Source: Cystobacter fuscus
GTDB lineage: Bacteria > Myxococcota > Myxococcia > Myxococcales > Myxococcaceae
Reading direction: 5' to 3'
Length of the DNA: 64,000 bases
NCBI RefSeq assembly: GCF_002305875.1
Contig: NZ_CP022098.1
Location: 1,550,001 to 1,614,000, forward strand
Made by a program: the position numbers and the translations under genes. The notes beneath the pieces were generated by a model that worked only from the letters and a program-made list of their open reading frames with translations, had not been told where the DNA came from and did no database searches. Of this stretch, positions 1 through 64,000 are shown one piece after another. Position 1 is the stretch's first letter, and each line of letters begins with the position of its first letter.

Positions 1-579
1 ATTGGTGATGAGGTTGCCGTAGGTATCCACGTGCAGCACCTCGCCCACGAGTGCGCTGCCTCCGCCTTCCTCTCGCGGCTCGGGGAAGGTGAAGGGCGTC
101 TCCAGTCGCTCCAGACGCCGGCCGAGCTTCTCGAGTGGCACGCCCGCCGCGAGGTGGCCCACCACGGGGGCGAAGAGATCCCTGCCATGAAAGGTCCGCG
201 AGCGACGGGGTCCCCACCATGCGGGGTCGTTCAGCTCGACGGCGTCGGCCAGTCCGCCGAGCAGGAGGAGCGCGGGCACCAGCAGGCCGTTGTCCGGGCC
301 CACGAGGACGTCGCCCCGGTGGCTTCTCACGGCCACGGCCCGTCGCGCGGAGCCCACGCCGGGATCCACCACCGCGAGGTGCAGCGAGCCCTCGGCGAAG
401 GCTTCCACCGCGCTCCACAGCAGGAAGGCGCCTGCTCTCACGTCCTGCGCGGGGACCGCGTGCGTGAGATCCACGAGGCGCGCGTGCGGAGCGACCCGGA
501 GGATCGCCGCCTTCATCTGGCCCACGTAGGTGTCCGTCAGGCCGAAGTCGGTGAGCAGGCTGATCAGGGGTGGAAGCAT
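1..579 (-). CDS. S-adenosylmethionine hydrolase / SAM hydroxide adenosyltransferase (DUF62), 3'-partial
   Basis: The frame opens at the ATG at 579 and is open to the window edge, so the C-terminal part is missing (193 codons present of about 260 usual). The N-terminus reads LLTDFGLTDTYVGQMKAAI, followed by DLTH, VVDPGVGS and GPDNGLL, and near the edge GEVLHVDTYGNLITN; these are the signature blocks of the DUF62 family related to fluorinase and chlorinase. Family members split SAM with water to adenosine and methionine; the conserved early Asp (TDFG) binds the ribose. The stated reaction is family knowledge. It is transcribed away from the lipoprotein at 1004. Confidence 0.85.
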   Translation of the reverse strand, partial: MLPPLISLLTDFGLTDTYVGQMKAAILRVAPHARLVDLTHAVPAQDVRAGAFLLWSAVEAFAEGSLHLAVVDPGVGSARRAVAVRSHRGDVLVGPDNGLLVPALLLLGGLADAVELNDPAWWGPRRSRTFHGRDLFAPVVGHLAAGVPLEKLGRRLERLETPFTFPEPREEGGGSALVGEVLHVDTYGNLITN

Positions 580-1003
580 GGTGCCGGGAAGATAGTCACC
601 CTCCGCTCCGCTTGGGCTCGTCATCCAGCTCGACGCCTTCCGCACCACCATGGGGGCTCCGGTGAGGATGTACGTGGACTGGGCGAGGATCTATCAGCGC
701 TGAGGCCCTCAGCTCGCGATGTCGCTCACCACCGACCTGGCGTTTCGCAGTCGCCCCTTCGAGGAGCCGGAGATCATCCAGCACAAGTTGATGCACATGG
801 ACTACGCGCTCTATGCCGCAGCGGGTCTGCCTCATCCGCGCGCGGGGGACGGGGCGCGGGCTGCTCGCTGGTGACGATGGATACGGCCTTCGGGACGCTG
901 CCCGAGTGGACTGGCTCCTCGGGAAGTGAACGCCGGTATGATATGACAATGGGAACTGGCGCCCAGCCGGCTGGCCAGGAATACAACGCGTTGCACGGGA
1001 GAG
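580..1003. other. Intergenic stretch with short decayed-looking frames and a possible promoter
   Basis: No intact gene is recognised. On the plus strand a short frame ending at the TGA near 702 (…RMYVDWARIYQR) and a 51-codon frame at 719-874 (starting MSLTTDLAFRSRPFEEPEII) look protein-like and could be two pieces of one broken gene, but I cannot name a family. TATGAT at 937-942 is a good -10 hexamer for the lipoprotein starting at 1004, with no clear -35. A purine-rich stretch just before 1004 may serve as its ribosome site. Confidence 0.35.
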
Positions 1004-1618
1004 GTGCTCTTGAGAAGGTTGTTTGTCTTTTTCGCGGTGATGGGCGTCGTGGCACTCGCGCGATGTGGGGGCCGCTCTTCCGGGGGGCACGATGCGGGGC
1101 CCGTGGGCAACCAGACGGACGGCGGCGTGCCGGATGCGTCCTCCGATGGGAGTGTGCCCGTGGATGGGGGTGACGTCGCGGACGCGGGTGGCGGTACGGA
1201 GGGAGACGGTGGTTTCCCGGAGGCGGACGCGGGAGAGCCCGTGGACGCAGGTGAGCCCGTGGACGCGGGATCGCCCACGGATGGCGGTGACACGGTTCCC
1301 GATGCGGGAGTTCCGGGTGGTGGCTCGCGGAGCGCGTGCACGTTCAACAGTGACTGCCCGGCTGACGAGCGCTGCGAGTGCGACGAGTTGGAGGGCTGTC
1401 TGTGCCTCACCGGGCCGCGTGGGACCGGGCGCTCGGGGATGGACGCCTGTGTGAGCGGCAATGATTGCGAGAGTTCGCTCTGCGTCGAGGGCTGGGGCGG
1501 CTTCTTCTGCTCGGGGCCGTGCGCTTCCGACTCGGACTGCGGGCCCCGGTTGCCCCTCTGTGCCTACATCACCTTCGTTGGCGACATGTGCATTCGCCAA
1601 CCCGACGGAGGCAGCTGA
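1004..1618 (+). CDS. Cysteine-rich lipoprotein with Asp/Gly-rich linker
   Basis: A 204-residue protein starting at GTG. Residues 1-21 form a signal peptide (LLRRLFVFFAVMGVVALARC); Cys21 is the probable lipidated residue, though the Arg just before it makes the lipobox atypical. Residues about 25-105 are a low-complexity linker with many DAG, DGG and VDAGEP repeats. The C-terminal part holds about a dozen cysteines in the spacing seen in many myxobacterial secreted proteins (CTFNSDC, CECDELEGCLC, CASDSDCG), probably disulphide bonded. Such proteins are usually exported to the cell surface. No enzymatic function can be assigned. It converges on the MopE-motif lipoprotein gene. Confidence 0.75.
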   Translation: MLLRRLFVFFAVMGVVALARCGGRSSGGHDAGPVGNQTDGGVPDASSDGSVPVDGGDVADAGGGTEGDGGFPEADAGEPVDAGEPVDAGSPTDGGDTVPDAGVPGGGSRSACTFNSDCPADERCECDELEGCLCLTGPRGTGRSGMDACVSGNDCESSLCVEGWGGFFCSGPCASDSDCGPRLPLCAYITFVGDMCIRQPDGGS

Positions 1619-1630
1619 CCCGGGCCCCGG

Positions 1631-1648
1631 GCGGGGCGTTGGCCCCGC
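1631..1648. terminator. GC-rich hairpin between convergent genes
   Basis: GCGGGGC (1631-1637) pairs perfectly with GCCCCGC (1642-1648) across a 4-base loop, in the 50-base gap between the stops of the two convergent lipoprotein genes. It lacks a T run on either strand, so it is at best a weak bidirectional terminator. Confidence 0.35.
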
Positions 1649-1669
1649 TCGGGTGTGAGCCGTGGTGGC

Positions 1670-4267
1670 TCAGGGCTCGAACTGGATGGCGTAGGCCGTC
1701 CAGCTCGTGGTCCCGTTGGATGCGTCCCTGGTCACCGAGAGTTGGCTGCCGTTAAGGGACAGTCTCCCGGTGGCCACGCCCAGGATGTCGTTCGCGCCGT
1801 ACGAGGTCTCGCCAGCTCCCTGTCCGCCAGACTGGGAGCTGGTGAGCAGCAGCGTCCGGGTCGCATCCACTGAAGCGGCGAGAGTGGCGCTGGCGCTCGC
1901 GTTGGTATCATTCACCCTCAACACGTGCGTTTGGACGAGCGTGCCCGTGGGGAAGGTGATGCGTTCCCAGGAGACTTGGGGAATGTCGGCGGTGGTGATG
2001 GCGGTCCCGTCCCCACGGCGGAAGAGCAACTGGGTGGTGTTCGATTGATCGATCTCCCCCCGGACCATCCGTTTGTAGATGTCTTGGCCCTCGTTGCTGA
2101 CCTGCCAGGTGGAGAGCACGATGGAACGGGTGAGGTCCGTGGTGGGCAAACCCGTCACCGGCAGCGTTCCGCTATTGGAGGGCATCGCTCCCGAGAGGCC
2201 TCGCTGCACGTCGCTGCCGGTGAATTGGACGACTTGGAAGGAGAAGACGTGATTCCCGGCGCAGGCGTCGAACAGGAAGCCGCTGACGTTGGTGTTGTCA
2301 CCAGAGCTGGTGAGCTTGACTGAAGGGAAGTCGTTGTAGCCCAGGACACTCCCATCTTGGGAGGAGCTGAAGAGCACGAAGTTCTTCGAGATGTCGACTG
2401 TCGTGGGGACACGGGGAGGGGCCTGGGTGCACGATACACTGGGCAGATGCTGGACGAACAGGCCTTGGTGGAGTTCCACCACCTGCCAGTCGATAGTCGC
2501 TGCTCCCGTGTTGCCGTTCCGTTTGCAGGTGACGGTGGAGGTCCCCAGCGAGCACCGGAGGAAGGAGTTGATGGGCTCCTCGTTGGTGGTGGTGGCCTGG
2601 AAGACGAGGAAGCTGCGAGACAGGGTGACGGGGACCGTGGTGTTGCTGGGGCTGCTGATGGGGCAGTTCTCCTCCTTCTTTCCATTGTCTATCCGGCACG
2701 AGCCGCGCCTCACCACGGGGACGATGGTGTGGGTCTGCTTCGCTTCGCCCACCGCCGTCCCGCTCAGCTTGAGTTCCACCGGGCCACCCGTCTTGATCTT
2801 GAAAGACATGGGCCCGTCCGTGGTTCCCATCGTGTCGAAGGGCGTGGTCAGTTTCTTGGAACCCTCGCATCCCGCTCCCCAGAATGCCTCGAAGCTTGCC
2901 GCCGGTGTGGTGGACAGGGAGAGCAACTGGTCCGAGGGGAGGGGCGAGGGGTTGTCGTATTTGTCCGTGATGCGGAGGTTGACCGAGGCGGAGCACTCCC
3001 CCGCCATCAGGGTTTGTCCGGCCGAGGACGAGAAGGACAACTTCGAGGCGGGCAGGGGCTTCACGGTCCGGACCTCTTGCACTGGCTGGGACGTGCCGTT
3101 GAATTTGGCCGCGAGGGTGAACGTGGTCGCGCGGGTGCCTCGGAAATACAACGAGGAGACAGCCGGGAGTTGGGCACCGAGGTTCAGGGCCTGGGTGCAG
3201 CCCGCATCCTGGTAGAGCGCCGCTTCCGCGGTGTTGGCGGGCGTCGGGCTGATGGAGAGGCTGATGTTGGAGAGTGTTCCGGTCGTGAGATTGTCGAACT
3301 CGTCGCGCCACTCGAGCGAGACGGGGGAACAGTCACCCGCCTGGCTGGTGGTGTTCGGGGAGGTGAGGGCGATCGTCTTCGCGGGCCCGGGACGCAGGGT
3401 ATGGGTCAGGGTCGCCTGCTGCGACAAAGCGGAAGAGCTGGCGCTTAGCGGGCCCGTGCCGATCGTGGTGCTGCGCACGAAGAAGGTGACGCTGCTTTTG
3501 CCCGCGGCAATGGCGGAGGGCGGCGACGAGGTGCAAGTGGGGTCCGAGTGGAACGTCACGCCGGGGCCGAACGTGCTCGCCAGGGTGATGGGGGTGGGGA
3601 AGCCAGCCAAGGAGAGTTTCCCGTCGGACTCGCGGCGCTCCACGGTCACCTGCGCCGAGCACTGACCCGCGATCGTCGTCAGCTCCTTGGGATTGAGGAC
3701 GAGCGAGGTGGGGGCCCGGCTACACTGCTTGCCCGAGCAGGCGCTGTCGTCACAGCCACGCTGGCCATTACAGTTGAGGTCGTCGCTCGCGTCGCACACT
3801 TCCTGCGCCTGGGGTTGGCGCTTGGCCTCCTTGTCATCGCAGTCCGCCCCGCCCAGCTCGGCCGCGACGAAGCCATCGCGATCCTCGTCCTCGGCGGCGC
3901 TCGGCGGCGACAGGGTCAGCCTGACGTCCTGGCTCCCCGGCTTGAACTGGACGGCGACCGGCTCGCTGCGCCCATTGTAGAACGGTGAGTCCTCACAGGT
4001 CGCTCCTCCCCAGAGGGCTCGGGCCTGGAGATGGACGTCCGCGGGGAGGTCCTTGCGGAAGACGGCCAGTTGCAGCTCTTGATCCTCCGGGCGGAGCAGG
4101 GGAGCGGATTCCGTGCGGAGTTCTCCCTCCGGAGTACGGACTTCCAGGACGACGCAGCTCGCTTTCAGGGCGGGGTCGATCTGGATGATGGCCTGGACGG
4201 CTTCACCCCGGTTGCAGCCGGCGAGCGCGAGGAACAGGAAGAGGACAGCTCGGTTCATGGGGCCCAT
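1670..4267 (-). CDS. Large lipoprotein with MopE-type metal-binding motif
   Basis: An 865-residue protein. I place the start at 4267 (MGPMNRAVLFLFLALAGC), about 11 bases after an AAGGAG; the ATG at 4258 is the alternative. Cys18 or its equivalent ends a good lipobox. At roughly residues 140-185 there is the block DRDGFVAAELGGADCDD…EVCDASDDLNCNGQRGC, the 'putative metal-binding motif' found in MopE and many Deltaproteobacterial surface proteins. Next come several beta-rich repeats of about 110 residues, each starting with a phrase like TTIAGQCSAQVTVE, TSQAGDCSPVSLEW or TLMAGECSASVNL, probably Ig-like. The C-terminal third is unassigned. Likely outer-membrane surface protein; ligand unknown. 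Confidence 0.75.
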   Translation of the reverse strand: MGPMNRAVLFLFLALAGCNRGEAVQAIIQIDPALKASCVVLEVRTPEGELRTESAPLLRPEDQELQLAVFRKDLPADVHLQARALWGGATCEDSPFYNGRSEPVAVQFKPGSQDVRLTLSPPSAAEDEDRDGFVAAELGGADCDDKEAKRQPQAQEVCDASDDLNCNGQRGCDDSACSGKQCSRAPTSLVLNPKELTTIAGQCSAQVTVERRESDGKLSLAGFPTPITLASTFGPGVTFHSDPTCTSSPPSAIAAGKSSVTFFVRSTTIGTGPLSASSSALSQQATLTHTLRPGPAKTIALTSPNTTSQAGDCSPVSLEWRDEFDNLTTGTLSNISLSISPTPANTAEAALYQDAGCTQALNLGAQLPAVSSLYFRGTRATTFTLAAKFNGTSQPVQEVRTVKPLPASKLSFSSSAGQTLMAGECSASVNLRITDKYDNPSPLPSDQLLSLSTTPAASFEAFWGAGCEGSKKLTTPFDTMGTTDGPMSFKIKTGGPVELKLSGTAVGEAKQTHTIVPVVRRGSCRIDNGKKEENCPISSPSNTTVPVTLSRSFLVFQATTTNEEPINSFLRCSLGTSTVTCKRNGNTGAATIDWQVVELHQGLFVQHLPSVSCTQAPPRVPTTVDISKNFVLFSSSQDGSVLGYNDFPSVKLTSSGDNTNVSGFLFDACAGNHVFSFQVVQFTGSDVQRGLSGAMPSNSGTLPVTGLPTTDLTRSIVLSTWQVSNEGQDIYKRMVRGEIDQSNTTQLLFRRGDGTAITTADIPQVSWERITFPTGTLVQTHVLRVNDTNASASATLAASVDATRTLLLTSSQSGGQGAGETSYGANDILGVATGRLSLNGSQLSVTRDASNGTTSWTAYAIQFEP

Positions 4268-4295
4268 TCTACTGGAGTCTCCTTCCGGAGACCCT

Positions 4296-5621
4296 TTACA
4301 TCCCCGTGGGCCACGTGTCCGCCGCGTCCTCCTCCTCGTGGCCCGCGTCCTGGTCGAGCGGTTGCACGGCGCTCGTGATGTCGTAGTGCAGGACCGCGTC
4401 GAACTGCGCGGGTAGATCCGCGAAAAAATAGTGGCTGTGGCGTTCGCTATGGGGGGCGTAGATGACGCCAATGGCCCGCTCCAGCCGCCGCTCGCGCAGG
4501 GCGGAGCCCGCCTCGCCCAGGTCCTCCATCCTCAACAGGAAGGCGGGCTGGCCCACCTCGTGGAAGAGCGCCTCGTAGCTGTCCGGCAGCGCGGGCCGCA
4601 CCCGCCTTCTGCGGCCCGGGGTGTCCCACTCGCGCGCGGCGAGGACGGTGCCCGTGTAGGTGGTGAATCCCACATTGAACGTCTCCCGCCCATGCCGCTC
4701 GCGCAGGAGCTGGCCCAGGTTCAGCTCCCCTTGGTCCCCCATCTGCGTGGCGCGGGCATCGCCCAGATGCGAGTTGTGGGCCCAGATGACCAGGCGCGCG
4801 GGCGCCCCGTGGCGCCGACCGAGGTACTCGGACAGGGCATCCGCGGTGTCCGCCATGTGGGTGTCGCGCAGGTTCCACGACTCATCCCGCCCGGCGAACA
4901 TGACCCGGTAGTACGCCTCCGCGTCCCGCGCCAGCCGGGCATTCTGTTCCGCGTGGAAGTGCGCGTCCTGCTCGCTCGCTCCGTCCCGGACCTGGCGCTC
5001 GCGCAGCTCCCTCAATTGCGCCAGCACCTCCTCCTCACAGCTGTCCGCGTAGCCGTAGGTGGTGGCGTGTCCATAGGACTGGGCGTCCTCGCCGAAGCGG
5101 TCGAAGCACGCGTACCGGTCCCGGGCACGCGCCGCCGCCACCGGGTCGCGCGCTTCCAGGTAGCGCACCACCTCGCGCATGGAGGCGTGCAGGCTGTAGA
5201 GATCCAACCCATAGACGCCTGCTCGCTCCCCCTCCGGCCGAGCGGCGTTGTGCGTGCGCAGCCACTCCACGAATGCCCGCATCTCGGCGTTGCGCCACAT
5301 CCACCGGGGAAAGCGCTGGAAGTCGTCCAGGGCCTCTTCCACCCGCGTGTCCCGGGTTCCGCCCCGGACGTATTGATGGAGCCTCAAAGCATCCGGCCAG
5401 TCCGCCTCCAGCGCCACCGCGTTGAAGCCCCGCTCGGCGATGAGCCGGCGGGTGAGCACGGCGCGCGCCTGGTAGAACTCATGGGTGCCATGCGTGGCCT
5501 CGCCCAGCAGCACGAATCGCGCGTCCCTAATGCTCTCCAGTAGCGCGTCGAAGTCCGTTTCCTCCCCTTTCAGCTCCAAAGCGGCGGTGCGCACTCCATC
5601 AATCAATCCGGACGATTTCAT
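4296..5621 (-). CDS. Erythromycin esterase family protein
   Basis: The protein is 441 residues long, the normal size for the family. It carries LLGEATHGTHEFY (Glu41, His44, His47), EADWPDA and, further on, WAHNSHLGDA, the conserved blocks of erythromycin esterase-like hydrolases; the Glu/His pair around residues 41-47 and the later His are the catalytic residues in characterised Ere enzymes. Ere enzymes open 14-membered macrolide lactones, but most environmental homologues have no known substrate, so resistance is not implied. No signal peptide is visible, suggesting a cytoplasmic enzyme. Its start codon faces the biosynthetic cluster at 5914 across a 292-base gap; the MopE-motif lipoprotein follows 28 bases downstream. 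Confidence 0.85.
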   Translation of the reverse strand: MKSSGLIDGVRTAALELKGEETDFDALLESIRDARFVLLGEATHGTHEFYQARAVLTRRLIAERGFNAVALEADWPDALRLHQYVRGGTRDTRVEEALDDFQRFPRWMWRNAEMRAFVEWLRTHNAARPEGERAGVYGLDLYSLHASMREVVRYLEARDPVAAARARDRYACFDRFGEDAQSYGHATTYGYADSCEEEVLAQLRELRERQVRDGASEQDAHFHAEQNARLARDAEAYYRVMFAGRDESWNLRDTHMADTADALSEYLGRRHGAPARLVIWAHNSHLGDARATQMGDQGELNLGQLLRERHGRETFNVGFTTYTGTVLAAREWDTPGRRRRVRPALPDSYEALFHEVGQPAFLLRMEDLGEAGSALRERRLERAIGVIYAPHSERHSHYFFADLPAQFDAVLHYDITSAVQPLDQDAGHEEEDAADTWPTGM

Positions 5622-5913
5622 ACATTGTCAAAATGTGGTCACACGCGCCCATCCGCTCAGATTGGAAAACTAGACTGGCGGGACGGCGGGCGGAAAGACA
5701 CGCGCCTCCCTTTTCGTGGACTTCGTCCAGGTAGAAAGGCAAGCAAGATGGCGAGGCAGCAACTAGCACAGGGCGAGTAGGCCAAGGACCCCGTGGTGTA
5801 CAGGTTGGTCACGGCGCCGGGCGTCCACTCACGCTTACTGCTCTGTCCAGGAAAACGTATTTTACATTCCTTCATGTCCTTGAGATGGTGGGCGCCGCCA
5901 GACCGGAGAAGCC
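5622..5913. promoter_or_regulatory. Divergent intergenic region before the radical-SAM cluster
   Basis: This 292-base gap must hold the promoters for the esterase (minus) and the cluster starting at 5914 (plus). It is clearly less GC-rich than its flanks. I see no convincing -35/-10 pair. Two tiny plus-strand frames lie here: 5633-5734 (33 codons, arginine- and serine-rich, no ribosome site) and 5748-5780 (10 codons, preceded by AAAGG). Neither has independent support as a gene. GGAG a few bases before 5914 is the ribosome site of the radical SAM gene. Confidence 0.4.
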
Positions 5914-7257
5914 ATGAGTCAGACATCAAGATCGTGTGTGCACATCGTGCAGCTTCCCTTTCCCTCGTTGGGCGAGCCTCACGAGGCCGTGCGCGACTAC
6001 TACCGGGATTACAGCGCCAGGTTCGCGAGCGAGCTGGCCGGTTATTTCATTCCCGAAGGCTCGCTCTGGGAGTTGCCGCTATGGGTTGCCCACATCGCGG
6101 GAATGCTCAAGGAGATTGGCTATGAGGTGAACCTGGTCGACATGTCCAAGGTCCCGGCGGAGGCGGAGGCGTGTGCAAGGTTCCTGCTGGAGGAGACGCG
6201 GCCCGGAAGCGTCTTGATGATGTCGCCATTGGCCCAGAACTTCGATCTGGCGCTGTCGGTGTCCCGGACGCTGAAGGCGGAGGGCCGTCAGACGGTGCTC
6301 GGGGGGAACATGGCCACGCTGGCCGGGCCCGAGGATGCCTCGCACGTGCATCGCGGACAGGTCTCCGCGCGGGTGCTCGCGGAGATCCTCCAGAAGAAGC
6401 TGCCGGGACTCACGGAGGTGGCTGGCCTCAAGGGGGGTATTGGCCGGCTCGACTCCAAGCCCGACTACACGCTGCTGACCGGGTACAAGGGGCGGGTGCC
6501 CCTGCTGCGCCTCAACGCCAGCCATGGCTGCCTCTACGCGTGCAGCTTCTGTGGGGACGCCTGGTCGCGGCAGTTGCACGTGGTGGACCCGGCGGTGCTC
6601 GAGCACGAGGTCCAGCAGTTCGAGCGGCTCTTCCCCGAGGCGCGCCTCATCTACATCGGGGACAAGACCTTCGGTCAGTCCCACGAGGCCGTGAAGAACC
6701 TGCTGGCGGTTTTCGCGAACCGTCCCCACTACAAATTCATCGTCCAGACGCACGTGCTGAACGTGAACGAGACGGTCATCGAGGCCATGCGCAGGCTGGG
6801 CGTGGTGGTGGTGGAGATGGGCTTCGAGACGGCCGACTCCGAGGTGCTCAAGGAGTCGAGCAAGCCGAACCTCGACGTGGACATCTACGCCAGGCGCATC
6901 CAGGCGCTCTCCGCGGCGGGGATGAAGGTCGTGCTCAACGTGCTGGGAGGTCTGCCCCAGGAGCGGGCCGCCTCGCATGAGCTGACGATGCGCTTCCTCC
7001 AGGACTCGCGCAACGAGGCGTGGCTGTACAACCTCTATAACTTCGTGCCCTATCCCCTGACGCCGCTCTTCCCGGTGCTCCGCGAGCGCATCCATGACTG
7101 GAATTTCGCCCACTGGCGCGAGGACGGACCGCCGGTCTTCCAGCCCTATCACCAGACGGTGGAGCAGAGCTGGAATCAGTTCCTGGAGAAGGTCCACGTG
7201 GCCCACTCGCTGATCAGCCGCCCCAGTGTTTCCGCGTCCATGGAGGCCGCGTCATGA
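5914..7257 (+). CDS. B12-binding-domain radical SAM protein
   Basis: A 447-residue cytoplasmic Fe-S enzyme. Residues about 50-185 resemble a cobalamin-binding (Rossmann-like) domain. The radical SAM core follows: the 4Fe-4S motif is C206-LYA-C210-SF-C213, after RLNASHG, and later blocks (IYIGDKTFG, VVEMGFETAD, NVLGGLPQE) are typical of the family. Members that bind B12 often methylate unactivated carbon or phosphorus, or rearrange carbon skeletons; the reaction here is unknown. It is the first gene of the cluster, and its stop overlaps the next start by four bases (ATGA), so translation is probably coupled. The absence of the DXHXXG cobalamin motif leaves open that the N-terminal domain no longer binds B12. 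Confidence 0.85.
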   Translation: MSQTSRSCVHIVQLPFPSLGEPHEAVRDYYRDYSARFASELAGYFIPEGSLWELPLWVAHIAGMLKEIGYEVNLVDMSKVPAEAEACARFLLEETRPGSVLMMSPLAQNFDLALSVSRTLKAEGRQTVLGGNMATLAGPEDASHVHRGQVSARVLAEILQKKLPGLTEVAGLKGGIGRLDSKPDYTLLTGYKGRVPLLRLNASHGCLYACSFCGDAWSRQLHVVDPAVLEHEVQQFERLFPEARLIYIGDKTFGQSHEAVKNLLAVFANRPHYKFIVQTHVLNVNETVIEAMRRLGVVVVEMGFETADSEVLKESSKPNLDVDIYARRIQALSAAGMKVVLNVLGGLPQERAASHELTMRFLQDSRNEAWLYNLYNFVPYPLTPLFPVLRERIHDWNFAHWREDGPPVFQPYHQTVEQSWNQFLEKVHVAHSLISRPSVSASMEAAS

Positions 7258-8306
7258 GCAATCCCTATCTCGAGCTGCTCGATCAGGTCAGCCCCGCGAC
7301 CTTCGCCCGGGATCCGAGGCCGGGCTGGGCGGGCCCGGGCACGCTCTTCGGCTGCCGGGCGGTGGACCTCTCCGAGGTGCCAGCAGGGTGTCAGTACGTC
7401 GCGGCGGGCATCCCTTTCGATGGGACGGCCAGCTCCCGGCCCGGCGCCTCGGAGGGCCCCCGCGCCATCCGCCAGGCCAGCCTCGTCTTCTCGTCGTACC
7501 TGGACAGCCTGGGTGAGCACGAGATGCTCGACACGCGGACCGGCTCCGTCTTCCGGTACGCCAAGGCGAACGTGGTGGACGCGGGGGATCTGCACGTGTA
7601 CCCCACCGATACCCGGCGCAACTTCCAGGCCGTGGCCACCGAGGTCGAGCTCCTGGCCCGCTCCGGCGCCACGCCCGTGTTGCTCGGGGGGGATCACTCG
7701 ATTGGCTTCGCCACCTTCGTCGGCGTGCAGCGCGCCCTGAGCGCCCGGCAGCCGCAGTCTCGGCTGGGACTCATCCAGATCGATCACCACTTCGACTTCG
7801 GCGCGAACAGCACCATCCACGGGCCGCTCTATCATGGCTCCAATGCCCGGCGGATCAGTGAGCTGCCCTCCATGCAGCCGGACCGCATGGCCTTCGTGGG
7901 CGCTGGGAGCATCACCCGCAAGGGACAGTTCGATGGGCTGTTGAAGGCCGGCAGCCACATCGTGCCCGCCCGGGAGATGCGCGCCCGTGGGGTGGCCGCC
8001 GCGCTCGAGCCGGTGGTCGCCGCCTTTCGCCGCAACTGCACCGCCGTCCACCTCTCCATCGACATCGACGTCCTCGACTGCTCCGTCGCCCCCGGTACCG
8101 GCAATGTCACCATCGGCGGGCTCTCCGGTGGCGAGCTGATGGATGCCGTGGAGGTCATCCGGCAGCTCCCGTTGGCGGGCATCGAGATCGTGGAGGTGTC
8201 GCCCCGCTACGATCCCACCGGGCGCACGCCGCAGATCGCCGCCCAGCTTCTCTTCGAGCTGCTCTTCCGCGAATACCGCAAACCGGAGGCGTCGGCGATC
8301 CCATGA
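7254..8306 (+). CDS. Arginase/agmatinase-fold ureohydrolase
   Basis: A 350-residue protein of the ureohydrolase superfamily, which hydrolyses guanidino groups to urea using two Mn ions. All expected metal ligands are present: GGDHS (His148), D177-x-H179-x-D181 in the DAHxD position (the usual Ala is His), and D270-x-D272 in SIDIDVLD, followed by the conserved APGTG. The usual Pro after DxDxxD is Cys. Thus it appears catalytically competent. Substrate cannot be read from sequence: free arginine, agmatine, another guanidino compound or peptidyl arginine (as in the RiPP peptide arginases) are all possible. It overlaps both neighbours by ATGA, placing it inside the biosynthetic operon rather than in polyamine metabolism. 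Confidence 0.85.
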   Translation: MSNPYLELLDQVSPATFARDPRPGWAGPGTLFGCRAVDLSEVPAGCQYVAAGIPFDGTASSRPGASEGPRAIRQASLVFSSYLDSLGEHEMLDTRTGSVFRYAKANVVDAGDLHVYPTDTRRNFQAVATEVELLARSGATPVLLGGDHSIGFATFVGVQRALSARQPQSRLGLIQIDHHFDFGANSTIHGPLYHGSNARRISELPSMQPDRMAFVGAGSITRKGQFDGLLKAGSHIVPAREMRARGVAAALEPVVAAFRRNCTAVHLSIDIDVLDCSVAPGTGNVTIGGLSGGELMDAVEVIRQLPLAGIEIVEVSPRYDPTGRTPQIAAQLLFELLFREYRKPEASAIP

Positions 8307-9214
8307 CATGGAGTTCCAACGAGGCGCGGGTGGCGCTCGCCGGGCGGCTCCGGGAGGACCACCCCGAATGGGAGGCCGACGAGCCCGTGCTCATGGGGGG
8401 CGGGCTGGAGTTCTTCGTGTTCCGCATCCAGTCGGCGCGGCAGGGCCCTCTGGCCATCAAGGTGCCGCGCGCGCCGATCTTCATCAACGACAACGATCCG
8501 CGTGTCGTCGCGCGCGATCTGTTGGAACAGGAGGCCGCCCTGATCTCCCGCGCCGCGCGTGGCGGGATACCCGTGCCGCGGCTGGTGGCGCTGGAGCTGG
8601 GACGCGAGCCCCTCGACTACCTCGTCCTCGAGTATGTCGAGCACGCTGGCGGTGAGCCCTCTCCCCGTGCCCTGGGCGAGCTGGTGCGCCGCCTGCACTC
8701 GCTCCCCGAGCTTCCCTCCCGGCCGCTGGTGGCGCAGCAGGGACGTCCGCTGGCCGAGCTGCTCGCGGAGCGCATCCACCGGCGCGCGCGCGTGGTGGAG
8801 CGGCTCGCGGGCGTCCGTCTGGCGTTGCCCGGGCCCGAGTGGCTGGCTGACGTGCTACACGGCTCCGAGCGGCCGCGCGCGGTGCTGCACATGGACGTGC
8901 GTCCCGCGAATGTCCTCGCCCGGGAGGGCCAGGTGCTCGCGCTGCTGGATTGGTCCAATGCGCTGGTGGGAGATCCCGCGCTGGAGCTGGCGCGGATCGC
9001 CGAGTATGGGCTCGCCGGACCGGAGTTCCTCGCCGCGTACCACGGCCTCGAGCCACTCCCACCCCCGCCCGCGAGGTTGGAGCTGCTCTATCGGATCGAT
9101 ACGGCGGTGATGCTGGCGGTCGTCTTCCTCTCCGAGCAGCCAGACGCAGAGAAGGCGCGGCCCCAGGTGGCCCGGGTGGTGGAGCTGTGCGGCCGGTTGG
9201 AGGGGACGCGATGA
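8303..9214 (+). CDS. APH-fold small-molecule kinase (aminoglycoside phosphotransferase family)
   Basis: A 303-residue kinase. ATP-binding Lys53 sits in LAIKVPR. The catalytic loop is H196-x-D198-x4-N203 (VLHMDVRPANVL) and the metal-binding Asp216 lies in LLDWSNALVGDPALE, so the active site is intact. The family phosphorylates hydroxyl groups of small molecules (aminoglycosides, choline, homoserine, biosynthetic intermediates). Here the genes on both sides overlap by four bases, so the kinase likely acts on a pathway intermediate or protects the producer by phosphorylating the product. The following gene encodes a phosphatase-fold enzyme, which would fit a phosphorylate/dephosphorylate self-protection step; that is inference. 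Confidence 0.8.
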   Translation: MTWSSNEARVALAGRLREDHPEWEADEPVLMGGGLEFFVFRIQSARQGPLAIKVPRAPIFINDNDPRVVARDLLEQEAALISRAARGGIPVPRLVALELGREPLDYLVLEYVEHAGGEPSPRALGELVRRLHSLPELPSRPLVAQQGRPLAELLAERIHRRARVVERLAGVRLALPGPEWLADVLHGSERPRAVLHMDVRPANVLAREGQVLALLDWSNALVGDPALELARIAEYGLAGPEFLAAYHGLEPLPPPPARLELLYRIDTAVMLAVVFLSEQPDAEKARPQVARVVELCGRLEGTR

Positions 9215-9843
9215 CAGACACCCGTCCAACCGTCGTGCTCCTGGTGCGTCATGCGGACGTGCACAACCCGCGGCAGGTCTTTTATGGGCGGCTCCCCGGC
9301 TTCCGCCTGAGCGACCTGGGCTTGAAACAAGCGAACTTCCTCGCGGAGCATCTGGCCTCCGAGCCCATCCGCGTCTTCTACACCAGCCCCCTGCTCCGGG
9401 CGCGGCAGACCGCGGCCGTGCTCGCGCGCAGGCATCCGGGGATCGCGATCCACCGGGTCATGGATCTGCAGGAGGTCCGCACGCGCTGGATGGGTGCGCC
9501 CGTGGACGAGGTCCCCATTTTCGGCAACCTGTACGAGCCGCCCCGCGACCCGGGTGACGAGACGATTGCCCAACTGGCCGAGCGCGTGTCCCAGACCCTG
9601 CTGCGTATCGCGCGCAAGCACCCCGGTCAGGTGGTCTGCTGCGTCAGCCATGGAGATGCCATTTCCAGCGCCAACTCGTTGTTCCGGGGGCTGCCTCCGG
9701 AGCTGGTGAGCATCCGCGGCGACTACAGCGCGCAGCAATGCTCGGTGACCCGGCTCACCTTCACGCCGTCCTCTGAGTTGCCTGTGTTGGAGTACCGCGA
9801 TGTGATGGCCGAACTGGCTCCAGAACTCAGTGTGCGCCGATGA
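9211..9843 (+). CDS. Histidine phosphatase family protein
   Basis: A 210-residue protein starting at the ATG at 9211, overlapping the kinase stop. The phosphohistidine motif is L-V-R13-H14-A near the N-terminus, followed by LSDLGLKQA, YTSPLLRARQTA and the second catalytic His147 in CCVSHGD, all in the order expected for the phosphoglycerate mutase-like (branch 1) family. It therefore looks like an active phosphomonoesterase or mutase. It is the fourth of four ATGA-linked genes. A likely role is removing a phosphate from a pathway intermediate, possibly that placed by the adjacent kinase. Confidence 0.85.
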   Translation: MTDTRPTVVLLVRHADVHNPRQVFYGRLPGFRLSDLGLKQANFLAEHLASEPIRVFYTSPLLRARQTAAVLARRHPGIAIHRVMDLQEVRTRWMGAPVDEVPIFGNLYEPPRDPGDETIAQLAERVSQTLLRIARKHPGQVVCCVSHGDAISSANSLFRGLPPELVSIRGDYSAQQCSVTRLTFTPSSELPVLEYRDVMAELAPELSVRR

Positions 9844-9966
9844 CCGCGCTCACTGCTCGAGATATGAGCGCCTCTGTCGTTCGCTTGACGCTCCTGGTGT
9901 CGATCACTAGTGTCGCGAGCCGCGATAATCAAATTTGTCAGACTTCGTGTTGGCCAAGGAGTGAGC
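9844..9966 (+). promoter_or_regulatory. Intergenic gap with possible internal promoter and a 36-codon frame
   Basis: This 123-base gap is distinctly less GC-rich than the genes around it. TTGACG near 9882 with TAGTGT 17 bases later is a possible weak promoter. AAGGAG at 9956-9961 is the ribosome site of the GNAT gene at 9967. A 36-codon frame runs 9864-9974 and overlaps the GNAT start; its C-terminal half is rich in Ser, Thr and Cys (ICQTSCWPRSEHE), which is why it is noted as a possible RiPP precursor. Its third-codon positions are not GC-rich, so chance is more likely. Confidence 0.35.
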
Positions 9967-10872
9967 ATGAATGAGGCGCACGAGCCCGAATCCGATGCGT
10001 TTCCAACGGTGCGCAGGGCCGAACCCGAGGATCGCTCCGCCATCCTCGAACTCATGCGCTCGGTGTATGGCGACTACAATCCCTACTTCGAGGAGCTGGA
10101 TGCCTGGCTGGCGGACGACGTCGGCCAGCTCGGTGTCGCGGTGCTCGACAACAAGGTGGTGGGGTTTGGCAAGCTGACCCGTCTGGCGCCCGAGGAGTGG
10201 TGGATCGAGAGCATCGCCGTGGACAAGGCATACCGGCGCCGGGGCGTGGCCAGGACCCTCGGCTTCTATGGTCTTGCCCTCTGGCATGAGAAGGGCTCCG
10301 GGAGCCTGCGGGCACTGATTGCGAGCTATAACGATCCGAGCTTCAGCTATGGCGAAGCCTTTCAATTCCACCGGTCGGCCCGGTACGTCCACCTGCTCGC
10401 CTCTCCGGAGGGCACGAGCCATGGCTTCCGCCCGCTGACCGCGGCGGATAGGGATTGGGCGCATGAGCGTCTGACCCGCTCGTCCCTCTGGCAGCACACC
10501 GCGGGGCTGGTCGAGTGCCGCTGGAAATGGCAATCCCTCACCCCCGAATTCCTCTCCAGGCTGATCGACGCGGGCGAGGCCTTCTCCTGGCGGGACGGGG
10601 AGGGGGTGGCCTGCATGTGGCGCCGTCGGGGCGTGAAGGAGCCCGAGCTGCGCATCTGGTTCGCCGGTGCTCCGGGGAACCTCGGAGAGATGGCGCGGGA
10701 GTTCCGCGCGTTCGCGGCCACGGAGCTGCGCGACTTCGGACCCGAGCCCCCCGTCATCCACTGGCGGGTGCCCGACGTGCCCGAGGTCATCGAGGCGCTC
10801 GAGGCCAGCGGCTTCCGCAAGCGCGAGAGCTTCGAGAACATCTTCTACCTCGTGGAGTATCGGAAATCCTGA
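9967..10872 (+). CDS. GNAT family N-acetyltransferase
   Basis: A 301-residue protein; the start at 9967 is chosen because AAGGAG lies six bases upstream. The acetyl-CoA pyrophosphate loop is Y89-RRRGVAR (motif A), preceded by WWIESIAVDKAYR. The protein is about twice the length of a simple GNAT domain; residues 160-301 probably form a second, degenerate GNAT-like domain, ending in YLVEYRKS. Acyl transfer to an amine of the product or of a precursor is the likely role. It lies 41 bases before the LanB-like gene on the same strand. Substrate unknown. Confidence 0.8.
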   Translation: MNEAHEPESDAFPTVRRAEPEDRSAILELMRSVYGDYNPYFEELDAWLADDVGQLGVAVLDNKVVGFGKLTRLAPEEWWIESIAVDKAYRRRGVARTLGFYGLALWHEKGSGSLRALIASYNDPSFSYGEAFQFHRSARYVHLLASPEGTSHGFRPLTAADRDWAHERLTRSSLWQHTAGLVECRWKWQSLTPEFLSRLIDAGEAFSWRDGEGVACMWRRRGVKEPELRIWFAGAPGNLGEMAREFRAFAATELRDFGPEPPVIHWRVPDVPEVIEALEASGFRKRESFENIFYLVEYRKS

Positions 10873-10913
10873 GCCCTCCGAGCCGGGGAGCGCCTGATGG
10901 AGTGGAGGCAGAG

Positions 10914-13304
10914 ATGAGCGAGCGTCAGTCGTCGAGTGGGTGGACCGAGCACCTGGCCCCGTTGACTCCAGGCTGGTCCGTGTGGCGGCAGATGGGAGTG
11001 CGCGGGGCGGGCTTCCCGGCGGACCTGGCGGAGCGGGTGCGGCAGCCGGAGAGTGCCCGGGCCGCGGACGAGTTGCTGCGGCGGGAGGCGGACCTGCGCT
11101 CCCAGCGGCTCAAGGCCTCCGCGGTGCAGGAGGCGCTGGCTCCGGAGCGTGCCCGGCTGGAGGAGCGGTTCGCGGCGGAGGCCGTGCGCGTGGGTCAGGC
11201 GCTGCGCGACGTGGCCCGTCTGCCCGAGTTCCGTGAGGCCGTGGTCTGGCAGAACCGCCAGGCGCTGGCGAGTGCCCTGGATGTCCTGCTGCGGCGGGAC
11301 GCCACCCTGCGCGACAGCCACACCCGCCAGAAGGAGGAGCTGGTCTCCAAGTATCTGCTGCGCTACTGCCTCAAGAACGACACCATTGGCTTCTTCGGCC
11401 CGCTGGGCTGGGGGCGCTTCGAGCCCGGGGTGGACGGGGTCGAGCTCCAGCCCGGTCCGGAGCTGCTCAGCCGCCGGCAGACGCTCTTCGAGCACTGGTG
11501 CATCGACACCCTCGCCGAGCGGCTCTCGGCGGACGCGCGGCTGCGCCCGTGGATCGCCCCGCGCGCGCTTCCCGTGGTGCGCTTGGAGGGGACGCGCGCC
11601 GTGCCACTGATGGGCGAGCCCGTGGAGCTCAGTGGCGCCGCGGCTCGCGCCCTCACGCTGTGCGACGGCGAGCGGACGGCCCGGGAGATCGCCTCGCTGC
11701 TGCGGCGGGAGTTCGCGCTCGAGGTGCCAGGCGAGGCCGAGGCATGGGCCCTCCTGGAGGAGCACCGGCAGCAGGGGTGGATCCTCTGGACGCTGGAGTT
11801 GCCCAACATCGAGTCGCACCCCGAGCGCGCCCTGCGCCGGCTGCTGGAGCGGATCGACGACGCGGCGCTGCGCGCGGAGGTGCTCGCGCCGCTGGACGAG
11901 CTGGAAGCCCTGCGGGAGGAGGTGGCGCGCAGCGCGGGAAACGCCGAGGCGCTCGCGCGCTCTCTCGATGCGCTCAATGACGCGTTCACCGCCCGGACGG
12001 GCGAGAAGGCACAGCGCCTCGAGGGCCAGACGTACGCGGGCCGCACGCTGCTCTACCAGGACTGCAACCGGGATGTGTCGCTCACGCTCGGCCCCGGGGT
12101 GCTCCAGCGCCTGGGCGCACCGCTCGGGCTGCTGCTGGACAGCGCGCGCTGGTTCACCTTCCAGGTCGGTGCGCGCTACCTGGCCTCCTTCGAGCGCGTG
12201 TTCGACGAGCTGCGCGCCGGCGCCCCCACGGTGGACTTCCTGATGTTCCACCTGGGCGTGAGCGAGTTCTTCCCCTTCATCTCCCACCGCTCGGGTCCCT
12301 ACCTCAAGCCGGACGTGGCCAAGGATCTGATCGCCGAGCTGCAAGCGCGCTGGACCCGGCTGCTCAACGTGAAGCCCGGGGAGCAGCGCATCCAGCGCTC
12401 CTCCGCGGAGCTGGCCGCGGCGGCGCGGGATCTGTTCGCCGCGCCCGGGCCGGGTTGGCCCGGGGCCCGCTACCATGCACCGGACCTGATGATCTCCGCC
12501 GCGAGCCCCGAGGCGCTGCGGCGCGGGGAGTTCTTCGCCGTGCTGGGCGAGCTGCACATCGCCCTCAACACGTTGGAGTCCCCCGTCTTCTTCTTCCAAC
12601 ACCCCCGGCAGGAGGAGTTGGTGCGCGCGCTGGAGGCGGACATGCCGAGCCCGCGTATCTCTCCGGCGGTCCCCAAGGATCGCGCCACCCGCGCGGCCAT
12701 CGTGCCCTTCAACCGCAACGCGATGGAGTTCGTCTTCGACACGACGCGCTCGTGGCGCCCGGCCTCCCAGGTGCTGTCGGTGGGCACGCTGGTGCTGGAG
12801 CGGGTGGACGGTCAGCTCCAGGTGCGCTCGCGCGATGGGCGCTGGCGGTGCCACGTGATGGAGTTCTACGACTGGCTGCTCAGCATCCAGTTCGCGGGGG
12901 AGATGCACCTGCTGCCCCCCCAGGCGCACTCCCCGCGGGTGACCATCGACGACATGGTGGTGAACCGGGAGACGTGGCACTTCGCCACCGCGCAGCTACC
13001 CTTCCTGCGGCTCAAGGATGCGACGACGCGGTTCCTGGAAGCGCGGCGCTGGGCCCATCAGCACGGCCTGCCGGACCGGGTCTTCTACAAGACGACCAAC
13101 GAGCGCAAGCCCTTCTTCCTGGACCTTTCCAGTCCCCTGTCGCTCAAGTCCTTCTTCACGATGGCGCGGGCTTCCGAGGACGTGGTCATCACCGAGATGC
13201 TGCCGACCACGGAGCAGCTCTGGCTCACGGACGCGCGGGGGCGGGCCTATACGAGCGAGCTGCGCATGGTCATGGTGGACGGGCAGCCCTGGCGCCCTCG
13301 TTAG
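10914..13304 (+). CDS. Stand-alone lantibiotic dehydratase (LanB-like) family protein
   Basis: A 796-residue protein starting at 10914 behind GGAGG (10904-10908). It contains family blocks such as KYLLRYCLKNDTIGFFGP (about residues 144-161), YAGRTLLYQDCNRD and, near the end, ITEMLPTTEQLWL…YTSELRM. Full LanB enzymes (about 1000 residues) use glutamyl-tRNA to glutamylate Ser/Thr of a precursor peptide and then eliminate glutamate with a separate C-terminal SpaB_C domain. This protein ends where that domain would start, as in split dehydratases and in the PEARL enzymes that add amino acids to a scaffold peptide from aminoacyl-tRNA. No LanC cyclase or SpaB_C partner is visible nearby. Which chemistry it does cannot be told from sequence alone. 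Confidence 0.75.
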   Translation: MSERQSSSGWTEHLAPLTPGWSVWRQMGVRGAGFPADLAERVRQPESARAADELLRREADLRSQRLKASAVQEALAPERARLEERFAAEAVRVGQALRDVARLPEFREAVVWQNRQALASALDVLLRRDATLRDSHTRQKEELVSKYLLRYCLKNDTIGFFGPLGWGRFEPGVDGVELQPGPELLSRRQTLFEHWCIDTLAERLSADARLRPWIAPRALPVVRLEGTRAVPLMGEPVELSGAAARALTLCDGERTAREIASLLRREFALEVPGEAEAWALLEEHRQQGWILWTLELPNIESHPERALRRLLERIDDAALRAEVLAPLDELEALREEVARSAGNAEALARSLDALNDAFTARTGEKAQRLEGQTYAGRTLLYQDCNRDVSLTLGPGVLQRLGAPLGLLLDSARWFTFQVGARYLASFERVFDELRAGAPTVDFLMFHLGVSEFFPFISHRSGPYLKPDVAKDLIAELQARWTRLLNVKPGEQRIQRSSAELAAAARDLFAAPGPGWPGARYHAPDLMISAASPEALRRGEFFAVLGELHIALNTLESPVFFFQHPRQEELVRALEADMPSPRISPAVPKDRATRAAIVPFNRNAMEFVFDTTRSWRPASQVLSVGTLVLERVDGQLQVRSRDGRWRCHVMEFYDWLLSIQFAGEMHLLPPQAHSPRVTIDDMVVNRETWHFATAQLPFLRLKDATTRFLEARRWAHQHGLPDRVFYKTTNERKPFFLDLSSPLSLKSFFTMARASEDVVITEMLPTTEQLWLTDARGRAYTSELRMVMVDGQPWRPR

Positions 13305-13371
13305 GCAGGGCACGCGCTCCGCGTCGATATCGAGCCCCCCCGCGGCGGGCGCCTCCATTAGATTGGCCCCC

Positions 13372-14454
13372 ATGGGTTCTTCTCGTGAGGAAGCGCGGGG
13401 GTCGGCCGCGCCATCGGGGCTCGTATCGGTGGTGCGCCTGCCCCATAGCTGGTTCATCCTCTGCACCTCGAGTGAGTTGGGCCACAAGCCCCTCGCCCGC
13501 ACGCTGCAGGGCTCGCCGCTCGTCCTCTTCCGCACCGCGGAGGGCAAGCCCGCGGCGCTCGCGGACCGCTGTCCCCACCGCAACGTGCCCCTGTCCCTCG
13601 GCCGCGTGGTGAACGGCCAGCTCCAGTGCGGCTACCACGGCTGGCGCTTCGACGCCTCGGGCCAGTGCCGCGCCGTCCCCGGCCTCATCGGCGAGCCCGA
13701 GGCGAAGAGCCGCTGCGCCGCCTGGCACGCCACGCGCGAGCAGGAGGGCTTCGTCTGGGTGTACTCCACCCCCGGCGTCGAGCCCGCGCACGAGCCCTAC
13801 CGCTTCCCCCTGCTGGACACCCCGGGCTACAGCACCGTGCGCCGCACCCTGCGCGCCGGGGGCTCGCTCCATGCTCTGCTGGAGAACACGCTCGACGTGC
13901 CCCACACCTCCTTCCTCCATGGCGGGCTGTTCCGCACCGAGAAGCAACGCCATGAGATCGACGTGGTGGTGCGCCGGGGTGCCCAGCAGGTGGAGGCCGA
14001 GTACATCGGCGAGCCCCGGCCCGAGGGGCTCGTGGGCCGCCTGCTCGCTCCGGGCGGCGGGGTGTTGCAGCACTTCGACCGCTTCCTCATGCCCTCCATC
14101 GCCCAGGTGGAGTACCGCCTGGGCGCCGACAGCCACCTGATGGTCACCTCGGCCATGACGCCCGCCGAGGACTGGGACACCTGGGTGTACGCCGTCGTCA
14201 CCTTCCGCCTGCCCCTGCCTCACTGGCTCATCAAGCCCTTCATCACCCCCGTCGCCCTCCACATCTTCAAGCAGGACGCCCGCATCCTCGAGCGCCAGAC
14301 GGAGACCATCCGCCGCTTCGGCTCGGAGACCTTCGCCTCCACCGAGGTCGATGTGCTCGGCCCCTCCATCCTCCGCCTCATGCGCCAGGCCGGGCGTGAA
14401 CAGCCTCCTGGTTCATTGGAGGTCCAAGAGACCCGGCTGAAAATGCAGGTGTGA
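13372..14454 (+). CDS. Rieske non-heme iron oxygenase
   Basis: A 360-residue oxygenase alpha-subunit-like protein starting at 13372. The Rieske 2Fe-2S ligands are C67-x-H69 (DRCPHRN) and C86-x2-H89 (CGYHGW). The mononuclear iron site is N172-x2-D175-x2-H178-x4-H183 (ENTLDVPHTSFLH). Overall it resembles the vanillate O-demethylase / pheophorbide a oxygenase branch, which hydroxylates, demethylates or desaturates. It needs an electron-donating reductase, not found in the window. It follows the LanB-like gene by 67 bases on the same strand and may be the last tailoring gene of the cluster, or an independent unit. Confidence 0.85.
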   Translation: MGSSREEARGSAAPSGLVSVVRLPHSWFILCTSSELGHKPLARTLQGSPLVLFRTAEGKPAALADRCPHRNVPLSLGRVVNGQLQCGYHGWRFDASGQCRAVPGLIGEPEAKSRCAAWHATREQEGFVWVYSTPGVEPAHEPYRFPLLDTPGYSTVRRTLRAGGSLHALLENTLDVPHTSFLHGGLFRTEKQRHEIDVVVRRGAQQVEAEYIGEPRPEGLVGRLLAPGGGVLQHFDRFLMPSIAQVEYRLGADSHLMVTSAMTPAEDWDTWVYAVVTFRLPLPHWLIKPFITPVALHIFKQDARILERQTETIRRFGSETFASTEVDVLGPSILRLMRQAGREQPPGSLEVQETRLKMQV

Positions 14455-14578
14455 CGCGGAGCGGCTGTCGGGTGACGGACAGTCGTCTCGCCTCCAGGAA
14501 GGACGGATTTTTCACCAGCACACAGAACCGGGGGGGCGGGGATGGCCGCCTGCCAGGGTGAATGGTCACCCTGAGGAC

Positions 14579-15181
14579 ATGCGGCCCTCGCTTTCGCCTG
14601 AAAAGCGCTTCTTCGCGCAGTCCGTGGATGCCTTGTTCATCCGTGCCCTGGGGCCGCACCTGTCGCGGGAAGGGCGGCGTCGGCTCAAGGACGCGGGCCT
14701 GGACCTGAGCGAGCCCCTGCGGCCGTGGTACACGCTGGAGCAGTGGAAGGCGTTCCTGCGGGTGGCGGCCAAGGACGTCTTCCCGGGGGCGTCCGAGCGC
14801 GAGGCCTGGTCCTCCCTGGGCGAGCGCTACCTGCAGGGCTTCCGGCTGACGGCGCAGGGGCGCGCGAGCATGTCGCTCGTCACGCGGCTGGGCCCCCGGC
14901 ATACGCTCGAGCGCGTGCCGCACAACATCCGGGCCGGCAACAACTTCAACGAGGTCCGCGTCGAGGAGCTGGGCACCCACGCCGCCACGCTGTGGATGAA
15001 GGACATGGCCGCGGACAATCCCTACTTCGCCTGTGGCTTCCTCGCGGAGACGCTGCGCGCCGCGGGGGCCGGGGACATCCACGTGGAGCCCGTGGCCTGT
15101 GATGGCACGTCCGCCACCTTCCGGCTCACCTGGACGCACGCCGCCACCCGCCCGGTGGCCGGCCGCTCCATGGGGCGCTGA
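14579..15181 (+). CDS. DUF2378 (TIGR02265) family protein
   Basis: About 200 residues. I use the ATG at 14579 (MRPSLSPEKRFFAQS…); a GTG at 14558 would add seven residues. Phrases such as FAQSVDALFIRALG, YTLEQWKAFLRVAAKDVFPG, RYLQGFRLTAQGRA, LERVPHNIRAGNNFNEVR and DNPYFACGFLAETLR match the Myxococcales-restricted DUF2378 family, which is present in many paralogues per genome and has no known function. It seems soluble and cytoplasmic. Presence of this family is one of the taxonomic clues for the window. Confidence 0.8.
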   Translation: MRPSLSPEKRFFAQSVDALFIRALGPHLSREGRRRLKDAGLDLSEPLRPWYTLEQWKAFLRVAAKDVFPGASEREAWSSLGERYLQGFRLTAQGRASMSLVTRLGPRHTLERVPHNIRAGNNFNEVRVEELGTHAATLWMKDMAADNPYFACGFLAETLRAAGAGDIHVEPVACDGTSATFRLTWTHAATRPVAGRSMGR

Positions 15182-15506
15182 GGGACTCCGCGGGACGCCG
15201 GGCCTCAGCCGTGCCCGAACTCGTTCTGGGCGCGTGGCGAACAGGCGCTTGCCGGGCAGGTGTGCTCTTCCAGGAGCACCTCGGCCGCCGGGTTCGCGTA
15301 CTCACAGAGGAAGTCCTCGCGGTCAGGTGGGGTTTCACCTCCTGACGCATGGCGTCTGCCACCGCGAGTGAATGGCGGCGAAACAACAGTCGTGGGAGGC
15401 CGGACGTGGCGTGCAGGACGTGTGTCCAACCCTTGTCCCGGGATGCGACGCCGGGGGCGTGCGTTGACGCCCGACCGCAACCGATGTTCAGTCTGAGGGA
15501 GCACCC
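15182..15506. other. Intergenic gap with a possible short minus-strand gene remnant
   Basis: No clear gene. On the minus strand an open frame ends at 15205 with a Cys-containing, protein-like tail (REDFLCEYANPAAEVLLEE … NEFGHG), but no start codon with a ribosome site gives a convincing length, so it may be a fragment or chance. GGGAG before 15507 is the ribosome site of the helicase gene. Confidence 0.3.
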
Positions 15507-18500
15507 ATGGCCCCACAGATCGCCCTCGCCTTCACTCCCGCCGTGACCGCGCACCCGGCTCTCGGCTCCTTCCATCCGGTGGTCCAGGCGTGGTTCGCCG
15601 AGCGGCTGGGCGAGCCCTCGCGTCCCCAGGTGGAGGGCTGGCCGCTCATCCAGGCCTGGGAGGACGTGCTCATCGCCGCGCCCACCGGCAGCGGCAAGAC
15701 GCTCACCGCCTTCCTCGCCGCGTTGGATCGGCTCTTCCGCCTGGCACTGGAGGGGGCGCTGCCGGATCGCACGCAGGTGCTGTACGTGTCGCCCCTCAAG
15801 GCGCTGGGCAACGACGTGCAGAAGAACCTGCTCCAGCCGCTGGAGGAGCTGCTGCGGCGCGCGCGGGCCGCGGGCTATTCGCCCCAGGAGTTGAGGGTGG
15901 AGGTGCGCACCGGGGACACGTCGGCGGCGGATCGCGCGCGCATGGTGCGCCGGCCTCCGCACATCCTCATCACCACGCCCGAGTCGCTCTACCTCTACCT
16001 CACGGCGGATCGCGCGCGGGCCACGCTGCGCGGCGTGCGCACCGTCATCGTGGACGAAATCCACGCCCTGGCGCGAGACAAGCGCGGCAGCCACTTCGCC
16101 CTGTCGCTCGAGCGGCTCAAGGCCATCACCGAGGTGCGTCCCCAGCTCATCGGCCTGTCGGCGACGCAGAAGCCGCTGGAGGCCATCGCCGCCTTCCTCA
16201 CGGGCGAGCGCGCCGAGGCGTGCCGACTGGTGCAGGTGGGGCACCAGCGGCCGTGGGATTTGCGGGTGGAGATTCCCGACGCGGAGCTGGGCTCGCTGGC
16301 CACGCACGAGATGTGGGGCCAGGTGTATGACCGGCTGGTGGCACTGGCGGGGGAGCACCGCACGACGCTCGTCTTCGTGAACACGCGCAAGCTGGCCGAG
16401 CGCGTGGCGCATGACCTGTCCGAGCGCCTGGGGACGGACAAGGTGGCGGCGCACCACGGCAGCATGTCGCGGGAGATGCGGCTGTCGGCCGAGGAGCGGC
16501 TCAAGGCGGGACAGCTCTCGGTGATGGTGGCCACGGCGTCGCTGGAGCTGGGCATCGACGTGGGCAACGTGGACCTGGTGGTGCAACTGGGCAGCACGCG
16601 CTCCATCTCGGTGCTGTTGCAGCGGGTGGGCCGCGCGGGTCACTACAAGGGTGGGGTGTCCAAGGGCGTGCTCATCGCCATGACGCGCGATGAGCTGATG
16701 GAGTGCGTGGCGCTGCTGCACGCCGTGTACGAGGGGGACCTGGACGCGGTGCGCATGCCGGAGAAGCCCCTGGACGTGCTGGCGCAGCAGGTGGTGGCGG
16801 CGTGCGCGTGCGAGGAGTGGGACGAGCGCGCCCTCTATGGCCTGTTCCGCCGGGCCTGGCCCTACCGTGACCTCACCTGGGAGGAGTACGAGAAGGTGCT
16901 GGAGACGCTCTCGGAGGGAGTGTCGCTGCGGCGCGGGCGCGCGGGCGTGCACCTGCACCGGGACCGGGTGAACCAGCGGCTCAAGGCGCGCCGGGGCGTG
17001 CGCATCACCGCGCTCACCAATGGCGGCGCCATTCCGGACACCTTCACCTTCAACGTGGTGGCCGAGCCCGAGGGCAAGACGGTGGGCACGCTGGACGAGG
17101 ACTTCGCGGTGGAGTCCTCGCCCGGGGACATCTTCCTGCTGGGCACGACGGCGTGGCGCATCCAACGGGTGATGGGCTCGTCGGTGATGGTGGAGAACGC
17201 GCACGGCCAGCCGCCCACGGTGCCCTTCTGGCGGGGCGAGGCCCCGGGCCGCACGGACGAGCTGAGCGTGCACGTGGGCAGGCTGCGCGAGGAGCTGCTC
17301 CAGCGCTCGGACGCGGCGCGCTTCCTGGAGAAGGAGCTGAAGCTGACGCCGCCCGCGGTGGACGCGCTGATGGCGTACCTGCGCGCGGGGCTCCAGGTGC
17401 TCGGCGTGGTGCCGAGCCACCGCACCATCGTGGCCGAGCGCTTCTTCGACGAGGCGGGCGGCATGCAGCTCATCCTCCACGCGCCCTTCGGCAGCCGCGT
17501 CAACCGGGCCTGGGGGCTCGCGCTGCGCAAGCGCTTCTGCCGCACCTTCGACTTCGAGCTCCAGGCGGCGGCCACCGAGGACGGCCTGCTGCTGTCCCTG
17601 GGCGAGCAGCACTCCTTCCCCTTGGAGGACATCTTCTCCTTCCTCACGCCCGACAACGTGGAGGAGGTGCTGGTGCAGGCGGTGCTCCAGGCGCCGCTGT
17701 TCGGCACGCGCTTCCGGTGGAACGCGACGCGGGCGCTGTCCCTGTCGCGCTTCTCCGCGGGCAAGCGCGTGGCGCCCAACCTCCAGCGCGCCCGGAGCGA
17801 GGACCTGCTCGCGGCGGTGTTCCCCGCGCAGGTGGGGTGCCAGGACAACCACGGCGGCGCGGACGTGGAGCTGCCGGACCATCCGCTCGTGAATCAGACG
17901 ATGCAGGACTGTCTGCGCGAGGCCATGGACATCGACGGTCTGCGCGAGGTGCTGCGGGGCATGAAAGAGGGCCGCATCCAGCTCGTCGCCCGGGACGTGC
18001 CCGAGCCGAGCGTGTTCGCCCACCAGATGGTGAACAGCCAGCCGTACACCTTCCTGGACGACGCGCCGGCCGAGGAGCGCCGGGTGCGCAACGTGGTGCT
18101 GCGTCGCACGCTGCCCGCGGAGGACTCGGCGGCCTTCGGCGCCCTGGATGCGAGCGCCATCGAGCAGGTGGTGCGCGACGCGGCCCCGCCCCTGCGTGAC
18201 GAGGACGAGCTGCACGACGCGCTCCTGCAACTGGTGCTCCTGCCCGAGGCGCGGGTGCCGGGCGGCTTCGTCAGGAGCCTCATGGCGCAGCGGCGGGTGG
18301 CGTGGATGGAGGTGGGGGACGCGCGCTACCTCGTGCCCGCCGAGCGGCTGCGCGCCCTGCGCGCCCTGTTCCCCGACGTGCTCCTACAACCGGCGCTGGA
18401 GCCTCTGGCGGGGGACAAGCCGGTGGAGCGCGACGCGGCGGTGGCCCTGGTGGTGCGCGGCTGGATGGAGCTGCTGGGCCCCACGACGGCGGCGGAGCTG

Positions 18501-19829
18501 GGGACGATCCTCTCCCTGGACGAGTCCGAGGTGAACATCGCGCTGCACCAGCTCGAGGCGGCGGGAGGCATCCTCCGGGGCCGCTTCCGGCCCGAGGCCC
18601 CGCCCGGCGTGGTGGAGTGGTGTGACCGGCGCCTGTTGCAGCGCATCCACCGGCTGACGGTGGGACGGCTGCGCAAGGAGATCGAGCCGCTGAGCGCCCA
18701 GGACTTCATGCGCTTCCTCTTCCGGTGGCACCACCTGGAGGAACTGGACGCGCTGCGCGGCTCCACGGGCCTGTCCAAGGCCATCGGTTTGTTGCAGGGC
18801 TACGAGGCGCCCGCGTCGGCCTGGGAGCGCTTCCTGTTGCCGGCGCGGATGAAGGGCTACCTGGGCGATCTGCTGGAGCGCGCGTGCTACTCGGGCGAGG
18901 TGGCCTGGGGCCGGCTCACGCAGAAGGAGGCCAGGCCCGTGCCCGGCCCACGCCGGGGTGCTCCCGCGACTCCCCCCGAGCCCGAGCCCGCGCGCTCCCG
19001 GGCGGCGGCGCCCAACCGCAACGCGAGCCTGTCCTTCGTGCGGCGCGAGGACCTGGACTGGATGCTCTCCGCGGCGCGGCCCAACGCGGTGCTGGCGGAT
19101 GGTGGTGTCCTCGTCCCGCCGGACCTGTCCGGACCGGCCAGGGACGTGGTGGCGGTGCTCGAGCAACGCGGCGCCTGCTTCTTCACGGACCTGTGCTCGC
19201 GCTCGCGGCGGCTGCCCTCGGAGGTGGAGGACGCGCTGTGGGAGCTCGTCGCCCGGGGGCTCGTCACGGCGGACGCGGTGCAGAACCTGCGGGTGTTGCA
19301 GAGCCCGGCCCAGCGCAAGCGGCAGAAGCAGTTGCAGCGCGGGGGCCCGGGCCGCTGGAGCCTGCTGGTGCCCTCGGAGCCCAAGGGCGAGGACGAGGTG
19401 CGCGAGTCGCTCGCGCGGCTCTTCCTCCAGCGCTACGGCATCGTCTGGAGGGACCTGGTGATGCGTGAGGCGCTGGCGCCCTCGTGGCGCGAGCTGCTCT
19501 ACGTGTACCGGCGCATGGAGGCGCGCGGGGAGATTCGCGGAGGCCGCTTCGTGGCGGGTTTCGTGGGGGAGCAGTTCGCCCTGCCCGACGCGGTGGACGT
19601 GGCGCGAGCGGTTCGCCGGCAGGCGCCCTCGGGCGTGCGCGTGCAGATTTCCGCGGTGGATCCACTCAACCTCACCGGAGTGGTGACGCCGGGGCCGCGC
19701 GTGCCCGCCACGGTGGGCAACGTCGTCACCTACGTGGACGGCGTGCCCCAGGGCTTCGACGACCAGGGCGACGGGGACGAGCAGGCCGAGAGCGAGGCGG
19801 AAGCGAGCGGCGTGGCGTCGGCGAACTGA
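15507..19829 (+). CDS. lhr: Lhr-type DEAD/DEAH-box helicase
   Basis: A 1440-residue SF2 helicase. Walker A is A58-PTGSGKT65; Walker B is D183-EIH; LSATQ follows in motif III position and the second RecA domain carries the end motifs around VQLGSTRSISVLLQRVGRAGH. The length, the extended C-terminal region (winged-helix and Lhr core, then a further C-terminal domain around residues 1150-1440) and overall order match bacterial Lhr 'large helicase-related' proteins, 3'-5' ATP-dependent DNA/RNA:DNA helicases linked to DNA repair. It is convergent with the P450 gene, with nine bases between stops. Several long frames on the opposite strand are only shadows of its GC-rich codons. Confidence 0.9.
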   Translation: MAPQIALAFTPAVTAHPALGSFHPVVQAWFAERLGEPSRPQVEGWPLIQAWEDVLIAAPTGSGKTLTAFLAALDRLFRLALEGALPDRTQVLYVSPLKALGNDVQKNLLQPLEELLRRARAAGYSPQELRVEVRTGDTSAADRARMVRRPPHILITTPESLYLYLTADRARATLRGVRTVIVDEIHALARDKRGSHFALSLERLKAITEVRPQLIGLSATQKPLEAIAAFLTGERAEACRLVQVGHQRPWDLRVEIPDAELGSLATHEMWGQVYDRLVALAGEHRTTLVFVNTRKLAERVAHDLSERLGTDKVAAHHGSMSREMRLSAEERLKAGQLSVMVATASLELGIDVGNVDLVVQLGSTRSISVLLQRVGRAGHYKGGVSKGVLIAMTRDELMECVALLHAVYEGDLDAVRMPEKPLDVLAQQVVAACACEEWDERALYGLFRRAWPYRDLTWEEYEKVLETLSEGVSLRRGRAGVHLHRDRVNQRLKARRGVRITALTNGGAIPDTFTFNVVAEPEGKTVGTLDEDFAVESSPGDIFLLGTTAWRIQRVMGSSVMVENAHGQPPTVPFWRGEAPGRTDELSVHVGRLREELLQRSDAARFLEKELKLTPPAVDALMAYLRAGLQVLGVVPSHRTIVAERFFDEAGGMQLILHAPFGSRVNRAWGLALRKRFCRTFDFELQAAATEDGLLLSLGEQHSFPLEDIFSFLTPDNVEEVLVQAVLQAPLFGTRFRWNATRALSLSRFSAGKRVAPNLQRARSEDLLAAVFPAQVGCQDNHGGADVELPDHPLVNQTMQDCLREAMDIDGLREVLRGMKEGRIQLVARDVPEPSVFAHQMVNSQPYTFLDDAPAEERRVRNVVLRRTLPAEDSAAFGALDASAIEQVVRDAAPPLRDEDELHDALLQLVLLPEARVPGGFVRSLMAQRRVAWMEVGDARYLVPAERLRALRALFPDVLLQPALEPLAGDKPVERDAAVALVVRGWMELLGPTTAAELGTILSLDESEVNIALHQLEAAGGILRGRFRPEAPPGVVEWCDRRLLQRIHRLTVGRLRKEIEPLSAQDFMRFLFRWHHLEELDALRGSTGLSKAIGLLQGYEAPASAWERFLLPARMKGYLGDLLERACYSGEVAWGRLTQKEARPVPGPRRGAPATPPEPEPARSRAAAPNRNASLSFVRREDLDWMLSAARPNAVLADGGVLVPPDLSGPARDVVAVLEQRGACFFTDLCSRSRRLPSEVEDALWELVARGLVTADAVQNLRVLQSPAQRKRQKQLQRGGPGRWSLLVPSEPKGEDEVRESLARLFLQRYGIVWRDLVMREALAPSWRELLYVYRRMEARGEIRGGRFVAGFVGEQFALPDAVDVARAVRRQAPSGVRVQISAVDPLNLTGVVTPGPRVPATVGNVVTYVDGVPQGFDDQGDGDEQAESEAEASGVASAN

Positions 19830-19838
19830 GGGGGCGGC

Positions 19839-21218
19839 TCAGCGCGGGGTGATGCGCACGGGCAGATGGCCGGAGGGCCGCAGGGTGATGACGGGCTCGG
19901 GCCGCGGTGTGTAGCCCTCCACCAGCCTTGGCCGGTGGTGCTGCGCGAGCGTCGCGAGGATCAACGTCCCCTCCATCAGCGCGAAGTTGTTGCCGATGCA
20001 CTGCCGCGGGCCGCCGAGGAAGGGGAAGTAGGCATAGCGCGGCCTCGCGGCGACCTTCTCGGGCGTGAAGCGGTCCGGATCGAAGCGCTCGGGATCCGGC
20101 CAGAACTCCGGCAGGCGGTGCGTCATGTACGCGCTCATGTCGACCGAGGACCCGCTGCGAACCTGGTAGCCGCAGATGACGTCGTCCTCCACCACCTTGC
20201 GGCTCAGGGCGTAGGCGGGTGGGTAGAGACGCAGCGTCTCGTCCAGCACCCGGCGTGTGTACACGAGCCGGGGGATGTCCTCCACCGTCGGCGGGCGGCC
20301 ACCGAGCACGGCATCCAACTCCGCGTGCAGCGTGCGCTCCGCGTCCGGGTTCTGGGCGAGCAGTGCCCAGGTCCACGAGAGCGCGTTGGCGGTGGTCTCA
20401 TGGCCCGCGAGCAGCATCGTGAGCACCTCGTCCTGCAGATGCGTGTCATCCATCCGCTCGCCGGTCTCCTCGTCCCGGGCGAGCATGAACATGGAGAGCA
20501 GATCGCCCCGGTCCTCCGTGTGGGCGCGGCGCTCCGCGATGACCCGGGTCACCACCTGCCGCAGGGAGCGGTTGGCGTCGCGGAAGGCCCGGTCATAGGC
20601 GGTGGGCAGCACGGGCGGGATGAACCGCAGCGAGCGGAAGCGCTCGACGGTCTGTTCGCTGATGACGGTGAAGGCGCGGCCCACGGCCTCGGTGTCCGCG
20701 CGGACGTCGGCGCCCAGCAGCGCCTCGCCGACGATGCGCAGGGTGAGCGACATCATGTCCACCGCTCCGAGGCGGGGCTCTCCCGTTCGCTGGGCTTCGG
20801 CCCACTGCTCGGACAGCTCCACGGTGGCTCGCACCATCTGATCCGCCATGGCCGAGATGCGGGCCCGGTGGAAGGCCGGCTGCGCGAGCCTGCGCTGCTT
20901 CATCCACGTGTCGCCCTGGCTCGTGAGCAGACCATCCCCGACGACGCGGCGGACCATGGCGTAGCTGAAGTGGTCCTTGGTGTAGTTCTTCACGTTGTCC
21001 TGCAGCACGTGCTTGATGCCGTCCGGGTGGCTCACGAGGTAGGAGCGCCCGAGGCCGAACCGGTACTGGGCCACGGGCCCGTGCTCGGCCGCCGTGCGCA
21101 GGAACCAGCCCAGGATGTCCTTCCGGGCCTCGCGAACGACGCCGATGAGGGGCAGGCCCCGGGGGCCGGTGGGGATACGGGGCGCTGGGGCGCGTGGAGC
21201 CGCGGACGTGTCGGTCAT
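19839..21218 (-). CDS. Cytochrome P450
   Basis: A 459-residue soluble P450. The heme loop FLGGPRQCIG (Cys407), the I-helix oxygen motif AGHETT, and the K-helix ExxR (ETLR) are all intact. The layout resembles CYP102/fatty-acid-type or CYP4-like bacterial P450s, monooxygenases that hydroxylate small hydrophobic substrates with electrons from a ferredoxin or flavodoxin. No redox partner gene is adjacent, and it stands alone on the minus strand, so substrate and pathway are unknown. Confidence 0.9.
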   Translation of the reverse strand: MTDTSAAPRAPAPRIPTGPRGLPLIGVVREARKDILGWFLRTAAEHGPVAQYRFGLGRSYLVSHPDGIKHVLQDNVKNYTKDHFSYAMVRRVVGDGLLTSQGDTWMKQRRLAQPAFHRARISAMADQMVRATVELSEQWAEAQRTGEPRLGAVDMMSLTLRIVGEALLGADVRADTEAVGRAFTVISEQTVERFRSLRFIPPVLPTAYDRAFRDANRSLRQVVTRVIAERRAHTEDRGDLLSMFMLARDEETGERMDDTHLQDEVLTMLLAGHETTANALSWTWALLAQNPDAERTLHAELDAVLGGRPPTVEDIPRLVYTRRVLDETLRLYPPAYALSRKVVEDDVICGYQVRSGSSVDMSAYMTHRLPEFWPDPERFDPDRFTPEKVAARPRYAYFPFLGGPRQCIGNNFALMEGTLILATLAQHHRPRLVEGYTPRPEPVITLRPSGHLPVRITPR

Positions 21219-21348
21219 GAGGCGATTCTACGGTGGCGCGGCCCTGGGTCCCGTCGATGCTGGAACAGCCGTGTACCGGGCAGGGCGGCGAGCCTCGCCC
21301 GTCATGGTGTTCTGCACCGACGGGGCGGCACCGCGCTGAGCGGGTGGC

Positions 21349-22122
21349 TCACGTGCGGTAGATGGGCGCACCCATCGGCGAGCCCGTGGTGCCCCCATCG
21401 ACGAAGAACTCGGCGGCCTGGATGTTCGACGCATCATCCGAGGCGAGGAACAACACGGTCTTCGCCACCTCGTCGGCCTCGCCCATGCGCCCGAGCGGAA
21501 TACCCCGGGCGAGGCGCTTCTCCATCGCGGCGTAGGCCTCGGGGGTGGACGCCTGCGCGGACCAGATGGGTGTATGGGACGCACCGGGCGACACCACGTT
21601 GACCCGGATGCCGCGCGGAGACAGCTCCGAGGCCAGCACGCGCGCCATGGAGCGCACCCCCGCCTTGCTCGCCGCGTAGGCCGCGTACCCGGGTGCTCCC
21701 AGCACGCTGTGCACGGAGCCATTGAGAATCACGGACGCCCCCTTGTTCAGGTAGGGCACCGCCGCCTGGACGGTGAAGAACACCGACGTGAGATTCACCC
21801 GCAGCACCTCCTCGAAAGCCTCCAGGGATGTCTTGCCCAGCGGTGTGGTCCCCCCGATACCCGCGTTGGCGAACACGATGTCCAGTGAGCCGAACCGCTC
21901 GGCCGCTCGGGCCACCGCCCGCTCCGTCGCCGCCACGTCCTTCACGTCCGCCTGGAGGGTGAGCACGTTCGGGCCCAGCTCCCTCGCCGCGGCGTCGAGC
22001 GTCTCCTGATTGCGCCCGGTGATGACGACCCGGGCCCCCTCGGCCAGGAACAACCGCGCCGTGGCCAGACCGATGCCGCTGTTTCCACCCGTGATGAACG
22101 CCACCTTGTTCTCGAGTCGCAT
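21349..22122 (-). CDS. SDR family oxidoreductase
   Basis: A 257-residue classical short-chain dehydrogenase. The cofactor loop is TGGNSGIG (residues about 11-18), NAG follows at FANAGIGG, the catalytic Ser lies in ILNGSVHS and the YxxxK pair in YAAYAASKAG. NADP preference is suggested by the basic residue after the second strand (TGRN). The start at 22122 gives the normal family length. It is divergent from an HxlR regulator, and three palindromes lie in the shared control region, so it is the likely target of that regulator, a common arrangement for quinone- or electrophile-responsive oxidoreductases. Confidence 0.88.
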   Translation of the reverse strand: MRLENKVAFITGGNSGIGLATARLFLAEGARVVITGRNQETLDAAARELGPNVLTLQADVKDVAATERAVARAAERFGSLDIVFANAGIGGTTPLGKTSLEAFEEVLRVNLTSVFFTVQAAVPYLNKGASVILNGSVHSVLGAPGYAAYAASKAGVRSMARVLASELSPRGIRVNVVSPGASHTPIWSAQASTPEAYAAMEKRLARGIPLGRMGEADEVAKTVLFLASDDASNIQAAEFFVDGGTTGSPMGAPIYRT

Positions 22123-22140
22123 CCGCGCCTCCCGTGTTCT

Positions 22141-22196
22141 GGTTTCATCATGAAACCGATGTGGCTTCTTAAGAAGGTCGGTTTTATGATGCAACC
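22141..22196. promoter_or_regulatory. Palindromic operator region between SDR and HxlR genes
   Basis: GGTTTCATCATGAAACC (22141-22157) is a perfect inverted repeat with 8-base arms around one central base. GGTTTTATGATGCAACC (22180-22196) is an imperfect copy 39 bp away. Between them, CTTCTTAAGAAG (22165-22176) is a perfect 12-bp palindrome. TATGAT at 22185-22190 could be the -10 of the HxlR gene. HxlR proteins bind such inverted repeats, so repression of both divergent genes is likely. Confidence 0.7.
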
Positions 22197-22246
22197 ACAA
22201 AGCACGGACGGCGCATGGCGCGGGAAGAACGTGGGAGGAGGAGCTG

Positions 22247-22690
22247 GTGAAGCGCACGAGCCTCGAATCAGCGCAGTGTCCCATCGCGAGATCGTTGGAC
22301 GTCATCGGGGACTGGTGGTCCCTGCTCATCATCCGTGACGCGGTGCTGGGCAAGCGCCGCTTCGGTGAGTTCCAGAAGAGCCTGGGCCTGGCGAAGAACA
22401 TCCTGGCGGCGCGCCTGCGCACGCTGGTGAGCCACGGCATCCTGGAGATGGCGCCCGCGTCGGATGGCAGCGCCTATCAGGAGTACGTCTTGACGGAGAA
22501 GGGACGCGGCTTGTTTCACGTCCTCGTAGCGCTCCGGCAGTGGGGCGATGCGTATTTCTTCGAGCCCGGAGAGTCCCCCTCGGAGCTGGTGGACCGGAAG
22601 CACGGCCGGCCCGTACGGACGTTGGAACTGCGCGCGGAGGATGGGCGGCTCCTGGGGCCGGATGACACCGAGGTGCGCCGGCTCGTCTGA
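22247..22690 (+). CDS. HxlR family winged-helix transcriptional regulator
   Basis: A 147-residue regulator starting at GTG 22247 behind GGAGGAGG. It has the HxlR hallmarks: a Cys near the N-terminus (SAQCPIARSLDVIGDWWSLLIIRD), then LGKRRFGEFQKSLGLAKNILAARLRTLVSHGILE and YVLTEKGR. The N-terminal Cys is the redox/electrophile sensor in several studied members (for example YodB, HypR). It lies head to head with the SDR gene over the palindromes at 22141-22196 and most likely controls both. The ligand or stress is not evident. Confidence 0.88.
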   Translation: MKRTSLESAQCPIARSLDVIGDWWSLLIIRDAVLGKRRFGEFQKSLGLAKNILAARLRTLVSHGILEMAPASDGSAYQEYVLTEKGRGLFHVLVALRQWGDAYFFEPGESPSELVDRKHGRPVRTLELRAEDGRLLGPDDTEVRRLV

Positions 22691-22764
22691 CTCCTTCCCC
22701 GAGGGCCTGGGGGGCGGAATCGGGTCGTGAGCGGAACTCCGGTGGTGTGATAGGGGGGCGAGCC

Positions 22765-23655
22765 ATGAACGAGGCACCCGCTGGCCGTTCGGGTTGGACC
22801 CTGCCGCCGATTCCGGCGGTGTTGCTCGCCATCGTGAGTGTCCAGGGGGGCGCGGCGCTCGCGAAGGGGATGTTTCCGGTGCTCGGCGCGGCGGGGACCG
22901 CGGGGCTGCGCGTCGTGTTGGCCACGCTCATCCTGCTCGTGGTCTTCCGTCCCCCCTTCACGCGCCTCACCCGGGCCCAGTGGGTCGCGGCCATTCCGTA
23001 TGGCCTGGTGCTCGGCACGATGAACCTCAGTTTCTACCTCGCCCTGAGCCGCATCCCCCTGGGTCTGGGCGTCACGCTGGAGTTCGTCGGTCCGCTCGTG
23101 CTCGCGGTCACCGGCTCGCGGCGGGCCCTGGACTTCCTGTGGGTGGTGCTCGCCGCGCTCGGCATCGTCCTCATCACGCCGTGGAGTGCCAGGCCGGGAG
23201 CGCTCGATCTGGTGGGCGTGCTGCTCGCGCTCTTCGCGGGAGCTTGCTGGGCGGCGTACATCGTGCTGGGCGGGCGGCTGTCCCGGGTGTTGCCCGGGGG
23301 GGCGGGGGTCGCGGTGGGGATGGTGTTCTCGAGCCTCGCGATCCTGCCCTTCGCCCTCGCGTCCGGCGTGGTGGCGAAGTTGAATCCCACGCTGCTCGCG
23401 GCGGGCCTGGGAGTTGCGCTGCTCTCGGGCGCGCTGCCCTACACCCTGGAGTTGATGGCGTTGCGCGTCCTGCCGAGCCGCACCTTCGGTATCCTGATGA
23501 GCCTGGAGCCCGCGGTGGCGGCCCTCATGGGGCTCGTGTTCCTGCACGAGCACCTCTCCCCGGTGCAGTGGCTCGCGGTGGTGCTGGTGAGCGCTGCTTC
23601 GGCGGGGGCCACGCTCACGGCGCGCCGCGCGCCTTCGCCGCCCGTCGAGGCTTGA
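22765..23655 (+). CDS. EamA/DMT family exporter (RhtA-like)
   Basis: A 296-residue inner-membrane protein with about ten transmembrane helices in two EamA repeats. The start at 22765 (MNEAPAGRSG) is preferred to 22747. Phrases like GLRVVLATLILLVVFRP and YTLELMALRVLPSRTFGILMSLEPAVAALMG match the threonine/homoserine exporter RhtA branch. Transport of amino acids or small metabolites outward is the likely role. It follows the HxlR gene by 74 bases on the same strand and could be co-regulated. Confidence 0.85.
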   Translation: MNEAPAGRSGWTLPPIPAVLLAIVSVQGGAALAKGMFPVLGAAGTAGLRVVLATLILLVVFRPPFTRLTRAQWVAAIPYGLVLGTMNLSFYLALSRIPLGLGVTLEFVGPLVLAVTGSRRALDFLWVVLAALGIVLITPWSARPGALDLVGVLLALFAGACWAAYIVLGGRLSRVLPGGAGVAVGMVFSSLAILPFALASGVVAKLNPTLLAAGLGVALLSGALPYTLELMALRVLPSRTFGILMSLEPAVAALMGLVFLHEHLSPVQWLAVVLVSAASAGATLTARRAPSPPVEA

Positions 23656-23697
23656 GCGGCTCGGGTCGCAGCGCGCCGTGAACGATGACGTGGGACG

Positions 23698-25026
23698 TCA
23701 GCGCGGCGTGAGCTTGAGCAGCTTGCCGTTGGTGGCGTCGGTGAGCAGGTAGAGCGCTCCCTCGGGGCCCTGCACCACCTCGCGGATGCGCTCCTTGCGC
23801 TCCGTGAGCAGCCGCTCCTCGCCCACCACGCGGTCATTCCTCATCATGAGCCGCACCAGCGCCTGGCTGGCCAGGCCGCCGATGAAGACGTTGTTCTTCC
23901 ACTCGGGGAAGAGGTCCCCGGAGTAGATGGTCATGCCCGACGGGGCGATCACCGGATCCCAGTAGTACACGGGCTGCTCCATGCCCGGGCCCTGGGTGCT
24001 CTGGTGGATGGGCGCGCCGGAGTACTCCTCGCCGTAGCCGATGGTGGGCCAGCCGTAGTCCTTGCCGGCCTCGGGACGGTTGAGCTCGTCACCCCCTTGC
24101 GGCCCCATCTCCACGATCCACAGCCGCTTCTGGCCGTCGAGCGCCGCCGACAGGATGTTGCGGTGGCCCACCGACCAGATCTCCGGCTTGGCCTCCGGAT
24201 TGCTCAGGTACGGGTTGTCCTGGGGCACCGAGCCGTCGGGGTTGATGCGCACCACCTTGCCGAAGTGGCTCTTCACGTCTCGCGCTTGCACCCGGCCCTC
24301 GAGGATGGAGCGCTCGCCGAGCGTGACGAACAGCTTGCCGTCGGGGGTGAACACGAGCCGTCCGCCCGCGTGCAGGGTCGACTCGAGCGTGGGCAGCATC
24401 CGGAAGATGACCTGCACGTTCTCCACGCGCGGCTTCTCCCCGTCCACGAGCTTCGCGCGCGCCACCGCCAGGCCGTTGCCGATCGCCTGGCCTTTGTCGT
24501 CCTTGCGCGGCTCGTAATAGGTCCAGTAGATGAGGCCGCTCTGGGCGTAGTCGGGACCCACCTCCACGTCGAGCAGACCACCCTGGTTGCGGGCATCCAC
24601 GGCCGGCAGACCCGTGACGGCGGGGGACTTCGCGCCCTGGGGCGTGACGATGTAGAGGGCGCCGGGCTTCTCCGTCACCAGCATGCGCCGGTCGGGCAGG
24701 AATGCGATGGCCCAGGGATTCCTGAAGCCCGAGGCAATCTCGGTGACCTGGAAGGTCGTCTTCGATTTGACTTCCGGGGCACGCGTCTGATCGGGGAAGG
24801 CCGGTTCGAACTCGGGCACGTTGGGGGGGCCCGTCGTGACCGGGGGGCCGCTGGGAAGGGGTTCTTCCGGCGGGACGCCTGCGTCGGTGGGCTCCTGCGG
24901 CGTGACGCCCGCGTCGGTGGGCTCCTGTGGCGTGACGCCCGCGTCCTCGGGGGTTTTGTCGGGGGGCTGGTTGCCACAGCCCGACAGCAGGGCGGCGATG
25001 ATGAAGGTCGTTCTCAAGGTTCGCAT
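23698..25026 (-). CDS. PQQ-dependent glucose/sorbosone dehydrogenase-like lipoprotein
   Basis: A 442-residue protein. Residues 1-17 are a lipoprotein signal (…IIAALLSGC, Cys17), followed by a linker with three copies of a TPQEPTDAGV-type decapeptide. The rest is a six-bladed propeller of the soluble aldose sugar dehydrogenase (Gdh-B/YliI) family: NPWAIAFLPDRRMLVTEK, GGLLDVEVGPDY, HAGGRLVFTPDGKLFVTLGER, WSVGHRN, GGDELN and YGWPTIGYG. The early His and the Arg of GHRN are typical PQQ-contact or catalytic residues. It likely oxidises aldose sugars at the outer face of a membrane; the real acceptor is unknown. Confidence 0.85.
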   Translation of the reverse strand: MRTLRTTFIIAALLSGCGNQPPDKTPEDAGVTPQEPTDAGVTPQEPTDAGVPPEEPLPSGPPVTTGPPNVPEFEPAFPDQTRAPEVKSKTTFQVTEIASGFRNPWAIAFLPDRRMLVTEKPGALYIVTPQGAKSPAVTGLPAVDARNQGGLLDVEVGPDYAQSGLIYWTYYEPRKDDKGQAIGNGLAVARAKLVDGEKPRVENVQVIFRMLPTLESTLHAGGRLVFTPDGKLFVTLGERSILEGRVQARDVKSHFGKVVRINPDGSVPQDNPYLSNPEAKPEIWSVGHRNILSAALDGQKRLWIVEMGPQGGDELNRPEAGKDYGWPTIGYGEEYSGAPIHQSTQGPGMEQPVYYWDPVIAPSGMTIYSGDLFPEWKNNVFIGGLASQALVRLMMRNDRVVGEERLLTERKERIREVVQGPEGALYLLTDATNGKLLKLTPR

Positions 25027-25152
25027 GTGACTCTTTCCACGGGATGATGGGTCGGTACAGGGGCGGTGAACGAGGCGGGTTCAGCGTCCATGCGGGGGGA
25101 GGATCGTATGCCTCCTTGGTGATCAAATAACCAGGGGTGACACGTTTCGCCA

Positions 25153-25935
25153 TCAAGCCGCCTGGCGGGCGCGCTCCAGGAGGAAGTTCACGAGGGCGGG
25201 CCAGGACTCGCGCAGCTTGTCGGTCGAGGCCTCGCCGAACACGGTGATGGGGTCCACGTAGCGGCGCTCGCCGGAGAGTTGCTCCACGCTCCAGGAGAGG
25301 AGGGCGTCGCGCAGCCCGCGCAGGGGGCCGCCGAGCACGTGGGTCGCGGGCCCTTCGAGCAGCGTGCGGGTCTGGGCCCAGTCCTCGCGCCGGCAGGTGA
25401 TGACGGCCTGGGTGACGACGACGAGGGGCTCCTCGGCATCCAGGGCCCTGGCCTCCGCGAGCCGCTTCTCCGCGACGCCCAGGGCTCCCTGGAGCGCGGA
25501 GATCAGCGCGAGCCGCACGGGGATGTGCTTGCGGATGGAGGCGGGAAGCTCCTTGATGTCCTGGGCGGTGGTGAAGTCCCGCGCGGCCGCGTCCAGATGC
25601 CACAGCCCGAGATGGCACACGCCGACGTTGAAGGGGATGATGCCCTGTCCCTGGTTCTTGAGCAGGGGACGCGCGAGCTCGAACTTCTCGAGGGCGGCGG
25701 CGATGCGGCCGCGGGACAGGAGATCACTGCCCTCGGCGTTCAAGCGCCATCCCTTCTGGACCCGATTGCCGAGGAAGACGCCGACCACGACGGCACCTCC
25801 CACCACGAGGGCCACGGGAATCCAGCCCGACAGATCCGGGAGCGGCTCGCCGGGTTGTCTGAAGAAGGCGTAGAAGGCGACGTACAGCACGATGAGCAGC
25901 ACCCAGAGGGCGATGGTCCGCATCCAGCTTGGCAT
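25153..25935 (-). CDS. Membrane-anchored TPR-like protein
   Basis: A 260-residue protein with two N-terminal transmembrane segments (about residues 7-26 and 38-58) and then a helical cytoplasmic region: SDLLSRGRIAAALEKFELARPLLKNQGQG, NVGVCHLGLWHLDAAARDF and GALGVAEKRLAEARAL have the alternating helix pattern of TPR repeats. No catalytic motif is visible. Function unknown; such proteins usually serve as scaffolds. It lies 126 bases upstream of the sugar dehydrogenase on the same strand, and its start is about 77 bases from a divergent lipoprotein gene. Confidence 0.65.
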   Translation of the reverse strand: MPSWMRTIALWVLLIVLYVAFYAFFRQPGEPLPDLSGWIPVALVVGGAVVVGVFLGNRVQKGWRLNAEGSDLLSRGRIAAALEKFELARPLLKNQGQGIIPFNVGVCHLGLWHLDAAARDFTTAQDIKELPASIRKHIPVRLALISALQGALGVAEKRLAEARALDAEEPLVVVTQAVITCRREDWAQTRTLLEGPATHVLGGPLRGLRDALLSWSVEQLSGERRYVDPITVFGEASTDKLRESWPALVNFLLERARQAA

Positions 25936-26012
25936 CGGCCTTCCGTAGCATGAGGGGCGCGGGGAGGTGGATTTGACGTGCGCGCCCCGGGGGCGAATAC
26001 GATGCGCGCCTC

Positions 26013-26729
26013 ATGAGATTCCACGGGGTGGCCCTGATGGGCCTGCTGTTGCTGGGCAGTGGCTGCATGGAACAGGTGCGCGCGAGCAGCCGCTCCAAGC
26101 TGACGGAGAAGCAATCCAAGGTCGTTCTCACGGGGACCGCGGACGATGCGGCGCGCCGGCTCACGGAGCTGTTCTCGCGGCGGAAGTTCCTGCTGGCGGA
26201 TCGCCAGGTGCGCAAGGACGGAGCGTCCCTCTACCTCTTCAAGGGCCAGCGCTCGGAGCTCACGAGCGTGTCGAGCTTTGGGTACGGTGTGTCCGGTGAC
26301 ACGTACACGGTGGGGTCCGCGTTCTACGCCCGGCTGACGCCCCAGACGGACGGCACCACGCAGGTGGAGCTGTTCGGCAAACCCACGCTCGATGGTCACG
26401 TGGTGTGTGGCGAGCAGGATCCGGCCTGGGTGCCGCGCTGCGAGGAGGAGGTCCTCGCCGGTGGCACGTGGAATGGCCTCGATCTGATGACGGGCCGCGA
26501 GGAGGCGGAGACCCTTCGCGGCATGTTGGTGGAGATGGAACTGGAGAACTCCGGTGGGCCCGGCTCCCGGGTGTTCACTGCCGGGTCCGACGAGCCGGCG
26601 AAGCCCTCCTGTGTCGCCTCGGAACTGCCCGAGTGGCGGACGAGCAATGCCGTCGAGAAGAAGCGGCTGCTCGAGAAGTGCCGCGCGCCGGACTCGGAGG
26701 AGGGCCCCCGGGCGGTGGAGTCCCTGTAG
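26013..26729 (+). CDS. Hypothetical lipoprotein
   Basis: A 238-residue protein with a standard lipoprotein signal (MRFHGVALMGLLLLGSGC, Cys18). The mature part begins with a predicted two-layer region (KVVLTGTADDAARRLTELFSRRKFLLADRQ) and ends in a charged, less ordered tail. No known family is recognised. It is divergent from the TPR-like membrane protein and convergent with the hypothetical gene at 26755, from which 25 bases separate the stops. Confidence 0.7.
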   Translation: MRFHGVALMGLLLLGSGCMEQVRASSRSKLTEKQSKVVLTGTADDAARRLTELFSRRKFLLADRQVRKDGASLYLFKGQRSELTSVSSFGYGVSGDTYTVGSAFYARLTPQTDGTTQVELFGKPTLDGHVVCGEQDPAWVPRCEEEVLAGGTWNGLDLMTGREEAETLRGMLVEMELENSGGPGSRVFTAGSDEPAKPSCVASELPEWRTSNAVEKKRLLEKCRAPDSEEGPRAVESL

Positions 26730-26754
26730 CTCCGAGCCATTCCCGGGCCCGCGC

Positions 26755-28014
26755 CTACCGTGTGCTGGCCTCTGGGGCGCGGAAGCCGTGCATGTGCGCC
26801 ACCTCGTCGCGAAGGGCGGCTTCGAACATCGCCTTTTGCAGGGAAGGCAGGGGCCAGTGGGTGTACTCCGCGCTCTGCAAGGCGGAGTAGGTGGCGTATT
26901 CCTCGGTCCTCCACTCGGTGATCCGCCGCAGGCGCTCCTCGTCCCCCATCCCGGTGGCGGCCTTCTTCATGAGCTGGAGCCCCAAGAGCCGCTCGACGAT
27001 GGAGGACTCGTCGGAGAGGCGCGAGCCGATGCGCCACATGGCCTCGCCCAGACGCTGGCGCTCGGCGGGAGTGAGCGTGTCCCACGAGAGTTCGGCGCGT
27101 GACTGGAGCAGCCAGGGCGCGGGGCCGACCAGCGCGAGGACGGAGACCGTGTACGCATGGTTGTCCGCGGGGGACACTCCGATGGTCTCGAATTGGCGCA
27201 GGATGGATTGGTAGAGCGAGAGGAACTCGCTCTGGCGCCAATCGGGCAGTTGGGAGAGGTCTTCGAGTTCTTGAATCTCTCGGGCCGTGAGGGGTGTCTT
27301 GTCGCTGGTCCCCTCCAGCAGGAGCAGGGCGCGCAGCTGCATGGACTCCGGATGCTCGGCGGAGAGCGTGGCGAGGCGGGTACGCAGGGCGGCTCGGAGC
27401 TGAGCGCGCAGCGGAGCAGGCAGACGGTCGCTCTTGATGTCCTCGGCGATGGGGTTGAGCAGCTCGGGAGTGGTGAGCCCGGGAAGGTAGGCGATGAGGG
27501 CCCGGGCCTGCTCGGCATCAACGGTGTGCATGGAGAGAGCGAGCAGGAAGCGCTGCTCGGCCGAGAGTTCCTGCTTCCAGACCTTCTCGAGGCTGGAAGT
27601 CGCGGTGAACGGATGCGGCTCCTGCTGCTTCTCCGGCAGGAGGAAAGAGTCCCTGAAATCGGGCCGGCCGATGCCATTCCAGGCCTGGAGGTAGGCCTCA
27701 CGCCAGCCCAGGGAAGGCCGGGTGCGTCGGAGCGCGAGGAGAGACTCCAGCAGGCGCGGCTCGGGACTCTCGGGAAGAGTCTGGCGCAAGGTGAGGATGT
27801 GGCCCGCCGCGCCGTCCAGCTCTCCGGCCTCGAGGGCCTCACAGGCGCGGGTGAGGAGCTCGGAGGGTGAGCGGGTCTGGGCGGAGACCCTGGCCAGAGC
27901 GGGGGCCGCCGCCGCTTCGAGGCACCAGGGCCCCAGTGTGAAGGCGAGCAGGGCCTGGGCCAACTGGCGTGCCTGGTGCCAGGAGCGGTTGCGGAACGAT
28001 TGGACGGGTGTCAT
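26755..28014 (-). CDS. Hypothetical exported helical protein
   Basis: A 419-residue protein; the start at 28014 (MTPVQSFRNR) gives an N-terminal signal-like segment (ALLAFTLGPWCLEAAAAPALA), whereas an upstream start at 28089 would overlap the preceding gene. The remainder is alpha-helical with TPR-like repeats (ACEALEAGELDGAAGHILTL, PESPEPRLLESLLALRR). No catalytic motif or family is recognised. It follows the small lipoprotein gene by 61 bases on the same strand, suggesting a two-gene unit. Confidence 0.65.
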   Translation of the reverse strand: MTPVQSFRNRSWHQARQLAQALLAFTLGPWCLEAAAAPALARVSAQTRSPSELLTRACEALEAGELDGAAGHILTLRQTLPESPEPRLLESLLALRRTRPSLGWREAYLQAWNGIGRPDFRDSFLLPEKQQEPHPFTATSSLEKVWKQELSAEQRFLLALSMHTVDAEQARALIAYLPGLTTPELLNPIAEDIKSDRLPAPLRAQLRAALRTRLATLSAEHPESMQLRALLLLEGTSDKTPLTAREIQELEDLSQLPDWRQSEFLSLYQSILRQFETIGVSPADNHAYTVSVLALVGPAPWLLQSRAELSWDTLTPAERQRLGEAMWRIGSRLSDESSIVERLLGLQLMKKAATGMGDEERLRRITEWRTEEYATYSALQSAEYTHWPLPSLQKAMFEAALRDEVAHMHGFRAPEASTR

Positions 28015-28075
28015 GGGCCCGAGCATAGCCGGGCCCGTGCTTCCGCGAACCCCGGCCTCCGGGACGGTCAACACT

Positions 28076-28561
28076 TCACCTCGCGACAATCGGTGCCTCC
28101 GCCTGGAACAGGACCTGGTCGCGCGGGATGCCGAGGGTGTCGAGCCTGGCCTGGGCGGACTCGAGGGCCTCCACCTCGACGAGGCCCACCCGGAGGTAGC
28201 CCGTCGTCTCGTCGAAATCGAGCGTCCCGACGCCCGGCACGCCCAGGACGTCCCGGGCGGCCTCCTTCATCTGCTCGGAGGCACTTCCGCGGGGGGCGCG
28301 CACCCGCACGGAGATGTGGGCGGCGTCCTCCTGGAAGATGTCTCGCAGCCGGGCCTCCGCGCTCTCGCGCTGCTCGGGGTCGAGCAGGGAGACGACCCAT
28401 GCACCGTCCTCGCGCGTGACGCCGCCGAAGGCGGGGACTTCCTTCGTCACGCGGATGAACTGCCGGGTGAGCGCGCTCTGCTCCTGCTCATTTCCAGGTC
28501 CGGGGGCGTTGCAGCCAAAGGAAAGAAGGACACACAGCAGCAGGGCGGCTCGATTCGACAT
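28076..28561 (-). CDS. Small hypothetical lipoprotein
   Basis: A 161-residue protein with a lipoprotein signal peptide (MSNRAALLLCVLLSFGC, Cys17). The mature part has two similar alpha/beta halves (about residues 47-95 and 96-150), each with an acidic sheet-helix pattern, resembling heavy-metal-associated or small periplasmic ferredoxin-like folds, but no metal-binding motif is present. Function unknown. It is followed on the same strand by the helical exported protein. Confidence 0.65.
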   Translation of the reverse strand: MSNRAALLLCVLLSFGCNAPGPGNEQEQSALTRQFIRVTKEVPAFGGVTREDGAWVVSLLDPEQRESAEARLRDIFQEDAAHISVRVRAPRGSASEQMKEAARDVLGVPGVGTLDFDETTGYLRVGLVEVEALESAQARLDTLGIPRDQVLFQAEAPIVAR

Positions 28562-28609
28562 GCGGGTTCCCCCAGGGCGTCAGGTGTTCAATCCCGCAGT
28601 ATAAAGGTC

Positions 28610-29482
28610 CTACGGGAAGCCGGGCGGGAAGGTGCTGGCATCGTTGGGATCGACGCCGGAGCTGATCAGCTCCTCCATCGTCTGGCTGTGGGCCTCGCAC
28701 AGGGGAGTGCCGGTCGATGAGCGGACGATGAGGGTCTTCCAGGCCAGCAGCGCGCCATCCGTCATCTTCCGGCTCTGGAGGGTGAAGTCCCCGAGCTGCA
28801 CCTGATCGACGATCTGGTCGGCCGTGTTGCGCGTGTCTCGCGCCCCGCGCGTGTTGTAGAGCGCCTGGGTGTCGAGGATGTCGTCGTTGAGCGAGTCCTC
28901 GAAGTAGAGCTGGGACGTGACGGACGCGGTGTCGCCGATGCGGATGATGAAGTGGATGTGGATCGCCCGGCCCGAGTACCAGCCTGGGAAGCAGGTATCG
29001 AAGTCCACCCGGCCGTCGGCGTCCGTCGTCTGCACGCCGCGGAACCACCGCCCGGCGCGGGCCTCGGCGTTGTCGGGATTGCAGAACGGGTGCTGGTCCT
29101 CGCCCGAGTAGACGCCCGCCGGTCCGGCATGCCAGATGTCGACGGTCGCGCCCGGGATGGGCTTGCAGGACTCATCCAACACGCGCAGCGCGAGGCGCAC
29201 GGGCAAGCCGTTCTGCCCCTCGCTGATGTCCTTGCGCACCAACGTGGCGCCGTAGCAGGGGCCCTGGATCTGCTCGCACGTGAGCTTGCACACCGTGCCC
29301 GAAGCGGAGGCGAACGGGTTGGGGTAGGAACTGGCGCCCGTCATCGCGGCGGTGCCCCCGGTCGCCCAGGCCGTCGTCCCCGGCGTCTCGCCACCGCAGG
29401 CGAGGAGCTGGCCGAGGGGGATGGCCATCATCGTCAAGCCGAGGCCCTCGAGGACCTGCCGGCGCGTCATGTTCTTGGTCAT
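28610..29482 (-). CDS. Intradiol ring-cleavage dioxygenase-fold lipoprotein
   Basis: A 290-residue protein from the ATG at 29482. It starts with TRRQVLEGLGLTMMAIPLGQLLAC, a twin-Arg-like then lipobox segment (Cys29), so it is exported. The fold region contains GPCY (Tyr77), LRVLDESCKPIPGATVDIWHA, GVQTTDADGRVDFDTCFPGWY (Tyr169) and AIHIHF (His175, His177): the two Tyr and two His are the Fe(III) ligands of intradiol dioxygenases. Classical members cleave catechols in the cytoplasm; exported ones of this type are frequent in myxobacteria and actinomycetes and their substrates are mostly unknown. Confidence 0.85.
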   Translation of the reverse strand: MTKNMTRRQVLEGLGLTMMAIPLGQLLACGGETPGTTAWATGGTAAMTGASSYPNPFASASGTVCKLTCEQIQGPCYGATLVRKDISEGQNGLPVRLALRVLDESCKPIPGATVDIWHAGPAGVYSGEDQHPFCNPDNAEARAGRWFRGVQTTDADGRVDFDTCFPGWYSGRAIHIHFIIRIGDTASVTSQLYFEDSLNDDILDTQALYNTRGARDTRNTADQIVDQVQLGDFTLQSRKMTDGALLAWKTLIVRSSTGTPLCEAHSQTMEELISSGVDPNDASTFPPGFP

Positions 29483-29580
29483 GTTCGAGGAAGTAGCCCG
29501 TTGCCCCAATGGGCCACTAGCCCTCGCACGAGCAACGCTGTGTTGCCAGTCGGGAACGCTCTCGCCCTGCCCGGGGCGCG

Positions 29581-30552
29581 TCAGCGTTTGTTCTGCATGA
29601 AGCGCCAGGCGGACTCCACGATGGTGTCGAGCTTCTGGTGCATGGGACGCCAGCCGAGCTCGCGCATGATGCGCGCCGAGCTGGCGATGAGCACCGCGGG
29701 ATCCCCGGGCCGCCGCGGCCCCTTGCGCACGGGAATGTCCCGTCCGGTGACGCGGCGGGCGCAGTCGATGACCTGCTTCACGCTGTAGCCCTCCCCGCCG
29801 CAGCCCAGGTTGTAGATGGAGCTCGCGTGCCCCTCCGCCAGCGCGTGCAGGGCGCGCACGTGCGCCTGCGCCAGGTCCACCACGTGGATGTAGTCGCGCA
29901 CGCAGGTGCCATCCGGGGTGGGGTAGTCGTCACCGAAGACGGTGACCTCGGGGATCAGCCCCACCGCCGCCTGGAGCACGAGCGGGATGAGGTGCGTCTC
30001 GGGCGAGTGGCGCTCGCCACAGCGCTCCGTGGCGCCTGCCGCGTTGAAGTAGCGCAGGCTCACGAAGCGCAGCCCATAGGCCCCGTCGTACCAGCGCAGG
30101 GCGCGCTCGAAGGCGAGCTTCGTCTCGCCGTAGGGGTTGGTGGGCTGGGTGGGATCGCTCTCCTCGATGGGCTGCTTGGCCGGCTCGCCGTAGACCGCGG
30201 CGGTGGAGGAGAAGACGAGGTACTTCACCTCCGCCTCGCGCATGGCGTCCAGCAGGCTGAGCCCTCCGAGGACGTTGTTGTGGTAGTACTTCGCCGGGGC
30301 CTTCACCGACTCGCCCACCAGCGAGTCGGCCGCCATGTGCACCACCGCCTCCACCTTGTGTTGGATGAGCGTGCCGCGCAGCAGCTCGGTGTCGAGCAGG
30401 TCGCCCTTCACGAAGCTGGCGCCCTCCACCACCGCCTCCCGGTGGCCCTTGTAGAGGCTGTCGTAGACGACGACCTCGTCACCCCCCCGCAGCAACTCCT
30501 CCGTCACCACGCTCCCGATGTAGCCGGCACCACCCGTCACCATGACTTTCAT
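29581..30552 (-). CDS. galE: UDP-glucose 4-epimerase
   Basis: A 323-residue extended SDR beginning MKVMVTGGAGYIGS. NAD-binding GxxGxxG, the catalytic Ser/Thr in FSSTAAVYGEP, YxxxK in NPYGETK and the GalE-typical RYFNAAGA, DYIHVVDLA and YNLG blocks are all present. It interconverts UDP-glucose and UDP-galactose, feeding exopolysaccharide and LPS synthesis. The start at 30552 gives the family length. It stands alone; the intradiol dioxygenase start is 98 bases downstream of its stop. Confidence 0.92.
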   Translation of the reverse strand: MKVMVTGGAGYIGSVVTEELLRGGDEVVVYDSLYKGHREAVVEGASFVKGDLLDTELLRGTLIQHKVEAVVHMAADSLVGESVKAPAKYYHNNVLGGLSLLDAMREAEVKYLVFSSTAAVYGEPAKQPIEESDPTQPTNPYGETKLAFERALRWYDGAYGLRFVSLRYFNAAGATERCGERHSPETHLIPLVLQAAVGLIPEVTVFGDDYPTPDGTCVRDYIHVVDLAQAHVRALHALAEGHASSIYNLGCGGEGYSVKQVIDCARRVTGRDIPVRKGPRRPGDPAVLIASSARIMRELGWRPMHQKLDTIVESAWRFMQNKR

Positions 30553-30891
30553 CGACTGTTCCTCCACGGACCGCGCGGGCCGCCCGGCCCCTTCCGGCCG
30601 GCCTTCGCGCGGGCTTGATTTCGTCGTCCACGGGAGAGCGCTCCAGGGCCTGGGGAAGAGGGGGCACGAGGTGGGCGCGCTCGCTCGCCAGGATACTGTA
30701 ACGCGGCCGGGGCGACGCCCACCCGGAGGATTCCAGGGGACGCACCTCCACCCGTCCCAGGGACGGTGGTCACGGTACACGTCGAGTCCTGGCTACTCAT
30801 GCGGCAAGAGTAGGCACCCCGGGTTGACGGGGAGTCACTGTGCTCCCGCCCGGTCGCGAGGCAACCCGGCGGAAGCGGGGCTGCCCCACGA
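30553..30891. other. Intergenic region upstream of galE
   Basis: This 339-base gap lies between the galE start and the stop of the tannase-like gene (both minus strand). It must contain the galE promoter. On the minus strand TTACAGTATCC near 30690-30700 has a -10-like core but no clear -35. No coding sequence or hairpin stands out. Confidence 0.35.
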
Positions 30892-32415
30892 CTAAGGCGC
30901 GGTGCAGGTGAAGCTCGCCGCGGAGGCGGGATCTCCCTCTCCTTTGTAGCGGGGATAGAGGGGGTACTTGCACAGGGGCCGGGCGAGGAGCGGTGCGCCG
31001 GTCTGGAGGTCCACCTTCGCCGCCACGAGGTTCGCGCTGGAGGGGGCGATGCCCTTCTCCACCCAGTTCTCCAGCGCGGGGAGCAGGTTGACGCTGTCCG
31101 CGCCGGCGCCGCCCATGCAGTGGTTGACGCCCGGGGCGGGGAAGTACTCGACGAAGGAGTCCGCCGCGGCCTGCCCGCCGGACGCCTGGATCACCCGCTG
31201 GTAGTAGGCGGCCGTGCCGTTCAGGGAGATGGCCGCGTCGGTGCCGCCGTGCCAGAGGATGAGCTTGCCGCCCCGGGCGCGGAACCGCTCGAGGTTGGCG
31301 CTGTTGGCGGACACCTGCGCGGAGACCTCGGAGATGCGCGGCTGCCACGCTTGGGGATCGAAGGCCAGGGGGTTGTAGTTCGGGTCCCGGGTGATGAAGT
31401 AGCGGACGATTTCACGTCCGAAGATGCCGCCGGCCGAGAGGGAGAGGTTGCCATCGCCCGTCATCCACGCGGTCCAGCCTCCGGGGTCCGCCTCACCGCC
31501 AGCGGGCCAGCCCTCGTTGATGACGGAGCTGTCGAGCCGGGTGGGGGAGTAGAGGGTGCGGGCCGAGGCGACCTGTTCCGCCGTCAGACAGGTGTCCTGG
31601 TCCGCGCCGGTGCATTGGAGGGTGCCGGGGTCGAACTGGCAGGCGGCCGGGTGGGAGATGATGCCGTCGGCGAGGCCGTCCTTGCCGTCACAGGCGTCGA
31701 GCACGGCCTTGCCCAGGGTGGCGAGCTTGGCGGTGGAGAGGTTGGCGCCGGGCTTCGACAGCTGCTGGAAGTTCTGGTTGAAGGCGATCATCAGCTCCAC
31801 GAAGTTGTAGGCGGGGGCGCGGGCGATGATGCCGTCGAAGTCGTCGGGCCAGCGCTGGGCCTGGATGAGGGCCTCGCGGCCACCGTTGGAGCAGCCCTCG
31901 AAGTAGGTCTTCTCGGAGTTCCTGCCGTAGCGCTCGCGGATGATGTCCTTGGCGAAGGGCAGCACCCGGTGGATGGAGCGGTCGGCGAAGTCCGCGAGCT
32001 TCTCGGGGTCCAGGGCGAAGGAGCCGTCGAAGACCTCGCCGGTGTGGCCGCCGTTGGAGGCGATGGCGGCGTAGCCCTGCGCCGTATAGACGTCCGTCGG
32101 GGCAATCACCCCGTCGAAGCCACCGCCCCCGGAGTAGAGGGTCTTCCCGTTCCAGTTCGTGGGCAGGCGCACCTCGAACTGGAGATCGGCGGGGAGTTTG
32201 CCGGTGACCTTGCAGTACTCGGGCAGGGTGCTGGAGGCGGCGACGAGCGTGGCCTCCGTGATGCTGGCGCCCTCGAAGGTCTTCTCGCCGAGGCGATCAC
32301 AGCGCTGCTGGGCTGTTTCCTCGGGGGAAGTGGGAGCATGGGTGCACCCTCCGAGCATCAGTGTCACCACCGCCATTGGCACCGCTGCCTGCTTCATCTT
32401 GACTCGTCCGCTCAT
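30892..32415 (-). CDS. Tannase/feruloyl esterase family lipoprotein
   Basis: A 507-residue protein starting at 32415 behind GGGAGA. The signal peptide ends at LMLGGC (Cys24). The nucleophile motif is GCSNGGREAL (Ser176, next to Cys175, which in this family is disulphide-bonded near the active site); a later Asp in LILWHGGTDAAIS and the His of GVNHCMGG complete the triad. Family members hydrolyse ester bonds of gallate or hydroxycinnamates in plant material; here it is presumably an outer-surface esterase of broad specificity. No neighbouring gene suggests a specific substrate. Confidence 0.85.
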   Translation of the reverse strand: MSGRVKMKQAAVPMAVVTLMLGGCTHAPTSPEETAQQRCDRLGEKTFEGASITEATLVAASSTLPEYCKVTGKLPADLQFEVRLPTNWNGKTLYSGGGGFDGVIAPTDVYTAQGYAAIASNGGHTGEVFDGSFALDPEKLADFADRSIHRVLPFAKDIIRERYGRNSEKTYFEGCSNGGREALIQAQRWPDDFDGIIARAPAYNFVELMIAFNQNFQQLSKPGANLSTAKLATLGKAVLDACDGKDGLADGIISHPAACQFDPGTLQCTGADQDTCLTAEQVASARTLYSPTRLDSSVINEGWPAGGEADPGGWTAWMTGDGNLSLSAGGIFGREIVRYFITRDPNYNPLAFDPQAWQPRISEVSAQVSANSANLERFRARGGKLILWHGGTDAAISLNGTAAYYQRVIQASGGQAAADSFVEYFPAPGVNHCMGGAGADSVNLLPALENWVEKGIAPSSANLVAAKVDLQTGAPLLARPLCKYPLYPRYKGEGDPASAASFTCTAP

Positions 32416-32717
32416 GCTGTCTCCCTGGGGTCGTCGTCCGCTCGAACAGAGCGCCACCGAGGCCCGAAATGGAAGCATTCATGGACAGGAGTGCGCTTTC
32501 CCGCCACTGATTTTTGAGTAGCGGATGCATGGGTATGCGCGGCTGCAATGCTGTCATGCACAAAAGAAGATTGCCCTGCGCTTGTTGACAGTGCGATCCA
32601 GACATCGTGCCAGGTGCGCCCACCCAGGCACAAGGCAGCAGGGGCGTGGGCTTGGGGGAGACGTCCATGCGCCCTCCGAGTTCCCCCAAGCTCTGGAGCA
32701 CCTGGGTCTACCTGTCT
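32416..32717. other. Intergenic region upstream of the tannase-like gene
   Basis: About 300 bases between the stop of the LysR gene and the start of the tannase-like gene, both on the minus strand. It should contain the promoter of the latter. A plus-strand TTGACA near 32586 has no matching -10 and points away. No gene or clear hairpin is seen. Confidence 0.3.
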
Positions 32718-33626
32718 CTACGCAAACAGCCCACGCAGGTGCCTCTCCAGGATGGGGATCATTTCCCTCACCTTGGGCGAAGAAAAGCGCTGAGGAGGGT
32801 AGACAAGGTGCACCGGCGCATACTCCGTGGCCCAATCCGGAAGTACCCGGACGAGCCTCTTCCTGGTGAAGTCTTCCTTGAGCAGGGGTTGGGGCACCAA
32901 GGCCAACCCCGCCCCGAGCCTCACGAGGCTCAGGATCCAGGAGAAGGACGTGGACGAGACCACGAAATCCGGCTTCAACCGGACGGCCTCTCCGCCCGCC
33001 GAGCGAAGGTGCCACAGCATGTCACCCTTGTTGCCCTCCTTGAGCACGAAGCCGATGCACGGATGCGCCACGAGGTCTCGCGGGTGCTGAATGGCCGAGG
33101 CGCCCTGGAGATAGCGGGAGCTCGCCACCACGACCGAGTTTCCCACCCCGAGGCGCTTGGAGCGCAGGCTGGAATCTTCCAGGTGCCCTCCCCGGATGGC
33201 GATATCGAATCCCTCGGTGATGAGGTCCACGTAGCGATTGCTTATATGGGTCTCCACCTTGACCTGAGGATACTTGTTCCGAAACTCGCTCACGGCGGCG
33301 GAGACCTCCAAGGACGGGCAATCCGCGGGCGCGCTGATCCTCAAGGTACCGGTGGGCTGCCGCCGGGTCGCCGTGGCTCCCTCGAAGGCACCCAGCAGGG
33401 TCTGGATCGCGACTTCGGATTCCTTGAAGAAGGCGGCGCCCTCGTCCGTCAGTTTCAACTTCCGGGTGGTTCGGGTCAGGAGACTCACCCCCAGGGTCCT
33501 TTCCAGGCCAACCACCCGGTCACTCACGGTGGAGACGGAGAGACCGAGGCTCCGAGCGGCCTTGCTGAAGCTTCCCGCCCTCACCACGTTCACGAAGATC
33601 AGCGCTGCATTCAAATCCGGATTCAT
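32718..33626 (-). CDS. LysR family transcriptional regulator
   Basis: A 302-residue regulator with an N-terminal winged helix (NAALIFVNVVRAGSFSKAARSLGLSVSTVSDRVVGLERTLG) and a periplasmic-binding-protein-like effector domain (from about residue 90: GTLRISAPADC). It is divergent from a nitroreductase gene over a 79-base gap with a TTTTC-N9-GAAAA inverted repeat, so it most likely controls that gene and itself. The effector is unknown; it belongs to the branch that includes many substrate-responsive regulators of aromatic or stress metabolism. Confidence 0.9.
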   Translation of the reverse strand: MNPDLNAALIFVNVVRAGSFSKAARSLGLSVSTVSDRVVGLERTLGVSLLTRTTRKLKLTDEGAAFFKESEVAIQTLLGAFEGATATRRQPTGTLRISAPADCPSLEVSAAVSEFRNKYPQVKVETHISNRYVDLITEGFDIAIRGGHLEDSSLRSKRLGVGNSVVVASSRYLQGASAIQHPRDLVAHPCIGFVLKEGNKGDMLWHLRSAGGEAVRLKPDFVVSSTSFSWILSLVRLGAGLALVPQPLLKEDFTRKRLVRVLPDWATEYAPVHLVYPPQRFSSPKVREMIPILERHLRGLFA

Positions 33627-33705
33627 TTTTCGCCTATCCGGAAAATATATTGAGATTCTTCGCCCTTCTCAAGGTAATCCGTCGGGCCAAGAATGGGGGT
33701 ATCCC
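33627..33705. promoter_or_regulatory. Divergent LysR/nitroreductase control region
   Basis: TTTTC (33627-33631) and GAAAA (33641-33645) form an inverted repeat of the T-N11-A type typical of LysR operators, immediately next to the LysR start codon. AATATATTG just beside it (33643-33651) is AT-rich and may be part of the plus-strand promoter. The region is the AT-richest short stretch in this part of the window. Confidence 0.5.
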
Positions 33706-34311
33706 ATGAGCGAGACCCCGATGACCAAGACCATTGCGAAGGAATCCATCCAGCAACTCTTTACCGAAGCCCGCACCCACCATTTCTGGCAGGACAAGCC
33801 CATCTCGGAGCAGACCCTGCGGGAGCTCTACGAGCTGATGAAATGGGGACCCACGTCGGTGAACTCCGCCCCAGCGAGGATCGTGTTCGTGCGGAGTGAG
33901 TCGGAGAAGGCCAGACTCTATCCCGCCTTGATGGGGTCCAACATCGAGCAGGTGAAATCGGCCCCCGTGACGGCAATCATCGCCTACAATGAGAAGTTCT
34001 ACGAAGATCTGCCCCGGCTCTTTCCGAGCTATGATGCGAGGCATTTCTTCACCAATGATCCCAAGTTCAGCTACGACACCGCCTTCCGCAACAGCTCCCT
34101 CCAGGGCGCCTACTTGATTTTCGCGGCCCGCGCCCTGGGCTTGGACGCCTGCCCCATGTCAGGCTTCGACAATGCGGAAGTGGACAGGGTCTTCTTCTCG
34201 GGCACGGCCCTCAAATCGAACTTCATCTGCACGCTCGGGTACGGTGACAGTTCGAAGCTCTACCCGCGGGGGCCGCGCCTGGCTTTCGAGGAAGTGTGCA
34301 CGATTGTTTGA
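33706..34311 (+). CDS. Nitroreductase family protein (malonic semialdehyde reductase RutE-like)
   Basis: A 201-residue flavoprotein, the normal length for the RutE/HadB branch. Conserved phrases are ELMKWGPTSVNSAPARIVFV, YDTAFRNSSLQGAYLIFAARALGLDACPMSGFD and FICTLGYGD. RutE reduces malonic semialdehyde to 3-hydroxypropionate in uracil degradation, and relatives reduce nitro or quinone compounds; no other rut gene is near, so the exact reaction is uncertain. The start at 33706 follows GGGGGT. It is probably under control of the divergent LysR regulator. Confidence 0.85.
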   Translation: MSETPMTKTIAKESIQQLFTEARTHHFWQDKPISEQTLRELYELMKWGPTSVNSAPARIVFVRSESEKARLYPALMGSNIEQVKSAPVTAIIAYNEKFYEDLPRLFPSYDARHFFTNDPKFSYDTAFRNSSLQGAYLIFAARALGLDACPMSGFDNAEVDRVFFSGTALKSNFICTLGYGDSSKLYPRGPRLAFEEVCTIV

Positions 34312-34357
34312 TCGCCCCCGTTCCATGGCGGTCATTAGGAAAACAAGGAGGACAGTG

Positions 34358-35647
34358 ATGCACACTCGAATGGGGAGCCGGTTCACCGCGGTCCTGCTGG
34401 GACTGGTGCTGGGGGGGGCGGCCCTGGCGAAGGAGCCTGCGAAGGAGCAGGTGAAGGAGTCCTCGAGCAGGTCGGCCATCTCCACGCGACTGGACGCGGT
34501 CATCGATGGGGCGCTGGCCGACAAGCGGTTGGTGGGCACGGTGGTCTTGGTGGCTCGGGATGGACAGGTGATCTACCACCGGGCCGCCGGGCAAGCCGAC
34601 CGCGAGGCGCACGTGCCCATGCGCGAGGACGCCGTCTTCCGGCTGGCGTCGGTGAGCAAGCCCCTGGTGTCCGCGGCGGCGATGGCGCTCGTGGACCAGG
34701 GCAAGCTCGGGCTCGAGGATCCGGTGACGAAGTGGCTGCCCACGTTCCGGCCGAAGCTCGCGGATGGCCGCGAGCCCGTCATCACCGTACGGCAGTTGCT
34801 CACCCACACGGCGGGACTCGACTATGGCTTCTTCCAGCCGCCGGCAGGCCCCTATGCGCGCGCCGGAGTGTCGGACGGGGTGGATGAGTCCGGGCTGAGC
34901 CTGGAGGAGAACCTGCGCCGCCTCGCCTCGGTGCCGCTGGGGTTCGAGCCGGGAACCCGCTGGCACTACTCGCTGTCCATCGACGTGCTGGGCGCGGTGG
35001 TGGCGAGCGCGGGTGGCGCGCCCCTGCCCCAGGTCGTCGAGCGGCTCATCACCCGGCCCCTGGGCCTGCGTGACACCGGGTTCGTGGCGAAGGCGCCCCA
35101 GCGGCTCGCCACGCCCTATGCGGACGGCAAGCCCGAGCCGGTACGCATGGGGGCCCACCACGAGATGAGCGTGGGCGGCGTTTCCTTCCGCTTCGTTCAG
35201 GGCCGGGCGCTCGATTCGCGCGCGTACCCCTCCGGAGGCGCTGGCATGGTGGGCAGCGCGGGTGACCTGCTGAAGTTCCTGGAGGCGGTGCGCACGGGAG
35301 GCGCGCCCTTGTTCCAGTCGTCGGCGACGGCCGCCGCGATGCTCGCGCCCCAGACCGGTACGCTGGAACTCCCCAACGATCCGGGATGGGCCTTTGGCTT
35401 CGGCGGCGCCGTGCTCGTGGATGCCACGAAGGCGGCCACGCCCCAGTCCCCGGGCACCTGGCGGTGGGCCGGCGCGTATGGGCACACCTGGTTCGTCGAT
35501 CCGAGGCACCGCCTGAGCGTGGTGGCTCTGACGAACACGGCCATCGAGGGTATGTCGGGAGCGTTCCAGCGCGACCTCCGGGATGCCGTCTACGCCGGGC
35601 TCGCCGCGGAGGCCTCGACTCCCGCCGCCCCCGCCCCCGCTCGGTAG
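34358..35647 (+). CDS. Exported serine hydrolase of the beta-lactamase (class C/EstB) fold
   Basis: A 429-residue protein behind AAGGAGG (34345-34351). A signal peptide (…AVLLGLVLGGAALA) precedes the hydrolase. The nucleophile motif is S98-VSK101 (RLASVSKPLVSAAAMALV), the second motif is Y204-S-L in WHYSLSIDVLG and the C-terminal motif HTW lies in GAYGHTWFVDP; together these fit the periplasmic EstB/D-aminopeptidase-like group, with no sign that it acts on beta-lactams. Its last bases run into the remnant of a TPR gene on the opposite strand. It lies 46 bases downstream of the nitroreductase. Confidence 0.85.
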   Translation: MHTRMGSRFTAVLLGLVLGGAALAKEPAKEQVKESSSRSAISTRLDAVIDGALADKRLVGTVVLVARDGQVIYHRAAGQADREAHVPMREDAVFRLASVSKPLVSAAAMALVDQGKLGLEDPVTKWLPTFRPKLADGREPVITVRQLLTHTAGLDYGFFQPPAGPYARAGVSDGVDESGLSLEENLRRLASVPLGFEPGTRWHYSLSIDVLGAVVASAGGAPLPQVVERLITRPLGLRDTGFVAKAPQRLATPYADGKPEPVRMGAHHEMSVGGVSFRFVQGRALDSRAYPSGGAGMVGSAGDLLKFLEAVRTGGAPLFQSSATAAAMLAPQTGTLELPNDPGWAFGFGGAVLVDATKAATPQSPGTWRWAGAYGHTWFVDPRHRLSVVALTNTAIEGMSGAFQRDLRDAVYAGLAAEASTPAAPAPAR

Positions 35648-36115
35648 AGGTGGCGTGGCCAGCTGGGACAGGTAGGCGGGCGCGCCCGGCAGTCGTGAGG
35701 CTCGCTCGGCCACCTGGGCCGCTTCCCGATAGTTCTTCTCGAAGGTGCTCAGGTTGTAGGCGAGCAACATGTTCATCTTGAGATCATCGGGGAAGAGTTG
35801 CAGGCCCTTGTGCAGCAGCCGGCTGGACTCCTCCGTGTTGACCCAGGTCTCTCGTCCGAGGTTGGTGGGCAGCGCCCCCTCGGCGAACCTGTAGAACCAT
35901 GTCGAAATGGGGATCCAGATCGGTGATGAGGTCCGCGTAGGGGTAGAGGTCGCGGTACTCCTCGGCCGTGCGGGTTCGGTCCGCAGTCTGGACGAGTTGG
36001 ATCCAGAGGTAGCGATCAGCTGGATGTAGCCACGCCCCACCGCGCGCAGCACGTCCTCCGGTGGCAGGAGCACTTCCTGATGCGCACCCCGCGGGGGCTT
36101 GCGCGGCGGGGCCAC
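35648..36115 (-). pseudogene. Frameshifted and truncated TPR-type gene remnant
   Basis: Read on the minus strand, protein-like segments switch frame twice. The first is DVLRAVGRGYIQLIA; then, in another frame, DRYLWIQLVQTADRTR and YRDLYPYADLITDLDPHFD; then, back in the first frame, TNLGRETWVNTEESSRLLHKG and NMLLAYNLSTFEKNYREAAQ. Together they resemble the middle of a common myxobacterial TPR-like protein. The frame is lost at its downstream end, where the hydrolase gene stops. I therefore read it as one decayed gene lacking its start and end. Its original function is unknown. Confidence 0.6.
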
Positions 36116-36130
36116 CTGGCGAGGGCCATC

Positions 36131-36169
36131 AAAATAGAAAGGACATCTGGAGCATGTCCAGATGTCCTT
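36131..36169 (-). terminator. Intrinsic terminator of pilA
   Basis: AAGGACATCTGGA (36139-36151) is perfectly complementary to TCCAGATGTCCTT (36157-36169) across a 5-base loop. Read on the minus strand the stem is followed by TTTCTATTTT. It lies about 50 bases after the pilin stop codon and is the strongest intrinsic terminator in the window. Confidence 0.85.
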
Positions 36170-36219
36170 GGAATTGTCAGCACTGGCCGAGCCGGGTCAG
36201 TCCCGTGCTCGGACGAGCA

Positions 36220-36861
36220 TCAGGTGTTGCAGTCGACGTCGTTGTAGGAGAGGTAGGGCGAACCGGCGACGGCCACCGCCTCGTCGTTGCCGCAGGCCGC
36301 GGTGATGGTGGTGGTGTCCTTGGTCGAGATCCACCAGGTGTCGATGCCCACGGAGTCGTTGTCGACGTTACCGGCGGCCAGACCGGAGATGTTGCAGCCG
36401 ATGCCGGTGGCGCAGCCGGCGAGGCCGGGCATGCCCGGGTCCGCGCCCGCGCCCGTGTAACCCGGGCTCTGCGGGGCGGCGTACTTGGGCGTGGCCGAGC
36501 CCGCGAACTTCGCGCTGTCCACGGTGATGCAGTTGGCGCCCTTGGTGTCGGTCACGCCCTTCTGCTCACGGAGGATGCAGGTGTTGGCCGTCGCGAAGTA
36601 GTAGGCGTAGCGGTTGCCACGCTCGGGCGAGAAGCCCACCGTCTGCACGTTCTCCGAGTACTTGTCCTTCTCCTGCAGGTAGGCGCGCTGCGAGGTGAAC
36701 CAGGCCTTCAGGTTGGCCTTGGCCTCACCCTGCTTGGAGCGGGCCTGGAACTTGATGAAGTTCGGGATGGCGATGGCGGCGAGGATGCCGATGATGGCCA
36801 CCACGATCATGAGCTCGATGAGCGTGAAGCCGCGGTTCTTGCGAACGAAGAGACGGTTCAT
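36220..36861 (-). CDS. pilA: Type IV major pilin
   Basis: A 213-residue prepilin from the ATG at 36861. The leader MNRLFVRKNRG is followed by FTLIELMIVVAIIGILAAIAIP: cleavage by PilD occurs after Gly11 and Glu16 is the conserved Glu5 of the mature protein. The continuation KFQARSKQGEAKANLK and a region resembling GFSPERGNRYAYYF match Myxococcus PilA, whose fibres drive social motility. Late cysteines probably form the usual disulphide loop. TGGCAC at 36934-36929 is like a sigma-54 -24 box, but the -12 GC is displaced, so promoter assignment is tentative. A perfect stem-loop terminator follows the gene. Confidence 0.93.
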   Translation of the reverse strand: MNRLFVRKNRGFTLIELMIVVAIIGILAAIAIPNFIKFQARSKQGEAKANLKAWFTSQRAYLQEKDKYSENVQTVGFSPERGNRYAYYFATANTCILREQKGVTDTKGANCITVDSAKFAGSATPKYAAPQSPGYTGAGADPGMPGLAGCATGIGCNISGLAAGNVDNDSVGIDTWWISTKDTTTITAACGNDEAVAVAGSPYLSYNDVDCNT

Positions 36862-36928
36862 GGGGTTTCTTTCTCGGAACGGCAGGGGGGATGACGGCAA
36901 TGGATAGCATGCTCGAAGCCGTAGCGCA

Positions 36929-37135
36929 GTGCCAGCGTTAAAACACGCTGGGCCGGGCTGCTACACGCAGGACGGAAATGTGTTCGCGTGCGTGATGTGT
37001 GGAGGCAGGCGGCGGGTGCTGGCGGACGAGAAGGAAGAGGGAGGAGGGCGCGCGATTCTGGAGCACCTGGGGCTGCCCACGTCGAGGGCGAGCCTGGCTA
37101 AAGCCCAGGGGCCCGCCCAGCGCGCGTGGCGTTGA
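36929..37135 (+). pseudogene. IS91-type transposase C-terminal remnant
   Basis: The frame contains CVMCGGRRRVL and, after a charged stretch, AILEHLGLPTSRA…AQGPAQRAW, which is the typical C-terminal tail of IS91/Y2 transposases (a zinc-finger-like CGG-RR block then ILEHLGLPT…APAQGP). Everything upstream, including the catalytic domain, is missing. The following 290 bases (to about 37427) contain no gene and may be the IS right end. It directly flanks the truncated NmrA gene and so marks the cause of the local decay. Confidence 0.65.
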
Positions 37136-37427
37136 GCCCAAGCCGTCACGCGGCCCCACTAGCCCACGCTCCTTGCCGCCCCCCTGCTGGGTGGGCTGCT
37201 GGGGCCGACGTGTGCCTGAAGAGGGCTGCAGCGCCTCTCCACCGGCCCGGCGCACAGCCCTGGCGGCCCCCCTCAGCGGCCTTCTTCGCCCCCTTCGCTC
37301 CATCCCCCACCCTCAACAGGGCCCCTCTCCCGCCTGGTTTGCTTCACGTTCTTCAATCTGGCTTGCCTCGATGGGCTGCGAGGGAGCGCGACGACCGTCG
37401 GCACTCCCGTGTCTTGAAGCCGCGCCA

Positions 37428-37847
37428 TCAGGGGCGAGCGGCGGCAGCCAGCTCATCGCGGTGTTCGGCCGCCCACCGTTCCAAGAAGTGGGGATCGGTG
37501 CAGTCCCATTCCGCGAACACCCCGAGATGCACGATGTGCCTCACGCCCGCCTTGGCGGCGGCGTCGATGAGTGTCTTGCTCTGGGCGAGCATCGCCACGG
37601 TGTAGCCGGTCAGGAGGAAGAGCCGATCGACGCCGGCGAGCGCGGCCCCGAACGTGCCGGGCTTGTCGAGGTCGAGGTAGACCGCGTCCTTTCCTTGCGA
37701 CCTCAGCCGCTCGACTTCGGCGGGCCGGCGCGAACTGATTCGCACGCTCACGTCCGCGGCCTGCTCGAGATCCGCGACGACCTTCTTTCCCACCTGCCCG
37801 CTGGCCCCCAAGACGAGCACTCGTACCTTGCTTCGATTCGTTTCCAT
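37428..37847 (-). pseudogene. NmrA-like NAD(P)-binding gene, 3'-truncated
   Basis: The frame starts at 37847 behind AGGAAG and encodes 139 residues with an intact dinucleotide loop (VRVLVLGASGQVGKKVV) and the NmrA-type LFLLTGYTVAMLAQSKTLID and VHLGVFAEWDCTDPHF blocks. Normal relatives are about 280-290 residues and continue past this point; here the homology ends in unrelated residues and a stop. The substrate-binding half is lost, so it is probably non-functional. The break lies near the IS91 remnant. Confidence 0.6.
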
Positions 37848-38584
37848 ACTGTTCTTCCTGACTTGCTTGCGTCGAGGTTGCACTGACCTGGAAAAGCGTG
37901 TCCAGACGGACCGGCTTTCAGCCCCGCCGGGTCCGGCTGCGCGAGTGCGCGCAGCCGCGGTTCCTCGACCTGGGACAGCATGTCGAGGTGGACCGGCCGC
38001 CAGCCCAGTTCGGTCCGGCTGCGCTGGTCGAGCGAGCGGCTGCACGCCGAATAGATCCTCGCGCCCACAGGCCCGAACATCTCGTGCGCCTCCTCCATCG
38101 ACAGGCTGCGGGTCGGAACGCCTGGATCCCGGGCCACGGCCTCGGCGATCCACCTCCATGGTATTTCTCCACCGGCGGCGTGATAGAGGGCCCCGGGCGC
38201 GCCACGCTCGATCGCCAACGAGTACAGCCGTGCGAGGTCGTCGTGGTGTACGCTCGAATAGACCGCCAGGCCCGAGCCGACGTAACAAGCCGCTCCGGTC
38301 GTCGCGACGGTGCGATAGACTCGCACCACCTGGCCATTGTCGCCGGGGCCCCAGATCGCTGGCGGGCGCACCACCATGCCGCGCACACCCGTTTGCGCCG
38401 CGGCTCGTACGATGCGCTCGGCCTCCACTCGCCCAACCAAGAACGGCGCCGGCTCGAACGGATCGTCCTCGGCGAGCGCGTCCGAGACCCAGTCGCCTCG
38501 GGTGTCTTTCATGAACACGCCGCTTCCGGACGTAAAGACAAGCGTCTTGCCCATCCCTGCCAGCGCCTGGCACAGCTCTTCCAT
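37748..38584 (-). pseudogene. NAD-dependent epimerase/dehydratase gene, 5'-truncated
   Basis: From about 38584 (MEELCQALAGMGK) the protein matches extended SDR enzymes: TLVFTSGSGVFM, GVRGMVVRPPAIWGPGDNG, VHHDDLARLYSLAIERG and RTELGWRPVHLDML. The N-terminal NAD-binding GxxGxxG part is absent: at 38584 the homology stops and, on the opposite strand, an unrelated short protein-like tail runs to 38714. The frame also lacks its natural stop and reads into the NmrA gene by about 100 bases. A longer open frame to 38755 exists but its first 57 residues have no resemblance to the family. Confidence 0.6.
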
Positions 38585-38755
38585 GCAGCCGGGCGCGACC
38601 CTCGACCAGGTCGCCCAGGCGGCTATGGCCGAGATCGAGCGGCGGGAAGGGGACGAGGGCGAATTGCGGACGGCGCTGCAGGCGTGCCGGGCGCCTATAC
38701 CACTGCCACGGTAGCGGCCAGAAAACACGGCCACGTCATACGGCCAGGCGGGCAC

Positions 38756-39127
38756 TCAAAGTTTGCTATGCGCGTAGACAAACATCGCCTCGCCTAGAAA
38801 TTCTACGAGGCGTGGGTGGTAGGCGTTGTGGAACGCCTTCATGTCAGCGTTCTCTGCATAGAAGAGCGCAGTGCCCACGTAGGCCTGCCGCGACGCGGGG
38901 TAGAAACGGGCCGCGATGGCGTAGTGCTGCGCAATCAGCTGCTGGACTGCGGGTGAAGACGGCTCGCTGTGGTCAATGAGCGGTGCCAGGTCACCGTAGA
39001 GGCGTTGGAAATCTTGGTGCGCCTGAGCCTTGTCTACGTGGGCCCATTGGTTGGTGGCGACAGTGGAAATTGAACAGCGGGCGGGCGCGGGGAGCAGTTG
39101 CTGGGCGCGCTTCAGAGTTGCCGCCAT
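38756..39127 (-). CDS. TipAS-type antibiotic-recognition domain protein
   Basis: A 123-residue helical protein. Segments such as DFQRLYGDLAPLIDH, SSPAVQQLIAQHYAIAARFYPAS and FHNAYHPRLVEFLGEAMFVYA resemble the ligand-binding TipAS domain that binds thiopeptide antibiotics in TipA-like MerR regulators. Here there is no DNA-binding domain, so it is either a free-standing ligand-binding protein or the C-terminal remnant of a regulator, as expected in this degraded zone. Its promoter would face the beta-helix lipoprotein gene at 39383. Confidence 0.6.
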   Translation of the reverse strand: MAATLKRAQQLLPAPARCSISTVATNQWAHVDKAQAHQDFQRLYGDLAPLIDHSEPSSPAVQQLIAQHYAIAARFYPASRQAYVGTALFYAENADMKAFHNAYHPRLVEFLGEAMFVYAHSKL

Positions 39128-39382
39128 CCGCTCAGCCCGCGGGGCTGAACTGTCTCTGGAGTTTGGTTTGCCCGAGCCTCGGACCTGCGGCGGTGTTGAG
39201 GCTCGAGCCGCCCCAGCCTACTGGATGCGGGCGATGGGGCCGCCCGACCTGATGATGGTGCTGCCCGAGAGCGCCTCGGAGTCGCACACCGAGGGCGGAC
39301 ACCCTTTTCGCCCTTTGGGTTCCCATGAATCGCGGCTCGCGCATTAGCCGCCAGAAGAGAAATCCTTTCGGAGGGAGTCCCC

Positions 39383-41062
39383 ATGAATGTTCGGAGTCTC
39401 GGAGCTGTCCTTTTCCTTTTCCTGTCCGCATGTGCCGCGGGAACCGTGGATGATTTCGCGGGCCAGGAGGCGTTCCCGGGTGAGCACCAGGCGCTCGAGG
39501 AGGGCGAAGTCTCGCTCTTCCCGGACTCGGCCCGTCCCGAGATCCCCATGGACAGCGATACCGGCGCGGTGGAGCTCGGGATGAAGTTTCGCCTGTCCGT
39601 CCCGGGTACGATCCGCGGCGTGCGCTTCTTCAAGGGCGGGGCCCAGAATGCCGGCCCGCACCGCGTGAGTCTGTGGAGCCGGGAAGGCTCGAAGCTCGCG
39701 GAGGCGAGCTCCACGAACGAGACGACGGCCGGGTGGCAGACGGTGCGTTTTGCTTCACCCGTCAAGGTCAGCGCTGGGACGACCTATGTCGTGTCGTACT
39801 ATGCCCCGGCCGGACGGTACGGAGCCACGGTGGGCGGATTCAACTCGGAGAAGTCGCGAGGACCCATTCGCGGGCTCGTTTCGGGCGAGGACGGGGTGAA
39901 CGGCGTCTACCGCTACGGCGGTGGATTTCCGACGCAGGGTTACCAGAACACCGACTACGCAGTGGACGTGGTCTTCCTTCCGGAGGGCACCGAAGAAGAC
40001 ACCCAGGCGCCCAGTTCGCCCGCGGGGCTCGTCGCATCCGCGGCCTCCTCGACCACCATCAACCTGGGCTGGAACGCCTCGACGGACAATGTCGGCATCG
40101 CGGCCTACGATGTCTTCCGCAATGGCGTGAAGATCGCCTCCACGGCGAGCCTCACCTACGCGGACACCGGTCTCACGGCGGACACGAGCTACGGCTACTT
40201 CGTGAAGGCGCGGGATGCTGCCGGCAATCTCAGCGCAGCCTCGAACGGCGCCACGGCGACGACCGGGTCCACCTCGACGCCGTCCGGCTTTCCGAACGCG
40301 AGCAATACGGGCGTGCCGGCGGGAACGCAGCTCACGCCCTACACCGGCCCGTGCACCGTCACCGCGGCCAATACGGTCATCGACTCCAAGACCGTGAACT
40401 GCGACCTCGTCATCCGCGCGTCGGGCGTCACGATTCGCAACTCGAAGATCAACGGTACCGTCTCGACCGAAGAGAACTCCACCGGATACTCCTTCACGCT
40501 CACCGACTCTCACGTCGACGCGGGTGATCGCCTCGTCACGGGGGTGGGGGCCGTGAACTTCACCGCCGTCCGTGTGCACGTGCAGGGGGGCAATCGCTCC
40601 ATTCACTGCTGGAGAGACTGTGAGATTCGCGATTCCTACGTTCATGGCCAGATGACGGACGAAACGGGAACCGCCCACGAGTCTGGCATCCGGATGGGAA
40701 GAAACGCCACCATCCGGCACAACACCATCACGTGCGATGCGCCGGACGTGCCGCCCGACGCGGGCTGCTCGGCGGCGCTCACCGGCTACGGCGACTTCGC
40801 CCCGGTCGAGAACAACCTGGTGGAGAACAACTACTTCCCGGGCACGACGGGAGGCTTCTGCGCCTATGGCGGGTCATCCCGGGGCAAGCCGTACTCGGAC
40901 TCGACGAACAACATCCGCTTCATCGGCAACGTCTTCGGTCGCGGTTCGAGCGGACGCTGTGGATATTACGGGGCCATCACCAGCTTCGACACCTCGGAGC
41001 CGGGGAACGTCTGGTCCAACAACACCTGGGAGGACGGAACGGTCCTTCCCCCCTCGAACTAG
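39383..41062 (+). CDS. DUF4082/fibronectin-III/right-handed beta-helix lipoprotein
   Basis: A 559-residue protein behind GGAGG, with signal peptide MNVRSLGAVLFLFLSAC (Cys17). Residues about 60-200 form a DUF4082-type beta-sandwich (SVPGTIRGVRFFKGG, GTTYVVSYYAPAGRY); 210-295 is one fibronectin type III domain (APSSPAGLVASAASSTTINLGWNAS); 300-559 is a right-handed parallel beta-helix (NTVIDSKTVNCDLVIRASGVTIRNSKI and repeated 'NN' turns). Such lipoproteins are surface-exposed and often bind or cleave polysaccharides. The helical domain is related to the lipoprotein at 41089, with which it is convergent. Confidence 0.8.
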   Translation: MNVRSLGAVLFLFLSACAAGTVDDFAGQEAFPGEHQALEEGEVSLFPDSARPEIPMDSDTGAVELGMKFRLSVPGTIRGVRFFKGGAQNAGPHRVSLWSREGSKLAEASSTNETTAGWQTVRFASPVKVSAGTTYVVSYYAPAGRYGATVGGFNSEKSRGPIRGLVSGEDGVNGVYRYGGGFPTQGYQNTDYAVDVVFLPEGTEEDTQAPSSPAGLVASAASSTTINLGWNASTDNVGIAAYDVFRNGVKIASTASLTYADTGLTADTSYGYFVKARDAAGNLSAASNGATATTGSTSTPSGFPNASNTGVPAGTQLTPYTGPCTVTAANTVIDSKTVNCDLVIRASGVTIRNSKINGTVSTEENSTGYSFTLTDSHVDAGDRLVTGVGAVNFTAVRVHVQGGNRSIHCWRDCEIRDSYVHGQMTDETGTAHESGIRMGRNATIRHNTITCDAPDVPPDAGCSAALTGYGDFAPVENNLVENNYFPGTTGGFCAYGGSSRGKPYSDSTNNIRFIGNVFGRGSSGRCGYYGAITSFDTSEPGNVWSNNTWEDGTVLPPSN

Positions 41063-41088
41063 CGAGGGCTCCAGGCATCCCGGAGGTC

Positions 41089-42369
41089 TCAATCGTGCCG
41101 CTCGATCGGGACCTCCACGCCCGTGGCCTCCCAGACGTTTCCCGCGGCGGACAGCTGCGTCTGTGTGCTCACGAGCACGGCACAGTCGAAGACCGTCTGG
41201 GCGCCGAAGACGTTGTTGCGCACCACCATGCCTGGAAGGCTCGCTCCGCCCGAATGTCCGAGGTTCACGATGCAACTGCCGCGGTCGAGACGGTTGCGCT
41301 CGATTCTCACGTCGCGCGTCGCTCCGTCCTGCTGGTTCACGAAGACCGCCGCGCCGGCTTCTTCACCCGGACCGTGCACATTGCTGTCGTAGATGCCGAT
41401 GTCGCGCCCCTCGAAGACGCTGATGCCGTACTGTGCGCCCACCGGGTCGAGCGCGTGAATCCACGAGCTCTCCACCCGCGCGCCGGACTTCAGGTTCATC
41501 CCGACCACCACCCCGTGCACGTCGAGCCGGCGCGCGGTGAAACCTCCGCCCATCACCCCCCACTGGAGCGTCGAGGACTCCTCGGCGAAGACCTCGATGT
41601 CTTCCAGCAAGACGCCCGTCGCCCCCGCCACGCTGATGATGCCGTCAATCTCGCGTGGCACCGGCGCGTGGACCACGCATCGGCGAACGGTGACGTCATT
41701 CGCGCGGATGATCAGCCGACCGCGAATGTCCCGGTCCTCGAGCACGGTGCCCGGTGTGTCCAGCACGACGTCCCCCTCGTGCCGGACCAGGGACGAGCCC
41801 GCGGGAACTCCGGTGTTCCGCGGACCGGGGAGGGCCGGGTTGGCCCGGCAGGAGACGTTGGCCGGACATGCCTTGCACGCGCCGTCCTCGCACCGGAAGC
41901 CATCCGCACATTCGATGGGCTCGGTGCACTCGGGCTGCGCGAGCCCGAGATTCTCGAGCACGGAGAGGTGGCCGAAGCTCCGCGTTCCTTCGCTCCAGGA
42001 GCCGGCCATCGGGGCTGGAAGGCCGTCTCGGGTCACACGAACGAGTGAAGCGGGGCCGCGGTGGCCCGGTGCCGATTCGGCGCGCATCTCGGCCTGGGCG
42101 GGGAGGGCGAGCGTCCGTGCCGATGGCTCCAGTGCATAGGTCATTCCGACCGACCAGCCCTGCACGCCGAGCTCCCGGATCGAGACCGTCTCCTCTCTTT
42201 CGAGCGCACCCGGCGGAAGGGTCACCCGGACGCGGCCATCGCGGGAGGTGACGGTGCCCCCTTTGCTCCCGATGACGCGAACGTCGGGCCGCCCACGTGC
42301 ATCGAATAGACCCTCGCCGCACGCACCCGCGAGCAAGGCGAGCGCCGCGACGAGGAGGGGAGCACGCAT
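41089..42369 (-). CDS. Right-handed beta-helix lipoprotein (fourth gene of sigma/caspase operon)
   Basis: A 426-residue protein. Signal peptide MRAPLLVAALALLAGAC (Cys17); then a ZU5/autotransporter-like stretch (VIGSKGGTVTSRDGRVRVTLPPGAL), a small Cys-rich segment (CADGFRCEDGACKAC) and a beta-helix from about residue 200 (LIIRANDVTVRRCVV, GIISVAGATGVLLEDIEV). The start overlaps the caspase-gene stop as TGATG, so it is translationally coupled to it. The helix shares the NTGVPAGS and 'RA-V-I-R' signature with the protein at 39383, suggesting an old duplication. Likely surface-exposed; ligand unknown. Confidence 0.8.
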   Translation of the reverse strand: MRAPLLVAALALLAGACGEGLFDARGRPDVRVIGSKGGTVTSRDGRVRVTLPPGALEREETVSIRELGVQGWSVGMTYALEPSARTLALPAQAEMRAESAPGHRGPASLVRVTRDGLPAPMAGSWSEGTRSFGHLSVLENLGLAQPECTEPIECADGFRCEDGACKACPANVSCRANPALPGPRNTGVPAGSSLVRHEGDVVLDTPGTVLEDRDIRGRLIIRANDVTVRRCVVHAPVPREIDGIISVAGATGVLLEDIEVFAEESSTLQWGVMGGGFTARRLDVHGVVVGMNLKSGARVESSWIHALDPVGAQYGISVFEGRDIGIYDSNVHGPGEEAGAAVFVNQQDGATRDVRIERNRLDRGSCIVNLGHSGGASLPGMVVRNNVFGAQTVFDCAVLVSTQTQLSAAGNVWEATGVEVPIERHD

Positions 42370-43925
42370 CAGAGCCGGAAGCCTAACCCGGTGATGGCTT
42401 CGAACCCAGGCCGCAGAACAGCCTGGCCATTCAGTTTGAACGAGGCGGCTTGCGCCTCGGCCTCCGAGAACCAGGAGACCCGGCCCGCGAGGGGAAGCGC
42501 ATAAGAGAGCACCGCACCGGCGCGCCCGCGGAACGCCGTCCCCGCCGACGTGCTCGCCACCGACTGACTGACCGCATCCGCGCCCAGACGGCCGCCGACC
42601 TCGAGCCCCCGAATGGGAAGGCGCCAGAACCACGCGACGTCACCTCCGAGGCTCCGGAGCCCATAGGGCAGCCCGTCATCCAGGCCCTGGCCGTCCTGGT
42701 ATCTCGCGCGGATCCGCAGCGTCTGGGATGCGCCCACCGCGAGGTCGCCTCCCAGCAGCAGCGCGGGCGCGAGCCCCATGCCCCGAAGTGGAGGCGTGTT
42801 GAGGCCGACCGCGGCGAGGAGCTCCAGCTCCCGGCCGAAGCCATTTCCCGGGACCTCGCCGCCTTTCTCCCCGCGCTCGGCGAAAGGACGCTGTGTCATC
42901 GTGACCGTCGTGGCTGTCAGCTCCTCCCCGTGCGTGAGCACGAAGGCTCCGGTCCGCACGTCGTCCGCCGTCGTGCGAATCAGGCGGTAGCGTCCGGCAC
43001 GCAGTGCGAGACGCCGTGGTTTCACCGGGTCCTCGCGGATCTCCAGCACTTCGCCGAGCCCCTCGTCGCGCACGACGAGCCAGCGCTTGTCGGGCTCTGT
43101 CCCGGGGGCGAAGACGAGACGCGCATCCGCACGGCGCAGGTCGGCGAGCACGAGGTCGCCCTTGCCCTTCAAGTCCATGGCGTACGTCGGCCGCTGGGCG
43201 ACTCCCGAGATCTCGGCCGTATGCGAGACGGTCTTCGCATAGGCGTAGCGATAGGCCTCCTGAAGCGTGATGCGACCATCTCCATCGGCATCCGCCGCAC
43301 CGCGAAGCCCGGCCGTCAGGTGGTGCGTGAAGAAGCTTCCGCGAAGCTCCGCGCTTTCGAGCGCGTTCTCCCCCGGGCCGGAGGACGCGACGATCGCGGT
43401 TCCATCGGGTGATTCGTCGCTCGTGACGTTGAGCTCGAACCCGCTGGGCAGGGCCTTGGCCCCCTTCGTGGTGACGAGCCCTCCGGACCTGCACGCATCC
43501 ACGATGGCAAGCCGCACGTGCGCGCGCGAGGCCCCGAGCAGCTTCCGGAACTCCGCGAAGGCGAGACTCTCTCCCCCGAGCTCCAGGCCTTGCTCCGTGG
43601 CATGTCCGGACCAGTAGAAGAGCAGCAGCGTTCGCCGCGAGGAGTCACGGGCCGCCCCGGCGATGCGCTGCTCGAGCGCGCGCACCTCGGCGAGAAGCTG
43701 CGCGCGGGTGGGGTGATGAAGCACGCGGACGTCCTCTCCGCGAAAGCCCCCGATCTCCCTCAGCGCGTCCGCGAAGCGCGAGGCATCCGCCTCGGCGAAG
43801 CGGAGGCGCGAATGACTCGGCGCGCCCACGTTGCTGCCGACCGCGAGGGCAAAGCGCCGCTCGGGCATCTGGGCCATCGCGGAAGCAGCACAGAAGACCG
43901 CGGCGAGCAGCGCGAGCCGGCTCAT
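42369..43925 (-). CDS. Exported caspase-family (C14) protein with beta-barrel-like C-terminus
   Basis: A 518-residue protein. Residues 1-19 look like a cleavable signal peptide (…AVFCAASAMAQ). Residues about 24-240 are a caspase-like p20 fold: catalytic His108 in LLLFYWSGHATEQG and Cys145 in LAIVDACRSGG, both preserved. A DADGDGRITLQEAY loop (about residues 212-225) is EF-hand-like. The last 170 residues have repeated amphipathic strands (LGGDLAVGASQTLRIRARYQ, EVGGRLGADAVSQ) like an outer-membrane barrel. Exported caspase homologues usually act in envelope or developmental processes; target unknown. It overlaps the anti-sigma gene by ATGA and the beta-helix gene by one base. Confidence 0.8.
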   Translation of the reverse strand: MSRLALLAAVFCAASAMAQMPERRFALAVGSNVGAPSHSRLRFAEADASRFADALREIGGFRGEDVRVLHHPTRAQLLAEVRALEQRIAGAARDSSRRTLLLFYWSGHATEQGLELGGESLAFAEFRKLLGASRAHVRLAIVDACRSGGLVTTKGAKALPSGFELNVTSDESPDGTAIVASSGPGENALESAELRGSFFTHHLTAGLRGAADADGDGRITLQEAYRYAYAKTVSHTAEISGVAQRPTYAMDLKGKGDLVLADLRRADARLVFAPGTEPDKRWLVVRDEGLGEVLEIREDPVKPRRLALRAGRYRLIRTTADDVRTGAFVLTHGEELTATTVTMTQRPFAERGEKGGEVPGNGFGRELELLAAVGLNTPPLRGMGLAPALLLGGDLAVGASQTLRIRARYQDGQGLDDGLPYGLRSLGGDVAWFWRLPIRGLEVGGRLGADAVSQSVASTSAGTAFRGRAGAVLSYALPLAGRVSWFSEAEAQAASFKLNGQAVLRPGFEAITGLGFRL

Positions 43926-44626
43926 GGAGCGCCTCGCTCGAGCAGCACCGTGGCGGTTCGCGCGCCGGGAATGTGAATCGCCGCGGGGTCGCGCACCGGG
44001 CTCCCCTGGAGTGCCTGTTCCACGACGGCCCAGCTCAGGGGCTCCTTCGAGATCACCGCCCAGATTCGCTCGGGTCCTTCGGTCGCATCGAGCACCGCGC
44101 CGCCTGCAAGCAGCTGCGCCCCCTCCACCGCGAGCGGCGTCGTCCCTTCCGCGGGCGCGAGGCGCGAGACCGTGCCCGTCGAGTCGACGGAGGCAATCCA
44201 GACGAACGCCCCTGGGCCGGGAGCCACGTGGAAGCGCAGTTCATCTCCTGGGCGTACCCGTTCCCCCTGCGTCGCCGCTCGCGCCTCGCCCTGTCCTCCG
44301 ACGTAGACGGTGAGCACCTCGCCCTTGGTCGCATAGAGCGGGGCATCCGGCGGCGTCGGGCGGAGGAAGAGCAGGGCTGCTCCGGCGAGGGCCGCCAGCG
44401 GCAGCAGTGGCGCCCATCGCCTCACCGACGAGGTCCTTGCCCGGGTCTTCGCCATCAAGCGAGGGCTTTCGCGAGCAAACGCGCGTGCGGCCTCGGCGGC
44501 GGACCGCTCCCACGTCTGGCAGTGGGCGCACCCGGCGATGTGCCTGGCGGTTGCGGGGTTCGCGGTGAGCAGATGCTCCTCGAGCGCGAGATCGCTCGGG
44601 CACTGCGCCGTACGTGGTGCGTTCAT
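43922..44626 (-). CDS. Zinc-type transmembrane anti-sigma factor with DUF4384-like domain
   Basis: A 234-residue protein. The cytoplasmic N-terminus carries H29-x3-C33-x2-C36 (ARHIAGCAHCQTW), the zinc anti-sigma (ZAS) signature. One transmembrane helix follows (about residues 74-89, LLPLAALAGAALLFLR), and the periplasmic part resembles DUF4384 (RVRPGDELRFHVAPGPGAFVWIASVDSTGTVSRL). It is encoded directly after the sigma factor with a four-base overlap and before the caspase gene with another, so it most likely holds the ECF sigma factor inactive until an envelope signal is sensed. Confidence 0.82.
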   Translation of the reverse strand: MNAPRTAQCPSDLALEEHLLTANPATARHIAGCAHCQTWERSAAEAARAFARESPRLMAKTRARTSSVRRWAPLLPLAALAGAALLFLRPTPPDAPLYATKGEVLTVYVGGQGEARAATQGERVRPGDELRFHVAPGPGAFVWIASVDSTGTVSRLAPAEGTTPLAVEGAQLLAGGAVLDATEGPERIWAVISKEPLSWAVVEQALQGSPVRDPAAIHIPGARTATVLLERGAP

Positions 44627-45108
44627 TCGAAGAGCTCCCGACGCGCGTTCGCCAAGAAGAGCTGGATGCGCTTGCCGATCGTCTTGCGCGAGAGGCGAAG
44701 AAGCTCGGCGGCTTCCTGCTGGGAGTGGCCGTCGACGAGCACGAGCCACGCGACCATGCGCTCGTGCTCCGTGGCGCAGGAGAGCGCCTTGAGGGCCATC
44801 TGCCGGTCGGCCACCTCCGCGAAGCTGTCCGTGGGCGCCGGCGCGTCGTGGTTCAGCTCCGTTCCACTCGCCGTCTCCCAGGCATCGTCTCGCAGCTGGG
44901 CGAAGCACACCCGCGTTGCGACCACGTAGACCCAGCGAAGCTGTTCGGGCTCCGGGGGCAGCCGGGAGCGGTGACGGACCAGCTGCATGAAGACCTTCTG
45001 ACAGGCGTCCGACGCCTCGTCCGGATTGCGCAGGATCTTCAGACAACGGCGGTAGATGGCCGGTCCAAGCCTACGGCAGACCTCGCTGAGGGCATCTCCG
45101 TCGTGCAT
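44623..45108 (-). CDS. ECF sigma factor
   Basis: A 161-residue group IV sigma factor. Region 2 lies in RRCLKILRNPDEASDACQKVFMQLV and region 4 is the helix-turn-helix in VDGHSQQEAAELLRLSRKTIGKRI. The stop overlaps the anti-sigma start by ATGA. In such pairs the sigma factor transcribes its own operon, here expected to include the caspase-like and beta-helix genes. An IS4-type element is inserted about 24 bases upstream of the start codon (target copy 45132-45140), so the native promoter now lies beyond 46.4 kb, separated by 1.26 kb of IS. The start at 45108 leaves room for a ribosome site (GGGTTCCCTGATG lacks a strong one). Confidence 0.85.
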   Translation of the reverse strand: MHDGDALSEVCRRLGPAIYRRCLKILRNPDEASDACQKVFMQLVRHRSRLPPEPEQLRWVYVVATRVCFAQLRDDAWETASGTELNHDAPAPTDSFAEVADRQMALKALSCATEHERMVAWLVLVDGHSQQEAAELLRLSRKTIGKRIQLFLANARRELFE

Positions 45109-45131
45109 CAGGGAACCCGAGAAGGGGAGGG

Positions 45132-45140
45132 GGCGAGTCC
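45132..45140. repeat. Target-site duplication, left copy
   Basis: GGCGAGTCC directly abuts the left end of the IS4-type element and is repeated exactly at 46400-46408 directly after its right end. Nine base pairs is a usual duplication length for IS4-family insertions. Confidence 0.9.
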
Positions 45141-46399
45141 CTGAGCCATCCCCTCATTTTAACAGGCGAGCAAGGGAGCGCCGCGTAGGCCGAGTAGTGC
45201 GAGAAGTAGGACCCGCATGCTTACTTCTGCGGTCATGCGTAAGCCTCGCCTTGATGACCAGCAGGTGCATACCTTTCTGGAGTCCCTCTTCGAAGAAGAC
45301 CTGCACGCCAAGCGCGTGTTGTCCCTGGCCTACGCGGTCCTGGGTGTCATTCACGCTGCCAGCCTGGGGGTTCATCTCATTGGCAAAGCCCTGGCGTGGG
45401 CGCGAGGCACCAAGAGCAAGCATGGGGTGAAGCAGGTGGACCGGCTCTTGTCCAACCAAGGGATTGATGTCTGGGCGCTGTTCGCACAGTGGGTGCCCTT
45501 TGCCTTGGGACAGAGAAGCGAGGCACTGGTGGCGCTGGACTGGACGGACTTCGATGCGGATGGGCAGACAACGCTGGTGGCGTCGTTGGTGGCGAGCCAT
45601 GGACGCACGACGCCCCTGGTCTGGCTCACGGTGGAGAAGTCCGCCTTGGAGGGGATGCGCAATGACGTTGAGGATTTCGTACTCAATCGACTGCGGCAGG
45701 TGGTGCCCGAGCGGGTGCGGCTCACACTACTGGCCGACCGGGGCTTTGGAGACCAGAAGTTCTATGCGCTGCTCGAGCAACTGAAGTTTGACTACGTGGT
45801 GCGCTTCCGTCAGTGCATTCAAGTGATGGATGAGACGGGAGAGAAGAAGAGCGCGGGCGAGTGGGTGCCCGAATCGGGCCGGGCGGTGCGCATGGTGGGA
45901 GCGCGAGTCACCCAGGACGAAGCGCCCGTGGGAGCTGTGGTGTGCGTGAAGCAGAAGGGAATGAAGGAGGCGTGGTGCCTGGCGACGAGCTTGAAAGAAG
46001 CGACGGCGGCCTTCGTGGTGGGGCTGTATGGCAAGAGGTTTCGAACGGAGGAAACATTCCGCGACATGAAGGACTTGCGTTTTGGAATGGGCCTGTCGTC
46101 GGTGAGGGTCCGCTCGACGGAGAGGCGGGACCGGCTGCTGTTGGTGAGCGCGCTGGCCTGCGCATTGCTGACGCTGCTGGGGGCGGCGGGGGAGAGCTTG
46201 GGGATGGAGCGCTACCTCAAAGCCAACACAGTGAAGACGCGCACCTACTCACTCTTCCGGCAGGGCTGTGAGTATTACCAAGCCATCCCGATGATGCCGG
46301 AGGAGCAGCTCGTCCCGTTGATGAAGCGATTCGCTTCGCTGTTACGTGAACAGCCAGTTTTTCAGGAATTTCTCGGCCCAATATGAGGGGATGGGTCAG
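45141..46399 (+). mobile_element. Complete IS4-family insertion sequence
   Basis: The element is 1259 bp. The left end CTGAGCCATCCCCTCAT (45141-45157) is the inverted repeat of the right end (46383-46399), matching at 16 of 17 bases. An exact 9-bp target duplication flanks it, and it encodes one intact transposase (45217-46386) with a full DDE triad and YREK signature. Intact ends and duplication point to a fairly recent insertion. Further copies in the genome would be expected. Confidence 0.9.
45217..46386 (+). CDS. IS4-family transposase
   Basis: A 389-residue DDE transposase. The first catalytic Asp is D108 (ALDWTDFD), the second D174 (LLADRGFGD) and the last acidic residue E278 in the Y271-(2)-R274-(3)-E278-(6)-K285 signature (YGKRFRTEETFRDMK) that defines the IS4 family. 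It appears intact. A start at the second Met (residue 7) is also possible. It is the sole gene of the IS. Confidence 0.93.
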   Translation: MLTSAVMRKPRLDDQQVHTFLESLFEEDLHAKRVLSLAYAVLGVIHAASLGVHLIGKALAWARGTKSKHGVKQVDRLLSNQGIDVWALFAQWVPFALGQRSEALVALDWTDFDADGQTTLVASLVASHGRTTPLVWLTVEKSALEGMRNDVEDFVLNRLRQVVPERVRLTLLADRGFGDQKFYALLEQLKFDYVVRFRQCIQVMDETGEKKSAGEWVPESGRAVRMVGARVTQDEAPVGAVVCVKQKGMKEAWCLATSLKEATAAFVVGLYGKRFRTEETFRDMKDLRFGMGLSSVRVRSTERRDRLLLVSALACALLTLLGAAGESLGMERYLKANTVKTRTYSLFRQGCEYYQAIPMMPEEQLVPLMKRFASLLREQPVFQEFLGPI

Positions 46400-46408
46400 G
46401 GCGAGTCC
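46400..46408. repeat. Target-site duplication, right copy
   Basis: GGCGAGTCC, identical to 45132-45140, follows the right inverted repeat. The next 90 bases (46409-46500) hold the sequence that originally lay upstream of the ECF sigma factor gene, and with it probably its promoter. Confidence 0.9.
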
Positions 46409-46501
46409 ATCTCGGCGATTGGAGCGTACACCCAGCCTTCGAGCACAGGAAGGCAGATGCGAGACACGCGGCGGCACCACCGCTTCGAGTAGGGGGGCGG
46501 C

Positions 46502-47119
46502 TCAATCCCGCCGGTGTGAACCGGTTCCGCGAGCGTTGTAGACGATCGCACCCGCGCGACCGTATTCGGCGAAGACGGCGACCGCCTCGTCCCGCAGCAC
46601 ACCCGAGGTGACGCGAATCCCGCGACGCTCGATTTCCGCCTTCCAGTCCTCGGGCATGGGGCCTTCATCGAAGCCCGTGAGGTCCTCGCACTCAGGGCCG
46701 TCGCCAGCGATGAGCAGGTGCTTGATGCCGGACCAGACGAGCGCGCCGTAGCACATCGTGCACGGGCGCCAGTTGACGACGAGCTCGAGCTCGCGGCCGC
46801 CCGCCGAGCCCAGATCCCAGGCGTCGAGGCGGGCCTGGGCGAGCGAGAGCGCCATGACCTCGGCATGCACGGAGGAGAGGCCCGAACTCAACACGACGTT
46901 GACGCCGATGGAGATCAATTCGCCCGTCGCGGGGTCGACGACGAGCGCGGCGAACGGCCCACCGTTGCCTTCCTTGTAGTTGCGCGCGGCGAGCCTGTTG
47001 GTGAGGGCGACGCGATCCGCGGCGGTGGGTAGGAGCGTGTTGTACGTGGGCAGCTCTCTCACGAGCCAATCGGGCAGCTGTGCGTTCACGCGCGTAGCGA
47101 AGGGGGGTGCGTCGTTCAT
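46502..47119 (-). CDS. Cytidine/deoxycytidylate or guanine deaminase-like protein
   Basis: A 205-residue zinc deaminase. The zinc and proton-shuttle residues are H85-A-E87 (SVHAEVMAL) and PC120-TM-C123 (RPCTMC), both intact. NGGPFAALVVDPATGELISIGVN and YGALVWSGIKHLLIAG resemble the guanine deaminase (GuaD) / nucleoside deaminase branch rather than small cytidine deaminases. Cytoplasmic nucleobase or nucleoside deamination is likely, exact substrate unproven. GGAGCGCTC precedes the start at 47119. Confidence 0.83.
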   Translation of the reverse strand: MNDAPPFATRVNAQLPDWLVRELPTYNTLLPTAADRVALTNRLAARNYKEGNGGPFAALVVDPATGELISIGVNVVLSSGLSSVHAEVMALSLAQARLDAWDLGSAGGRELELVVNWRPCTMCYGALVWSGIKHLLIAGDGPECEDLTGFDEGPMPEDWKAEIERRGIRVTSGVLRDEAVAVFAEYGRAGAIVYNARGTGSHRRD

Positions 47120-47278
47120 GAGCGCTCCTGCCGGATCGGCTCGCCAGAAAAGGTGACGAGCGTGCGGCGCATCCCTATCAGACAGCGCCGCCAGCCGCTC
47201 GCTCGGAGCACCCAGCGTACAGGCCTCGTGCGTTCCAAAACAGACGGGACCCGGCGCCGAGGGGGTTGAAGGCGGTGC

Positions 47279-49780
47279 TCATGGAAGCGCCACCTGCACT
47301 GGGGCGACCTGGATCGCGGCAACCCCAAAGCCAAGCTCCCCTGCGAGGTTGTCACCCCACGACAGGACAGTGCCATCGCCCGCTGCAGCCAGCGAGTAGG
47401 TGTAGCTTGCACCCAGGGGGATGACGCCACTCAGCCCAGGGACTTGCACGGGGGTGGCGCGGTGGAGGGTGGTGCCATCGCCCAACTGCCCCCGAGTGTT
47501 GCCCCCCCAGGCCCAGGCGGTGCCCTCACCGAGCACGGCCAGCGAGTGGTGGAACCCCGCGGAGATGGCGGTGACGCCCGTCAGTCCGGACACCTGCATG
47601 GGGCTGGCGCGGCCCTGGCTGGGCGTTCCATCGCCGAGCTGGCCCTCGGTGTTGCCCCCCCAGGCCCAGACGGTGCCATCGTCGCGCAGCACCAGGGAGT
47701 GGCCGTAGCCCCCTGCCACGACGGCACCGCGGGTCAGCCCGGGGACCTGCATGGGAGTATGGCGGCTGCCCGACACCTCGCCGAGCTGCCATCGGCTGTT
47801 GTCGCCCCACGTCCACACGGTGCCATCCTCGCGGAGCGCCAGCGAGTGGCGCTGACCCGCGGCCAGGGCGGTCACGCCCGTGAGGCCGATGGCCTGGACT
47901 GGTGTGCGGCGGTTGCTCAGGGTTCCATCCCCGAGCTGTCCCCAGCGATTTTCGCCCCAGGCCCAGACAGTGCCGTCAGCGCGCAGCGCCAGCGAGTGGG
48001 ACTCCCCCGCGGCAATGGCGGTGACGTCGGTCAGCCCGGGGACCTGCACGGGCGTGGAGTGGGGGACAGTCGTCCCCTCGCCAAGCTGACCCTGGGCGTT
48101 GCCGCCCCAGGCCCAGACAGTGCCGTCAGCGCGCAGCGCCAGCGAATGGGTAAAGCCTCCGGCAACGGCCACGACCTGGGTGAGTCCGGGGACCGGTACC
48201 GGCGCCAGCCGGTTGAGCACCGTTCCATCGCCGAGCCGCCCATCGGCGTTGACGCCCCAGGCCCAGACGGTGCCATCGCCGCGCAGGGCCAGCGCATGAA
48301 ACCCTCCCGCCGACAGAGCGGTCACGCCGGTGAGCCCGGAGACCTGGCCAGGAGCATGGCGGTGGGGCAAGGCTCCATTCCCGAGCCGCCCATCGGCGTT
48401 GTTGCCCCAGGCCCAGAGGGTGTCATCTCCTCGCCATGCCAGTGAATGGGCCTGGCCTGTGCCAAGGGCTCTGACACCGCTCAGCCCAGGGACCTGCACG
48501 GGAAGGGGCTGATCGACGCTCGTCCCATCTCCGAGCTGCCCCGTGTCGTTATGGCCCCACCCCCACACGGTGCCATCCTCGCGCAGCGCCAGGCTCTGGT
48601 AGCTGCCTGCGACGAGCGCGGTCACGTGGGTGAGTCCGAGGACGGGCATGGGGGTGGAGCGCTGGGTGGCCGTTCCATCTCCCAGTTGACCGTATTGGTT
48701 GAACCCCCAGGCCCAGACGGTGCCATCGCCGCGCAGTGCCAACGCGTGGTGTCCACCGGCGGCGATGTCCGTGACACGGGTCAGCCCCGTGACTTGTACG
48801 GGCGTACGCTGGGGGGTGGTCGTTCCATCTCCCAGCTGTCCGTATTGGTTGAACCCCCAGCCCCAGACGGTGCCATCACTGCGCAGCGCCAGCGAGAAGA
48901 CAGTGCCGGCGGCGACACGGGTGATGCCGCTCAACCCAGAGACCTTGACCGGGGTGAAGCGGCGGGTGGTTGTCCCATCCCCCAGCTCCCCCGAGTAGTT
49001 GGCTCCCCAGGCCCAGACGGTGCCATCGCCGTGCACCGCCAATGCGTGACCATTGCCCACGGCAATCGCGATGATGCCGCTCAGGCCGGGGACCTGTCCG
49101 GGGACGGTGGGATTGGAAGGCGTCTCGCGGCCAAGCTGACCCTCGAAGTTGTTGCCCCAGGCCCAGACGGTGCCATCGCCGCGCAGTGCCAGGGAGCAGC
49201 GTACACCCGTGGCAATGGCGGTGATGTCGCTCAGTCCAGGGACCTGGATGGGCGAGAGGCGGGGGAGCCGGGTCCCATCGCCGAGCTGTCCCTCCTCGTT
49301 GTTGCCCCAGGCCCAGACGGTGCCATCGCCGCGCAGGGCCAGCGAGTGATTGTACCCAACACTGAGGGCAGCGGAGAGCGCGCCGGGGCTGACGGTGAGG
49401 CGGAAGCTCTGCGTGGCGGCCAGCCCGTCAGCGTCCGTCACCGTCACGGTCACCGTGACCGGTGTACCCGCTGGCGCGAAGGCCGGAGCCGTCCACGTCA
49501 CGGCGCTGCGCGTGCCAATGCTCTCGGGCTCCCCAAGCAGTCCCGTGCTTGCCGTCCAGGAGAACGTCAGCGGAGTCGTCTCCGAATCCTGCGCGGTGGC
49601 GTTGAAGGTGACAGTGCCCAGGCCCTGCACGTGGGTGGCGGACTGCTCCCCTGGGAGGAGGGTGGGGGCTGAGTTCTTGCTCTCGGGAGGAGGGGGAGCT
49701 GGGCTCTCGCTCCTACAGCTCGAGGCCCAGCACAGCAGCGCTCCCAGCAGCACCCAGCGTGACAGGAATGACGGCATCAT
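47279..49780 (-). CDS. RCC1-repeat lipoprotein
   Basis: An 833-residue protein starting at 49780 behind GGAGG, with lipoprotein signal …LLGALLCWASSC (Cys22). Residues about 35-130 form an Ig/cadherin-like domain. The rest is about thirteen repeats of roughly 51 residues built on GDGTVWAWGxNxxGQLGDGT…PVQVxGLxxVTAIAAGxxHSLALR, the RCC1/BLIP-II beta-propeller unit; two seven-bladed propellers would account for the count. Such bacterial proteins are usually secreted protein-interaction modules. The start region overlaps a remnant of another gene in a different frame (49713-49925). The DNA repeats are coding, not a CRISPR. Confidence 0.85.
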   Translation of the reverse strand: MMPSFLSRWVLLGALLCWASSCRSESPAPPPPESKNSAPTLLPGEQSATHVQGLGTVTFNATAQDSETTPLTFSWTASTGLLGEPESIGTRSAVTWTAPAFAPAGTPVTVTVTVTDADGLAATQSFRLTVSPGALSAALSVGYNHSLALRGDGTVWAWGNNEEGQLGDGTRLPRLSPIQVPGLSDITAIATGVRCSLALRGDGTVWAWGNNFEGQLGRETPSNPTVPGQVPGLSGIIAIAVGNGHALAVHGDGTVWAWGANYSGELGDGTTTRRFTPVKVSGLSGITRVAAGTVFSLALRSDGTVWGWGFNQYGQLGDGTTTPQRTPVQVTGLTRVTDIAAGGHHALALRGDGTVWAWGFNQYGQLGDGTATQRSTPMPVLGLTHVTALVAGSYQSLALREDGTVWGWGHNDTGQLGDGTSVDQPLPVQVPGLSGVRALGTGQAHSLAWRGDDTLWAWGNNADGRLGNGALPHRHAPGQVSGLTGVTALSAGGFHALALRGDGTVWAWGVNADGRLGDGTVLNRLAPVPVPGLTQVVAVAGGFTHSLALRADGTVWAWGGNAQGQLGEGTTVPHSTPVQVPGLTDVTAIAAGESHSLALRADGTVWAWGENRWGQLGDGTLSNRRTPVQAIGLTGVTALAAGQRHSLALREDGTVWTWGDNSRWQLGEVSGSRHTPMQVPGLTRGAVVAGGYGHSLVLRDDGTVWAWGGNTEGQLGDGTPSQGRASPMQVSGLTGVTAISAGFHHSLAVLGEGTAWAWGGNTRGQLGDGTTLHRATPVQVPGLSGVIPLGASYTYSLAAAGDGTVLSWGDNLAGELGFGVAAIQVAPVQVALP

Positions 49781-49925
49781 GCACAGCCTCCAGGCGGAGT
49801 TGGTCGTGGGCTTGGGCCAGCTGGTGGTTGTAGCTGATGACCCGTGCGAGCTTCCAGGTGCCGTCCTGCTGCTTCCACAGGTCGATGAACTTGCCGCTCT
49901 CGCAATGGCAACGAAAAGGGTGGGG
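49713..49925 (-). pseudogene. NTF2-like (SnoaL/DUF4440) gene remnant
   Basis: On the minus strand a frame different from the RCC1 gene reads SGKFIDLWKQQDGTWKLARV then ISYNHQLAQAHDQL and continues to a TAG at 49713. The phrase 'K-DLW-K-DG-W-I-R-I-Y' is the C-terminal strand pattern of SnoaL/DUF4440 proteins. The upstream part of that gene is gone. The RCC1 gene begins inside it, reusing its sequence as leader and perhaps promoter. Confidence 0.5.
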
Positions 49926-49972
49926 GCGCGTTCAGTTCCGGGCAGGGGCAGGGCCTGGGCTAATGTCCGCCC

Positions 49973-50800
49973 ATGTCTTCGGTACCGATGGCCGACTCGC
50001 CTCCTGAGCACAACCGTGCCGCCCTCGCGGACGTCCCGGCTGGCGACATCGAGCGGGCGCGCGCGCTGCTCGCGAGCGTCCCCAGGGCGCCGCGCAAACC
50101 CTCGAAGGAGGCCCGCCGCCTGGTGCTCGCCCTCGCGGGGCCCCAGCGCGTCACGTTCTACTCCAGCCTGGGCTTCCTGCTCGTGGGCCTGCTCCTGTGC
50201 GCCATCTTCCAGGCACCTCGGGCGGTGGGCGACCTGCTGCTGGACCAGCACTCCTTCGAGGTCCCCGGCGTCGTCGACTCGGTGGAGGTGGGGAGTCGCA
50301 AGCGCAAGCCCCGTCCGCCCGTGTACTGCGCGCGCTTCCACTCGGAAGACGGCGGGCTGGTGGGCCGCAGCTGCGAGCCGGGCGGCAGCTTCCAACCGGG
50401 CCAGCGCGTGATCCTCGAGCACCGCAAAGGCCTGGCCCGCATCCGTGGAACCACCCTCACACCCATGGGGCGCCTGGGGGGGCTCTTCCTGCTGTTCCCC
50501 CTCGCTGGCGGCGTGGGCCTGCTGCTCGTCTTGCGGACGAACCACCGTGAGTCGCGCGCGGCCCGCGTTGGCATCCCCATTCTCGCGCGGGTGACGTACT
50601 TCGGCGACGGAAGGCCGGTGCGGAAGAAGGGGCCGCCGCCCACCGAACTGCGCTGGAGCTTCATCGTGCGCGGCGAGCGGTACGAGGGCCGCCTCTCCCT
50701 GGACTACGCGTCCGAGTTCGACTTCCTCCCCAGCCGCGACGTCATCGTCGTGCTCTACGACCCGGTGGCTCCGGCCATCAACACCGTCTACGTGCCCTAA
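49973..50800 (+). CDS. DUF3592-like membrane protein
   Basis: A 275-residue protein with two transmembrane helices (about residues 62-80, FYSSLGFLLVGLLLCAIF, and 170-188, LGGLFLLFPLAGGVGLLLVL). Between and after them are beta-rich domains with the DUF3592 look (VVDSVEVGSRKRKPRPPVYCARFH…QPGQRVILEH; ARVTYFGDGRP…YDPVAPAINTVYVP). Function unknown; DUF3592 proteins are small envelope proteins. Starts at 49973 or 49988 are both possible. Its stop is followed at once by the REP-like array of the RAYT module. Confidence 0.7.
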   Translation: MSSVPMADSPPEHNRAALADVPAGDIERARALLASVPRAPRKPSKEARRLVLALAGPQRVTFYSSLGFLLVGLLLCAIFQAPRAVGDLLLDQHSFEVPGVVDSVEVGSRKRKPRPPVYCARFHSEDGGLVGRSCEPGGSFQPGQRVILEHRKGLARIRGTTLTPMGRLGGLFLLFPLAGGVGLLLVLRTNHRESRAARVGIPILARVTYFGDGRPVRKKGPPPTELRWSFIVRGERYEGRLSLDYASEFDFLPSRDVIVVLYDPVAPAINTVYVP

Positions 50801-50804
50801 GCCC

Positions 50805-50920
50805 GTGAGGGTGTCCCCCGTGAGAGCCGTGAGAGTGTCAAAGGACTTCCGTGAGGGTGTCAAAGGACTCGAAACGCCCCCCGTGAGGGTGTCCCGTGAG
50901 GGTGTCAAAGGACTCGAAAC
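50805..50920. repeat. Left REP-like array (GTGAGGGTGTC core)
   Basis: The 11-mer GTGAGGGTGTC occurs at 50805-50815, 50851-50861, 50883-50893 and 50896-50906, with one variant (GTGAGAGTGTC) at 50829-50839. Three of the copies continue AAAGGACT, and two of those extend further to AAAGGACTCGAAACG. The reverse complement of the same core is repeated at the other side of the transposase gene, so the two arrays are inverted relative to each other. Confidence 0.85.
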
Positions 50921-51024
50921 GCGCCGTGGACGGTGGATCCCACCCGCTTCAAATGCTTCCGCGGACTTGCGAGTTGGCGCGCGCGGTGCATCCGGCTTCG
51001 CTGTGCTCACGAGGGGGGCAGGGG

Positions 51025-51945
51025 ATGGGCTGGCCGCTGAGGATGTTCCAGGAGGAGGGCTACTACTTCGTCACGTCCAGGTGCTTCCAGGGGCGACTGT
51101 TGCTACGCCCCAGCGCGGAGGTGAACGAGGTGGTAGGAGGGGTGCTGGCACGAGCCGTCCAGCAGAGCGCGGGCACCATCCGGCTGTACGCCTTTACCTT
51201 CGCCTCCAATCACTTCCACTTGTTGGTGTGGGCACGAGGTGCCGCGCTTGCCGGCTTCATGCAGTATTTGCGCGCCAACCTGTCCAAGAAGGTGGGCAAG
51301 CTGGTGGACTGGAGTGGAGGTTTCTGGGAGCGGCGCTACTCGGCGGAGCCAGTGCTGGACGACACGGCACTGGAGGGCCGGCTGCGCTACGTGCTGGCCC
51401 ATGGAGTGAAGGAGGGCCTGGTGGAGAGGAGCGCTGAGTGGCCGGGTCTCACGTGCTTGCCACAATTGCTGGGGCCGGCGCGCAGAGTGTTCCAGTGGTT
51501 CAACTGGACGAAGCGCTGGAGCAAACGGGGAAGTGAGGACATGGCGGGGGAGGGGCGCTTCGCACAGGAATGGGCCGAGCCGGTGGAACTGGAGCTCACG
51601 CGACTGCCGTGCTGGGAAAGACTGAAAGAGGAGCAGAGGCAGCGTGCGGTACGGGGGATGGTGGAGCAAGTGGAAGCCAAGGCTCGAACCCGGGGCACGC
51701 CTGTGCTGGGAGCGCGAGCCGTGAAGGCGCAGCACCCGCATACCCGGCCCGAGCACCTCAAGAGGAGCCCGAGGCCGTTGGGCCATGCCTCCACGCGGCA
51801 GGCATTGAAGGAGCTACGCGAACAATATCGGGCCTTCGTCGCGGCATTTCGAGAGGCGGCGGCGCGGTGGAGTCGGGGGGATTTCCTGGCCTGCTTTCCT
51901 CCCTTTGCCTTCCCGCCGCGTGTCGCACCTGCTCAAGTTCGTTGA
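51025..51945 (+). CDS. REP-associated tyrosine transposase (RAYT, Y1 IS200-like)
   Basis: A 306-residue protein starting at 51025 (MGWPLRMFQEEG). The HUH motif is H63-F-H65 (ASNHFHLLVW) and the candidate nucleophile is Tyr122 (RYVLAHGVKEGL), as in IS200/RAYT enzymes. N-terminal RPLRMF-like and FGRLLLRPS-type phrases match the domesticated RAYT class rather than mobile IS200. It is bracketed by inverted arrays of a short repeat, which is how RAYTs are found with their REP sequences. RAYTs nick and join single-stranded REP DNA and are thought to spread REPs. The stop codon itself lies inside the first right-hand repeat. Confidence 0.85.
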   Translation: MGWPLRMFQEEGYYFVTSRCFQGRLLLRPSAEVNEVVGGVLARAVQQSAGTIRLYAFTFASNHFHLLVWARGAALAGFMQYLRANLSKKVGKLVDWSGGFWERRYSAEPVLDDTALEGRLRYVLAHGVKEGLVERSAEWPGLTCLPQLLGPARRVFQWFNWTKRWSKRGSEDMAGEGRFAQEWAEPVELELTRLPCWERLKEEQRQRAVRGMVEQVEAKARTRGTPVLGARAVKAQHPHTRPEHLKRSPRPLGHASTRQALKELREQYRAFVAAFREAAARWSRGDFLACFPPFAFPPRVAPAQVR

Positions 51946-52064
51946 CACCCTCTCGGGAGGACTCCCTCTCGACTCAAGTTCTTTGACACCCTCTCAGGAC
52001 TCCCTCTCGACTCAAGTTCTTTGACACCCTCTCAGGACAGACACCCTCTCAGGGACACCCTCTC
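51931..52064. repeat. Right REP-like array (GACACCCTCTC core)
   Basis: GACACCCTCTC occurs at 51944-51954, 51985-51995, 52023-52033, 52040-52050 and 52054-52064. Two 38-bp units (51959-51996 and 51997-52034) are exact tandem copies containing CTCAAGTTCTTTGACACC; a diverged third unit precedes them. The core is the reverse complement of the left array. The array begins within the last codons of the RAYT gene and runs into the last codons and stop of the opposite-strand MYXO-CTERM gene. Confidence 0.85.
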
Positions 52065-55000
52065 GGGCGACGGCGTCGCAGGGTCAGGCCGGTGAGCAGG
52101 ACGAGACCCAAGAAGGCCTCGGCTCCGCTTCCGGTTCCCGCCATGCATCCGCAACCGCTGGTGGGCTCCTTTGGGCCATCGGAGCCGTTGCCGCGGTTGA
52201 GGATCTCGACGGTCGAGGTCTCCGAGACCGAAGTGGAGAAGGCATCCGTCACGGTCAGGGTCACGGTGTAGCGCCCCGGGGCCGCGTAGGTGTGCGAGGC
52301 GGACGCGCCGCTCGCCTGCGGAGAGGCATCGCCGAAGTCCCAACGGTAGGTGAGCGCATCTCCGTCCGGATCCGACGCCGAGGCGGTGAAGCCCACGAGC
52401 TGCCCTCGGTAGGGGAGGGGATTGTTCACCGAGAACGTCGCTTGGGGCGCGCGGTTGACGACGTCGAGGGTGACGGTCGCGGGCTCCGATGTGGCACTGC
52501 CATCGCTCGCCGTGAAGGTGAAGGACGTCCGGCCCCGGAAGCTCCAGTCGGGTGTGAAGGTGAGTGAGGGAGGCGTGCCTGCCAGGACGCCGCCTTCCGG
52601 GTGGGAGGTCAGTGCGAACGTCAGGGAATCCCCATCGGCATCCGAGCCGGTGAGGGTCATGGGCACCGTCTCTCCCGCATGGAGCGAGAGCGACAGCGCG
52701 TTCGCCCAGGGGGCATCCGAGACGGGCATGACGTCGAGGTCGAGGGTGGCGGGACTGGAGGTGGTCTCTCCATCGCTCACGGTGAAGGTGAAGGCGTCCG
52801 TACCGTGGAAGTCGGCCGCCGGCGTGTACGTGAGGCGGGGCGGAGTGCCGGAGAGCGTGCCGTGCGAGGGCGAAGACACCACGGCGAAGGTGAGCGTGTC
52901 CCCATCCGGATCGAATCCCGAGAGCGTGAGGGCCAGTGCCAGATCCTCGGACGTGGTGAGGCGCTGCGGCGTGGCCCGGGGCGGGTGGCTGAAGGAAACG
53001 AACCGGGCGCGGATGCGCTCGCTGCCAAAGCCCGGCGAGGCATCGAAGCGCGAGTACACGACGAAGAACTTTCGCTGGGGATTGACCGCGAGCGAGGCAG
53101 ACATTTCCGCCCCGGGCTCCCCGGAGATCAGCAGTCCGGTGGGCTCCAGCACCTCGCCCGTCGTGAGCACCCGGGTTGCCTGGAGGTTCCAATCGGTGTC
53201 GTTGCGCTTGTCCGACCAGGTGACCAGATACTCCTCACCATTGAAGGCCAGCGCGGGTGTGGCCTGCTCGTTCGCTGCCTTGCACACGGCCAGGCCCGAC
53301 GGATCCAACACCTCGCCCGTGCTCTTCACCCGAGTGCCGTGGATGTCGGATGTCGTCCCGTCGCTCCGATCCGCCCAGACGACGAGATAGTCCGTGCCAT
53401 GGGAGGCCACGGCCGGGTTGCTCTTGTAGGTGGGTGTCGCGGAGAGGACCAGACCCGAGGCATCCAGGACCGCACCCGTGCTCGTCACTCGCGCGCCCTG
53501 GATGTCTCTGTTGGTACTGGCCACCGACAGCACCCAGACGACGAAGTAGTCCGTGCCATTGGAGGCGACGGCGGTGTCTTCCTGGTCGAGGGGGCTCGTG
53601 CCGATGGGAATCCCCGAGGGGTCCAGGATCTCACCCGTGCTCTTCACCCGCGTCCCGTAGACGTCCGTGTTCGTGCCTCCGGCGCGATCATCGTTCCAGA
53701 CGACGAGGTAGTCCGTGCCATTGGAGGCCACCTTCGGAATGCGCTGGTCGCCGGATGAGGTGGAGATGAGCAGGTCCGAGTCATCCGGCATCACTCCCGT
53801 GCTCGTCACTCGCCTGCCCCGGATGTCCAGGGCGCTGCCCGCGAAGTCCTGCCACACCACGAGGTAGTCCGTGCCGTTGGAGGCCACCGACGGATAGAGC
53901 TGGTTGCTGGAACGATTGGAGAGGATCAGGCCCGAAGGGTCCAGCACCGTGCCGGTGCCACTCACCCGCGTGCCGTAGAGGTCGAAGTCCGAGCCGCGCT
54001 GGTCCTCCCAGACGACGAGGAAGTCCGTGCCGTTGGAGGCCACCGCCGGCTGTTCCTGTGCATTGGCGCTGGTGGAGATCCTCACCAGGGACATGCCCAC
54101 ATCTCCGTCCACCACCCGTCTGCCGTAGACGTTGAAGCGATTGTCCACCGTGCTGGGGGGATCCATCCAGACGACGAAGTAGCTCGTCCCATCGGACGCG
54201 ACGGTGGGCTGGAGTTGGCTGTCGCGCCCGTGGTCGTAGATGCCCAGGGACCAGATGCCCACCGCCTCGCCCGTGCTCGTCACCCGCGCGCCCCCGACGC
54301 CCCAATTCACCGGCATGCTGCTGCTGCCGTAACCCCAGACGACGAGGTAGTCCGTGCCGTTGGAGGTCACTTCTGGCGAGAACCGGCTCTCGCTCGAGTT
54401 GAGGATGATTCGCGGGGGGCCCTCCACCCCACCGCTCCCCGTCACCCGCAGGGCCTCGATGTCATCCTCCGCCGACTCCCAGACGACGAGGTAGTCCGCT
54501 CCATTGGAGGCCACGGAAGGGCTGTACTGGCCGCCGGTGGCGGTGGTGAGCGCCAGGCCGGAGGGGGATATCACCGTGTCCGTGTTCGTCACCCGCGTGC
54601 CATAGATGTCCTGCTCGACTCCGGTGCGCTTGTCCTCCCAGACGACGAAGTAGTCCGTGCCGTTGGAGGCCACGGCCGGGCCGTACTGGTCGCCGGTCGC
54701 GGTGGAGATCGCCAGGCCGGAGGGCGTCACCACCACTCCCGCGCTCGTCACCCGCGTGCCGTAGAGGTCGGCCTTGGTGGTCGCGAGGTTGCGCTCATCC
54801 GTCCAGACGACGAAGAAGTCCGTGCCGTTGGAGGCCACCATGGGGGAGTTCTGGTCACCGGCGGCGGTGGAGATCGCCAGGCCGGAGGGCGTCACCACCA
54901 CTCCCGCGCTCGTCACCCGCGTGCCGTAGAGGTCGGCCTTGGTGGTCGCGAGGTTGCGCTCATCCGTCCAGACGACGAGGTAGTCCGTGCCGTCGAAGGC

Positions 55001-55948
55001 CACGGCCGGAGAGTATTGTCTCTCGGGCGCGGTGGAGATCGCCAGCCCCGCGATATCCATCACCTCGCCTGTGCCGCTCACCCGCGCGCCGTAGATGTCG
55101 GAGCCGGAAGCGTTGCGCTCGTCCGCCCAGACGACGAGGTAGTCCGTGCCGTTGGAGGCCACGCGCGGAAATTTCTGGGGGGACGGCTCCCAGGTGGGCA
55201 CCGGCTCATCCAGTCCCATCTCCGGAGAGATGCTCGTGGTCAACGCCGCCGGATAGGCCGAGCTCGCGAGGAGCCCGGAGGGGACGCGGACCTGGAGCTG
55301 TCCCTGGGCATGCTCCGCCTCCAGCAGCGTGCGTCGTCCCGAGGCTTCCTCCACCCAGGAGACGTGACCGTATCGGACGCCGAGGCCCGTCTTTCCATCC
55401 GCGAAGTGCAAGCCACTGCCGGTGACTCCGTTGAAGGTCAGGCCCTCCACCGGGATGCGCAGGAGGAGGTCTCCCTCGCCGGCGGGTGCCTGCTCGAAAC
55501 GCCAGGACTGCTCGACGTCCTGCTCGCCGTTGCGCAGGTGCTCGACGTAGCCGTCATGCGTGAAGGAGAGGTGCCCATCCTGTTCGACGTGCGCTCGGGC
55601 CAGCTCCGTGCCCACGGGGACGTCTCCCCGCGCGAGCCGCGCCGTTCCCAGCTTCAGCGACCCGCCTCGCACGGGCTCCGTCTCGGGGCGGACGGGCGTC
55701 AGCGTGAGTCCGTCCCCGTCCGCCCGCACGTCATAGGTCGAGCGTCCGCCGCGCCAACCCGCTCCCTCCTGCCGGTAGGCCAGGCGCACCTGACGGATGA
55801 CGGCTCCGATGTCGAAGGGGGCGCTCACGTTTCCGGACGAGGGCCCAGCCGGGGGTGACTCGGGCGTCTTCTCCCGTGCACAGGACAGGACGAGGAAGAG
55901 GACAGCCGCGAGTGTGGCTCGCGAGGAACGAAGACAGGATGCGTGCAT
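52049..55948 (-). CDS. Giant repeat lipoprotein with cadherin-like, PKD and MYXO-CTERM domains
   Basis: A 1299-residue protein from 55948 (behind AAGGACA), with signal …AAVLFLVLSC (Cys23). After a unique beta region, about fourteen repeats of roughly 50-56 residues follow, each with ASNGTDYLVVWxDxR and YGTRVTSTGxVLDPSGL-type phrases, probably a beta-propeller-like or repetitive surface stalk. Near the C-terminus are two cadherin/VCBS-like domains (HGTDAFTFTVSDG), one PKD domain and a MYXO-CTERM tail: GCGCM, a hydrophobic helix (FLGLVLLTGLTL) then RRRRPR. MYXO-CTERM proteins are sorted to the outer surface. The last codons and stop lie in the REP-like array. Confidence 0.88.
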   Translation of the reverse strand: MHASCLRSSRATLAAVLFLVLSCAREKTPESPPAGPSSGNVSAPFDIGAVIRQVRLAYRQEGAGWRGGRSTYDVRADGDGLTLTPVRPETEPVRGGSLKLGTARLARGDVPVGTELARAHVEQDGHLSFTHDGYVEHLRNGEQDVEQSWRFEQAPAGEGDLLLRIPVEGLTFNGVTGSGLHFADGKTGLGVRYGHVSWVEEASGRRTLLEAEHAQGQLQVRVPSGLLASSAYPAALTTSISPEMGLDEPVPTWEPSPQKFPRVASNGTDYLVVWADERNASGSDIYGARVSGTGEVMDIAGLAISTAPERQYSPAVAFDGTDYLVVWTDERNLATTKADLYGTRVTSAGVVVTPSGLAISTAAGDQNSPMVASNGTDFFVVWTDERNLATTKADLYGTRVTSAGVVVTPSGLAISTATGDQYGPAVASNGTDYFVVWEDKRTGVEQDIYGTRVTNTDTVISPSGLALTTATGGQYSPSVASNGADYLVVWESAEDDIEALRVTGSGGVEGPPRIILNSSESRFSPEVTSNGTDYLVVWGYGSSSMPVNWGVGGARVTSTGEAVGIWSLGIYDHGRDSQLQPTVASDGTSYFVVWMDPPSTVDNRFNVYGRRVVDGDVGMSLVRISTSANAQEQPAVASNGTDFLVVWEDQRGSDFDLYGTRVSGTGTVLDPSGLILSNRSSNQLYPSVASNGTDYLVVWQDFAGSALDIRGRRVTSTGVMPDDSDLLISTSSGDQRIPKVASNGTDYLVVWNDDRAGGTNTDVYGTRVKSTGEILDPSGIPIGTSPLDQEDTAVASNGTDYFVVWVLSVASTNRDIQGARVTSTGAVLDASGLVLSATPTYKSNPAVASHGTDYLVVWADRSDGTTSDIHGTRVKSTGEVLDPSGLAVCKAANEQATPALAFNGEEYLVTWSDKRNDTDWNLQATRVLTTGEVLEPTGLLISGEPGAEMSASLAVNPQRKFFVVYSRFDASPGFGSERIRARFVSFSHPPRATPQRLTTSEDLALALTLSGFDPDGDTLTFAVVSSPSHGTLSGTPPRLTYTPAADFHGTDAFTFTVSDGETTSSPATLDLDVMPVSDAPWANALSLSLHAGETVPMTLTGSDADGDSLTFALTSHPEGGVLAGTPPSLTFTPDWSFRGRTSFTFTASDGSATSEPATVTLDVVNRAPQATFSVNNPLPYRGQLVGFTASASDPDGDALTYRWDFGDASPQASGASASHTYAAPGRYTVTLTVTDAFSTSVSETSTVEILNRGNGSDGPKEPTSGCGCMAGTGSGAEAFLGLVLLTGLTLRRRRPRGCP
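54701..54979. repeat. Recent 165-bp internal duplication in the MYXO-CTERM gene
   Basis: Bases 54701-54813 and 54866-54978 are identical for 113 bp, offset by 165 bp (55 codons, one repeat unit). Other repeats of the gene are far more diverged, so this unit was copied recently. Confidence 0.8.
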
Positions 55949-56377
55949 ATTGTCCTTTTGCTTCGAGGAGAAGGGCACCCATCCCCCCCTCGCTGAGTTC
56001 AGCTTCGCATCGAAGGCGCCAAGGCCGTGGAGAAGTCCGGGATGTTTACTGGTCGAAGCTCTGTAAGTACAGCCGCATGGGCCGCGAGGCGCTCATGGGC
56101 CCGCGGCAGCCGTTCGGCCACGAGTCCGGTCCCTCGAAGGAGTCGCTTCCAGTGAAAAGCGGCTACTCGCTATGTCCGGTCAAAGCAGGGGGTTCTGCTG
56201 GTTTCCAGCAAAAGCACGCAGGTCCAGAGGAAATCTTGGTAGAGGGCGGTGGTGAACGGGTTTGGGCGGATGGTGCTCGAGCGGACGATGCGCATCTCAT
56301 TGGACGGGCTGTTGTTTACTTCGAGTCCCTGCTGCTTGAGTTGAGAGTTCCAGGAAAAGTAGTGCTCAAGCGATGAA
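55949..56377. other. Gene-poor stretch of lower GC
   Basis: No gene is recognised in this 429-base gap. On the minus strand 56047-56165 there is a short protein-like run (LFTGSDSFEGPDSWPNGC…) ending in a stop, preceded at once by an in-frame stop, so at most a remnant of unknown origin. The promoter of the giant MYXO-CTERM gene (minus) and of the orphan gene at 56378 should lie here. Confidence 0.35.
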
Positions 56378-56752
56378 ATGAGGGCATGGATGGACTTTCT
56401 CGTGATCATCAAGACGGATTGGGTGCTTCCCACATCCGAATTCAAGAGTCAGTTGCTGGCTCGGTGGCCAACTGCACATACGCGCGATATTGAAGACATC
56501 AGTCGGCCAGCTGTCCTGGACTTCGAACTTTCCATGGAGAAATCAGTGCTCTTTGGAACGTTTTATCGGAAAGGACAATCGGCGAGCTTCTCTGGAGATC
56601 TGGCGGATTGCGCGGCATTCGCTCTTTGGTTTCGCCAGCTCATTCCGTCAGGTGAAGAGATCATATTCTGCGACGAGATGGTGAATATGAGCCTCGAGCT
56701 GAGCCTTGAGACGACTCCTGCTGATATTGCCAGTGCTGTGTTGGCATCATAG
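56378..56752 (+). CDS. Orphan hypothetical protein of low GC
   Basis: A 124-residue protein with no signal peptide and no recognised family (FLVIIKTDWVLPTSEF, SVLFGTFYRKGQSASFSGD, FCDEMVNMSLEL). It is acidic, with strand-helix alternation of a small alpha/beta fold. Its base composition is markedly less GC-rich than most of the window, a sign of acquisition from elsewhere. Its place beside the HET-C locus and its size would suit a small immunity protein, but nothing specific supports that. The start could be ATG 56378 or 56390. Confidence 0.6.
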   Translation: MRAWMDFLVIIKTDWVLPTSEFKSQLLARWPTAHTRDIEDISRPAVLDFELSMEKSVLFGTFYRKGQSASFSGDLADCAAFALWFRQLIPSGEEIIFCDEMVNMSLELSLETTPADIASAVLAS

Positions 56753-56756
56753 GGAT

Positions 56757-56986
56757 AAGCAGGAACACACATTCCTGTCCCTTGCCCTTGAGCAGGGGGC
56801 TGGCATGGGACACAGGACGTTTCAAGAGGACCTCGAAGGCTTCGGGTCCAGGGACCTTGGGGTCCTGGTCATAGAGGAAAACGCCCAGCTCATCCCAGGT
56901 CAGGATGCCTTCGTTTTCCCGGCTGGGCGGACCGAGCATCCGCCACCAGGCTCCGGTGTCCTCCCAGGGCAGGAGTTGCCAATGCT
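56757..56986 (-). pseudogene. Second, decayed copy of the DUF7738-like lipoprotein gene
   Basis: On the minus strand a frame directly downstream of the HET-C gene reads HWQLLPWEDTGAWWRMLG, PPSRENEGILTWDELGVFLY and DQDPKVPGPEAFEVLLKR, nearly the same as the intact lipoprotein at 59723-60283 (…LGPPSRETEGILTWDELG…). The signal peptide and N-terminal part are missing and homology fades after about 55 residues. It is a truncated duplicate. Confidence 0.7.
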
Positions 56987-56987
56987 C

Positions 56988-59584
56988 TCATCTGCTCCCC
57001 TTCATGAGCCTGGTGGCACGTTCCTTCAACTCCTGGATGTGCCGAGAGGCCTGCTTCGTCCACTCCTCTGCCCAGCCCTTCGCGCCCATGCGTGCGATGA
57101 CCTCCCGATGGCCTGGGTCCACGCCTGGACGCGGTCCTTCATCCATCCAGCGTTGCCATGGGGGTCGATCCAGGCGGGGTGCAGGAAGTAATGGGAGGCG
57201 GTGAGCACCACGTCGTCCGCAGTGGCCTTGCCGCTCCATGCCCGTTGGATGACCTTGCCCACGTCCAGCACGGCGCCCGCCGCCAGGGTGGCCGCGAGGG
57301 CGTGCAGTGGGTGGTCATCATGGTCCTTGGCCAATTGCGTATGCGTTGGATTGGTGCTCGAGCGATCGCTCAGGAAGACGGTCTGCGCATCGTCGAGGAG
57401 GTTGCCCGCGGATTGGACGATACCTCCAATACCCGCCTTGAGGTAGCGCATCACCACGCCCACCGTCTCGCAACTCAAGGTGGCGAGGGTGGGGTGATCC
57501 TTCTCCAATCCATTCCACCATTTCGACAGGCCGCCCAGCATGTCGTGGCTCTCCGTGTACCCCTGATCCTCCATGATGATCAGGAGGATTTCCGTCAACG
57601 AACTCGTCTCACCCGGGATGCACGCGTGCTCCTTCTGCATCGATTCGGCGATGCCCAGGATGAGGCTCGCCATGGTGTCCAGTCCGCCGAACTGACCACT
57701 GGTCAGGACCAGGGAGGAGGCATCACCCGCCTTTGCACCCTGGGCGGGCACCCATGGTTCCACCCAGGCGCCAAGCTGGATGAGCATCAGTTCCACGAAG
57801 TTCGTATGACTGAAGAAGTCCTCCAGGGTGTGCAGCGCATGGCCGAAGTGCCGCAAGCCGTCATCCGTGCGCCCCAGCTTCACGGCCGTGCGCAGCTGGG
57901 TGCTCATGTAGTGGAATGCGCTGTAGGACGCCTCCGGGACGAGGTCCCCCGTGGCGCCAGGAATCTGGATGAGGCCGGGTGAATCCTGGCTCGTGAAGAT
58001 GTAGCTGCGGCCGTCGGCAGTCCTCTTTCGGCAGCCCACCTTGGTGTAGAGCTGCCGGGAGACTTCGTCCTTGACGTCGGTACCGAAGTTGTGGCGTGCC
58101 AAGGCCTGCCAGGTGAGCCCATTCGCGCGGGCGATGCTGTCCAGCGTTTCCCCATCCTTCACACGGTGGGGGCGCGGCGGTCGGCCTCCGGTCAGGCCCC
58201 CGGTGCGAATGAAGTTCTTCATCCGCAGGGACTTGATGGCCAGCTCCTCGGCGAGGCAGGCGCCCCGGAAGGCGGGATCGATGGCGCGGGCGTCCGTGAT
58301 GCCGTTTGGATTATCGATGTGCTCCTCGTTGCGGTAGACGCCCAGACGTTGGGCATTCACCCGGAACTTGGGCACATTCCCGAACTTCTCTCGTGCCATG
58401 ACGTCCACGATGCGCGTGATGGATTCTCGGGACAGTCTCATGTCGACCCGGGCGCCCTTCTTGCGGACCAGCTTGGGGTCTACGAGCTGCGAATGGTCAC
58501 GCAGCCAATTGCCGAAATAGATGGCTTTGAGTGCATCGAGTTTGAAATTGGCGTCTTCCAGGGCATCCTCGATGGACTCATGTCCGAAGGAGCCCTCGCG
58601 TCCGGAGCCACGTCCCGCGCCGAAGTACTCCAGGTCCCCCGAGCGGGCATCCTCACGCTGTTCTGTCGCGTTCAGGAAGCGCTGGACGGCCGTTGTCATG
58701 TCCGCGAACTCCACCTCCAAGGCCACCGAGCCCCTGGCTGTGGTGTAGCGGGCGAACTCGCGGCGTTGCTGCCCTCGGCTGTACCCGAAGTCGATGAGGG
58801 CATATGCCACCCGGGCCCCCTCATCGAGAAGTGCATCTCCTCCGACGGAGGAGTAGTGCGTGCGCAGCAGCCGGTCCAGGTGATGGCCAAACTCCTCGAT
58901 GAGACACACGAGCAGTTTCCAGGCCTCGTTGTTGTCGCTCCGCGCCTGGAGCACGAGCCCACGGGAGATGAGGATGGAGCGGCTCGGACCGTGGTAGGCG
59001 GCTGGGTGCCCGTCGAGTTCATCGCGAACGATGAAGATCCGAGGTGGGGGCAGGGAGCCGTTGAGCACGGCGGAGCGCAGGCGCTGGATGGCGGTTCGAG
59101 GAATCTCTTCGCCAAAGATGAGCTGAAACCACGACAGCAACTCGTCCGGCGTCATCGACGTGACGAGCGAGTGCAGCTCCTCGAGAGCCAAGGTGCTCTG
59201 GAGCACTTCGCCTTCCATGGCGATCCAGGTAGGCGTGACCGAGGAGTTCCCGAAGGGTCTGGTGCGAAGTCGAGGCACCACCGTGTTGCGCCGCGAGAGA
59301 GGCACCGTGGAAGGAGAAGCGGGGGAGGGTGCGGGCCGGGTGGAGGATGGGTCTACCGGCGGAATGGTCAGTACCTGTCCTACCCAGAGCAGACGAGCGT
59401 CCTGGATGCGGTTGGCGGCGACGAGTGACTCCAGCGAGACCTGGTAGCCCAGTGCCAGCCGGGAGAGGGTGTCCCCTGCGCGAACCCGATGTGTTCGGGG
59501 AGTGAGTCCTGGTGGCGGTAAGGGATGGGACGCGTTGGGCGGGAGTTGTTGGGTGCGCGTGTGGCTTCGTGGCTTGTCCGCCAT
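56988..59584 (-). CDS. LysM/HET-C domain protein with a frameshift near its end
   Basis: The start at 59584 (MADKPRSH) is preferred over 59608 because of a GGGGG ribosome site. Order: LysM about residues 40-83 (HRVRAGDTLSRLALGYQV); a protease-like helical region with LIEEFGHHLDRLL (about 210-225); a HET-C domain beginning ALKAIYFGNWLRDHSQLVDP (about 350) with LRHFGHALHTLEDFFSHTNF; and a second LysM at about 480 (HRVKDGETLDSIAR). HET-C proteins are membrane-active or phospholipase-like and used in incompatibility and interbacterial killing. The frame as read ends at 57026, but a different frame (HREVIARMGAKGWAEEW…) continues sensibly to 56988: a probable one-base indel near 57110-57130. Confidence 0.75.
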
Positions 59585-59722
59585 GGATGTTCCCCCCTGG
59601 GTGCGCACTTGGGCGCATCGGCTGCCCGGCTACTGTGGCAAGGCGGAAGAGGCGGAACAAGAGCCTACGACTGAGCGGCTCGTGCGAGCGTTTCTGGACA
59701 CCAGCAGCACGACCGCTGACGA

Positions 59723-60283
59723 TCACTTGGAGATGCTGAAGGCCGTGAGAGAGCGGTCATGGCCATAGTCGAGCCGCACGTAGAAATCCCCCATGTAGTA
59801 GCTGAATATCCCGCTCATGTAGTCGCGGGCAAAATCAGAGCCTTTCTTGTCCCGATTGATTTCATGGATTTTGGACCGGCTGGTGATGGCGGCGCCATCT
59901 ACGAAGAGCCGGCCCGTGAAGGTTTTGCGTGGCCAGCTCTCGGGCTCTCCCTCGGTATGCGGGGAGTGCCTCGTGCGGCCCAGCAGAACCTCGAAGGATT
60001 CAGGCCCGGGACGTTGGGGATCCTGGTCGTAGAGGAAAACGCCTAGCTCGTCCCAGGTCAGGATGCCTTCCGTCTCTCGGCTGGGCGGACCGAGTACCCG
60101 CCGCCAGGCCCCGGTGTCCTCCCAGGGTAGGAGTTGCCCGTTGTAGCGTACGGTGGTTCCCTCCACGGTGAGGAGCGGGTTCTCGGGGGTCCCGGGGGCA
60201 GGTGGAGGCGCGGGCGCGGGCTCCCGACATCCCCCCAACAGCAGGAGCAAGACGCCCATCCAGATCCACGACGTGGCTCTCAT
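59723..60283 (-). CDS. DUF7738-like lipoprotein, intact copy
   Basis: A 186-residue protein from the ATG at 60283. The signal peptide ends at LLLLLGGC (Cys19). The mature part has LTVEGTTVRYNGQLLPWED, GPPSRETEGILTWDELGVFL and YDQDPQRPGPESFEVLLG, then a C-terminal beta region (FYVRLDYGHDRSLTAFSI), a compact beta-sheet fold of the DUF7738 type found next to toxin genes in many Proteobacteria. It lies 138 bases upstream of the LysM/HET-C gene on the same strand; its decayed copy lies just after that gene. A protective or accessory role toward the HET-C protein is inference. Confidence 0.75.
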   Translation of the reverse strand: MRATSWIWMGVLLLLLGGCREPAPAPPPAPGTPENPLLTVEGTTVRYNGQLLPWEDTGAWRRVLGPPSRETEGILTWDELGVFLYDQDPQRPGPESFEVLLGRTRHSPHTEGEPESWPRKTFTGRLFVDGAAITSRSKIHEINRDKKGSDFARDYMSGIFSYYMGDFYVRLDYGHDRSLTAFSISK

Positions 60284-60344
60284 CCTCGCTCCTTTTCCAC
60301 TGCCCCCGGTACCAACCACTGCTGTGCTCTACGTCCGCCTCGAA

Positions 60345-60373
60345 GAGGAGGCCCCATGTCACGGAGCCTCCTC
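60345..60373 (-). terminator. Possible hairpin terminator after glpV
   Basis: GAGGAGGC (60345-60352) pairs with GCCTCCTC (60366-60373) over a 13-base loop. It sits 12 bases after the glpV stop when read on the minus strand but is not followed by a T run. Confidence 0.35.
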
Positions 60374-60385
60374 CCCGCGTGACGG

Positions 60386-62164
<1,779 letters not shown>

Positions 62165-62168
62165 CGGT

Positions 62169-62447
62169 CTACCCCCAGCGAGAAACGAAGACGAGGAACA
62201 GCAACGACAGAGCGGTGGCCACCCAGACGGACGCATCCGTCAGGCCCACCCAGGCCAGGTGCACGAAGGCGCTGCCCAGCAGCCCGACGAAGAGGCGGTC
62301 TCCGCGGGTGGTGCTCATGGGCAGCAGGCCCTTGCGAGGCAGGGACGGGGATCGGATTCCCCAGACGGTGTAGGCCGCGAGCACGAGCACGATGAAGCCG
62401 AAGAAGCCGGCCGTGGGGGCCGTCCACGCCATCCATTCCATGTCCAT
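62169..62447 (-). CDS. glpU: DUF2160 small membrane protein
   Basis: A 92-residue protein with three transmembrane helices (AGFFGFIVLVLAAYTVWGIR, RLFVGLLGSAFVHLAWVGLT, ASVWVATALSLLFLVFVS). DUF2160 proteins occur almost only in glycerol-type ABC operons (GlpU) and probably are accessory subunits of the permease. The gene is separated from glpV by four bases and from glpQ by five, so it is translated from the same transcript. Confidence 0.85.
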   Translation of the reverse strand: MDMEWMAWTAPTAGFFGFIVLVLAAYTVWGIRSPSLPRKGLLPMSTTRGDRLFVGLLGSAFVHLAWVGLTDASVWVATALSLLFLVFVSRWG

Positions 62448-62452
62448 GGGGC

Positions 62453-63240
62453 TCACACCCTCCCCAGGGCGAAGCCCTTGGCGATGTAGTTGCGCACGAA
62501 GTAGATGACCACCGCGCCCGGCACGAGCGTCAGCACGCCCGCCGCGGCCAGCACGCCCCAGTCCATGCCCGCCGCGCTCACCGTGCGCGTCATGGCGGCG
62601 ACGATGGGCTTGGCCTCCACCGACGTGAGCGTGCGCGCGAGCAGCAGCTCCACCCAGCTGAACATGAAGCAGAAGAACGCCGTCACGCCCACGCCCGAGC
62701 GGATGAGCGGGAAGAAGATGCGCAGGAAGAAGCGCGGGAAGCTGTAGCCGTCGATGTACGCCGTCTCGTCGATCTCCCGGGGCACGCCGGACATGAAGCC
62801 CTCGAGGATCCACACGGACAGGGGCACGGTGAAGAGCATGTGCGCGAAGGCCACGGCCCAGGGCGTGTCGAACAGGCCGATGCTCGAGTAGAGCTGGAAG
62901 AAGGGCAGGAGGAACACCGCCGGGGGCGACATGCGGTTGCTCAAGAGCCAGAAGAACAGGTGCGTGTCGCCGAGGAAGCGATAGCGCGAGAAGGCATACG
63001 CCGCGGGCAGCGCGAGCAGCACCGAGAGCACCGTGTTGATGCTCACGTAGGTGAGCGAGTGCACGTAGCTCATGCTCCACGAGGGGTCCGTGAAGATGGT
63101 GGTGTAGTTGTCGAGCGTGGGCGAGCGCGGCCAGGCGGAGAAGTCGCCCAATATCTCCTCGTTCGTCTTGAGCGACATGCACACGAGCCAGTAGATGGGC
63201 ACGAAGCTCAGCGCCAGATAGAGGGGGACGGCGAGGCGTC

Positions 63241-63244
<4 letters not shown>
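62453..63244 (-). CDS. glpQ: ABC transporter permease
   Basis: A 263-residue inner-membrane permease of the MalG/UgpE type with six transmembrane helices. The EAA loop is PREIDETAYIDGYSFPRFFLRIFFPLI (residues about 163-188), which contacts the ATPase. The start at 63244 overlaps the stop of the upstream permease by four bases (ATGA). Together with GlpP it forms the membrane channel of the probable glycerol importer. Confidence 0.88.

Positions 63245-64000
<756 letters not shown>

Follow-up and report, generated by a model that had tools for sequence, protein, structure and literature searches.

The LanB proteins TbtB and GodF act with a separate elimination partner. The LanB-like protein SnaE of Stackebrandtia nassauensis, known from threopeptin, is annotated as a lantibiotic dehydratase and is a PEARL-like ligase that works on a non-ribosomal carboxylate (PMC11212132). 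It sits in an NRPS-PKS cluster with no precursor peptide, and a neighbourhood free of the PF14028 elimination domain is used as a criterion for PEARLs (PMC11212132). A tRNA 3'-CCA contact of the Tyr205/Arg208 type is common to PEARLs and LanBs (PMC11962472). The tmo cluster of Tistrella mobilis contains a carrier peptide, a DUF692 protein, a methyltransferase and a metalloprotease (PMC9303977).

Here we analyse a gene for a LanB-like protein, P0001, in a 64-kb stretch of Cystobacter fuscus DNA. We refer to this whole stretch as the window.

10914..13304, plus strand: predicted PEARL-type LanB-like aminoacyl-tRNA ligase P0001, 796 aa (PF04738, AF2 model, residue panel)

The open reading frame runs from an ATG at 10914 to a stop at 13304, and its product matches the Pfam family Lant_dehydr_N, PF04738 (E 1.2e-31; 110.1 bits, cut-off 28). 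A genome search placed a second PF04738 stretch, profile positions 576-647 of 649, at 12924-13148 of the window. The C-terminus lies about 50 residues past the LanB N-terminal domain, at the place where SpaB_C would start; the frame and the extent of PF04738 confirm the first-pass annotation, which had described a 796-residue LanB-like protein stopping at this point. It had also noted the absence of LanC and SpaB_C, and searches with PF05147 and PF14028 indeed found neither in the 64-kb window. All three PF14028 matches of the 12.35-Mb genome sit outside the window within open frames of 1091-1099 aa, which are full-length LanBs, and the genome search gave no SpaB_C standing alone. The six PF05147 matches of the genome all fall outside the window; the closest, about 59 kb ahead of its left edge, is part of a 1126-aa frame. 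Of the 73 PF14028 matches in 145 genomes of the order, 64 fall in frames of at least 1054 aa. P0001 has SpaB_C neither fused to it nor as a separate partner, as a LanB would, and its cluster lacks both LanC and a convincing lanthipeptide precursor. Its neighbourhood is free of PF14028, like that of a PEARL.

The AF2 model of P0001 (pLDDT 93.0, pTM 0.92) resembles LanBs along its length. Foldseek returned 11 matches at E <= 0.001, all of them LanBs and the best TbtB (8e-26), and VIA aligned the model with TbtB at Z 21.5 over 677 residues and with GodF at Z 19.2. Searching solved structures with the single sequence of P0001 gave no match. Profile searches reached TbtB and GodF, but these alignments end short of residue 782, and TbtB therefore offers no comparison for the ExR motif described below. 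One further domain is seen in the model:

11526..11798, plus strand: RRE, a PqqD-like winged helix, residues 205-295 (VIA Z 7-8 against the RRE domains of TbiB1, PqqD and TruD)

Residues 234-290 match PqqD at E 2.5e-4, under the curated cut-offs, and this weak match is borne out by the RRE in the structural model. The ATP-grasp matches (glutathione-type synthetases) reach Z of about 6, under VIA's caution line, and weak matches to tubulin ligase, RimK and DD-ligases were left out as evidence. The structure prediction proposed at first pass came out in favour of the family: the LanB glutamylation fold and the RRE are kept. A LanB glutamylation-domain fold without SpaB_C is itself a feature of PEARLs.

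Residues were compared in a panel of 74 small LanB-like proteins, that of the window included, against 22 full-length LanBs and the split LanB L186, with frames checked by BLAST. The small rows come from myxobacteria, Acidobacteriota, Chloroflexota, Actinomycetota and others. PEARL counterparts were set by published residue numbers and spacing and not by aligning a characterised PEARL (TglB, AmmB2, BhaB7, SnaE); those of R30 are from PMC12945691. The positions, all on the plus strand, are as follows:

11001..11003, plus strand: R30, positional counterpart of TglB Arg10 and BhaB7 Arg34; Arg in 35 of the 35 rows with a letter, the column being a gap in 39 of 74 rows, mostly from starts set late
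11361..11363, plus strand: R150 in Y147-L-L-R150, predicted tRNA 3'-CCA contact (BhaB7 Tyr205/Arg208; residue panel)
12033..12044, plus strand: Y374 and R377 (BhaB7 Tyr426/Arg429, tRNA loop), in 64/74 and 73/74 small rows
12483..12485, plus strand: D524, predicted ATP-site ligand (BhaB7 Asp558, TglB Glu542; residue panel)
12549..12557, plus strand: E546-L-H548 (BhaB7 Glu575-x-His577), predicted ATP site (residue panel)
12966..12968, plus strand: R685, adenine contact (BhaB7 Arg715, approximate position; residue panel)
13083..13109, plus strand: F724 to K732 (BhaB7 Phe755 and Lys763, equal spacing of 8; residue panel)
13257..13265, plus strand: E782-L-R784, phosphorylation motif (BhaB7 Glu813/Arg815, TglB Glu801/Arg803; residue panel)

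By sequence, the tRNA 3'-CCA residues Y205, R208 and R429 of BhaB7 would correspond to Y147, R150 and R377 (73/74). R150 is present in all 74 small proteins and all 22 full-length LanBs, and Y147 in 67 of the small ones. The ATP-site residues D558, E575, H577, E813 and R815 of BhaB7 are matched in P0001 by position and spacing. Both the full-length LanBs and the split one are only distantly related to P0001, and how they align around 524-548 is uncertain; with that limit, D524 is Asp in 74/74 small rows and 0/22 full-length LanBs (Ser in the split LanB), E546 is found in 70/74 small rows, and H548 in 74/74 small rows against 4/22 full-length LanBs, the split LanB having Pro and Ala at these two places. 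R784 occurs in 74/74 small rows and in no full-length LanB (0/22), and the split LanB has Ile there. E782 is likewise present in 74/74 small rows, but it is common to nearly all groups. R685 (74/74 small, 2/22 full-length) is also Arg in the split LanB, and TbtB and GodF carry Arg at the aligned position too. F724 is invariant (74/74 small rows), while position 732 is Lys in 65/74 and Arg in 9/74 small rows, Leu in 21/22 full-length LanBs and Lys in the split LanB; this KP-motif lysine recurs in TbtB and GodF. Since R150, R685, K732 and E782 are shared with the split LanB, only part of the residue set discriminates. D524, E546, H548, E782 and R784 are invariant in a 61-row alignment (A4), and the spacing F-8-K-50-E-2-R of P0001 equals the published 755-763-813-815 of BhaB7.

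Judged from sequence and model, P0001 is most likely a PEARL-type aminoacyl-tRNA ligase and not a dehydratase, because the split option fails (see below) and because of the ATP-site residues, their spacing and the LanB fold with its RRE; the tRNA-site residues and the gene context of its relatives also speak for this enzyme. We hold the assignment to this enzyme class with high confidence. The explanation as a whole, a PEARL-type ligase working by the mechanism proposed here, most likely on a small amino-acid-derived acceptor, is probable. We infer the ligase activity from sequence and model, and it would proceed as follows. ATP would be bound in an ATP-grasp-like site made by D524, E546, H548, K732, E782 and R784, and P0001 would phosphorylate a carboxylate of the acceptor. 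The aminoacyl-tRNA would be held at its 3'-CCA end by R150 and its neighbours, and the acyl phosphate would be attacked by its amino group. Once the tRNA ester is hydrolysed, the acceptor would be set free, one amino acid longer. No dehydration of Ser or Thr by P0001 would be expected.

The genes around the ligase are listed here:

5914..7257, plus strand: radical SAM protein with a weak B12-binding match, membership uncertain (in 2/195 Myxococcota genomes at E <= 1e-50)
7254..8306, plus strand: agmatinase/arginase-family ureohydrolase, neighbour (PF00491 E 1.1e-64)
8303..9214, plus strand: APH-type phosphotransferase, neighbour (PF01636 E 1.7e-19)
9211..9843, plus strand: histidine phosphatase, neighbour (PF00300 E 6.4e-31)
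9961..10872, plus strand: GNAT acetyltransferase, ending 41 bp before the ligase gene (PF00583 E 1.4e-9)
10873..10913, plus strand: junction where sister species L036 has an ArgD-type aminotransferase; an 11-base piece matching the start of that gene remains
13372..14454, plus strand: Rieske oxygenase, starting 67 bp after the ligase gene (PF00355 E 2.4e-22, PF19112)

The operon is loose. At E <= 1e-40 the ureohydrolase turns up in 2/96 of the family's genomes, the radical SAM-ureohydrolase-kinase block occurs without the ligase in Mesorhizobium, and one sister species has the ligase gene alone. The first-pass annotation had placed tRNA-dependent peptide chemistry in this cluster; the cluster part of that claim is weaker than it looks, since among the species examined the ligase shares its neighbour ties with only one other. 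The acceptor would most likely be a small molecule derived from amino acids and not a carrier peptide of ribosomal origin, a reading that depends on the lack of a precursor and on neighbours that only one other species shares. It is perhaps of arginine or ornithine type, because the GNAT, the ureohydrolase, the Rieske oxygenase and, in the sister species, the ArgD-type aminotransferase adjoin. That such a non-ribosomal acceptor is made without an NRPS has, in our judgement, slightly less than an even chance.

NRPS/PKS-like genes lie within 10 kb of 57/76 named relatives, four of these loci on one probe only (L084, L113, L123 and L136, the last called solely from a 29% identical PKS match). The same probes found no NRPS/PKS in the 64-kb window, and P0001 differs from characterised PEARLs in having neither a co-encoded carrier peptide nor an NRPS there. 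The 76 named loci gave 70 usable frames, 49 of which entered a quick tree of 77 rows that supplied the 74 small rows; the clade of P0001 was checked by a careful tree on 42 of the 77. The phylogeny suggested at first pass places P0001 in an almost wholly myxobacterial clade of 16 small LanB-like rows (support 95/95), and NRPS/PKS-associated relatives lie near P0001 in the tree, in which SnaE itself is not among the rows. No NRPS/PKS was found in the flanking DNA examined for this clade, in which several flanks are short (5.7 kb for L041, 8.2 kb for L048 and 12.8 kb for L094). The clade tree omits the Archangium violaceum row L039, which is the same locus as L097; L097 has an adenylation-domain match about 9 kb away and, if counted, makes 1/17 clade rows with NRPS-like DNA in the flank. 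A search of plasmid records for characterised PEARLs matched proteins of Streptomyces, Kitasatospora, Nonomuraea and Cupriavidus, but no match bears the name of a PEARL. Circularly permuted ATP-grasp-like proteins stand beside several relatives, and a search for such a partner gave one weak match (E 1.1e-4) from one of two queries.

P0001 might instead be of the SnaE type and act in trans, on the NRPS/PKS product of a distant cluster in the same genome. The 57 relatives with assembly-line genes nearby favour this, as do genomic open frames of 3896 and 3491 aa that hold aminotransferase stretches, but the empty window and the empty flanks of the 16-row clade make it rather unlikely. Most likely, P0001 and its branch stand apart from peptide precursors as well as from NRPS/PKS assembly lines. 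We tentatively propose that this clade represents a third PEARL lifestyle, which has left carrier peptides and NRPS/PKS and builds small amides with free-standing partners. Equally tentatively, these partners may be ATP-grasp-like proteins in several relatives and the GNAT, the ArgD-type aminotransferase and the Rieske oxygenase here.

A less probable alternative is a ribosomal carrier peptide from another part of the genome, with the radical SAM and Rieske enzymes modifying the added residue as TmoD does. P0001 keeps an RRE, the nearby radical SAM gene recalls the B12 radical SAM enzyme TmoD of the tmo cluster (PMC9303977), and in three clusters of the P0001 clade a short Lys/Pro-rich ORF ending in KPG[RK](K)P[LV]E precedes an ATP-grasp-like gene close to the ligase. 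No match to a KPG..PLE-type peptide was found in the genome (first Lys searched as the AAG codon only), however, and the operon genes scanned with Pfam include no peptidase. Small ORFs at 5300-15700, mostly outside called genes, were compared with L036. Two keep start, frame and stop: 5763-5828 (minus strand, 21 codons; 2/3 differing codons change the amino acid) and 15372-15467 (plus strand, 31 codons; 8/9). A third with a TTG start, 5657-5929 (minus strand, 90 codons), stays in frame over 74 codons before a shift (10/14). All three were rejected as precursors, for their codon differences are mostly amino-acid changes, unlike those of conserved genes, and the region holds no convincing carrier peptide, as the first-pass annotation had stated of visible precursors. 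Rfam gave no match at gathering score on 5000-16000. With no convincing precursor and most named relatives NRPS/PKS-associated, a carrier peptide is not supported for the window; of the two options raised at first pass, a split LanB and a PEARL acting on a carrier peptide, the first fell for want of a partner and on its residues, and the second stands for the enzyme only.

The ligase could also be a decaying leftover, persisting without a role in a pathway that lost its aminotransferase. The window seems to have lost the ArgD-type gene that L036 has in addition, leaving the piece that matches its start; the best other ArgD-type copy in the genome is 45% identical, and G034, a fourth species of the genus, has no match to P0001. 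Yet the gene is retained in three species of the genus with its frame and active-site residues intact, and purifying selection acts on it (dN/dS 0.365 with L036, 0.302 with L037), which makes decay improbable. Last, it is very improbable that P0001 is the glutamylation half of a split class I dehydratase with its elimination half encoded elsewhere. In favour are a closest fold, TbtB, that is a glutamylation domain without SpaB_C, and tRNA-site residues common to LanBs. Against it, the genome has no stand-alone PF14028, G010, G046 and G047 (the last only 78% complete) carry a small LanB without any PF14028 match, and P0001 has the PEARL ATP residues, whereas the true split LanB L186, which adjoins two stand-alone PF14028 proteins, lacks D524, E546, H548 and R784.

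Genes like that of P0001, read here as a PEARL-type ligase, are annotated as lantibiotic dehydratases and so are assigned the wrong product class. Asp, His and Arg at positions 524, 548 and 784 suggest a simple test to tell PEARL-type ligases from genuine dehydratases of either the full or the split kind. Should the clade act on free small molecules, aminoacyl-tRNA would serve metabolism as a general source of amide bonds outside RiPPs and NRPSs; if the third lifestyle is real, it would be a peptide-making route with free small-molecule acceptors, independent of ribosomal templates and NRPSs. The myxobacterial operons are a direct place to test this small-molecule role.

Several known systems bear comparison. 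TbtB and GodF are the closest solved folds and share the adenine-site Arg and the KP-motif Lys, but the genome of P0001 has no separate elimination partner. TmoB is a PEARL near a radical SAM enzyme, as P0001 would be; of the carrier peptide, DUF692 protein, methyltransferase and metalloprotease given for its cluster (PMC9303977), a Pfam scan of 20 proteins of the window showed none. SnaE, compared by description and not by alignment, has an NRPS-PKS cluster around it and P0001 has none, yet both are LanB-like without a precursor, and most named relatives of P0001 share the NRPS/PKS context of SnaE. BhaB7 (BhaBC-Trp), TglB and AmmB2 use a carrier or precursor peptide, for which there is no convincing candidate near P0001, but its ATP-site and tRNA-site residues lie at positions and spacing that match theirs.

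The source genome comprises 12.35 Mb in one contig, and the window is G000:C1:1550001-1614000. The following window genes are referred to by position.

10914-13304, plus strand: small LanB-like protein of 796 residues (the ligase)
4296-5621, minus strand: erythromycin-esterase-like protein (PF05139, E 4.9e-129), encoded immediately 5' of the rSAM gene and itself 96% conserved in L036, a locus of sister species G033
42369-43925, minus strand: caspase-domain protein
57026-59608, minus strand: LysM/Het-C-like protein

The first-pass annotation described the ligase as a truncated LanB-like protein. This is correct, because Lant_dehydr_N matches it (Pfam, E 1.2e-31) and a further Lant_dehydr_N stretch extends to profile position 647 of 649, leaving some 50 residues of protein after it. 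Neither the elimination domain SpaB_C (PF14028) nor a LanC cyclase was found within the 64-kb window. Residues 234-290 contain a PqqD/RRE-like piece that scores under curated cut-offs. The gene is under purifying selection (dN/dS 0.365 and 0.302 versus two sister species). Structure prediction, which the annotation had proposed as a check, yielded an AlphaFold2 model built with 61 sequences (mean pLDDT 93.0, pTM 0.92). Its 11 Foldseek matches at E <= 0.001 are chains of TbtB, MibB, MadB, GodF, and NisB, and VIA-align places it on TbtB with Z 21.5 over 677 residues. With the same tool, residues 205-295 alone are matched by winged-helix domains, including RREs at Z 7-8; the best such match is a methyltransferase domain (Z 10.8 over 85 residues). 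At Z ~6, the matches to glutathione and glutathionylspermidine synthetases fall under the trust line of the tool.

A truncated LanB could work with a split elimination partner, as the annotation had considered, or act as a peptide aminoacyl-tRNA ligase (PEARL). The split-partner option fared poorly. All three PF14028 domains of the source genome lie inside frames of 1091-1099 aa. The domain is present in 46 of the 145 genomes of the order, where 64 of 73 matches sit in frames >= 1054 aa; nine are in shorter frames, of which some lie at the end of a contig. The small-LanB carriers G010, G046, and G047 (the last 78% complete) gave no PF14028 match. Residues D524, H548, and R784 of the ligase also differ from those of a split LanB in the panel described next.

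According to two papers (PMC11962472, PMC12945691), the ATP/tRNA residues of the carrier-peptide PEARL BhaB7 are R34, Y205, R208, Y426, R429, D558, E575, H577, R715, F755, K763, E813, and R815, and those of TglB are R10, E542, E801, and R803. The residue comparison proposed earlier found these sites present in the window protein as R30, Y147, R150, Y374, R377, D524, E546, H548, R685, F724, K732, E782, and R784, assigned by published position and spacing, not by alignment to a characterised PEARL. The F-8-K-50-E-2-R spacing and both Y-3-R pairs equal those of BhaB7. The panel comprised 22 full-length LanBs from the window organism's order, one genuine split LanB as control, and 74 small LanB-like proteins, of which 20 come from the window plus genomes of its family, five from Streptomyces plasmids, and 49 from the 76 loci of the best 80 of 445 relatives.

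L186:6225-11059, minus strand: split LanB of 911 aa adjoining two stand-alone Lant_dehydr_C (SpaB_C) proteins, in a genome of the window organism's family

D524 is present in 74/74 small and 0/22 full-length proteins and H548 in 74/74 and 4/22, with the full-length alignment uncertain around 524-548; the split LanB has S and A, respectively. R784 occurs in 74/74 small and 0/22 full-length proteins (I in the split LanB), and E546 in 70/74 small proteins (P in the split LanB). R150, R675, W688, and D737 are common to all panel groups and E782 to nearly all. R685 and K732 are also present in the split LanB, and TbtB and GodF have Arg and Lys at the aligned places. The discriminating set in these alignments is therefore D524, H548, and R784, with E546. 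The pattern of D524, H548, and R784, which are in every small protein, scarce in full-length LanBs, and absent from the split LanB, argues against a glutamylating dehydratase and for ATP-dependent activation by a PEARL.

Active-site residues, fold, lack of an associated elimination partner, clade membership, and selection were all observed directly, and a mechanism is inferred. ATP would phosphorylate the acceptor carboxylate, aminoacyl-tRNA would attack it, and water would free the tRNA. The acceptor might be Arg/Orn-like, in which case the GNAT would acylate it, an ArgD-type enzyme, where present, would transaminate it, and the Rieske oxygenase would oxidise it. For the kinase and phosphatase, a role as a protection pair is conceivable.

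Ties to neighbouring genes vary. Consecutive genes for the rSAM, ureohydrolase, phosphotransferase, and phosphatase share 4 bases at each boundary, and gaps of 41 and 67 bases separate GNAT, ligase, and Rieske genes. G033 has the same genes in two halves split by an opposite-strand SDR gene. In sister species G032, the ligase (81% identical) occurs by itself, with no window-operon neighbour in 20 kb. A Mesorhizobium plasmid encodes the rSAM (56% identical), ureohydrolase (59%), and phosphotransferase (36%), with no LanB match in 31 kb. The rSAM, ureohydrolase, kinase, phosphatase, GNAT, and Rieske genes had no match in any of the 76 loci (tblastn E <= 1e-6; best 80 of 445 relatives), and the rSAM was found in 2/195 Myxococcota genomes at E <= 1e-50. 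Because these ties vary, the rSAM-ureohydrolase-phosphotransferase-phosphatase block looks like its own unit, and the likelier ligase partners are the GNAT, an ArgD-type aminotransferase, and the Rieske oxygenase. The aminotransferase (class III; TIGR00707 argD, 448 bits versus a cut-off of 410) lies between GNAT and ligase in G033. The window has no such gene. Its junction still carries 11 bases that match the beginning of the aminotransferase gene, pointing to a deletion in the lineage that led to the window. Elsewhere in the source genome the closest copy has 45% identity, and three of the 76 loci (L102, L107, L148; best 80 of 445 relatives) have 31-34% matches to the ArgD-type protein. Two related loci were recorded.

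L072:15007-18301, Mesorhizobium sp. AR02 plasmid: rSAM, ureohydrolase, and phosphotransferase, with a pitrilysin-family peptidase upstream and insertion sequences around
L037:11547-13899, minus strand, adjoining the lone G032 ligase: two proteins with a common N-terminal LDPNAK motif, one MACPF

In search of a precursor peptide, short reading frames near the operon were checked against sister species G033. Start, frame, and stop are all kept in a 21-codon minus-strand ORF and a 31-codon ORF (15372-15467), and a 90-codon ORF keeps its frame over 74 codons. All three were rejected, as their differing codons mostly alter the amino acid (2/3, 8/9, and 10/14, respectively).

Within the ligase's clade, circularly permuted ATP-grasp-like proteins flank the ligase on both sides in L040, and such proteins plus a KBL-like PLP enzyme lie by it in the eight loci L048-L055 (L048 has the second kind only). 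These proteins are of two kinds: the first scores 27.4 bits in Pfam versus a curated cut-off of 32, the second has no Pfam match, and profile comparison links the two as homologous (probability 99.5). No such neighbour was found in the DNA examined of the remaining clade members, window included. In 5/8 of the L048-L055 loci there is also a member of a protein family that matches M28 peptidase. In three genera, clusters containing a PEARL-like gene have a short Lys/Pro-rich ORF, a candidate carrier peptide, upstream of an ATP-grasp-like gene.

L048:2519-2860: ending KPGRPLE
L052:14123-14275, minus strand: ending KPGRKPVE
L054:12767-12907, minus strand: ending KPGKPLE

LanB-like genes were also seen in other arrangements.

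L057:5186-11249, L058, and L059: uncharacterised protein between two divergent PEARL-like genes, with a Ser/Thr kinase and DAO oxidoreductase alongside; a homologue with 38.5% identity is encoded on a Kitasatospora plasmid (NZ_CP108290.1), which has six such places
L063:8740-16301 and L064:6719-14319, on plasmids of Streptomyces: two PEARL-like genes, with a free-standing adenylation domain, a threonine-dehydratase-like PLP enzyme (matched in 19/76 loci of the best 80 of 445 relatives), and an acyl carrier protein between them
L077 and L080, one contig (JAQBQE010000031.1) of a Myxococcales bin: five LanB-like genes, with an HlyD-type protein and an HpcH/HpaI aldolase nearby

A scan of species genomes gave 445 relatives, the best 80 of which represent 76 distinct loci. 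Four NRPS/PKS probes (E < 1e-20, fetched DNA up to 10 kb each side) matched near 57 of these 76 loci; of the 19 without a match, eight are on stretches < 13 kb. In a careful 42-row tree, the window protein falls in a 16-member clade (bootstrap 95, SH-aLRT 95) of 15 myxobacterial members and one Rhodospirillales bin, none with NRPS/PKS in the flanking DNA examined. The NRPS/PKS label needs 5 changes on this tree versus 14.3 in shuffles. An Archangium violaceum clade member with an adenylation domain ~9 kb from its ligase gene was left out of the tree. The enzyme class is already known. The clade appears to lie outside RiPP and NRPS settings, a context for which we found no description; a full-text literature search, with subscription literature mostly beyond reach, returned no account of myxobacterial PEARLs by title or abstract opening. 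The threopeptin ligase SnaE, which works without a precursor peptide, attaches Thr to an NRPS product (PMC11212132). The window differs from it in having no match to the same four NRPS/PKS probes in 64 kb, whereas most of the 76 loci share SnaE's setting.
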